From a virus: a stretch of 36,225 nt of DNA. Made by a program: the position numbers and the translations under genes. The stretch is taken from the IMG/VR virus record IMGVR_UViG_3300017964_000039, positions 1 through 36,225 of that record. One strand, 5' to 3'. Position 1 is the stretch's first letter, and each line of letters starts with the position of its first letter. Shown here piece by piece: positions 1 through 36,225 of this stretch. The notes below the pieces were generated by a model. That model ran no database searches, had not been told where the DNA came from, and saw nothing but the letters and a program-made list of their open reading frames with translations.

Positions 1-620
1 ATTCTTGTATTTTCTGCGTTGATTGCATCTCTGTTTTCACGCATTTTTTCCTTGAGTGCCTCTGCCTTTTCTGAAAGTAAGGTAATTCCTAATAACTGTT
101 CAATGATCATTCTCTGATCATTTGGCTTTGAAGCAAGGAATGGTTCAGTGTATGTGTTCAGTGCAAGTATGTGCTTGAACATATCATGGCTCATGCCGAA
201 TAGAGTTTCAATATCCTTCTGCGTTTCTCTGCTATCTCCCTGTGCCTCGTCAGTATCCGTTGGTTCCTGTTCGGTTCCATTGACCGTAAATTTCAATACG
301 TTTGGCTTTCTTCCTCTGTGGATGGAATAATCAATGCCATCCTTTTCAAAATCTATAGTGACCAACATGCCCTTGCCGTTGATCTTGTTAATGAGGTTAT
401 CTCTCTTGATGTTTGTCAGTGCGTTGCCGTAGATTGCATAACTGAGTGCATTGACAATAGTGGTCTTACCAGTGCCGTTTCTGGAACCACTATCGTCACC
501 ACCCAAGTCAAGGTTTTCTCCCAACACAAGTGTTAGTTCTCCCTTGTCAAAGTCAATGGCCTGGGTCTGATTGCCCACGCTCATAAAATTCTTAACCGTA
601 ATATTTTTAATTTTTATCAT
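1..620 (-). CDS. gp46: Recombination endonuclease subunit gp46-like (Rad50/SbcC-type ATPase), partial
   Basis: Only the N-terminal 206 codons are present; the gene continues past base 1. The translation begins MIKIKNITVKNFMSVGNQ, which matches the opening beta strands and the 'NFMSVG' signature of T4 gp46 and other SMC/Rad50-type ATPases. A Walker A motif ends in NGTGKTT (residues 48-54). The usual G-x-N-G-x-G-K-T is split: GEN at 34-36 is followed by a 12-residue Gly/Asp-rich insert (37-48) before GTGKTT. In T4 this subunit works with gp47 to resect DNA ends for recombination-dependent replication and host DNA breakdown. The start ATG (620-618) overlaps the gp47 stop in an ATGA, implying translational coupling. 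The coiled coil, hook and Walker B lie outside the window. Confidence 0.9.
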   Translation of the reverse strand, partial: MIKIKNITVKNFMSVGNQTQAIDFDKGELTLVLGENLDLGGDDSGSRNGTGKTTIVNALSYAIYGNALTNIKRDNLINKINGKGMLVTIDFEKDGIDYSIHRGRKPNVLKFTVNGTEQEPTDTDEAQGDSRETQKDIETLFGMSHDMFKHILALNTYTEPFLASKPNDQRMIIEQLLGITLLSEKAEALKEKMRENRDAINAENTR

Positions 621-1627
621 AGGTCTGAATAAATCTCCGTAAGCATACGCTTGTCGTATGTCTCGCTGTCTAACTGTTCAATCTGATTCATTACGATAGT
701 ATCAACGCTTTCAAACGAAATGTCAATAGGATCAATGTTGCTCTCTATTTCCACCTTTTCAGGAATCAGCATGAGTTCACGCAATTTAAACTGCGGAATA
801 AACTGTTCCTTGATGAAGTTTGCTTCTTCAAATGTAATCTGCACGTCAATCGTTACTCGGGCATGCATTTTTTCTCTAAGATGCTCTTCTGGTTTTTCCA
901 ACAGTTGCGAAAGTTTAAATGTTCTATACACCGGTTGATCTGGCCAAGTCTTGTATTCAGGCTTGCCACCCCACTCCAAGAACATCATGCCACGCTCATC
1001 ATCCCAAGCATCAGCATAGTTGTGCGGAAATGCATTACCCATGTAGGTTACATTTCCTTTTGTCTGACGTTTGTGGAAGTGTCCAGAGAACACGTATTCC
1101 TGATTAACAAAGTGATCCGGTTGCAGTTCTCCGTGATCAGGCATCTCTACCATGGCATTCATTTTAAAGTATGGCAGTTCAAAGTGACCAAACACGTATC
1201 TTGATTTTATATCCTTAACAGTCTTCCATTCTTCTCCCACTAACCACGGAAGTAGTGTAACATCACCTTCTGTGAACAGTTCAGTGATGGGAACAATATT
1301 AGGAAACAGTCTCATAAATTCGATACTGTTAATTTCACGTTTGTCTTTATAAAACAAATCGTGATTACCAACCATAAAGTAGGTTTTCTCGAAAGTGTTA
1401 TTCAGCCTTTCGAGGTTTGAAACTGTATAGTTCATCGTGCTGACATCTGTGGTCGCACGATTGTGGTGCCAGTCTCCTAAAAAGATACAGGTCTCAGCAC
1501 CAGCGGCTTTTGCTTCTTCGCAAAACCATTTAACAAATTCTTCACAATCTATGTTGTGTGCCCGGCTACCACTCTTCATTCCAAAATGGATGTCTGTGAA
1601 GCAGGCTGCTTTCTTAAATAACGGCAT
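617..1627 (-). CDS. gp47: Recombination endonuclease subunit gp47-like (Mre11/SbcD-type nuclease)
   Basis: This is a 336-residue calcineurin-like metallophosphoesterase. All the expected metal-binding motifs are visible in order: DIH (D12, H14), GDWHH (D52), GNHD (87-90), a GHFE (H148) and GHFH (182-185), as in Mre11, SbcD and T4 gp47. The length is close to T4 gp47 (339 residues). With gp46 it would form the nuclease/ATPase complex that processes DNA ends during phage recombination and replication. The start at 1627 is preceded by a clear AAGGAG. The gene lies 42 bases downstream of the gp55-like gene and overlaps gp46 by 4 bases, so the three are probably one minus-strand transcript. Residues after about 220 form the less conserved capping region. 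Confidence 0.92.
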   Translation of the reverse strand: MPLFKKAACFTDIHFGMKSGSRAHNIDCEEFVKWFCEEAKAAGAETCIFLGDWHHNRATTDVSTMNYTVSNLERLNNTFEKTYFMVGNHDLFYKDKREINSIEFMRLFPNIVPITELFTEGDVTLLPWLVGEEWKTVKDIKSRYVFGHFELPYFKMNAMVEMPDHGELQPDHFVNQEYVFSGHFHKRQTKGNVTYMGNAFPHNYADAWDDERGMMFLEWGGKPEYKTWPDQPVYRTFKLSQLLEKPEEHLREKMHARVTIDVQITFEEANFIKEQFIPQFKLRELMLIPEKVEIESNIDPIDISFESVDTIVMNQIEQLDSETYDKRMLTEIYSDL

Positions 1628-1669
1628 TCTTTACTCCTTACTATATTGTAACGGATTGTGTAACAAAAG

Positions 1670-2500
1670 TCAAGATTTTTTCTTTTCACCACGAGGAACA
1701 GTATCGCCATTATCTCTATCAGCATTTTGGCGTGTCCAACTTGGATTCATTCCATTCATTTCCAGTATGTCATCTCGGATGTTTTGATTTCGCTTTTCGA
1801 TATTGATGATTCTTACGAATGAATTGGTTACTGCTGCCGTATAATAAGCAAATGGGTTCTGTGATTTGGATTCGTCAAACTGTAGTCCAATTTGTGCCAA
1901 CTGTAGAATGGCCTGACCCTTCATCTCATCGTTGTAGGTATAGCCTCTCACGTTACCACGTGTTGCGTATCTGTCGCACAGTTTCATCCACATCAGTGCA
2001 AGTTTATTAGTCGCCTTGCCAATCTTTGGATTAAAGCATCCGTTTTCCATACCGCCTTCCCAATGGCTCTTGCCCACGCAGATTAAGTTGTCCTTTTCGT
2101 CAAACTTCCAATGCTGGAATGGAGGAAAGTTAACCTTTACGTGCCTGTCAGCAACAGACTTTTTGGTTTTCTTTCTCGTACTATCCTCGGGAATGTGTTC
2201 AAAAGTCATTATGCGGAAGATTAGATCCGTTTTTTCCATCTTGCGATAATCAATTTCGAACTGCTTTGCGGGAATCTTCTTACCAGCAGCCTCAACTGCT
2301 GCTTCGTGTGCTTGTTTAGATAACCTTGCAGCACGGTTTCTTTTCGCTTCTGCAATGGTTCTTATGTTAATTTTTTCAAGATTTGGCAGGATAACATCGT
2401 ATTGATGATATTCAGGGTCAACATAGGAGCAAAATGTGTTTTTACTGCGATGTATTTCTGCCAATAGGTCCTTGTTTGTTAGATATTTAATTTTTTGCAT
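1670..2500 (-). CDS. gp55: Late-transcription sigma factor, gp55-like
   Basis: A 276-residue protein. Roughly residues 165-245 (around YNDEMKGQAI, NPFAYYTAAVTNSFVRI and NIEKRNQNIRDD) look like sigma-70 region 2 as found in T4 gp55 and cyanophage homologues. gp55 recruits host RNA polymerase to late promoters of the TATAAATA type. It is about 90 residues longer than T4 gp55 (185 residues); the extra N-terminal part is basic in places and begins with NKDLLAEIHRSK, which I cannot assign to a fold. The C-terminus ends in GEKKKS and shows no hydrophobic sliding-clamp-binding tail like that of T4 gp55. An AGGAG lies 12 bases before the start. It is divergent from the baseplate operon and upstream of gp47 and gp46. 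Confidence 0.8.
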   Translation of the reverse strand: MQKIKYLTNKDLLAEIHRSKNTFCSYVDPEYHQYDVILPNLEKINIRTIAEAKRNRAARLSKQAHEAAVEAAGKKIPAKQFEIDYRKMEKTDLIFRIMTFEHIPEDSTRKKTKKSVADRHVKVNFPPFQHWKFDEKDNLICVGKSHWEGGMENGCFNPKIGKATNKLALMWMKLCDRYATRGNVRGYTYNDEMKGQAILQLAQIGLQFDESKSQNPFAYYTAAVTNSFVRIINIEKRNQNIRDDILEMNGMNPSWTRQNADRDNGDTVPRGEKKKS

Positions 2501-2516
2501 AATTGTGAACGTTCTC

Positions 2517-2535
2517 CTAATATTTATTATAATAG
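2517..2535 (-). promoter_or_regulatory. Candidate promoter(s) for the gp55-gp47-gp46 transcript
   Basis: On the minus strand this stretch reads CTATTATAATAAATATTAG. It contains both a host-like -10 hexamer TATAAT (2531-2526) and a T4-late-like AATAAATA (2528-2521), overlapping each other, 20-30 bases before the gp55 start. If real, gp55 could act on its own gene. AT-rich context makes chance matches likely; the divergent intergenic position is the main support. Confidence 0.4.
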
Positions 2536-2549
2536 CACATAATGAAAGA

Positions 2550-2558
2550 AATAAATAG
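2550..2558 (+). promoter_or_regulatory. Candidate late promoter for the baseplate operon
   Basis: AATAAATAG lies 26 bases before the gp48-like start, in the divergent region 2501-2584. It differs from the T4 late -10 element TATAAATA at one position and fits the NATAAATA form reported for T4-like cyanophages. Transcription would start around 2563-2566, leaving a short leader containing the ribosome-binding sequence AAGGAAA (about 2577-2583 upstream region). No host-type -35 is evident. Confidence 0.5.
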
Positions 2559-2584
2559 AGTAAAGATAAGGAAATTTTACCAAA

Positions 2585-3790
2585 ATGGGATTATCGACAA
2601 ATCCGTTAGGAAATTTAGTTTCAAGAGTGTCCACACAGATAAAGTCTGAATCTGCTGAAAAGAAAATACCAGCAACAGACCCAACTGCGGGGTTAACTCC
2701 CTTTAAGGGAACTCTTAAGACTGGAGAAAAATTAAGAAACATTAATGGCAAATCCTTTGTGGTTCCAGCGCCGCAAGGAAACGTTCTTGATAAGGCAAAG
2801 TTGGATCAAACGGTTGCGAGAAATTCAGGAGCATTAGGAAGTGGCCTGAATCAATTTAGTGCAGGCGGATTAAAAGAAAATTTTGCGACCGCAATGGGAG
2901 AAGCAAATAAGGTCATTAGTGATATTCCGGGCGGAGAAAAGTTATCATCATTAACAGATTCAATTTCCGGTTTGATTCCCGATGGTACTGGATTCAGTGC
3001 TGCCGGCGCCGATTTAAGTTCGGCATTATCAAAATTAAGCGGAGGCGATCTTGCAGGTGGAGCCACAGATTTGGCTTCAAGCATAGCCAAGGGTGCAGGA
3101 GCACTCAATGACATATTAAGTGTCTATAGAGGACAGAACATTCCTGCTGATGCAGACTTATTTGCAACAACAGGACAATCAGTTAAGGTACAGCCAACTT
3201 CAGACAATGATTGGAGAGTAAGAATTGATTGTGAATGGCAATATTTTTCAACAGCACTGTTTGATAAACTAAAAGCCACTGGTGGAGTAGTTTTTCCAAT
3301 TCAACCACAGGTGACATTTGCAACCAAAGCAAATTACACTCAACTTGATCCTGTGCATAACAACTATCCTTTCCAGGCATACAAAAATTCTCAGGTTGAC
3401 GAAATTCAAATTAATGGAGAGTTTCCAGTTGAAACAGAACTGGACGCTGCCTATTGGATTGCAGCCACTACTTTTTTCAGAACGGTTACAAAAATGTTCT
3501 TTGGTCAAGGAGAGAATGCAGGCAATCCTCCGATAATATGTGGATTACATGGCTACGGAGCAAGTGTCTTTGATAATGTTCCTGTGGTAGTCACAAGTTT
3601 CAGCACAACTTTCCCAGACGATGTGAACTACATCAAGTGCAATGCATACGGAACCAGTACCTGGGTGCCAGCATTGAGTAACATTACTGTGAATGTTAAA
3701 CCCGTTTACAATAGAAGGAATCTTAGACAGTTTAGTCTTAAGGATTATTCTGCAGGTAAACTTCAAACTAATGGAAGGGGTTACATCTAA
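2585..3790 (+). CDS. gp48: Baseplate tail-tube cap protein, gp48-like
   Basis: A 401-residue protein. Its C-terminal half (about 205-395) carries the conserved tube-cap region of T4-like cyanophage gp48: VFPIQPQVTF, NNYPFQAYKNS, AAYWIAATTFFRTVTKMFFG, PPIICGLHGYG and the C-terminal NRRNLRQFSL. In T4, gp48 sits on the central hub and starts tail-tube polymerisation; its sheath/tube interface resembles tube proteins. Residues about 75-190 form an Ala/Gly/Ser/Leu-rich stretch, probably amphipathic helices, whose role I cannot name. It opens the plus-strand operon with a candidate late promoter upstream, and its stop overlaps the gp53 start by one base (TAATG). No separate gp54-like gene is visible in the window. 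Confidence 0.82.
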   Translation: MGLSTNPLGNLVSRVSTQIKSESAEKKIPATDPTAGLTPFKGTLKTGEKLRNINGKSFVVPAPQGNVLDKAKLDQTVARNSGALGSGLNQFSAGGLKENFATAMGEANKVISDIPGGEKLSSLTDSISGLIPDGTGFSAAGADLSSALSKLSGGDLAGGATDLASSIAKGAGALNDILSVYRGQNIPADADLFATTGQSVKVQPTSDNDWRVRIDCEWQYFSTALFDKLKATGGVVFPIQPQVTFATKANYTQLDPVHNNYPFQAYKNSQVDEIQINGEFPVETELDAAYWIAATTFFRTVTKMFFGQGENAGNPPIICGLHGYGASVFDNVPVVVTSFSTTFPDDVNYIKCNAYGTSTWVPALSNITVNVKPVYNRRNLRQFSLKDYSAGKLQTNGRGYI

Positions 3791-4089
3791 TGGCAACTTA
3801 CACAAAGTCTTCGCCATACTATACTACGAGTCAAAACAATTCATATCTTGAATTGTTAGATATCAGACCTGTGCCAGCCGAAGCAGATGATTTCTTATAT
3901 ACTATAGAAAACCAGTACAAGCATAGACCGGATCTACTTGCCTATGACGTGTACGGTGATGCCAATCTTTGGTGGGTATTTGTTCAAAGAAACATGGAAG
4001 TTCTTAGAGACCCGATATTTGATTTTGTTCCAGGAACTAACATTTATCTACCTAAGGGAAATAATTTAAGAAAATTCTTAGGAGTCTAA
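3790..4089 (+). CDS. gp53: Baseplate wedge subunit gp53-like
   Basis: A short protein of 99 residues with the conserved core of the gp53 family: YKHRPDLLAYDVYGDANLWW, then RNMEVLRDPIFDF and the GTNIYLPK strand near the C-terminus. T4 gp53 (196 residues) is longer; this form is close to the minimal version seen in marine T4-like phages. In T4, gp53 clamps neighbouring wedges together around the hub during baseplate assembly. The start ATG overlaps the preceding stop by one base, so ribosomes could reinitiate. It is followed one base later by the putative hub gene. Recognition is from the sequence core and the neighbourhood. Confidence 0.88.
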   Translation: MATYTKSSPYYTTSQNNSYLELLDIRPVPAEADDFLYTIENQYKHRPDLLAYDVYGDANLWWVFVQRNMEVLRDPIFDFVPGTNIYLPKGNNLRKFLGV

Positions 4090-4090
4090 T

Positions 4091-6565
4091 ATGGCTGCTG
4101 AATTCATTGAAAGAAGAATACAGAGCAACGGCCAAACCGTTAACTTTAATATTGATAGAAAGCAACCTTACATTGACACAACAATCAATGGAAAGAAAGC
4201 ACGTGTTTACGGAACACAAGCGCAGTTGGATGAATATCAAAACAAGAAACCAGACGGAACAAAGAAAAATCCAGTTGGAACACAAACATCTCTTCCGTTA
4301 GGAGATGCATTTCTTTCAAGGGCGTTACAAAAACCAAAAGCCAAGGATGATATTAATGACGGAAAATCATCAATAAAGCAGCCAAACAATGTTGCGGGAG
4401 GCAATGGACTTAATCTTAAGAGCGTTCTTAGAAACCCCATGGAAAATTTTGCTTCTGTGGCAACACTTTTTACACTTGCTTCTCTAACTCCACAACAGTT
4501 TAATAACCCTTCGACCTATCGTTATAACGATAAACTTTTTACCGAAGGAGGATCTTTTTCTCAAGGAACGGTCAATGGTACTGAATTTAAAACCAAGTCG
4601 GCAGTAGTTTTTGCGTCAGCGGGTAGATATGATGGGCAAAGGCAATCAACTGCTTATGGTGTTCCTGAATACTATGTAAATTCTTTTGAAATGACTGGAT
4701 ACGTTTCTGCAACAGAAAAGACAGGAGCAACAAATCAGTTTGGTTTTGAGTTTGAAATATACGAACCTTACAGCATGGGAATATTTCTTGAGAGTTTACA
4801 AAATGCCGCACTGTTTGCTGGGTATGCTGATTATATTGACTCCCCATTTTTATTAAAGATGGATATCAAGGGATGGTCCGAGACTGGAGAAGTCATAACA
4901 TCAATTAAGCCTAAGTACTTTGTCATTAAAATTACAGAAGTAAAATATAGTGTGACTGAAAGTGGCAGCGTTTATACCTGTAGTGCTTTTCCTTATAACA
5001 ACATAGGTTTCCAAGATACTATTGATACTTTATTTTATGACGTCTCAATCGCTCCAAGAAAAAACAAACCAGCAACAGTTGAGGAACTGTTGGCCGATCC
5101 AGGAAATCCTAAGAGCCTTGTTAACATTTTAAACAAGAATGAAAAGGAATTGGTCAGTCAAAAAAGATATGCCATACCCGACGAGTATGTTATTGAATTT
5201 CCTGAAAAGTCTGCTGACTGGAATCTTAATAAGCAAAAGACAGAAAATAAAAGAGCCACAGTAAATCCTGAAAAGCCTTCAAATAAGGGACCAAGAAATC
5301 TTCCTTCCGGTTCTCCAGTTGAAAGAAAATCATTCGGCACCAATCCTATTGGTAAGAGTTCAATGGGTTTTCAAAGTTCCGATGGTGGTAATTTTACTTT
5401 TTCTGACGAGGACTACGGATACGATTCAGAATCAGGAACAGTGTTTAGAGAAAGAATGACAATCAACCCTGCAGGAAGAGTATTCAATTTTAAACAGGGA
5501 CAAAAATTAACTGAAACAATAGTTCAAGTTATTCTTAGTTCAAAGTATGCCAAGGATGCAGTACTGGATCCCAACACTTTAACACCAGAAGGATACATCA
5601 AATGGTTTAGAGTTGATGTACAGATAGAATTTTTAAAATACGATTATCTAATTGCTGATTTTGCAAGGCGTTATACTTTTAGAGTTGTACCTTTCTTTGT
5701 TCATAGCAGTGTATTTAAAAACCCAACATCACCGGGTCTTGGTTATGCACAACTGGAAAGCAAGATTGTTAAGCAATACGATTACATCTACACAGGACAG
5801 AACACAGAAGTACTTGGGTTTGATATCAAAATTAATAATCAATTTTATGCGGGTGTTGGGGCAACGGCAGAGCAATTTTCATCTTCGATGCAATCCAAGG
5901 ACACTTCTGGTATTGTAGAACAAGGTCCTAAGAAAATAAAAACTCCAGAAGGAACAGCATCCAAGACGCCTCAATTTCTTGGTAAGACCAAACAAAAAAG
6001 AGACCCTGCACTTTTAAGTTTTATGAAAAGTGGTGTTGGTTATGAGGATGTGGAACGCAAGGTTGCTGAAGCATTTCACAATGCATTTTTAAGAAGTGGG
6101 GACCTTATCGAAATAACCATGGAAATAATGGGAGATACTTACTGGCTGGTTGACAGCGGATTTGGCGGATATTTTGCCAATACAGTAAATCCAACTGATC
6201 AGATTACTGAAGACGGAACTGCTAATTACGAAGGTACAGACACATACATTTATATTAATTTTAGGACTCCTATTGATATTGATGATGCCAAGGGAGTTTT
6301 CAAATTTAGTTCGAGAGTAAGTCCGTTTAGTGGAATTTATAAAGTTACAAAGGTTATTTCTAAGTTTGACGATGGATCATGGAAACAAGATGTTACGGCA
6401 TTTAGAATGGCAGGTCAGTCACTTGAATTTGCTGAAAATATTAAAACTGAAAAAACAAGTAATCTTTCTAAACAGTTTGATGGTGAGGAACAACCAAAGG
6501 GAACGCTTTATGATGGTCCATCGAATAGATTGATTAATGCAGCCAGGGGAGGCACGTTAGTATAA
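4091..6565 (+). CDS. Putative central baseplate hub protein (gp27-position structural protein)
   Basis: An 824-residue protein lying directly before the gp5-like spike gene, the place expected for a hub partner. Two conserved-looking parts flank a polar linker. The first (about 215-315) includes FEIYEPYSMGIFLESLQ and FLLKMDIKGW. The C-terminal part (about 651-777) includes GDLIEITMEIMGDTYWLVD and SGIYKVTKVISKF, a layout seen in many tail hub proteins (gp27/gpD-like). The linker (about 365-455) is rich in Pro, Ser, Gly and Lys and looks disordered. Similar proteins in T4-like cyanophages are annotated only as structural or hub proteins. Hub function is inferred from these motifs and gene order; I cannot show fold homology to T4 gp27 by eye. 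Its stop is one base before the next start. Confidence 0.6.
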   Translation: MAAEFIERRIQSNGQTVNFNIDRKQPYIDTTINGKKARVYGTQAQLDEYQNKKPDGTKKNPVGTQTSLPLGDAFLSRALQKPKAKDDINDGKSSIKQPNNVAGGNGLNLKSVLRNPMENFASVATLFTLASLTPQQFNNPSTYRYNDKLFTEGGSFSQGTVNGTEFKTKSAVVFASAGRYDGQRQSTAYGVPEYYVNSFEMTGYVSATEKTGATNQFGFEFEIYEPYSMGIFLESLQNAALFAGYADYIDSPFLLKMDIKGWSETGEVITSIKPKYFVIKITEVKYSVTESGSVYTCSAFPYNNIGFQDTIDTLFYDVSIAPRKNKPATVEELLADPGNPKSLVNILNKNEKELVSQKRYAIPDEYVIEFPEKSADWNLNKQKTENKRATVNPEKPSNKGPRNLPSGSPVERKSFGTNPIGKSSMGFQSSDGGNFTFSDEDYGYDSESGTVFRERMTINPAGRVFNFKQGQKLTETIVQVILSSKYAKDAVLDPNTLTPEGYIKWFRVDVQIEFLKYDYLIADFARRYTFRVVPFFVHSSVFKNPTSPGLGYAQLESKIVKQYDYIYTGQNTEVLGFDIKINNQFYAGVGATAEQFSSSMQSKDTSGIVEQGPKKIKTPEGTASKTPQFLGKTKQKRDPALLSFMKSGVGYEDVERKVAEAFHNAFLRSGDLIEITMEIMGDTYWLVDSGFGGYFANTVNPTDQITEDGTANYEGTDTYIYINFRTPIDIDDAKGVFKFSSRVSPFSGIYKVTKVISKFDDGSWKQDVTAFRMAGQSLEFAENIKTEKTSNLSKQFDGEEQPKGTLYDGPSNRLINAARGGTLV

Positions 6566-6566
6566 C

Positions 6567-8315
6567 ATGTCAGTAGAAAAAAGAACATCAGTAGCAGCAT
6601 CTAATAGAATCAACCAACTTGGTTCGGGGATTCAGATTGGAAAAGTTGTCAGTGTTCTTGATCCTACATTCATGGGAAGATTAAAAATCACTCTATTAAA
6701 GGGTTCTGGAAACAGAGTAGGAACCGAAGACAAAACGTATGTCGTAAATTATGCTCCGCCTTTCTTTGGACAAACACCTTTTGAAGGACAGGGATATAAT
6801 AATTACGATTTTAATGACACACAAAAATCATACGGCATGTGGTTTGTTCCGCCTGACATCGGCGTAACAGTATTATGTGCATTTGTCGATGGTGATCCAG
6901 GCAGCGGATATTGGTTTGGATGTGTTCCTCCAAGTTTTGCTAATCACATGGTGCCTGCCATAGCAGGATCACAAAATGTTGATTTTGGTGAAGATGTGCA
7001 AGGATCAAAGTCTGCTGAAAGAAAAAAGAAATATGACAGCAAGATAGGATTACCAGTAGGTGAAATAAACAAGCGCCATAATGCTAATGTTGGCGAAACC
7101 GATGCAGAAAAAATTAAAAAACCAATTCACCCTATAGCGGATAGATTTCTTGAACAAGGAACACTTGAGGATGATATTAGAGGAACAACCACTACCACCG
7201 CAAGAAGACAAACACCTAATTCTTCGTTCGGTATAGTTTCTCCAGGTCCTCTTGATTATGCAGAAGGAGCCAAGAGATTACAAGTTGGAGTGCTTGAACA
7301 CCAGTCACCGACATCAGTACCAATAAGCAGATTAGGCGGAACTCAGTTTGTAATGGATGATGGCGATGATAGATATAGAAGAACTTCACACGCATCAAAA
7401 GGACCATATGAGTACGTTGATATTCAGAATGGAATTATTGCAGGAACCGGCGAAAAAACAAACACCAAGGGAGAAGTAGGAATCCCTTACAATGAATATA
7501 CGAGATTAAGAACAAGAACTGGTCATCAGATATTGATGCACAACTCGGAAGATTTAATTTATATCGCAAATTCTCGAGGAACTGCTTGGATTGAATTATC
7601 ATCAAACGGAAAGATTGATGTATTTTCATCAGATAGTGTAAGTATTCATACCAAGAATGATTTTAATCTCAAGGCAGATAGAGATGTAAACATAGAAGCC
7701 GGAAGAAACATAAACATGAAGGCAACCGCCGAATATATTTCTCCGACCCAATCTCATAGAAGAAATGAGGATGAAGATTATGCTCCTCTAAAAGAAATAC
7801 AGGACGAAGCAGGCAAGGAAGCCGGAAGAATACAGATTGAAAGTGCATTTAATTTTAATTTGTTAATAGGAGCAAATGGAAAAATTGAAACAAGAACATA
7901 CACAAATGCAGAGGGTGTTCTTGTTCCGGGCGATCTTGATATTAATGTTATTGGTAATACGAGAATACAACAGGCTATTAACTTGGATGTCAAGACAGGT
8001 TCAAGAACATGTTTGACTGCTGGAACCAATACGGAAATCAACAGTGGATCGCAGCACATTGAAACAGCACCAGATGCAATACACATGAACGGTCCAGAAG
8101 CAAGAACAGCAGACAATGCTCTGGTAATAACAGATCTAATAATTCACGACAATATTCTAACTGATCAAAATCTTAATTGGTCATCAACAAGATATCAATC
8201 AGGAAAAATTAAATCTATAATGAGAAGAATTCCTATGCATGAGCCTTGGGCACAGCATGAAAATCTTTCACCGTCATTACAGAGTCAAATTAATACAGAT
8301 AGAGAAGAAAGTTAG
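6567..8315 (+). CDS. gp5: Baseplate central spike protein, gp5-like without a visible lysozyme domain
   Basis: A 582-residue spike. Residues about 18-140 form an OB-fold-like domain of the gp5/VgrG type, with GKVVSVLDPTFMGRLKI, KSYGMWFVPPDIGVTVLCAF and DGDPGSGYWFGCV. Further on, residues about 345-390 (SVSIHTKNDFNLKADRDVNI, AGRNINMKA) and about 440-515 show the short alternating repeats of the triple-stranded beta-helix needle found in VgrG and gp5. T4 gp5 has a lysozyme domain between these parts; here the middle (about 150-340) shows no recognisable catalytic lysozyme motif. The spike would tip the tail tube and pierce the outer membrane. It is embedded between the hub-like and gp25 genes. 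Confidence 0.85.
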   Translation: MSVEKRTSVAASNRINQLGSGIQIGKVVSVLDPTFMGRLKITLLKGSGNRVGTEDKTYVVNYAPPFFGQTPFEGQGYNNYDFNDTQKSYGMWFVPPDIGVTVLCAFVDGDPGSGYWFGCVPPSFANHMVPAIAGSQNVDFGEDVQGSKSAERKKKYDSKIGLPVGEINKRHNANVGETDAEKIKKPIHPIADRFLEQGTLEDDIRGTTTTTARRQTPNSSFGIVSPGPLDYAEGAKRLQVGVLEHQSPTSVPISRLGGTQFVMDDGDDRYRRTSHASKGPYEYVDIQNGIIAGTGEKTNTKGEVGIPYNEYTRLRTRTGHQILMHNSEDLIYIANSRGTAWIELSSNGKIDVFSSDSVSIHTKNDFNLKADRDVNIEAGRNINMKATAEYISPTQSHRRNEDEDYAPLKEIQDEAGKEAGRIQIESAFNFNLLIGANGKIETRTYTNAEGVLVPGDLDINVIGNTRIQQAINLDVKTGSRTCLTAGTNTEINSGSQHIETAPDAIHMNGPEARTADNALVITDLIIHDNILTDQNLNWSSTRYQSGKIKSIMRRIPMHEPWAQHENLSPSLQSQINTDREES

Positions 8316-8332
8316 AATTGGAGGGGTAACAT

Positions 8333-8770
8333 ATGGCAAAACTATATAACACAAAAACAGTTGCAAAGGATGTTGCTTCTGTTGGAGACGCAAACGGCGG
8401 ATCCTTTACTTACAAAGGGTTCAGTTCCAGAGAAAATACAAGAGGATATAAACTTTATGATATAGATCTTGTGAAACAGGACATTATCAATCATTTCTAT
8501 ATTAGAAAGGGTGAAAAATTACACAATCCTAACTTTGGAACGATTATATGGGATATGATCTTTGAACCGTTTACTGAAGAGGTAAAAAAGCTCATATCAA
8601 AGGATGTTGAGGACATCATCAACTATGATCCAAGAATTTCTGTTCAGGAAGTGCAGGTAAACAGCACTGATCAGGGCATAAGAATAGAGGCAAACATAGT
8701 TTATTTGCCCTTTAACGTTAATGAAAGGATGCAGTTTGATTTTGATAGAACATCGTCAAGTATTAACTAA
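8333..8770 (+). CDS. gp25: Baseplate wedge subunit gp25-like
   Basis: A 145-residue member of the gp25/gpW family, slightly longer than T4 gp25 (132). The hallmark region is clear: DIDLVKQDIINHFYIRKGEK followed by NPNFGTIIWDMIFEPFTEE, with the family's buried Glu-Pro pair. The C-terminus has the typical strand pattern ending in RMQFDFD. In contractile tails this protein sits at the baseplate core, binds gp6 and gp53, and templates the first sheath ring. A strong ribosome-binding site GGAGGGG (8320-8326) lies six bases before the start. The gp6 gene follows after 45 bases. Confidence 0.93.
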   Translation: MAKLYNTKTVAKDVASVGDANGGSFTYKGFSSRENTRGYKLYDIDLVKQDIINHFYIRKGEKLHNPNFGTIIWDMIFEPFTEEVKKLISKDVEDIINYDPRISVQEVQVNSTDQGIRIEANIVYLPFNVNERMQFDFDRTSSSIN

Positions 8771-8815
8771 GCATATAATGATCTATGGTAAATATTGCAT
8801 AGGATACAGTAAAAT
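8771..8815 (+). promoter_or_regulatory. gp25-gp6 intergenic gap with candidate late promoter
   Basis: This is the longest gap within the plus-strand baseplate genes. It holds TATAAT (8774-8779) and TGGTAAATAT (8786-8795). The second 10-mer recurs exactly at 34140-34149, also about 20 bases before a structural gene start. It shares the TAAATA core of T4 late promoters but not the first two bases. An AGGAT before the gp6 start may be the ribosome-binding site. Function is inferred from position and recurrence. Confidence 0.35.
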
Positions 8816-11800
8816 ATGAGCACAACGTCAAGACAGAATAATCTAATTTTAAACGAGGATTGGAAGAGGATCTATCAAACATTCCAGCAGGCTGATTTCA
8901 AATCTTATGATTTTGAAAATTTGCGCAGAGTGATGATCACCTATCTGAGAGAGAATTATCCAGAGGATTTTAACGATTATATTGAAAGTTCTGAATATCT
9001 TGCACTGATTGATGCGATGGCATTTCTTGGGCAAAGTTTAGCCTTTAGAATTGACCTTGCTTCAAGAGAAAATTTTATTGAATTAGCAGAAAGAAAGGAA
9101 AGCGTTCTTAGAATTGCTAAGATGCTTTCGTACAACGCCAAGAGAAACGTTCCATCAAAGGGTCTATTAAAATTCACATCAGTTAGTACATCTGAAAATA
9201 TTTTTGATAGCAACGGAAGAAATCTTGCACAGCAGGTAGTTAGATGGAATGATCCTACAAACACCAACTGGGCAGAACAGTTTATTCTGATATTAAATGC
9301 CGCTATGAGCAATAATACGGAATATGGTAGAAGCCAAGGAAGCGACACCATCCAAGGAATTCCAACTGAACAATATAGATTTAGAACTGTTACAGATGAC
9401 GTGCCAATTTTTACATTCAATAAAACTGTCGCAGGAAGAAATATGGCGTTTGAAATTGTAAGTACTGGATTTGCTGAATCAGAAGAAATTTATGAAGAAG
9501 CACCAACTCCGGGAAATCAATTAGGGTTTGTATATAGACAGGACGGTAAAGGTCCTGGAAGTAGCAATACTGGTTTTTATTTAATGTTCAAGCAAGGAAG
9601 TCTCGAAGTAGCAGATTTTAATATAGACATCCCAACGACAAATGAAGTTCTTTCCATTGATACGGAAAATATTAATAATGACGATGTTTGGTTATTTTCT
9701 CTAAATTCTCTTGGAGGCCAACAAAATCAGTGGACCAAGGTTTCGAGCCTTGCTGGTAATAATATTGCCTACAACAGTCTTGTAGGAAATGTTAGAGACA
9801 TCTATGCAATTGAAACTAAGGAAAATGATACAATAGATTTAATATTTGCTGATGGTGTTTATGGTAATTTGCCTCAGGGAAGTTTTAGAACTTATTACAG
9901 AGTCAGTAACGGATTACAGTATGTAATTTCGCCAAACGAAATGAAAGGAATCAACGTAAGCATTGATTATTTCAATAGGGCTGGTGCACAACACACTCTA
10001 CAGATTGGTCTTGAATTACAGAATACTGTTACAAGTGCTTCTGCTTCAGAAGACATTGATAGTATCAGAGAAAATGCCCCTGCAAATTATTATGTTCAAA
10101 ACAGAATGATCACAGGAGAAGATTACAATCTTGCTCCTCTTTCTGGTTCACAAAACATTTTAAAGGTAAAAGCAGTTAACAGAACTTCAAGCGGTATTTC
10201 AAGAAACTTTGATATAGTTGACGCCAGCGGAAAATACAGTTCAGTAAATGTGTTTGCTGATGACGGATATGTTTACAAAGAAGAAAATGAAAGAAACTTA
10301 AATTTTAAATTTTCAAATACTAACGACATTATTAATTTTATTAGAAATAGTGTTGAACCGTTGTTTACTGATAACGACGTCTATAATTTTTATCTAACAA
10401 AGTTTGATAAGATTCTATTTACAGAACAAAATACTGTATGGACGGAAGTCACAAGTGATATAAATCAAACAACTGGTTACTTTAATAATGCCATTGATTT
10501 TTCATTGTTAAAGGTTGGCAACTATGCTACTAACACATTAAAATATTTAAAGATAGGTGCGAATATTAAATTTGTTCCACCAAGTGGACAGGCATTCAAA
10601 CAAGGAAAACTTGTTACTGCTGATAGCACTGATCCAGAACAGCGTTCATACATCTGGACAAAGGTAGTTAACGTTGTAGGAGATGGTACTAATGCGGGTA
10701 GAGGATCTTTATCATCTGGGTTAGGACCAATAACATTTAATGAAAATATTCCAACAGGAGCAATTGCTTCCAAGATTGTTCCTAAGTTTGTATCTGATCT
10801 TAACTCTGCTCTTGAAAGTGAAATGGTAACACAAGTTGCAGGAAATCTTAATTTTGGTCTAAGGTATGATAACATTTCAAGTTCTTGGAAAATAGTTCAA
10901 ACACAGAACTTGGATTTAACATCTTCCTTTAGTTTAGGTAGAGCAGGAGATACATCAAACGAAAATCTTGATGCTTCATGGATTATGGCATTTGTTAGAA
11001 ATAATGATCAGTATGTGGTAAGAGTCAGAACTATGGATTACGTTTTTGGCAGCGTACAACAAAATAGATTTTATTTTGACAAGAGTGAAAAAGCATATAA
11101 CAATCTAACAGGTCAGGTAATAAAGGACCATATAAAAGTATTAAGTATTAATAGTGATACAAATAGTCAAAACTCTCTTGGAAAAGATTATACCTTTGAA
11201 ATAAGCGATTCGATTGAATTCGAAGACGGATATGAAAGCACCAAAGAAATTAAATTATCATTTAGTGACAATGATGATGATGGTGTTGTTGATGATCCTG
11301 AAACCTTTGAAGCAATTGCCGGTGACGATCTTGAATTAAACTTTTTATTCTTTGAAGAAAAACGAGATCAATACGGAACCAAGTATTATGATATAATTGA
11401 TAATTCTAATAATACAATCTTGGTTTATCAAAAACAATCATTGATAGATATCAATCAATTTGATGACGGACAATTAATTTATTTTTATGATAGTGCTGAA
11501 AATAAAGTCAAGAGCGTTAATAGAACAACTAACACTCTTGAACTACAAAGTCAGTACAAGGCAGTTTATGGAAGAAGAAATTTAAAATTCCAGTACATTC
11601 ATGCAGCAAGTGAGGATAGAAGAATTGATCCAAGTCTAACTAATATTATTGATATGTACATTTTGACAAGATCCTATGATACATCATATAGAAATTATTT
11701 GCTTGGTGTTGAAACTAAACCAGATGAACCAACAACTGACGGATTAAGAATTGAATTTGGTAGTAACCTTGGAGAAATCAAATCAATTAGTGATGAAATA

Positions 11801-12214
11801 GTTTATCATCCAGTAAAATATAAAGTACTGTTTGGATCAGCGGCTACTGAAAAACTTAGAGCACAATTTAAGATAGTCAAGAACCCAGGTAAGACAATTA
11901 ATGATAATAATCTAAAGGTTAGAATTGTTAATGCAATTAATGATTTCTTTGCTATAGACAATTGGGATTTTGGTGATCGATTTTATCTTAGTGAATTAAC
12001 CACATACGTGGTAAACAGTGTTTCACCAGATATAACAAACTTTATTATTTTACCAAGACAGACCGATCAAGTTTTTGGTAGTTTATTTGAAATTCAAAGT
12101 AAGCCTGACGAAATTTTTGTAAGCGGTGCAACGGTTGATGATATAGAAATTGTAGCAAGTATTACCGCTGCTGAGATTAGAGTTGGTGCAAATTCAGTAG
12201 TGAGTAGTACATAA
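8816..12214 (+). CDS. gp6: Baseplate wedge subunit gp6-like
   Basis: A 1132-residue protein, much longer than T4 gp6 (660). The N-terminus (MSTTSRQNNLILNEDWKRIY, then YLALIDAMAFLGQSLAFRID and ERKESVLRIAKMLSYNAKR) is characteristic of gp6 in T4-like marine phages, and IDLIFADGVYGNLPQG (about 339-355) is the typical gpJ/gp6 baseplate motif. gp6 dimers form the ring that joins wedges. Residues about 819-827 read DNDDDGVVD, which fits the calcium-loop pattern DxDxDGxxD. The extra length lies in the middle and looks beta-rich. The stop overlaps the start of the giant gene by one base (TAATG), suggesting coupled translation and stoichiometry. Confidence 0.9.
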   Translation: MSTTSRQNNLILNEDWKRIYQTFQQADFKSYDFENLRRVMITYLRENYPEDFNDYIESSEYLALIDAMAFLGQSLAFRIDLASRENFIELAERKESVLRIAKMLSYNAKRNVPSKGLLKFTSVSTSENIFDSNGRNLAQQVVRWNDPTNTNWAEQFILILNAAMSNNTEYGRSQGSDTIQGIPTEQYRFRTVTDDVPIFTFNKTVAGRNMAFEIVSTGFAESEEIYEEAPTPGNQLGFVYRQDGKGPGSSNTGFYLMFKQGSLEVADFNIDIPTTNEVLSIDTENINNDDVWLFSLNSLGGQQNQWTKVSSLAGNNIAYNSLVGNVRDIYAIETKENDTIDLIFADGVYGNLPQGSFRTYYRVSNGLQYVISPNEMKGINVSIDYFNRAGAQHTLQIGLELQNTVTSASASEDIDSIRENAPANYYVQNRMITGEDYNLAPLSGSQNILKVKAVNRTSSGISRNFDIVDASGKYSSVNVFADDGYVYKEENERNLNFKFSNTNDIINFIRNSVEPLFTDNDVYNFYLTKFDKILFTEQNTVWTEVTSDINQTTGYFNNAIDFSLLKVGNYATNTLKYLKIGANIKFVPPSGQAFKQGKLVTADSTDPEQRSYIWTKVVNVVGDGTNAGRGSLSSGLGPITFNENIPTGAIASKIVPKFVSDLNSALESEMVTQVAGNLNFGLRYDNISSSWKIVQTQNLDLTSSFSLGRAGDTSNENLDASWIMAFVRNNDQYVVRVRTMDYVFGSVQQNRFYFDKSEKAYNNLTGQVIKDHIKVLSINSDTNSQNSLGKDYTFEISDSIEFEDGYESTKEIKLSFSDNDDDGVVDDPETFEAIAGDDLELNFLFFEEKRDQYGTKYYDIIDNSNNTILVYQKQSLIDINQFDDGQLIYFYDSAENKVKSVNRTTNTLELQSQYKAVYGRRNLKFQYIHAASEDRRIDPSLTNIIDMYILTRSYDTSYRNYLLGVETKPDEPTTDGLRIEFGSNLGEIKSISDEIVYHPVKYKVLFGSAATEKLRAQFKIVKNPGKTINDNNLKVRIVNAINDFFAIDNWDFGDRFYLSELTTYVVNSVSPDITNFIILPRQTDQVFGSLFEIQSKPDEIFVSGATVDDIEIVASITAAEIRVGANSVVSST

Positions 12215-15200
12215 TGGCAGATAGAGTATATCCAAAGAGCCAACTTCCAATTAGAAGAACTTCTGACTTTCTTCCGAATGTCTTTAGATCCGACACCAAT
12301 GATAAGTTCTTATCAGGTGTTGTTGATCCTTTGGTACAACCGGGCGTAGTTGAAAAACTTTCCGGTTATGTTGGTAGAAGGTTTGGTAAGACCTATAAGG
12401 GCAACGACATTTATCTTGACAGTGATAACACCCTAAGAAGTAGGTATCAACTTGAGCCCGGCATAACCATTGAAAAGAATGATCAAGTTGAAAAATTTTA
12501 TGACTACCTTGATTTAAAAAACATGCTTTCATTCTTCGGCAATAGCATCGAGGATGATAGCAAGACAACCAATCAGGAACATTACACATGGAATCCACCT
12601 ATTGATTGGGATAAGTTTATAAACTATAGAGAATACTTTTGGGTTCCTTCAGGACCTCCATCAGTTGCAGTATATGGACAGGCACAAACAGTAACAAGTA
12701 CCTACAAGGTTAACACTGGTATTGCGTCGACGTGGGTGTTTACACCAGACGGAGCAACAAACAATCCAGATATTAAATTATACAGAGGACAGACCTACAA
12801 GTTCAAGGTTAACAGTCCTAATGAAAGTTTCTATTTAAGAACAAATTATGACACAGGATCACTAAACTATAATCCTTTGATTACATATTTTCCAGGACAA
12901 CTTGCGGTCTATGATGGCAAGTTGTGGAGAGCAAAGGTAGAAATTTCTCCCGCGGATGGTAGCACAATTGATGTTGATAGCCAAGATTGGGAATTAGTAG
13001 ATTCTAACGCATCTGTTGATACATTAATATATTCAAGTGGTGTAACAAACAATGGAGTTAGGGTAGGGGAATTAACTTTTGAAGTTCCTCAAGATTCTCC
13101 AGATGTGTTATACTATCAGAGTGATATTGATCCTAACAGATTAGGAAGATTTATAATTGCTGATATAGACAGCAATACCTTCCTTGATGTTGAAAATGAA
13201 ATTATCGGTAAAGAAAATTACAACAGTTCAAATGGTGTAGAATTTAGTAATGGTATGATAGTTGAATTTCTTGGAACGGTCACACCAGCAGTTTATGCAG
13301 AAAATAAATGGCTTGTTGAGGGAGTGGGCGACGAGATTAAACTAATCAAATTCTCTGATCTTATTCCACCTACACTGACTGGAGAAACACCAGAAGTGTT
13401 ATTTGATAACGAAGGATTTGATACACAACCGTTCGATGATGCTACTCAATATCCTGCCGTAAAAGATTATATATTAATAAACAGGGCCAGTGGTGATTCT
13501 AATCCTTGGTCAAGATATAATAGATGGTTCCATAGATCAGTTCTTGAATATGCATTTAGATCAAGAGGTGACGACTTTGATGCTACTGAAGCATCAAGAG
13601 CCAAGCGACCGATTATAGAATTTAATAAAAATATTCAACTTTTTAATCATGGTCGTAATGCAAAACAAACTGTTGACTATGTTGATGATTATACAACAGA
13701 TATTTTTTCAACCATTGAAGGTAGTAAGGGTTATAACATTGACGGCGAATTTTTATTTGAAGGAGCAAGAGTTCTTGTTGTTGCTGACACAGACAGTTTA
13801 GCAAATAATAAAATCTATACCGTAAAATTTATAACACACAATAACAATAGACAGATAACTTTACAAGAAGCAACTGATTCAGTTTCAGCATTCAATGATT
13901 GTGTTCTTGTAAGAAGAGGAACAAGGAATGCTGGAAAAATGTTCCACTTCAATGGAACTTCTTGGGTACGAAGCCAAGAAAAACTAACTATAAACCAATC
14001 TCCACTTTTTGAAGCATATGATGAAAATGGAGTTTCGTTATCCGATCCAGAAACTTATCCAGTTAGTTCATTCTTAGGAACAGAAATTTTAAAATATAAA
14101 ATTGGTAACAGTGTTGCTGACAAAGAACTTGGTTTTAGTTTATCTTATTTGAATATTGATAATGTTGGTGACATACAGTTTGAATGGACTTGGGATAAGG
14201 AAACATTTACATATAACTTGGACAATCAAGACCAAACAAAGAATGTTAATACAGCATTTTATTTTGTTAATGGAAACTATGCTAACGGATGGGCAAAACT
14301 TGATAACACATACATTCAACCAATAATTGATTCAGTTGTATTAACACAGGACACAAATGAAGTTGTGTTCAACACTATTGACTGGAATAATTTCACTGAT
14401 AATACAAAAATAATTTTTTATAAAAATGGTGAAAAAGTATTTTCAACTTATACAAGGACAAAAAATACTTTTGTATTTGATGAAACATTTGCAGAGAAAG
14501 ATGTTATCTCACTAAAAATAGTAGATAGCAATATTGTTCCTGATCAAGGATATTATGAAATACCTATCGGCATTGAGAGAAATCCATTAAACCAAGGACT
14601 GGGAGATTTTACATTAGGTCAGGCAGTTGATCATGTTAGAAGTGGTCTTGAATTTATAGATTCGTTTACTGGAGAATTTGTTCCAGGAAATTCAAATTTA
14701 AGAGATTTATCTGGTTGGCAATTGCACGCCAAGAGATTTATTAAACATGCCGGCATAGCAGCAGCCAGCGTGGCAGTATTGGTTGATAAACAATCTAATA
14801 TAATTAAATCCTTACAATATTCTTCCAAGCAATATTCTTCATTTAAGGAAAATTTCCTTAAGAAAGCACTTGAATTAGAGTTTGAAGAATCAATTCCTGA
14901 TTTTGTTGATAGGATTATTGAGGATTTAACCAAGACAAAAACAATTGATAGTCCGTTCTCTGATTCGGATATGATAGGTACTGGCGCATTTAATGGGGTG
15001 GAATACACAGTTGAAGATCCAGGAATTGTTACCTTTACTCTTTCTGAAAAATTCGATCTAAGCACATTAAGCAGAAAGGCAGTTTATGTTTACCTGAATG
15101 GTGCACAGTTATTACACGAAAAGGATTATACATTTAATTCTGCATTTGGATTTGTAACCATCACCAGACAGTTAAGCGTGGGTGATAAGATTGAAATTAG

Positions 15201-18200
15201 AGAATACATTTCTACTGCATTTTCTCATATTCCACCAACTCCAGCAGCCATGGGATTATACAAGAAATATACTCCTATGAAGTTTACGGATGATACCTAT
15301 CGCCAACCAAGAGAAGTAATTCAAGGTCATGATGGAAGTATCACAGTGTCGTACGAAGACTACAGAGACGATCTTCTGTTAGAACTTGAATATAGAATTT
15401 ACAATAATATAAAAAATAATTATGATCCACAGGTATTTGATGTTGATGAAATTCTTGGTGGATACTATGGAAATGCAAACTTTACCAAGGATGAATTTGA
15501 TAACATCATCAATCAACAATTTCTTAGATGGGTAGCAAATACAAATCTTGAATACACAACTAATTCTTACTTCATAGAAAACGAACCATTCACTTATACC
15601 TATAGTAATATGACTGATCCTGCGGGAACAGAAAACTTACCAGGTTATTGGAGAGGAGTGTACAAGTACTTCTATGATACTGATAGACCACATCGCTGTC
15701 CTTGGGAATGTTTAGGATTTTCAGAAAAACCTACTTGGTGGGAAGAGGAATACGGTCCTGCTCCATACACCAGTGGTAACTTGATACTTTGGGAAGATAT
15801 TAGAGACGGTATTATCAGACAGGGGCCTCGTGCTGGAAGATATGATAGATATGCTCGAACTTCGATAATGAATCATCTTCCGGTTAACAGCGACGGAGAG
15901 TTGGTAAATCCTCTTGATAGTGGATTAGCAAAGAACTTTACTCTTGTTAATAATAGAGGTAGTTTTAAACTTGGAGATATTTCACCCACTGAGTATGCGT
16001 GGAGATCAAGTTCGGAAGAACCATATGCAATGATAATTGCATTGTGTTTATTGAAACCTTTTGATTTTATTATTTCTAATTTTGATAGAGCAAAAACAAC
16101 AAGAAATATTCTTGATCAAATTGTTGATATTGAAACAAAAACATTCATCACTCCGAATGAATTAAAATTACCTGTTGCTGGTACAAATCTTGTTTCAGGA
16201 TTATCCTTTTATGTAACAGCATATCTAAAATCAAATGGTGTTTCAGTAACACAGGCACAGGATATAATTGATGGATTACAAGTAAGACTAACATCAAGAT
16301 TAAGTGGATTCGTTGACAAGGAGCAACAAAAATATATACTTGACAGCAAAAATCCAAGTTCTTCAAATTCAAGCATTTTTGTTCCACAGGAAAATTACGA
16401 TATTATCTTTAATGTAAGTGCACCGATAGGTAGCGTTACATACAGTGGTGTTATAATTGAAAAAACGCAGACTGGTTGGGCATTAAATGGATATGATGAT
16501 ACGTATCCTTACTTTAACTATTACACTGCTGTCAACAATCAAAAAGATCCAGTAATGAGCGTTGGCGGAATCAGTCAGTCGTTCACGGAGTGGCAACCAC
16601 AAACAAAATATAATAATGGAGCAATCGTTGAATATAGAAACACTTATTATAGAGCAAAACAATCTCTTGAAGGTGTTGACGAATTTGATGGTAACGATTG
16701 GGTTAAATTACCTGAACTACCATTAATTGATGCAATAACAGCACAGCGAAGAAGAAATTTTAATAAAACGGTTGTTAGAAAATTAAGTTATGGTGAAACA
16801 TTACCAACGGTTCAAGCCGTGGTTGATTTCCTATTAGGATATCAGGCTTATTTGATCGACCAAGGAATTATTTTTGAAAATTACGATCCAGAAAATCAAG
16901 TCGTACAGGACTTTGTCACAGCCTGCAAGGAATTTATGTTCTGGACCAAACATAACTGGGCAATTGGTTCTTTATTAACAATTTCTCCTGGTGCAGTACA
17001 AATTAGAATAGCAGTTCCTGTTGGTGTTGCTGATAATATTCTTGACGGCTTTTATGATTATAATGTTCTTAAAAGTGACGGAACTCCTATACAGGTTAAG
17101 AACATCAATGTAAAACGTGATTTCCAAAACGTAACGGTGTCCACGGTTGACACCGATGACGGAATATATTATCTAAAAATTAATTTTGTATTAAAAGAAC
17201 ACGTAACAGTATTCAAAGATAAGACAGTCTTTAATGATATAATTTTTGACAAACCAACTGGGTATCGTCAAGAAAGAATTAAAACACAAGGATTCAGAAC
17301 CATCGATTGGGATGGCGATTATACATCTCCTGGATTCCTTTTTGATAATGTTAAGATTGAAAGTTGGTCACCGTTCACTGATTACAGACTTGGTGACATC
17401 ATACAGTACAAGACAAAATACTTTACCAGCAGATACAATCATACAAGCGATAAAGAATTTAATGATGATAATTGGACGATACTTGACTCCAATCCAGAAA
17501 AACAACTTATTGCTAACTTTGATTATCGAGTAAATCAAATAGAAGATTATTTTAATGTTGGTTCTCAAGGACTTGGAAAGAGCCAAAGAGATCTTGCCAG
17601 ACATACAATAGGATATCAGCAGAGACAATATCTACAGTATCTTGCTGAGGATGAAGTGACTCAGTACAAATTGTATCAGGGCTTTATCAGAGAAAAAGGC
17701 ACTAATAATTCGATTACTAAACTGTTTAATAAGATTAGTAAGTCTGGACAATCAAGTGTATCACTTGAAGAAGAGTGGGCATTTAGAGTTGGACAGTTTG
17801 GTGGAATAGATCAAACCAATGTTTATGAAATTAAATTAGATACCGAAGAATTTGTTCTTAATCCTCAGCCTATATTAGTAGTTGATTCCAAACCTAACCA
17901 ACCACTTGATCGTTATTACAGAGTTAATAAGTCTGATTTTTATTATGCACCAGTTCCTTACACTACTGAAATATTACCAACAACAACTGATCAATTGGTA
18001 ACAAGAACAGCAGGATATGTTAAGACAGGTCAAACGGCACACGTTGTTAAGAACAAGAGCGATATATTAAACATCAACATTGAAGAGTTTAATGAAAATG
18101 ATCATGTCTGGATTACTTTCAATAATTTATCGTGGACTGTGTTAAGAGGAAATGTAGTTTATGATCTTCCAGTTGACAACATATCTTCGAAAGGAACAAT

Positions 18201-21200
18201 AGTTACAGTTACCTTTGGTAAAAAACACAATCTTGTTCCGGGCGATATAATCGGTATTACTAACATAGAAGGAATAATAGGTTTCCATGAAATAGTGGAA
18301 TTAACACAGACTATTGAAGGAACAACACTGAATGAGAATTTATCAATTCAATTTATTGTAGATCCTGCTCCAGAAATATCCTTTGATGCGAGTTCGTTAA
18401 CTTTTCCTATACTTTTCACAGAAGCAAGGTTTGCAGATTATGATAGTTTACAACCAGAACACGTTGCATTACTAAGAAACAATTCAAAATTGTTTGTCGA
18501 TAAGAATGCTGACGGGTTATGGGAAGTTGTTCAAAAGAAAAAACAATATCAATCTAAGAAAATAACAAATTATGGCATAACTGATCCTGTCAAGACAGGT
18601 TACAAGGTTGAATATGCTTCAAATTATAAACAGGTAATTGCTTCGATTCCAGGAAGTGGATACGTCAATGTCTACATTGAAACAAATCAAGGGTTGTCAG
18701 TTAGACAGATTCTTGAGCCACAAAGCGGATTAGAAACCACGGTTAATGGATCGTTTGGTTACGAACTTTCTTTAAGTCCTGATCAAAAATACTTGTTTGT
18801 TGGATCTCCACTTGCAAGTGGTGTTACATCAAATTATAAAGGATTGTTTAGTCCTTATGCAACATACGCTCCTGGAGACATCGTTCTTTATGCAGGAAAT
18901 TTATGGAAATCATTAACAACAAATGTTGGCGATGGAAGCACAATTGATTTAGAAAATAATGATTGGGAATTGACTAAAAATATTTCAGCACTATCATCGG
19001 GATCAGAAACAGGTCCTACGCAACAGGGTGCTGTTTCTGTTTATGAATGGAATGCTCAGCAATGGAATTACGTAGAAAGTTTTGTAAGTCCAAGACCAAA
19101 TGAATCAGAAAAATTTGGATCTAAGATTGTTTGTGGTAAGACAGCAAACGGTTATACACTTGCTATTAGTGCTCCAGGATCAATCAATAACAAAGGAAGG
19201 GTCTATCTTTACACACAAAACACAGACGGTGAGTGGGAATTGATAGAAGATGAAAACTACAAAGGAATTTATAATTCTGGTGTTGCATTTACAGGATCAA
19301 TCAATGACAATGTATTGACAGTTACCGACGTAGCATATGGTAAGATAGTGGAAGGTGCAATACTTGAGGGTTCAGGAATTACTGCCGGAACAAAAGTGGT
19401 TTCACAAACACAAGGAATTAAAGGTAGCACAGGAACTTATACAGTTGTTCCTTCATACGATGCCGTGGGATCCAATCCAGCGCCAATCGGAAGCACAGCA
19501 ATAACAGGAACATATTATTATCCTACGGGTTCAATAGTTTATGTTGATGGTTTTCTTTGGAAAGCAACTGCAAACAATTATAGCGATGGAAGCACGATTA
19601 GCATACAGAGTGCTGATTGGTTAAAGGTTGATGAAATAGCAACACAATCATCATTACCACAAAGCATGAGCATAGAGGATGACGGATCAACACTTTCCGC
19701 TGGAATATTAAGTGATACACAGATTTCAGAATTAATTAAGGATGGTGATCGATTTGGAATGAGCCTATCAATGAACTATGATGGTTCGGTATTAGTAGTA
19801 GGAGCACCATATGCTGATGGTCAATTCTTTACCAACTTTAAAGGACCATGGGATCCTAACTATGAATACGTAGAAGGTGATGTTGTAAAATACCAAGGCG
19901 GCTATCATAAGTTAATTAATGCTGGTCCTACAGCAGTCGGCATTGATAGTACAATTAGAAGTTATAACCAAGAACCCGATGCTGGTCTTCCTTGGTCGAA
20001 TGTTGGCGACAGCAGTGCTGAAGCAACAGGAAAAATCTTTATCTATAGAAAAGACATCAACGGTTTTTACAAATTAGATCAAACTATCACAACTGAAGGT
20101 CTTGAATTTATAAGTGACATTGATCCATCTGAAACAATAAGCACAGGAGATCAGTTTGGTTATGACATGGACATTGATTATTCTGGTAATACATTAGTAG
20201 TTTCGAGCCCTAAGGCAGATAGGAATTTCCAAAATCAAGGAAGTGCTTACATCTTTAAATATGAAAGCGATAGTTCAGAATTACAATTTAGATTAAAACA
20301 AAAAATTGAAAGTTATGACATTTATCCTAATGAGTATTTTGGCCAGAGCGTATGCATAACACCTAATACAGAAAAATTAGTAGTAGGAGCAAACAATAGT
20401 CCTTACTCATTACCAACTCGATTTGATTCTTCAACAACAACATTTGATGACGGAGTGACTTCATTCAAGAGTTACGATGGTTTTTCTGGTGCGGTTTATG
20501 TGTTTGAAAGAAAAGACGAAACATATTTCTTAGCAGAAAAACTTGATGAGGATCTAAGCCTTAATGAATCATTTGGTTTTAGTCTTGTTTGTGATACAGA
20601 CACAATAGTTGTAGGATCACCAGATTATATAGAACCTGCCCCCCACGGTCCAGGACTTGCATTTGAAGGATCTAAAGTGGGTAACGTAAGACTGTTCAAA
20701 AAACAGTCAGGAATCAATTCATTAGAACTTATCGGTCAGGAAGAGCCTACAGTTGATATTAGAGATCTAAAACGACTAACATTGTATTCTGATTCATCAA
20801 CAAATAAGATACAGGATATCGAAATAATAGATCCAGCCAAAATGAGAATATTAGCAGCGGCTGAAAGAGAAATAACATTTAAAACATTGTATGATCCTGC
20901 TGTTTATTCTGTGGGAAATCCAGATAATCAAATTGTTGATAGCGATACAGCATGGACGACAAAGAACGTTGGAAAACTTTGGTGGAACATTTCCACAGTC
21001 AAATGGGTATACTATGAACAGGGAGATACTGCTTATAGAACGGCGAATTGGGGTAAACTTGCAGAAGGTTCCACGATTGAAGTTTCTGAATGGGTTGAAA
21101 CAAAATTACTTCCAAGCGAATGGGCAGTTCTTGCAGATACCACTGAAGGATTAAAGAATGGCATTTCTGGAACACCACTTTATGATGATTCAGTTTATTC

Positions 21201-24200
21201 TATAAAAGAATTATTTAATGTTAACACTGGTGAATTAACTGAAACATTATATTACTATTGGGTTAAATCTAAGGTAACCGTTCCGAACATAAGTGGAAGG
21301 ACAATATCAGCAGCCAACGTTGGAGTATTAATTGCTGATCCTAATTCACTTGGAAATACATTTACAGCATTAATAGCAAAAGACAAATTTTTATTCTACA
21401 ATTATACATCTTTGGTGAATGAAAATTCTACAATATTAAACTTTGAATTTTATAAAAATTCTCCTATCAGAAATGAAGTTCATAATGAATATCAATTGAT
21501 CACGGAAGATGTTGCAGACAGTGTACCAACGCCTAAACTTGAAAGAAAGATGATAGACTCTTTGGTTGGTTATGATATACAAGGTAACAGAGTTCCTGAT
21601 CCTGATTTACCAGAAAAACAAAAGTATGGAATCAAGTTCAGACCAAGACAGAGTATGTTTACCGATAGAAGAGGCATACTAAAAATTATTATTGAAAATG
21701 CAAACAAGGTTTTACAGAAACAGCCGTTTGCTAATATAATTAGTTTTGAAAATTTAAATTTAAAAGACGAACAGCCAAGTAACTTATTAAGACTTTACGA
21801 CACAAGCGTTTCTAATTATATCGATCTTGAAACAGTTGGTACGGTTAGAACTAAGGCTGGCCAGTTATCAGTTAATATCATAGACGATGAAATATCTTCC
21901 ATAGACGTTGTTGATCCAGGATTCGGATACAAAGTTGCTCCTAATGTAGAATTTGAAGGAGACGGTGAAGGCGCTGTTGCCACAACAACTATAGACAATC
22001 AAGGAAGAATTACTTCGGTAACCGTTAACAATCCTGGTAGAAATTACAAAACTGCCATTGCCAAAGTAAGAAGATTTAGTGTTCTTGTTGAAACTGATTC
22101 AACTTCTCAAAACTATTGGTCGATATATGCTTGGGATGACATAAGACAAACTTTCTTTAGAAGTGCTTCGCAGGCCTTTGATACAACAAAATATTGGTCA
22201 TACATAGATTGGTGGAAAGAAGGTTACAGCGAAACAACAAGAATTATTAAGGAAATTCCATCGGTAGCAGAACTTCCTGCCAATGAAGAAAGTATTTCTG
22301 TGGGAGATTTGATAAGATTCAAAGAATATGGTTCGGGTGATTGGGCAGTATTCAAGAAAATATCCGATACATCCACAAGCATACTTTCTAATTATGAATT
22401 AGTTGGTAGAAAAAATGGAACTATCAAACTTGAAAATACTTTATATGATGTTGGAACAACAGGAATAGGTTATGATAATGTTACTTCCTTTGATACCAAT
22501 TTCTATGATAGAGAGCCTATCAACGAATTAAGAAATATTTTTACAGCATTAAAACAAGATGTATTTGTCGGAGACTATACAGTTGAATGGAATAAATTAT
22601 TCTTCAGTTGTGTTAGATATGTATTACACGAACAAGTTTATGTTGATTGGGCATTTAAAACCAGTTTCTTAAATGCTACGCATACTGTTGGAGAGTTGTT
22701 ACAAACTCCAAACTATAAGAACGATAGTCTTGATCAATATTTGAATTATATTGACGAAGTAAAACCTTACAGAACAACAATTAGAGAGTACGTGAGTAAG
22801 TATGATAAGACTGACTATCAATATGCGGGAAGCACAGACTTTGACCTTCCACCTGCATACTTACAATCAAGAGGAAAGATCACAAGAATAACAGAAATAG
22901 ATCCAGAGATAACAGAATATCCATACAAGTGGTGGTTAGATAATAAGGGATTCTCAGTAACGGAAGTTTTAATATCAAATCCAGGAAGTGGTTATACCAG
23001 CGTTCCTCGTGTTGTAATTGAGGGAGATGGTACTGGAGCAAAAGGACAGGCTTATGTTTCAAACGGAACAGTATCAGGTGTAGTAATTACCAACCCAGGA
23101 TCGGGTTATACAGTAACACCTACAATTGCATTGGTTGGTGGTAATGGAAGTTCCACAGATAAAGCAAAAGCAGTTGCGGTGCTTGGCGATACAAAAGCGA
23201 GAGTGTTTAATCTTGCTATGAAGTTTGATAGAATTACCAAAGAAGGATTGTATTCATTCACAGACTTTGAACAAACATTTACGGCAACTGGCACAACTTC
23301 TGTCTTCGAATTAAAATATGCTCCAACAAGAGACAAGTCTAAGATACAAATTATTAAAAATGGAGAAATTGTTCTTAATAGCGAATACTCCATAACAATC
23401 TACAGATCAAATGACGACGAGTTTAAGATTCTTAAAGGAAAAGTTGTGTTCAATGAAACACCAACTGCCGGTGATATAATAGAAATAGAATACGAGAAGA
23501 ATGATGAACTTCTTGATGCAGTTAATAGAATCAATAAACTTTATAACCCTGTATCTGGAATGAAAGGAAATGACCTTGATCAGTTAATGACTGGTATTGA
23601 CTTTGGTGGTGTTCAAGTCCAAGGAACAACATTTGATGTAACTGGTGGTTGGGACGCACTTCCTTGGTTTACTGACAGTTGGGATAGTGTCGAAGCAGCA
23701 AGTGATTATTATCATGTTTGTGATGGTAGCACAGAATATGTTGAACTACCTTATGTTCCTACAGAAGGGCAAAGAATTAATATCTATCTAAAGCGTGCTG
23801 GAGAAGAAGTTTTACCAACTATAGATAATTTACAGTATGGTCCTGGAGTAAAATCTCCACCAATTAGAAGAATTGATTCTCCGTACTTCCTTGACGGAAA
23901 TGATTCTTCCACTGGTCCTAATCCAAATGCAGAAATGCCAACATTTGTTGGAGATGGTTCAACAAAAACTGTTGAGATAGGAATATACATTACAACTAAT
24001 GATGGTGATATATTAATTTTCCGTCCTGAAACCAGTGATGGTTCAGTTACAATTACTGATGATAATCTTGTTGATACAAATATCTCAGGTGGTAGTTTAA
24101 GTATAATGGAAGGAGCCTACGCAACAGCAACAGGAAAAACCGCAGAAGAAATTAATTTAGAAGGCGGTAGATTCATAGGACCTGAACAGGTTCCAGCAAC

Positions 24201-26220
24201 AGAGGAAAATATTCCAGGACAGGTTCTTGATAGTTTAAGTATCAAAGTATACACGGCTAAACAGGACGGAGTCGCTCCATTAAGTTCGAGAGTTGCAATA
24301 TCAGATGGTTCAACAACAGTTTATGATATAGGTCAAACAATAACTGAAAATAAATCAGTCATAGTTTATATTGATGGATTAAAAACATCAGCATACACAG
24401 TTAATGTTCAAGACAATACAGTTGAATTTGCAAGTGCACCTGCATCAAACTCTAAGATTGAGATTTTAAGTATAGGTATTGGTGGTGTTACAATTCTTGA
24501 TTATCAAGAATTTAAAGCAGACGGTGATACAGGATTATTCTTAACAAATGCAAATTATGATGATACTGCAAATATTTTTGTATCAGTTAATGGTATTCAG
24601 GCAGATGTTGGTTATATTAACAGCAGTGATGTGTTGGATACTCCTAACAGAACTTTAGTACAGTTTGGAGAAAAACCATCATTCAATTCTGTAATTAAAA
24701 TTGTGGTACTTGGTTCTTCAACTGATGTTGATAGTTCATCATTACCTCTTGTTCGAGTTAATCAACAAACAATAATCCATGATGGTAGTACAAGAAACTA
24801 TGATCTTGATAATTTTGTTTCCTTAGAAAGAGCAAGTGCAAAATCAAGCATGATTGTTGAAGTCAATGATGTTAAACTAAAAGGAGTTGATACTACATAT
24901 TTCGAATATGATGGTGTGACAAATAATTTTACACTTGGACAGGATCCTTTAGAAGCGGCGGGTGCTATTCTTTCAAGAAATCTTCGAGTGTTTATTAATA
25001 ATGAATTAAAAACATTCGTTCAGGATTATGTTTATAATGGTTCTACCAAGGTGCTTACTTTAACAGCAGGTGTAGCACAGATAGGTGACATCATTAAGAT
25101 TGAAAACGATCTAAGATCCGAGTATAACATTGTTGGTGGAAATCTTGTTATCGGTAGTGGTGTTACACTTAATCCAGGTGATGAAATAAATGTAACTTGG
25201 TTTAGTGAATATCCTTCCATGGATGTTTATTCTGATAGAACCATTGGCGGCAAAGTTTATTTTGAATTGCCATTTAAACCAATATCTGCAAGTTATGTTT
25301 GGGTTTACAAAAATGGAGTTAAATTAATTCAGGATGTTGATTATCAAGTTAAGGTAGATAGAGGAATTATGTACCTAACAGATCCTACAACAACAAGTGA
25401 TGTTATAACAATTACTATTTTCGGTACATCTGTTTTTAGAAATCCAAGTGCTTATGAAATTAACAAGGATATGTTAAACATTTATAGATTTAATAGATAT
25501 TCCAAGGATGCTAATTTAACTCTTGCCAAGAATCTAAATTATTACGATCTTACAATTGAAGTAACTGACGGAAGCATGCTTTCCGAACCAATTAGACAGA
25601 AAAATATACCTGGAGTAATCTTAATTAATAATGAAAGAATTGAGTATTTGCAAAAAGATGGAAATATACTATCTCAACTCAGAAGAGGAAGCCAAGGTAC
25701 TTCAATCAAGGAACTGCATTCAGTAGGATCATACTTGATTGATGTTAGCCAATCAGAATATATTCCATACCAGGAAGAAAATGAAAGAATGGATTTCGTT
25801 AGTGATGGAAGTTCACTATTGATTGGTCCTTTGGGTTACGTTCCAGCACAAAGTACAGATGCAAATTGGTATGCTGGTACAATACCACAAGGATATGGAA
25901 GATGCGATACTGTGGAAGTATTCGCAGCAGGAAGACGTTTGAGAAAGGTTTCTTTAACAGTTTTTGATGAAACACTTGGCGCAGTTAGTCCAGATGCTGA
26001 TAGACAGATTGAAGCAGAATTTTCAGTTGATGGAACGAGCCAAAACATCAGATTAACCGAAACTTTACCAGCGGGAACACGTATTACGGTAATTAAAAAG
26101 GTAGGAAAAACATGGTATGATAGGGGCGAAACTACAGCATCTACAGGTGTTACATTGCTTGAAAATACAACACCAATAAGTAAATTCATTGCTGCAAAGT
26201 CAACCAGATTACCTGAATAA
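12214..26220 (+). CDS. Giant baseplate-associated structural protein, 4668 residues, mosaic of binding-type modules
   Basis: One uninterrupted frame encoding about half a megadalton. The N-terminus (YPKSQLPIRRTSDFLPNVFR, VVDPLVQPGVVEKLSGYVGR, HYTWNPPIDWDKFINYREYF) and C-terminus (about 4555-4668, GYGRCDTVEVFAAGRRLRK to KFIAAKSTRLPE) resemble giant structural proteins of T4-like cyanophages. So does an aromatic segment near 1150-1200 (GYWRGVYKYFYDTDRPH). Its place after gp6 is that of T4 gene 7, the 1032-residue wedge initiator, so a gp7-like role is plausible but not shown. Inside are six CBM5/12-like modules (225-263, 1457-1501, 1718-1759, 2210-2256, 2432-2474, 2544-2599). There is also an FG-GAP-like propeller (about 2179-2829), GSGYT repeats (about 3230-3280, 3585-3655) and repeated beta modules to about 4410. 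The protein may be a peripheral baseplate element touching host surface glycans; that is inference. Confidence 0.85.
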   Translation: MADRVYPKSQLPIRRTSDFLPNVFRSDTNDKFLSGVVDPLVQPGVVEKLSGYVGRRFGKTYKGNDIYLDSDNTLRSRYQLEPGITIEKNDQVEKFYDYLDLKNMLSFFGNSIEDDSKTTNQEHYTWNPPIDWDKFINYREYFWVPSGPPSVAVYGQAQTVTSTYKVNTGIASTWVFTPDGATNNPDIKLYRGQTYKFKVNSPNESFYLRTNYDTGSLNYNPLITYFPGQLAVYDGKLWRAKVEISPADGSTIDVDSQDWELVDSNASVDTLIYSSGVTNNGVRVGELTFEVPQDSPDVLYYQSDIDPNRLGRFIIADIDSNTFLDVENEIIGKENYNSSNGVEFSNGMIVEFLGTVTPAVYAENKWLVEGVGDEIKLIKFSDLIPPTLTGETPEVLFDNEGFDTQPFDDATQYPAVKDYILINRASGDSNPWSRYNRWFHRSVLEYAFRSRGDDFDATEASRAKRPIIEFNKNIQLFNHGRNAKQTVDYVDDYTTDIFSTIEGSKGYNIDGEFLFEGARVLVVADTDSLANNKIYTVKFITHNNNRQITLQEATDSVSAFNDCVLVRRGTRNAGKMFHFNGTSWVRSQEKLTINQSPLFEAYDENGVSLSDPETYPVSSFLGTEILKYKIGNSVADKELGFSLSYLNIDNVGDIQFEWTWDKETFTYNLDNQDQTKNVNTAFYFVNGNYANGWAKLDNTYIQPIIDSVVLTQDTNEVVFNTIDWNNFTDNTKIIFYKNGEKVFSTYTRTKNTFVFDETFAEKDVISLKIVDSNIVPDQGYYEIPIGIERNPLNQGLGDFTLGQAVDHVRSGLEFIDSFTGEFVPGNSNLRDLSGWQLHAKRFIKHAGIAAASVAVLVDKQSNIIKSLQYSSKQYSSFKENFLKKALELEFEESIPDFVDRIIEDLTKTKTIDSPFSDSDMIGTGAFNGVEYTVEDPGIVTFTLSEKFDLSTLSRKAVYVYLNGAQLLHEKDYTFNSAFGFVTITRQLSVGDKIEIREYISTAFSHIPPTPAAMGLYKKYTPMKFTDDTYRQPREVIQGHDGSITVSYEDYRDDLLLELEYRIYNNIKNNYDPQVFDVDEILGGYYGNANFTKDEFDNIINQQFLRWVANTNLEYTTNSYFIENEPFTYTYSNMTDPAGTENLPGYWRGVYKYFYDTDRPHRCPWECLGFSEKPTWWEEEYGPAPYTSGNLILWEDIRDGIIRQGPRAGRYDRYARTSIMNHLPVNSDGELVNPLDSGLAKNFTLVNNRGSFKLGDISPTEYAWRSSSEEPYAMIIALCLLKPFDFIISNFDRAKTTRNILDQIVDIETKTFITPNELKLPVAGTNLVSGLSFYVTAYLKSNGVSVTQAQDIIDGLQVRLTSRLSGFVDKEQQKYILDSKNPSSSNSSIFVPQENYDIIFNVSAPIGSVTYSGVIIEKTQTGWALNGYDDTYPYFNYYTAVNNQKDPVMSVGGISQSFTEWQPQTKYNNGAIVEYRNTYYRAKQSLEGVDEFDGNDWVKLPELPLIDAITAQRRRNFNKTVVRKLSYGETLPTVQAVVDFLLGYQAYLIDQGIIFENYDPENQVVQDFVTACKEFMFWTKHNWAIGSLLTISPGAVQIRIAVPVGVADNILDGFYDYNVLKSDGTPIQVKNINVKRDFQNVTVSTVDTDDGIYYLKINFVLKEHVTVFKDKTVFNDIIFDKPTGYRQERIKTQGFRTIDWDGDYTSPGFLFDNVKIESWSPFTDYRLGDIIQYKTKYFTSRYNHTSDKEFNDDNWTILDSNPEKQLIANFDYRVNQIEDYFNVGSQGLGKSQRDLARHTIGYQQRQYLQYLAEDEVTQYKLYQGFIREKGTNNSITKLFNKISKSGQSSVSLEEEWAFRVGQFGGIDQTNVYEIKLDTEEFVLNPQPILVVDSKPNQPLDRYYRVNKSDFYYAPVPYTTEILPTTTDQLVTRTAGYVKTGQTAHVVKNKSDILNINIEEFNENDHVWITFNNLSWTVLRGNVVYDLPVDNISSKGTIVTVTFGKKHNLVPGDIIGITNIEGIIGFHEIVELTQTIEGTTLNENLSIQFIVDPAPEISFDASSLTFPILFTEARFADYDSLQPEHVALLRNNSKLFVDKNADGLWEVVQKKKQYQSKKITNYGITDPVKTGYKVEYASNYKQVIASIPGSGYVNVYIETNQGLSVRQILEPQSGLETTVNGSFGYELSLSPDQKYLFVGSPLASGVTSNYKGLFSPYATYAPGDIVLYAGNLWKSLTTNVGDGSTIDLENNDWELTKNISALSSGSETGPTQQGAVSVYEWNAQQWNYVESFVSPRPNESEKFGSKIVCGKTANGYTLAISAPGSINNKGRVYLYTQNTDGEWELIEDENYKGIYNSGVAFTGSINDNVLTVTDVAYGKIVEGAILEGSGITAGTKVVSQTQGIKGSTGTYTVVPSYDAVGSNPAPIGSTAITGTYYYPTGSIVYVDGFLWKATANNYSDGSTISIQSADWLKVDEIATQSSLPQSMSIEDDGSTLSAGILSDTQISELIKDGDRFGMSLSMNYDGSVLVVGAPYADGQFFTNFKGPWDPNYEYVEGDVVKYQGGYHKLINAGPTAVGIDSTIRSYNQEPDAGLPWSNVGDSSAEATGKIFIYRKDINGFYKLDQTITTEGLEFISDIDPSETISTGDQFGYDMDIDYSGNTLVVSSPKADRNFQNQGSAYIFKYESDSSELQFRLKQKIESYDIYPNEYFGQSVCITPNTEKLVVGANNSPYSLPTRFDSSTTTFDDGVTSFKSYDGFSGAVYVFERKDETYFLAEKLDEDLSLNESFGFSLVCDTDTIVVGSPDYIEPAPHGPGLAFEGSKVGNVRLFKKQSGINSLELIGQEEPTVDIRDLKRLTLYSDSSTNKIQDIEIIDPAKMRILAAAEREITFKTLYDPAVYSVGNPDNQIVDSDTAWTTKNVGKLWWNISTVKWVYYEQGDTAYRTANWGKLAEGSTIEVSEWVETKLLPSEWAVLADTTEGLKNGISGTPLYDDSVYSIKELFNVNTGELTETLYYYWVKSKVTVPNISGRTISAANVGVLIADPNSLGNTFTALIAKDKFLFYNYTSLVNENSTILNFEFYKNSPIRNEVHNEYQLITEDVADSVPTPKLERKMIDSLVGYDIQGNRVPDPDLPEKQKYGIKFRPRQSMFTDRRGILKIIIENANKVLQKQPFANIISFENLNLKDEQPSNLLRLYDTSVSNYIDLETVGTVRTKAGQLSVNIIDDEISSIDVVDPGFGYKVAPNVEFEGDGEGAVATTTIDNQGRITSVTVNNPGRNYKTAIAKVRRFSVLVETDSTSQNYWSIYAWDDIRQTFFRSASQAFDTTKYWSYIDWWKEGYSETTRIIKEIPSVAELPANEESISVGDLIRFKEYGSGDWAVFKKISDTSTSILSNYELVGRKNGTIKLENTLYDVGTTGIGYDNVTSFDTNFYDREPINELRNIFTALKQDVFVGDYTVEWNKLFFSCVRYVLHEQVYVDWAFKTSFLNATHTVGELLQTPNYKNDSLDQYLNYIDEVKPYRTTIREYVSKYDKTDYQYAGSTDFDLPPAYLQSRGKITRITEIDPEITEYPYKWWLDNKGFSVTEVLISNPGSGYTSVPRVVIEGDGTGAKGQAYVSNGTVSGVVITNPGSGYTVTPTIALVGGNGSSTDKAKAVAVLGDTKARVFNLAMKFDRITKEGLYSFTDFEQTFTATGTTSVFELKYAPTRDKSKIQIIKNGEIVLNSEYSITIYRSNDDEFKILKGKVVFNETPTAGDIIEIEYEKNDELLDAVNRINKLYNPVSGMKGNDLDQLMTGIDFGGVQVQGTTFDVTGGWDALPWFTDSWDSVEAASDYYHVCDGSTEYVELPYVPTEGQRINIYLKRAGEEVLPTIDNLQYGPGVKSPPIRRIDSPYFLDGNDSSTGPNPNAEMPTFVGDGSTKTVEIGIYITTNDGDILIFRPETSDGSVTITDDNLVDTNISGGSLSIMEGAYATATGKTAEEINLEGGRFIGPEQVPATEENIPGQVLDSLSIKVYTAKQDGVAPLSSRVAISDGSTTVYDIGQTITENKSVIVYIDGLKTSAYTVNVQDNTVEFASAPASNSKIEILSIGIGGVTILDYQEFKADGDTGLFLTNANYDDTANIFVSVNGIQADVGYINSSDVLDTPNRTLVQFGEKPSFNSVIKIVVLGSSTDVDSSSLPLVRVNQQTIIHDGSTRNYDLDNFVSLERASAKSSMIVEVNDVKLKGVDTTYFEYDGVTNNFTLGQDPLEAAGAILSRNLRVFINNELKTFVQDYVYNGSTKVLTLTAGVAQIGDIIKIENDLRSEYNIVGGNLVIGSGVTLNPGDEINVTWFSEYPSMDVYSDRTIGGKVYFELPFKPISASYVWVYKNGVKLIQDVDYQVKVDRGIMYLTDPTTTSDVITITIFGTSVFRNPSAYEINKDMLNIYRFNRYSKDANLTLAKNLNYYDLTIEVTDGSMLSEPIRQKNIPGVILINNERIEYLQKDGNILSQLRRGSQGTSIKELHSVGSYLIDVSQSEYIPYQEENERMDFVSDGSSLLIGPLGYVPAQSTDANWYAGTIPQGYGRCDTVEVFAAGRRLRKVSLTVFDETLGAVSPDADRQIEAEFSVDGTSQNIRLTETLPAGTRITVIKKVGKTWYDRGETTASTGVTLLENTTPISKFIAAKSTRLPE
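12886..13002 (+). repeat. CBM5/12-like module 1 in the giant protein
   Basis: Encodes residues 225-263: a PGQLAVYDGKLWRA core followed by DGSTIDVDSQDWELVD. The pattern (Gly-x-hydrophobic-x-Tyr, aromatic-Arg/Lys-Ala, then a Trp near the end) resembles small chitin/cellulose-binding modules. It is isolated from the others near the N-terminus and shares the DGSTI...DW ending with modules 4 and 5. Confidence 0.5.
16582..16716 (+). repeat. CBM5/12-like module 2 in the giant protein
   Basis: Encodes residues 1457-1501. The order is W-x4-KYNNGAIVEYRNTYYRAKQS and then a GNDWVKL ending. This is the closest of the six to the textbook CBM5/12 pattern (W..x..Y..G..V.Y....Y.A......W). Binding is not demonstrated; the assignment is by pattern. 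Confidence 0.5.
17365..17490 (+). repeat. CBM5/12-like module 3 in the giant protein
   Basis: Encodes residues 1718-1759: WSPFTDYRLGDIIQYKTKYF, a polar loop and a DDNWTILDS ending. It keeps the first Trp, the Y..GD.I.Y core and the final Trp, but the usual small residue after the second aromatic is replaced (YFTSR). Confidence 0.5.
18841..18981 (+). repeat. CBM5/12-like module 4, inside a propeller blade
   Basis: Encodes residues 2210-2256: LFSPYATYAPGDIVLYAGNL and WKS, then GDGSTIDLENNDWELTK. It begins directly after the first FG-GAP-like strand pair through a YKG link. The second half is a near match to module 1, at protein level and also in DNA (GATGG-AGCACAATTGAT), which suggests duplication within the gene. 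Confidence 0.55.
19288..19449 (+). repeat. Widespread phage beta module in the giant protein
   Basis: Encodes residues about 2359-2412: FTGSINDNVLTVTDV, then VEGAILEGSGITAGTKVVS and GSTGTYTV. This matches a small module common in phage and bacterial surface proteins (GSI..LTVT...G..I.G.GV.AGT...GTGTYTV). Its molecular role is not known to me. It sits between the second and third propeller blades, next to CBM-like module 5. Confidence 0.5.
19507..19635 (+). repeat. CBM5/12-like module 5, between propeller blades
   Basis: Encodes residues 2432-2474: YYYPTGSIVYVDGFLWKATA followed by SDGSTISIQSADWLKV. It shares the DGSTI...W ending with modules 1 and 4 and the FLWKA core with the family pattern. 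Confidence 0.5.
19843..20010 (+). repeat. CBM5/12-like module 6, inside a propeller blade
   Basis: Encodes residues 2544-2599: WDPNYEYVEGDVVKYQGGYH, then a longer loop ending in PWSNVGD. It begins after the third FG-GAP-like pair (VVGAPYADG) through an FKG link, the same kind of junction as module 4. Confidence 0.5.
21904..22054 (+). repeat. GSGYT-type beta repeat, first copy
   Basis: Encodes residues about 3231-3280: VVDPGFGYKVAPNVEFEGDG, then GRITSVTVNNPGRNYKTA. Each half has the form V.NPG.GY...P.V...G.G.GA. The same repeat occurs at 22966-23176. It is common in phage structural proteins; no specific role is known to me. Confidence 0.55.
22966..23176 (+). repeat. GSGYT-type beta repeats, second cluster
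   Basis: Encodes residues about 3585-3654 with two clear copies: LISNPGSGYTSVPRVVIEGD and VVITNPGSGYTVTPTIALVG. Spacing between the GSGYT motifs is about 37 residues. The copies are closer to each other than to the first cluster. Confidence 0.6.
24277..25437 (+). repeat. Run of similar beta modules near the giant protein C-terminus
   Basis: Encodes residues about 4022-4408. At least five units share a plan: D-G-S-T then hydrophobic strand, a V-x-V-hydrophobic-NG/DG turn, and a closing A..G/S.I.I strand. Examples are SVIVYIDGLKTSAYTV, NIFVSVNGIQADVGY, SMIVEVNDVKLKGVD, NLRVFINNELKTFVQDY and YVWVYKNGVKLIQDVDY. Two similar units appear earlier (YVYLNGAQLLHEKDY near 15085 and IQIIKNGEIVLNSEY near 23346). 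Likely fibre-like spacer modules. Confidence 0.5.
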
Positions 26221-26223
26221 ATA
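26216..26223 (+). promoter_or_regulatory. Candidate late promoter at the end of the giant gene
   Basis: AATAAATA overlaps the TAA stop of the giant gene. A transcript starting about six bases after it would begin near 26229. That would make the ATG at 26228 unusable and leave the ATG at 26249 with a short leader. This could give separate expression of the small structural protein and the fibre cluster. The stop codon itself supplies part of the motif, so chance is a real possibility. Confidence 0.4.
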
Positions 26224-26248
26224 CACTATGAATAACAAAGAGAAAGAT

Positions 26249-26896
26249 ATGCCAGTGAACAATAATACTACAAACGAATCCAAGAAACCTGTGGTAAATG
26301 AGCAGGGCGGATTCCATTTTGAAGGACACATAAAGATTTTTGACCCTGAAACTGGAGAAGTTTTTCAGGATAAACGCAATGCAATTCACTATGAAAATAT
26401 GAGCGTTGCAATGGTAAACAGTTTATCAAACCAAGGTTTGGGAACAATTTATCAAATGGTATTTGGCTCCGGCGGAACTACTGTAGATCCTACAGGATTA
26501 ATTACATATCTTACTCCGAACACCGTCGGAATCAATTCAAGTTTATACAATCAAACATACGCAAAGATTATTGATCAAAATGCAACTGGCAATAACGATC
26601 CTGTTAGAAACAAAATGGAAATTAGGCACATCAGTGGAGCAACATACAGTGATATAGTAATTTCATGTTTGCTTGATTATGGAGAGCCACAGGATCAGGA
26701 AGCATTTGATAACAGCGTTAACATGGATGGAAACTTTGTCTTTGATGAACTTGGATTAAAATCATATAGTTCAACAGGAGATGGAAAACTTTTAACACAC
26801 GTGGTATTCCATCCGGTGCAGAAATCACTAAACAGATTATTACAGATTGATTATACAATTAGAGTTCAAAGTTTAACAGGTTTTAACGAGGGGTAA
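26249..26896 (+). CDS. Conserved T4-like phage structural protein (baseplate/tail associated)
   Basis: A protein of 215 residues from this start. It has a low-complexity Asn/Thr/Lys N-terminus and then a compact body: FEGHIKIFDPETGEVFQDKR, YQMVFGSGGTTVDPTGLITY, YSDIVISCLLDYGEP, NFVFDELGLKS and the C-terminal VVFHPVQKSLNRLLQIDYTI. I recognise this as a protein repeatedly found in T4-like cyanophages and annotated only as structural. It is not clearly T4 gp8. An upstream ATG at 26228 would add seven residues but has no ribosome-binding site; 26249 has GAG (26240-26242) at six bases. An in-frame ATG at 26189 lies inside the giant gene and is unlikely. The following fibre gene starts three bases after the stop. 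Confidence 0.72.
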   Translation: MPVNNNTTNESKKPVVNEQGGFHFEGHIKIFDPETGEVFQDKRNAIHYENMSVAMVNSLSNQGLGTIYQMVFGSGGTTVDPTGLITYLTPNTVGINSSLYNQTYAKIIDQNATGNNDPVRNKMEIRHISGATYSDIVISCLLDYGEPQDQEAFDNSVNMDGNFVFDELGLKSYSSTGDGKLLTHVVFHPVQKSLNRLLQIDYTIRVQSLTGFNEG

Positions 26897-26899
26897 TAG

Positions 26900-29050
26900 A
26901 TGCCATATATTGTAAATTTTACAGATAGCGAAAACAAATCACCTATTACCGTTTTCGATAACACATCAAACCAAGATACGAGTTTGACGTTTCCAGGAAG
27001 AAACGTAGTTGGATATGGACAGATTATTGCTGAAAACTTTCTTTCTCTATTAGAAAACTTTGCAAGTCCGAATGCACCAGTCAATCCAACAGAAGGACAA
27101 CTTTGGTATGATACGACTAATAACGTTCTTCAGTTATGGGACAACACTAACTGGAAGGCAGCATCAAACATTCAAAAATCACCAACTGAGCCAAGTGTTG
27201 AAAATTCCAAGATAGGAGAACTTTGGGTTGATACTACCAATCAACAATTAAGAATCTTTACAGGAACAAGATGGTTGCTTGTTGGACCAAGTGAGAGTGC
27301 AATTGATGGTAAGAGATACGGTCCAGCAGTTGAAAGAATTACAGACAGCGATAACAACAATAAAAATGTTTTAATTTTTTACATTGCAGATACTCCTGTT
27401 ATTATTATTTCAAAAGATACATTTACACCGAAGATTGACATTACTGGTTTTGATATTATTAGAGCAGGACTTAATGTTGCGATTCCAGCCAACTCAGATG
27501 AAGAATTAGAATTTGCTTCAATCTTCCTTGGCGGGGAATTACCTAAGATGCTTGGTACCGCTGCAAATGCTGACGCATTAAACGTTGGTGGTGTTGAAGT
27601 TAGTGCAGGAAAATTTTTAAGAAGTGATACGATTAATACAACTGAATTTGGAATTAACGTTAGAAACAATGCAGGTATCACTGTAGGTATTGACGGTAAC
27701 TTCAATATTATTACAAGTAGCACGGCTGCAAAACTTTATAACTCGGCAGCAGGTAGTGCTCTTGATTTACAAATTAATAGAAACGGTGTTCCAAGCACAA
27801 TCCTAAGAGTTCTTGACAATAAGGTTGGTATTAACAAAACAACACCAGAAGAAGCACTTGACGTTGATGGTAATTTTGCGCTTTCAGGTAATTTGTTAAT
27901 TAACAACACTGATGAAGCAACAAATTTAAGTACGGGTTCTGCTGTATTCAAGGGCGGTATTTCCGTAACAAAAAATATTAGAATCGGAACAACGCTAAAT
28001 GTTGAAGGAACCGTAACTACTACAAATATTACCCCAGCAGGTAACGAATTATATGATCTTGGATCCACGTCAAGAAAATGGAATAACTTCTTTGCTAAAA
28101 AAATTATAGCAGATGAAATTGTTGGAACAATTAACGGTAGTATTACTGGTAATGCTAACACGGCAACAAACCTTAAAACAGTTTCGACTTTCCAGTTACA
28201 GGGAGATGTAGTTTCTAACTCTGTTAGATTTGATGGACAGGTTGATGGATCAACCAAATTATTTTCAACACAATTAACTGCAAACATCATTAAGGATAAA
28301 CCAGCACCATCGCCAAATAGATCAAAACTTGACGATTTTGTTTTAACATACAGGGCGTCGGCTGAAACTGGTGGATCCAGCGGATTATTAAAACAGACCC
28401 GAGATACGTTTGTCGGAGACCTTGGTATTCCTATAGGAGCAATTTTACCTTATTCAGGAACCACTGCTCCATATGGTTTCCTATTGTGTGATGGTGGTGA
28501 AGTTGAGATAGCAAAATTTCCTTTACTATATGATGTGATTGGAACGAACTACAATGGAACAGCAACACTTAATGGAACGGGAACATTTAGGGTTCCGGAC
28601 TTGAGAGGTAGATTTCCTCTTGGTAAACACAACATGGATAACAACATTGACGTTCCTACAGCAGCAGGTGGATTTACAGATAACGGAGGTGGTAACCCAT
28701 CACCGGCAAGGGTTGAAGGTACTGAAGCAACAACACTCGCAGCATCCAGTGGTTCAAGCACAACAAGCCTAACTCTTGGAAACGTTCCTGAACACTCTCA
28801 TAACATGCAGAATGAAGGCGAACAATTTTATGCTGTTAGGGTAACAACAGATCCTGCAGAAGGAATACAGATTTCAAACAATGGACCAACAGCCGCTGGT
28901 GAGGCAGTTTATCTCCCAGATTCCGGACCTGTTAAAAAGCCAAGCGTAGATTTTACATTGGGTGCACCTTTTGGTATCATGAACCCATTCTTAACATTAA
29001 ATTATATTATTAGATCTGGACCACCAGCATTTACAACAGTAGGATCATAA
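26900..29050 (+). CDS. Fibre-like structural protein 1 with tail-collar domain (gp12-like tip)
   Basis: A 716-residue protein. Residues 1-130 are the shared N-terminal domain of this cluster (NVVGYGQIIAENFLSLLENF, EGQLWYDTTNN, GELWVDTTNQQLRIF). The middle has fibre motifs such as YDLGSTSRKWNNFFAKK and GSITGNANTATNL. Residues about 508-574 form a phage tail-collar domain (IPIGAILPYSGTTAPYGFLL, then FRVPDLRGRFPLG). Beyond it lies an HSH motif (H632, H634) like the metal-binding HxH of T4 gp12, and the C-terminus contains NPFLTLNYIIRS, usual for collar proteins. It is probably a short fibre that contacts the cell surface. GAGGGG (26888-26893) is a good ribosome-binding site. Confidence 0.82.
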   Translation: MPYIVNFTDSENKSPITVFDNTSNQDTSLTFPGRNVVGYGQIIAENFLSLLENFASPNAPVNPTEGQLWYDTTNNVLQLWDNTNWKAASNIQKSPTEPSVENSKIGELWVDTTNQQLRIFTGTRWLLVGPSESAIDGKRYGPAVERITDSDNNNKNVLIFYIADTPVIIISKDTFTPKIDITGFDIIRAGLNVAIPANSDEELEFASIFLGGELPKMLGTAANADALNVGGVEVSAGKFLRSDTINTTEFGINVRNNAGITVGIDGNFNIITSSTAAKLYNSAAGSALDLQINRNGVPSTILRVLDNKVGINKTTPEEALDVDGNFALSGNLLINNTDEATNLSTGSAVFKGGISVTKNIRIGTTLNVEGTVTTTNITPAGNELYDLGSTSRKWNNFFAKKIIADEIVGTINGSITGNANTATNLKTVSTFQLQGDVVSNSVRFDGQVDGSTKLFSTQLTANIIKDKPAPSPNRSKLDDFVLTYRASAETGGSSGLLKQTRDTFVGDLGIPIGAILPYSGTTAPYGFLLCDGGEVEIAKFPLLYDVIGTNYNGTATLNGTGTFRVPDLRGRFPLGKHNMDNNIDVPTAAGGFTDNGGGNPSPARVEGTEATTLAASSGSSTTSLTLGNVPEHSHNMQNEGEQFYAVRVTTDPAEGIQISNNGPTAAGEAVYLPDSGPVKKPSVDFTLGAPFGIMNPFLTLNYIIRSGPPAFTTVGS

Positions 29051-29051
29051 G

Positions 29052-30923
29052 ATGGCATATCAGATAAACAAAACAGATGGAACAGTAGTAGCAACGGTCG
29101 CTGACGGTCAGGTTGATAATATTTCAACTGATATTACTCTTATAGGTAAAAACTATAGTGGGTTTGGCGAAGCACTTAACGAAAATTTTGTAAAACTACT
29201 TGAAAATTTTTCAAGCACCAGCCGTCCTGAACATCCTATCAAAGGCCAGATATGGTTTGATGCTACTGAAAACAAATTAAAAGTATACAGCGGAACGGCT
29301 TTTGTTCCTGTTAGTTCAGCAACCATATCAAGCACACAGCCAAGCACACTTGGTGTTGGCGATCTTTGGTTTAATGATGTTGCCAAGCAGTTATATTTCT
29401 TCGATGGAACAAATACTATTCTACTTGGACCTGCTTATTCAGAATCACAGTCATTGAGTGGTTTAAGAGTATCAAGCATACTTGATACATTGAACCAAAC
29501 ACGTGTTATCACGAGTTTATACAACAATGGAATACTGTTAGGAATATTTGCAAAAGATTCATTTACTCCTAAGAATGCTATTGAAGGATTCAGTGGGGAT
29601 ATCATTCCAGGATTTAATCAGGGAACTCTATCAGGATTAAAATTTAACGTAACAACAACCAATTCAGAAAAACTTGGTAACGTAACGGCAATTACATATG
29701 CAAGAAAAGACACATCAAACTCATTCGAAGGACAGATAAGAGTTAATTCGGATCTTGGTATAGTATTTGGTGCGGGTGACCAAGGAAACTTCACTGTTGA
29801 TGGTGCTGGTAACGTAACATTTTCAAACTCTGCTTCCGATAAGAAACTTACACTTAACGTGAGAAAGGGTATTGCACAGGAAGATGCAATAATTATTAAT
29901 TCAGATTCAAGAAGAGTTGATGTTTATCCAGGATACAGCGATAGTGAATTAACAGTTGGTGGTGATGTTACAGTGGAAGGTGTCGTAACCATCAAGGGCA
30001 ATCTTGTTATTAACGACGGCGATGTATTGGTTCAGAGAGAAACTTCACTTGAAATTGAAAACAAATATTTAATAATGGCCCAACAGGGAGATAGTGCTTC
30101 CAACAAAGATGAACTTGCTGACGGTGGTGGTATAATTCTAAAGGGTGCAACGGATCACGTGCTTTTATGGAGCCAGAATGGCTTCCCCGCTTCACCAGAA
30201 TATCCGGCACTTGCCGCAGGAGCATGGACCAGTTCGGAACACGTTAACCTTGCTTCAGGCAAAGCATTCAAGATTAACGGAGTAACCGTTCTTGACGGAA
30301 CATCATTGGGTACGGGAATTACGAGCATTCCGGGTGTTACGTCCTTTGGTACGCAGAACGTTATCAACATTGGACCAGGAGCACCACCGGTTGCTGAGAT
30401 GAGATTGCAAAATCATAGAATTTCCACTCTAAGCAGTAACTATGACATAGAATTAGAACCAAACGGAACTGGAAATATCTCATTAATAGGATCACCCAAG
30501 ATAACTGGCATGGCAGATCCTACATCCGCACAGGATGCTGCTACCAAGGAATACGTTGATGATGTCGCTGAATCAAGAAGCCTTGCATTTTCAATGGACT
30601 TAACTGACGGTAAACCAAACAGTTACATTGCGGGAACGGTTCTTGCTGCATTGGCACCCGTTGCTGAATATAGAAATGGTACCATTGCAAGAATTTTATG
30701 TACGCAGTTGTCAAACTCAACTACGAGTCTTGACATTGATCCTCTGTTAAGTCAGAGTACGGCAGAATTTAACACTCCATCGGGAACAGCATATGCGGTA
30801 ACTGATGTTGCGTCAGCGGTTGCAACCGTTAGCGCACCAAGCATTACAACAACAAGAATTATCAAGACATTCCAGTTACTTGCTGGTGCTTGGACATATG
30901 TATCAGAAACGGTGTTACCATAA
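29052..30923 (+). CDS. Fibre-like structural protein 2
   Basis: A 623-residue protein beginning with the shared N-terminal domain (KNYSGFGEALNENFVKLLEN, KGQIWFDATENKLKVY, GDLWFNDVAKQLYFF). The middle resembles phage long-fibre bodies: GDVTVEGVVTIKGNLVINDG, KYLIMAQQG and then KITGMADPTSAQDAATKEYV, a motif frequent in tail fibres. The C-terminal 110 residues (from about 515) have no motif I recognise and end in RIIKTFQLLAGAWTYVSETV; they may form the tip. It starts one base after the previous stop. No chaperone-type or catalytic C-terminal domain is visible. Likely a virion fibre or tail-surface protein; the receptor is unknown. Confidence 0.75.
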   Translation: MAYQINKTDGTVVATVADGQVDNISTDITLIGKNYSGFGEALNENFVKLLENFSSTSRPEHPIKGQIWFDATENKLKVYSGTAFVPVSSATISSTQPSTLGVGDLWFNDVAKQLYFFDGTNTILLGPAYSESQSLSGLRVSSILDTLNQTRVITSLYNNGILLGIFAKDSFTPKNAIEGFSGDIIPGFNQGTLSGLKFNVTTTNSEKLGNVTAITYARKDTSNSFEGQIRVNSDLGIVFGAGDQGNFTVDGAGNVTFSNSASDKKLTLNVRKGIAQEDAIIINSDSRRVDVYPGYSDSELTVGGDVTVEGVVTIKGNLVINDGDVLVQRETSLEIENKYLIMAQQGDSASNKDELADGGGIILKGATDHVLLWSQNGFPASPEYPALAAGAWTSSEHVNLASGKAFKINGVTVLDGTSLGTGITSIPGVTSFGTQNVINIGPGAPPVAEMRLQNHRISTLSSNYDIELEPNGTGNISLIGSPKITGMADPTSAQDAATKEYVDDVAESRSLAFSMDLTDGKPNSYIAGTVLAALAPVAEYRNGTIARILCTQLSNSTTSLDIDPLLSQSTAEFNTPSGTAYAVTDVASAVATVSAPSITTTRIIKTFQLLAGAWTYVSETVLP

Positions 30924-30934
30924 GGAGTAAGGAG
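30922..30934 (+). promoter_or_regulatory. Doubled ribosome-binding site before fibre protein 3
   Basis: AAGGAG occurs twice, at 30922-30927 (overlapping the previous stop codon) and 30929-30934. The second is nine bases before the ATG at 30944. Two consecutive strong sites are unusual in this window and may raise translation of the following gene, or be the remnant of a small insertion. Confidence 0.55.
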
Positions 30935-30943
30935 CGATAATAG

Positions 30944-33199
30944 ATGGCATACGTAATTAACAAGAGCGATGGAACAGCACTTTTAACATTAGAAGATGCT
31001 ACCGTGGATAATTCAACAAGCATCACGCTTGTTGGAAGAAATTATATTGGCTACGGTGAAGCACAGAACGAAAACTTCTTATTCCTTCTTGAAAATTTTG
31101 CCAACACCTCCGCTCCAGCCAGACCAATAGCGGGGCAGTTATGGTTTGACACCACAAACAGAACCGTAAATGTTTATGATGGAGACAAATGGGTTGAAGC
31201 AGGTGCTGCTGCACTTTCAGCAACTCCACCACCGGCACCACCACTTGGTGCTTTTTGGTTAAAAACACCCTATAACACACTGCACGTTTGGAACGGAACT
31301 GATTGGGGACTGATAGGTCCTGAGGTAGCAGAAGGATTTGGTCTAACAAGGGCAAGAAGCACAACACTGCTGGATGACGTCAACACCCAACATCCGGTGA
31401 TCATACTCACGGTGAATGGAACGGAGATTGGTATAATTTCCAATACTGCGTTTACCATAAACAGTTCCAATGCAATTTCTGGTTTTGGCACCTTGCAGGC
31501 CGGCCTAACAATGAGCACCGCACACACGTTTGCGGGAGAATTGTCTGGAAACGCCACAACAGCAACAAGATTAAAAAATGTAAGATTAATAAATGGCATA
31601 TCCTTTAACGGAACGCAGGACATCACGATCAAATCATCGACCACGAATAAGTTGGAATCCGGAGATCACATAATTGGATCTGATTTTGATGGTGGAACTG
31701 CTGTAAGATGGGACATTGATGCAACTTCCAACAACACAGTTGGAAAGATAGTGGCAAGAGACAGTGCTGGAGATTTTAGTGCTGGCACCATCACTGCTGA
31801 TCTAATTGGCGATGTGACTGGAAACGTAACGGCAAGTTCGGGCATCAGCACATTTGATGAAGTACAAGCAACAAGATTCATAGGACAATCGTTGAGCGGT
31901 AATGCCGCAACGGCAACAAAATTGAGAAACACCGTCAACATCAACGGAGTGCAGTTTGATGGCAGCGTTGACATAACAGTTCCTGCTTCGGCAAGAACTC
32001 TAACGGACACGCACCTTGCAAACGCAGTGGTTACGTCAAATTTATCCACGGTTGGAACGCTTACGAGTTTGGCAGTAACGGGCAACGTTGTTGTTAACAG
32101 CAATCTCACAATTTCATCCGCGGGCGGAACACAATCAGAATTGTCCGCAACAAGGAATTTAATAATCACGGCCGATGATGGATCGGACACAACACAATTA
32201 AAGGTCATTGCTCCGGACGTTTCAGTTCTTGATGGCACTGGACCCAACGGTGCATTGGTTCCCGTAACAACGGGTGACGTGGATCTTGGTAAGACAACCA
32301 ACAAGTTTGATAATGTTCATGCTAACACGTTCATTGGTGATTTAACTGGAAACGCAGATACTGCCACGCTGGCAACAACCGCTACAAATATCGCGGGCGG
32401 AGCCGCAGGCTCTTTTGCTTACCAGACTGCGTCTGGCGCAACTTCGTTGCTTCCAGCGGGAACGGCAGGACAGGTCCTACACACATCAGGCACGGGCGGT
32501 GCACCTTATTGGGATGCTCCTTCGTTGCAGGCACACGAAATAGGAAACTATCTCGTTGGTAGTGATTATGATGGGTTGGGAGCAACAAGATGGGATGTTG
32601 ATGCAACATCGGCTAACACGGCTGACAAGGTTGTTGCAAGAGATAGTTCAGGAAACTTTGCGGCAGGAACAATCACTGCTAATTTAACCGGAAACGTAAC
32701 TGGTAATACCAACGGAACTCACACTGGTGCAGTTGTTGGTAATGTTACAGGTAATGTAGTTGGAGATTTGACCGGAACAGCAACAAACGCAACAAATGCT
32801 GTATACAGTACAACAAGATCTGCAGGAACAAGCGATACAACAATTGCAACAACAGAGTTTGTAACTAATGCTATTGCAAATTCAAGACCAAGAACAATGA
32901 CAGTGTCTGGTCCAGTTCCTAATACTTCAAGTCCGGATACTCAGTATATTGATTTAATACAGGCTTATCTACCTGCGAACACAGTTTCCAGTGGAGCAGA
33001 ATTTACGTTAGTTGTTCAAGCATTATCAGCAACATCATCTTCTTCATTTAGTGCAGCAAGATGGATTTTAGCATACAGATGGGCAACGGCATCGGTAACT
33101 ACAAGTACAAATTTATTATTATCAAGCAGTGCTTACAAGTTAATTTACAGATCCAATGGATCAACTTGGTCATATAACAGATATGGTGGTGCTGTGTAA
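30944..33199 (+). CDS. Fibre-like structural protein 3 with internal duplication
   Basis: A 751-residue protein. The shared N-terminal domain is clear (RNYIGYGEAQNENFLFLLEN, AGQLWFDTTNRTVNVYDG). The body has repeated fibre motifs: NGISFNGTQDITI and NGVQFDGSVDITV, GDLTGNADTATLATTATN, and a Gly/Asn/Val/Thr stretch GNVTGNTNGTHTGAVVGNVT. A unit of about 55 residues occurs twice, near 241 (GSDFDGGTAVRWDIDATSNN) and near 537 (GSDYDGLGATRWDVDATSAN). The C-terminal 100 residues follow the common DTTIATTEFVTNAI motif and may be the receptor-binding tip. Codons in roughly 31080-32500 are visibly richer in G and C than the last 500 bases. The stop overlaps the oxygenase start (TAATG). Confidence 0.78.
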   Translation: MAYVINKSDGTALLTLEDATVDNSTSITLVGRNYIGYGEAQNENFLFLLENFANTSAPARPIAGQLWFDTTNRTVNVYDGDKWVEAGAAALSATPPPAPPLGAFWLKTPYNTLHVWNGTDWGLIGPEVAEGFGLTRARSTTLLDDVNTQHPVIILTVNGTEIGIISNTAFTINSSNAISGFGTLQAGLTMSTAHTFAGELSGNATTATRLKNVRLINGISFNGTQDITIKSSTTNKLESGDHIIGSDFDGGTAVRWDIDATSNNTVGKIVARDSAGDFSAGTITADLIGDVTGNVTASSGISTFDEVQATRFIGQSLSGNAATATKLRNTVNINGVQFDGSVDITVPASARTLTDTHLANAVVTSNLSTVGTLTSLAVTGNVVVNSNLTISSAGGTQSELSATRNLIITADDGSDTTQLKVIAPDVSVLDGTGPNGALVPVTTGDVDLGKTTNKFDNVHANTFIGDLTGNADTATLATTATNIAGGAAGSFAYQTASGATSLLPAGTAGQVLHTSGTGGAPYWDAPSLQAHEIGNYLVGSDYDGLGATRWDVDATSANTADKVVARDSSGNFAAGTITANLTGNVTGNTNGTHTGAVVGNVTGNVVGDLTGTATNATNAVYSTTRSAGTSDTTIATTEFVTNAIANSRPRTMTVSGPVPNTSSPDTQYIDLIQAYLPANTVSSGAEFTLVVQALSATSSSSFSAARWILAYRWATASVTTSTNLLLSSSAYKLIYRSNGSTWSYNRYGGAV
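31666..31830 (+). repeat. Internal duplication, copy 1 (fibre protein 3)
   Basis: Codes for GSDFDGGTAVRWDIDATSNN, then KIVARDSAGDFSAGTITADL and a GDVTGNV tail. The partner copy is at about 32545-32705. Protein identity is high while the DNA has drifted at many third positions, so the duplication is not recent or the copies come from different sources. Confidence 0.7.
32545..32705 (+). repeat. Internal duplication, copy 2 (fibre protein 3)
   Basis: Codes for GSDYDGLGATRWDVDATSAN, then KVVARDSSGNFAAGTITANL and a GNVTGN tail, parallel to copy 1. It lies just before the change to a more AT-rich C-terminal section of the same gene. Confidence 0.7.
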
Positions 33200-33696
33200 T
33201 GATAAAGGTATCTTTGATACCTAATTATATAAACAATGTTGACCAAATAATTGGGTTGGCAGAAAAATACCAGGACAAATTTTTTGTTCGGGCGCCAGGG
33301 GAAGAGTTTAATTTTGTAACTGCCTATGGTGATAGTAGTTTAAAGAGCATGTTTCGTTGGAACATGCCAGAGGATTTGAAGGAATTGATTTACGAATCAC
33401 TTCCTGAGGAAGATAGATCCTGCGATGGTTTCTGCATAAACAGATACGATCCAGGAGACTACTTGAAGAAGCACAGAGATAGTGCTGGAGGGTATTGGAA
33501 ATTTAAACTGATATTCCTTAGAGCAGATGCTCCGCACTTTAAGTGGTATGATGAGGATGGAGAAGGATATTTGGTGGATGAAGAACCCGGAATGCACATT
33601 GACATGCCAGTTAATCTTCCACACGAAGTAACACAAATAGGAGAAAACGAAAGACCTAAATATAGTCTTGCGTTAAGTTGGGGTAGAATAAAATGA
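33199..33696 (+). CDS. Predicted 2OG-Fe(II) oxygenase in the fibre cluster
   Basis: A 165-residue protein with the signature of 2-oxoglutarate/Fe(II)-dependent dioxygenases of the prolyl-4-hydroxylase-like kind. The iron ligands would be H92 and D94 (KKHRDSAGG) and H142 (NLPHEVTQ), with R152 ten residues later positioned to bind 2-oxoglutarate. Beta strands GFCINRYDPGDYLKKH and KFKLIFL precede and follow the HxD as in the family. The enzyme would hydroxylate a protein, nucleotide or small molecule; the substrate cannot be read from the sequence. It overlaps the fibre-3 stop by one base and the next gene by four (ATGA), so it is co-translated with tail genes. A role in modifying fibre proteins is a guess from position. 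Confidence 0.8.
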   Translation: MIKVSLIPNYINNVDQIIGLAEKYQDKFFVRAPGEEFNFVTAYGDSSLKSMFRWNMPEDLKELIYESLPEEDRSCDGFCINRYDPGDYLKKHRDSAGGYWKFKLIFLRADAPHFKWYDEDGEGYLVDEEPGMHIDMPVNLPHEVTQIGENERPKYSLALSWGRIK

Positions 33697-34136
33697 CAAA
33701 AATGTTATTAGTTTTTAATACTGATGGAAGCAGTGTAATTTCTGCTCAGGAATATGATGCTGAATTTGAAGCAGGATTAATTTCTGGAAATGTTAAACAC
33801 AAGGTGTTAGAATACGACAACCAGAATGAATATTACTGGGGTAATTACGACACGGGTTCTATTAGATCCCTAAATGATTATCCTATCATGGAAGAGTTAG
33901 CACTTGATGAACTCGTTAACAAGACGATACTTAACAAGTATTCAATTCACAAGCAGTTAAACATCATTTCCGAGTGCATGGAGCAAGCAGGAATACCTTT
34001 AACAGAAGATTTTCAGGCTATGAGGGCGTTTATTAAGGAAAAAACTACTAACCACAGTAGTGCTATTCAAACCTATAAAAACAACCCCGATACGTACAGT
34101 TTTGTGCCAAAACCTGAGACACCTGCAGAGGACTAA
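33693..34136 (+). CDS. Small fibre-cluster protein of unknown function, possible assembly factor
   Basis: A 147-residue acidic protein, not recognised with confidence. The N-terminal part (about 1-60) is beta-rich, with an aromatic stretch (NEYYWGNYDTG). The C-terminal part (about 70-130) is helical with NKYSIHKQLNIISECMEQAG and AMRAFIKEKTTNHSSAIQTY, a pattern reminiscent of small proteins coded beside phage tail fibres, some of which are fibre-assembly chaperones. The tail PKPETPAED looks disordered. The start overlaps the oxygenase stop in an ATGA, pointing to tight co-expression. It could be a partner of the oxygenase or a chaperone for the flanking fibres; neither is shown. Confidence 0.6.
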   Translation: MTKMLLVFNTDGSSVISAQEYDAEFEAGLISGNVKHKVLEYDNQNEYYWGNYDTGSIRSLNDYPIMEELALDELVNKTILNKYSIHKQLNIISECMEQAGIPLTEDFQAMRAFIKEKTTNHSSAIQTYKNNPDTYSFVPKPETPAED

Positions 34137-34139
34137 TTT

Positions 34140-34149
34140 TGGTAAATAT
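34140..34149 (+). promoter_or_regulatory. Candidate late promoter before fibre protein 4
   Basis: TGGTAAATAT in the 36-base gap between genes, 23 bases before the ATG at 34173. It is identical to 8786-8795 upstream of gp6. It shares the TAAATA core of T4 late promoters. An AGGA (about 34160) provides a ribosome-binding site. Support is positional and by recurrence only. Confidence 0.35.
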
Positions 34150-34172
34150 AACAGTAATATAGGAAAAAATAC

Positions 34173-35942
34173 ATGGCATACCAAGTAGACAAATTTAATG
34201 GAACATTTTTAACGTCAGTTGAAGACGGTACTATCGATACAACTACGGATTTAAGATTCGTAGGTAAAAATTATGCTGGGTATGGCGAAGTACAGAACGA
34301 GAATTTCCTGCACTTATTAGAAAATTTTTCCAATACATCTGCTCCACCAAAGGTTATTGAAGGGCAGATTTGGTACGATAGTGGAAATAAGAAACTAAAA
34401 TTTTATGACGGAACCAAGTTCAAGTCAGCAAGTGGAGCAGAAACAAGTCCTTCTGCACCAAGCGGATTGGGTACTGGTGATTTTTGGTGGGACACCGCCG
34501 CTAAACAATTATATGCCTGGGACGGTGCAGCATTTGTCCTGATTGGTCCTGAAGCATCTCCGGATCTTGGAGCCAGCGGTGTAACAGCACAGGTTGTTAA
34601 GGACACCGGTAATACCAATCATTCAATCTTAAAAGTACAGGCAGGCGGTAAAACTGTAGCCATTATTTCACAAACAGCATTCACACTAAATTCTTCGGTC
34701 AATCCTATTGATGATTTTACTTTAATCAAGAAAGGAATAACGTTAGCCAAGACGGATTCAAATGGTATTAGTGCTGACGATTACGTTTACTGGGGAACAT
34801 CTTCCAATTCATTAAAACTTGGTGGAGTTGCCGCAGATCAATTCTTGCAAAAAGGCAGTATCACATTTACTTCAACAATTGGGTTTGAAGATGCTGGTTA
34901 CACAGTTGGTGATCAGAATGATTTAAGAGTTAGAGTAGAGAATGATGATGAAATAATCATAGAATCAGTGCTTGGTAATGATATCAAGATGATTGTAACA
35001 GACTCTGGTGTAACAAGAAAAAATATTGCAAACTTTTCTGTAACTGGTATTATTCCAGGTGATAACAATTCATATGATCTTGGATCAACAACCAAGAAAT
35101 GGGCCGAGGCATATGCAACCACATTCATTGGTGACCTAACAGGTGATGTGACAGGAAACACAACAGGATCTCACACTGGTAATTTATTAGCAACAGACAC
35201 TACCGTGATGATCAATGCAACTTCAAAAGAAATTGGTTATGCAGGAGCAACACTAAAAGGAACACTAATTGGTAACGTAAGTGGTAACGTAACAGGAACT
35301 GCATCAAATGCGAGTACACTTGGTAACGTTTCACCATCAACTGCATTGCCGGCAACCGTTGACAAAACATCTGTTCCTGTAAGAGATGCATCAGGTAATA
35401 TTGCAGCGACTCAATTTGTGGGAATTACTGACAAGGCTGACAGATTAAAAATTGATGACTCAGCAACAGATACTGATCCAAATTATAAATCTGCAAAAAC
35501 AACTGCAACTCCAAGCACGATTGCAGCAAGAACTGCTGCCGGAGACATTTACGCTAATCTTTTCCAAGGAACAGCAACCGCAGCAAGATATGCAGACCTT
35601 GCAGAAAAGTATTTGACAGATAAGAATTATGACTATGGAACAGTAGTTAAGGTAGGTGGTTCCACAGAAGTTACCGCGGCAGGCGAAGGCGACAGAGCGA
35701 TAGGTGTTATATCACAATCTCCAGCATTCATGATGAACTCACACTTGGCTGGAGGTCAATTTGTTGCATTGAAAGGAAGAGTTCCAGTTAAAGTAACTGG
35801 TGCTGTTAACAAGGGCGATAGGCTCGTAGCAGCAGCGGACGGAACTGCAAAATCATCGAATTCATCGCCTGATGTATTTGCTATAGCATTGGCATCAAGC
35901 GACCAAGCAGAAGTAAAATACATTGAAGCGGTAATTCTATAA
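34173..35942 (+). CDS. Fibre-like structural protein 4 with processing-type C-terminal domain
   Basis: A 589-residue protein with the shared N-terminal domain (KNYAGYGEVQNENFLHLLEN, EGQIWYDSGNKKLKFYDG, GDFWWDTAAKQLYAWDG). The middle has YDLGSTTKKWAEAYATTFIG, GDLTGDVTGNTTGSHTGN and GNVSGNVTGTASNAS, close to motifs in fibre protein 3. The C-terminus (about 470-589) begins ADLAEKYLTDKNYDYGTVVK, followed by DRAIGVISQSPAFMMN and VALKGRVPVKVTGAVNKGDR. It resembles C-terminal domains of several phage fibres and appendages in which a self-cleaving, trimer-locking module occurs (Peptidase_G2/IMC type). No catalytic residues are assigned here. The stop overlaps the next start (TAATG). Confidence 0.75.
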   Translation: MAYQVDKFNGTFLTSVEDGTIDTTTDLRFVGKNYAGYGEVQNENFLHLLENFSNTSAPPKVIEGQIWYDSGNKKLKFYDGTKFKSASGAETSPSAPSGLGTGDFWWDTAAKQLYAWDGAAFVLIGPEASPDLGASGVTAQVVKDTGNTNHSILKVQAGGKTVAIISQTAFTLNSSVNPIDDFTLIKKGITLAKTDSNGISADDYVYWGTSSNSLKLGGVAADQFLQKGSITFTSTIGFEDAGYTVGDQNDLRVRVENDDEIIIESVLGNDIKMIVTDSGVTRKNIANFSVTGIIPGDNNSYDLGSTTKKWAEAYATTFIGDLTGDVTGNTTGSHTGNLLATDTTVMINATSKEIGYAGATLKGTLIGNVSGNVTGTASNASTLGNVSPSTALPATVDKTSVPVRDASGNIAATQFVGITDKADRLKIDDSATDTDPNYKSAKTTATPSTIAARTAAGDIYANLFQGTATAARYADLAEKYLTDKNYDYGTVVKVGGSTEVTAAGEGDRAIGVISQSPAFMMNSHLAGGQFVALKGRVPVKVTGAVNKGDRLVAAADGTAKSSNSSPDVFAIALASSDQAEVKYIEAVIL

Positions 35943-36225
35943 TGGCAGATGTTAAAGCCTCAGATCTAAATGCAATAAGAACAAAGATATCCAAGGTCCT
36001 TGGAACGGGCGTTGGTTCGTATGGTTATGGTCAAACCATATACAGTTCTGATGTTTCCTCAGGAGAAAAAATTCTTAAATCGCATTGGGATGCCGTAAGG
36101 TATGATATTTTTAATTCCATTGCACATCAATCAGGTAGTACCGGTTCAAGTATCGCGATGATAACAGCCAATCAAGTTATTACTGATGATGCAGGAGATC
36201 CCTATCAAAATTGGAACTATTGGGC
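35942..36225 (+). CDS. Conserved T4-like phage structural protein, N-terminal fragment
   Basis: The frame is open from the ATG at 35942 to the window edge (94 full codons). It reads MADVKASDLNAIRTKISKVL, then GYGQTIYSSDV, KSHWDAVRYDIFNSIAHQSG and AMITANQVITDD. This pattern (short helix, GYGQ, then W..VRYDI.N...HQ.G) is familiar from structural proteins next to fibre genes in marine T4-like phages. The function is not established. The start overlaps the preceding stop by one base. The absence of any stop and the close spacing support a real gene; the rest lies outside the window. Confidence 0.7.
   Translation, partial: MADVKASDLNAIRTKISKVLGTGVGSYGYGQTIYSSDVSSGEKILKSHWDAVRYDIFNSIAHQSGSTGSSIAMITANQVITDDAGDPYQNWNYW

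Follow-up and report, generated by a model that had tools for sequence, protein, structure and literature searches.

A gp55-type late sigma factor of a jumbo-phage lineage with an inserted domain and a C-terminal tail without a clamp motif

The textbook example of late transcription driven by the replication clamp is bacteriophage T4. Its late sigma factor, gp55, ends in the clamp motif LDFLYEAND, the loss of which weakens clamp activation, while the tail of gp33 is essential (PMC2988020, PMC7892883); gp55 without its C-terminal region is still able to bind, open and start basal transcription (PMC7892883). In the part cited here, a 2010 review describes the hydrophobic motif as retained in gp55 homologues, with a figure that includes S-PM2, which is outside the proteins compared below, and singles out the aromatic residues Y10 and W23 of T4 gp55 (PMC2988020), and N13 was reported to contact the adenine at -9 (PMC7892883). 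The E. coli sigma70 (group 1) carries an insertion between region 1.2 and region 2.1, and this non-conserved region is described as touching DNA at -16/-17 and beta' and as aiding promoter escape (PMC7403470).

The window analyzed here is the whole of a 36,225-base virus record, itself a fragment, and it encodes a protein whose family and role are already known and annotated. The jumbo-phage late sigma factors of phrog_12791 (CBB_244, RaK2 F403_gp453, Atu_ph07 gp694, and Paride_0446) have the same length class, N-terminal segment, insertion, and core, and gp47 adjoins most of their genes, as it does in the window; the only difference is the KKKS/KKKT end, which is confined to the window's own clade. 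The insertion, the lineage-wide loss of the clamp tail, and a polymerase-adjacent clamp are not described in the cited parts of the open literature, a scope that leaves preprints and subscription papers outside.

The sigma gene occupies positions 1670..2500 of the window on the minus strand and encodes 276 amino acids. Its product is matched by phrog_12791, "sigma factor for late transcription", over residues 2-260 (E 8e-78) and by the late-sigma family phrog_234 over residues 161-261 (E 3e-22), and Pfam gave no match up to E 1. The best solved relative by sequence is T4 gp55 (7d7c_F; residues 146-237, E 3.2e-5). With an AlphaFold2 model of the whole protein (m10f6a070bf78; mean pLDDT 86.1, pTM 0.75), the same chain ranked first in Foldseek (E 1.1e-3, rmsd 1.5 over 88 columns) and in VIA-align (Z 13.9, rmsd 4.0, 120 aligned, model residues 5-261 to chain residues 10-152), the next entries in the latter list being sigma factors. 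Both comparisons and both PHROG families agree on a sigma-2 homology domain of the T4 gp55 type, placed at residues 148-260 (1721..2059, minus strand), with modelled helices at residues 165-179, 190-207, 216-248, and 253-260, among which a long and a short helix resemble the helix-loop-helix of T4. The original prediction of a late sigma factor in this open reading frame was thus borne out, and in comparison with sigma70, the protein leaves no room for regions 3 and 4, to which it shows no match.

Relatives are numerous. A tblastn search matched 377 phage records, 56 of which cover at least 80% of the query, with PA5oct-like Pseudomonas phages (approximately 51%), Phosso (44%), Atu_ph07 (38%), and the RaK2/CBB/121Q types (approximately 38%) at the top, and at least 599 stretches in IMG/VR encode relatives, of which 80 loci were analyzed. 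The window protein represents the gp55-type late sigma factor of a phage from the jumbo lineage comprising PA5oct/Paride, Atu_ph07, Phosso, and RaK2/CBB; some lineages have longer forms (SCTP-2, L203). In two loci (L182, positions 1572-3407, and L183), gp55 is split by an intein-like stretch of approximately 330 residues inside the RNA polymerase-binding helix (RGNWRGY / C...TGN / TYLDEM); Pfam LAGLIDADG_3 matches this stretch weakly (E 0.007, below its cut-off).

The surroundings of the gene follow the pattern of the lineage. The next gene in the same direction is gp47 (SbcD-like; 617..1627, minus strand; phrog_100, E 7.1e-63), and an open reading frame running off the window at 3-620 is read as gp46 from its sequence and place. 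On the other side, the sigma gene diverges from virion and baseplate genes, as judged by PHROG matches, beginning with a presumably late virion structural gene at 2585..3790 on the plus strand (phrog_12050, E 4.6e-40), and at this place the annotations of Paride, CBB, RaK2, and Atu_ph07 also give a virion protein. Paride, CBB, and RaK2 are annotated with gp55, gp47, and gp46 in this order opposite virion and gp53-like genes, and the arrangement recurs in 121Q under other gene names. In Atu_ph07, a small gene separates gp47 from gp46; in Phosso, other genes come first after gp55; in Vibrio phage 2.275.O, the third gene is labelled a coil-containing protein; and the genes next to gp55 in SCTP-2 depart from this order. 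Farther along the window, an open reading frame of 4668 aa with FG-GAP_2 and CBM_5_12 matches lies among the virion genes (12214-26220), and another at 34173-35942 has tail-fibre PHROG matches and a match to the self-cleaving Peptidase_G2 domain below the cut-off (E 2e-4).

Residues 1-21 (2438..2500, minus strand) correspond to segment 1 of gp55. In a ten-sequence alignment, window residues 4-16 (IKYLTNKDLLAEI) pair with T4 gp55 residues 8-20 (YNYVNNKELLQAI), YVNNKELLQAI of T4 standing against YLTNKDLLAEI of the window protein, with Y6 and N9 at the places of T4 Y10 and N13, and the alignment restarts at T4 W23, which equals W147. Among 60 non-redundant proteins, N9 is found in all 60, Y6 in 59, and W147 in 58. 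The stretch in between, approximately 126-130 residues long (residues 22-147; 2060..2437, minus strand), is absent from T4 gp55, and its borders are good to a few residues since T4 residues 21-22 fall inside the alignment gap. What had been predicted as an N-terminal extension of about 90 residues is therefore a longer, internal insertion behind a conserved segment 1.

Residues 21-150 are modelled as a mixed alpha/beta unit with ten-residue pLDDT means of 84-95, and the insertion has invariant positions across the 60 sequences (e.g., R96, H102, P104, N124, and F125). When the model is aligned with E. coli sigma70 (6ca0_F; VIA-align Z 10.7, model residues 5-235 to chain residues 109-446, 92 aligned), the insertion separates the 1.2-like segment from the sigma-2 core, as in sigma factors with a non-conserved region, and from this topology, it is assigned to the place of that region. 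The alignment covers the topology of the whole protein and says nothing on the insert's own fold, and the likeness to the non-conserved region is one of position. This unstudied domain sits where primary sigma factors carry a variable region, and it may have a role in transcription.

With T4 gp55, the protein shares segment 1, the sigma-2 core, and the presence of genes 47 and 46 nearby; most promoter-contact residues are kept, but those outside segment 1 give a mixed picture. Across the 60 proteins, E192, F208, and T221 (T4 E70, F86, and T99) are each invariant, Y219 (T4 Y97) is kept in 59, and R181 (T4 R57) is Arg in 53 and Lys in 7; T4 H95 is replaced by F217 in all 60 and L54 by Y178 in 54, and the counterparts of D74 and E77 are mostly changed. 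A late-promoter-like element, AATAAATA, lies 35 nt before the virion gene that starts at 2585 (2550..2557, plus strand) and is kept in 46 of 51 relatives, that is, the 60 proteins minus nine distant ones. Allowing at most one mismatch, TATAAATA points toward the virion gene in 49 of 57 intergenic stretches and in the other direction in 20 of the 57, against a mean of 22.5 and a maximum of 33 over 200 mononucleotide shuffles, which ignore relatedness; this sample represents 57 of the 60 alignment proteins, L197 being left out with a start found 11 nt away and L073 and L202 with short upstream DNA. Across the whole window, neither AATAAATA (3 seen, 5.1 expected) nor TATAAATA with one mismatch (66 seen, 79.9 expected) is enriched. 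For late genes of a relative, ATAAATA was proposed by the authors of the CBB study (PMC5259590). Facing the sigma gene, an extended -10-like element, TGCTATTAT, is found at 2529..2537 on the minus strand; its pattern, TGCTAT[AT]AT, is kept in 39 of the 51 relatives (shuffled mean 0.23, maximum 2). The sigma factor would bind the clamp helices of the host RNA polymerase (beta') and would read and open AATAAATA promoters before virion genes, the reading being suggested by the conservation of the T4-contacted bases at -12, -9, and -8 and of several contact residues. Another AATAAATA at 26216-26223 on the plus strand, at the end of the 4668-aa open reading frame and just before the next gene, is a possible second late promoter.

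The protein ends in a polar tail (residues 261-276; 1673..1720, minus strand) that closes with RGEKKKS and is predicted to be disordered, residues 264-276 having pLDDT below 50. Neither of two clamp-motif patterns tried matched anywhere in the protein, including the tail; a hidden motif in the insertion was considered and rejected, there being no pattern match and the hydrophobic residues 95-98 forming a strand in the model. A rule for the T4-type motif, applied to the last 14 residues, was fitted by 32 of 34 distinct T4-like proteins, one of the 32 with the odd end MIHGTMIWLR, and the two misses carry LDAFYEL or LDDFYEL just upstream of the scanned end. It was fitted by none of the 66 distinct jumbo proteins of a first scan and by 12 of all 86, and these 12 rest on MKML, MKMM, or LNMI, helix-like strings in charged tails of the RaK2/CBB type that were rejected as T4-type motifs. 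The polymerase-type pattern F..[LFM]F was found in the last 20 residues of none of the 86 distinct jumbo gp55s. The polar, Lys-rich end and the missing clamp tail were both as predicted, the latter being lineage-wide, and a clamp motif elsewhere in the protein, which would have told against that prediction, did not appear.

Proteins without this tail are also found in cyanophages. The gp55s of S-B64, P-SSM2, ACG-2014f, and S-CAM22 (157-178 aa) keep segment 1, lack the 126-residue insertion, and are likewise without a T4-type clamp tail. None of 52 distinct S-B64-like cyanophage proteins, all from loci that are close kin of one query, fitted the T4-type rule, and inspection of tails by eye showed no T4-type motif in P-SSM2, ACG-2014f, S-CAM22, or SeSz-1, GLSFLEDD in Aeh1, and the end KGLLDIE in phiN3. 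A short gp55-like family (L204-L210; 149-156 aa) has tails such as SVFDSMSLDN, which look more like clamp motifs than those of jumbo gp55s do.

The lineage retains a sliding clamp beside its DNA polymerase. Jumbo phages of this kind typically load a PCNA-type clamp, according to the cited part of a survey (PMC7824862), and the cited part of the CBB study reports no gp45 detected (PMC5259590). PF02916 matched none of 12 jumbo records, and phrog_223 matched one of them, in an open reading frame of Vibrio phage 2.275.O (E 1e-5), plus one control genome. Counterparts of this open reading frame lie next downstream of the DNA polymerase, among open reading frames of similar size, in Paride, RaK2, Phosso, and two further records (G002 and G004). 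A 12-row clamp model, which includes these five and leaves out five other named phages, matched 10 of 17 records at E 2e-34 or better, namely, all eight named jumbo phages (seven labelled complete, Vibrio 2.275.O partial) together with G002 and G004; it gave no match in five fragments, T4, or S-B64, nor in the 36-kb window fragment. In all eight named phages, the clamp gene is on the same strand as the polymerase-domain match and downstream of it. The predicted clamp structure, of modest confidence (pLDDT 66.8), resembles PCNA (Foldseek E 5.6e-11; VIA Z 16.0, rmsd 3.7, 219 aligned of 245), profile-profile comparison with a shallow T4 gp45 set gave a probability of 1.9%, and sequence searches of Pfam and the PDB gave no match. 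Paride also has an annotated clamp loader, which matches phrog_168. The Paride clamp is Paride_0113 (L112, 43190-43936), annotated as hypothetical, with homologues of approximately 245-260 residues in CBB, RaK2, 121Q, Atu_ph07, Phosso, Vibrio 2.275.O, and SCTP-2; Paride_0086, 0091, and 0095 had also been considered and were dropped.

The polymerases next to these clamps keep hydrophobic ends. A long open reading frame ends just upstream of the clamp in 79 of 80 IMG/VR clamp loci, and 58 of the 59 that are distinct by their last 200 residues end in F..LFDF followed by one or two residues. Hydrophobic-acidic polymerase tails occur in seven of the eight named jumbo phages (Paride HFDSLFGW, Phosso TFNDLFTF, Vibrio TDLFDW, CBB NTGFFEW, 121Q NNGFFTW, RaK2 DFGFFS, and SCTP-2 FHEIFVEDDD), the end of Atu_ph07 lying outside the comparison. 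In contigs carrying both genes, the gp55 and polymerase ends contrast directly: YQGKEDS and TFNKLFDFE (L066/L359), GGGDWD and TFSKLFDFE (L065/L413), and GSDWD and TFAKLFDFE (L052/G004). No such pair came to light in the window's own clade, of which the window and three contigs, all of them fragments, yielded no clamp.

The protein is an ordinary late sigma factor with a changed coupling anatomy: segment 1 at the very N-terminus, a folded insert of approximately 126 residues, a T4-like sigma-2 core, and a disordered tail without the motif. The best explanation as a whole, on which our confidence is evenly divided, is a jumbo-lineage gp55 with an inserted domain whose tail lacks the clamp motif and serves as no tether; less surely than the anatomy, the tail of this sigma factor does not appear to link RNA polymerase to the sliding clamp. 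The original prediction went further, to uncoupling from replication or a different contact. Its premise, the missing tail, stands, but uncoupling does not follow, since T4 gp55 works, though less well, without its tail, where the loss weakens activation only, and a clamp is present in the lineage. Little coupling, with the inserted domain giving an extra contact to RNA polymerase or DNA, is modestly favored over an undetected gp33 or another clamp contact because no gp33 was found and because the insert is conserved where sigma70 uses such a region. Counted against the best explanation are the changed T4 contact residues and the lack of enrichment of AATAAATA in the window; in addition, the DWD/DFD end carried by 28 of 86 gp55s might make an unrecognized contact with the clamp or another protein, gp33 may be too divergent to detect, and tail loss need not mean uncoupling, the tail being non-essential in T4.

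It is possible, if somewhat unlikely, that T4-like coupling is kept through an undetected gp33-like partner with an essential clamp tail, the gp55 tail having been lost as the dispensable one of the two. This would suit the T4 case, in which the gp33 tail is essential and that of gp55 is not, as well as the clamp and clamp-tailed polymerases of the lineage, and the cited part of the survey reports a gp33 orthologue in group 2 jumbo phages (PMC7824862). PF16805 and phrog_254, however, found nothing above chance in 12 jumbo records, and a gp33-like partner, which would have told against the original prediction, did not appear; the weak matches (E 0.014 to 0.032) stayed short of the cut-off and control hits came in 7 and 4 of 14 genomes, respectively, while T4 (both models) and S-B64 (phrog_254) scored at 6e-28 or better; S-B64 has detectable gp33 and gp45, unlike the jumbo records with respect to gp33. 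The protein is short (112 aa in T4) and highly variable, so that a short divergent gp33 could escape such family models, and the failure of phrog_254 to find gp33 in the window shows little for a 36-kb fragment. Two candidates were not taken for gp33, namely, a weak match in a 93-aa open reading frame of Phosso and, by judgement, a protein of 57-76 aa that ends in LPFF or LPIL and is encoded next to the baseplate hub gene. A search for clamp-type C-termini also speaks against a hidden partner: of 17,034 open reading frames, excluding those cut by piece borders, 905 fit the pattern, and the large recurrent group judged real is the polymerase (84 members), although a six-member gp53-like group fits as well; the other recurrent groups look by eye like short or antisense frames.

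It is less probable, and on the whole unlikely, that gp55 touches the clamp in some other manner, through acidic-aromatic or Lys-rich tail ends or through the surface of the insert. The 86 jumbo tails comprise 28 acidic-aromatic, 15 Lys-rich, and 43 other ends; GSDWD-like ends recur behind variable Gly/Ser linkers and KKKS/KKKT ends stay within one clade, both as short linear motifs do, in a lineage that has a clamp. Yet neither kind of end has the hydrophobic pair seen in the polymerase tails of these phages, 43 of the 86 proteins carry neither, and a tree of 82 distinct rows, for which the program warned that long branches meet, requires at least 13 changes of tail type; the Lys-rich end is found in 12 of the 82 rows, all in one 16-row clade together with four other tails. 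A test of end conservation was discarded as evidence since it was circular, the tails having been chosen by their ends. Finally, a lineage-specific addition outside transcription initiation, such as a contact with a host or phage regulator, is a highly improbable role for the inserted domain, for although its tie to RNA polymerase or DNA is inferential and the protein is longer in SCTP-2 and L203, its conserved positions in 60 sequences and confident folding speak for a retained function, and its location next to the segment that reads the promoter speaks for a part in initiation.

Building on little coupling, a larger and rather doubtful reading is that the lineage has kept the clamp and clamp-tailed polymerases and dropped the gp55 tail and perhaps gp33, and that its late sigma factor has acquired, where sigma70 has its non-conserved region, a domain that makes up for the lost assistance in opening promoters; activation of late genes would then need no moving clamp. 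Hundreds of members of the lineage are represented among public contigs, and some, such as Sharanji, for which E. coli K12 MG1655 is given as host, are in culture; their sigma factor is without the clamp tail and their polymerase keeps it, and this combination makes the generality of replication-coupled late transcription directly testable.

Other possible clamp contacts were seen in Paride, where the terminase large subunit and a DNA polymerase III fragment, encoded by the pair of open reading frames at L111 1-1596 and 15226-15828 (in one or the other order), end in MPMPFLF and DPFKLFS, respectively.
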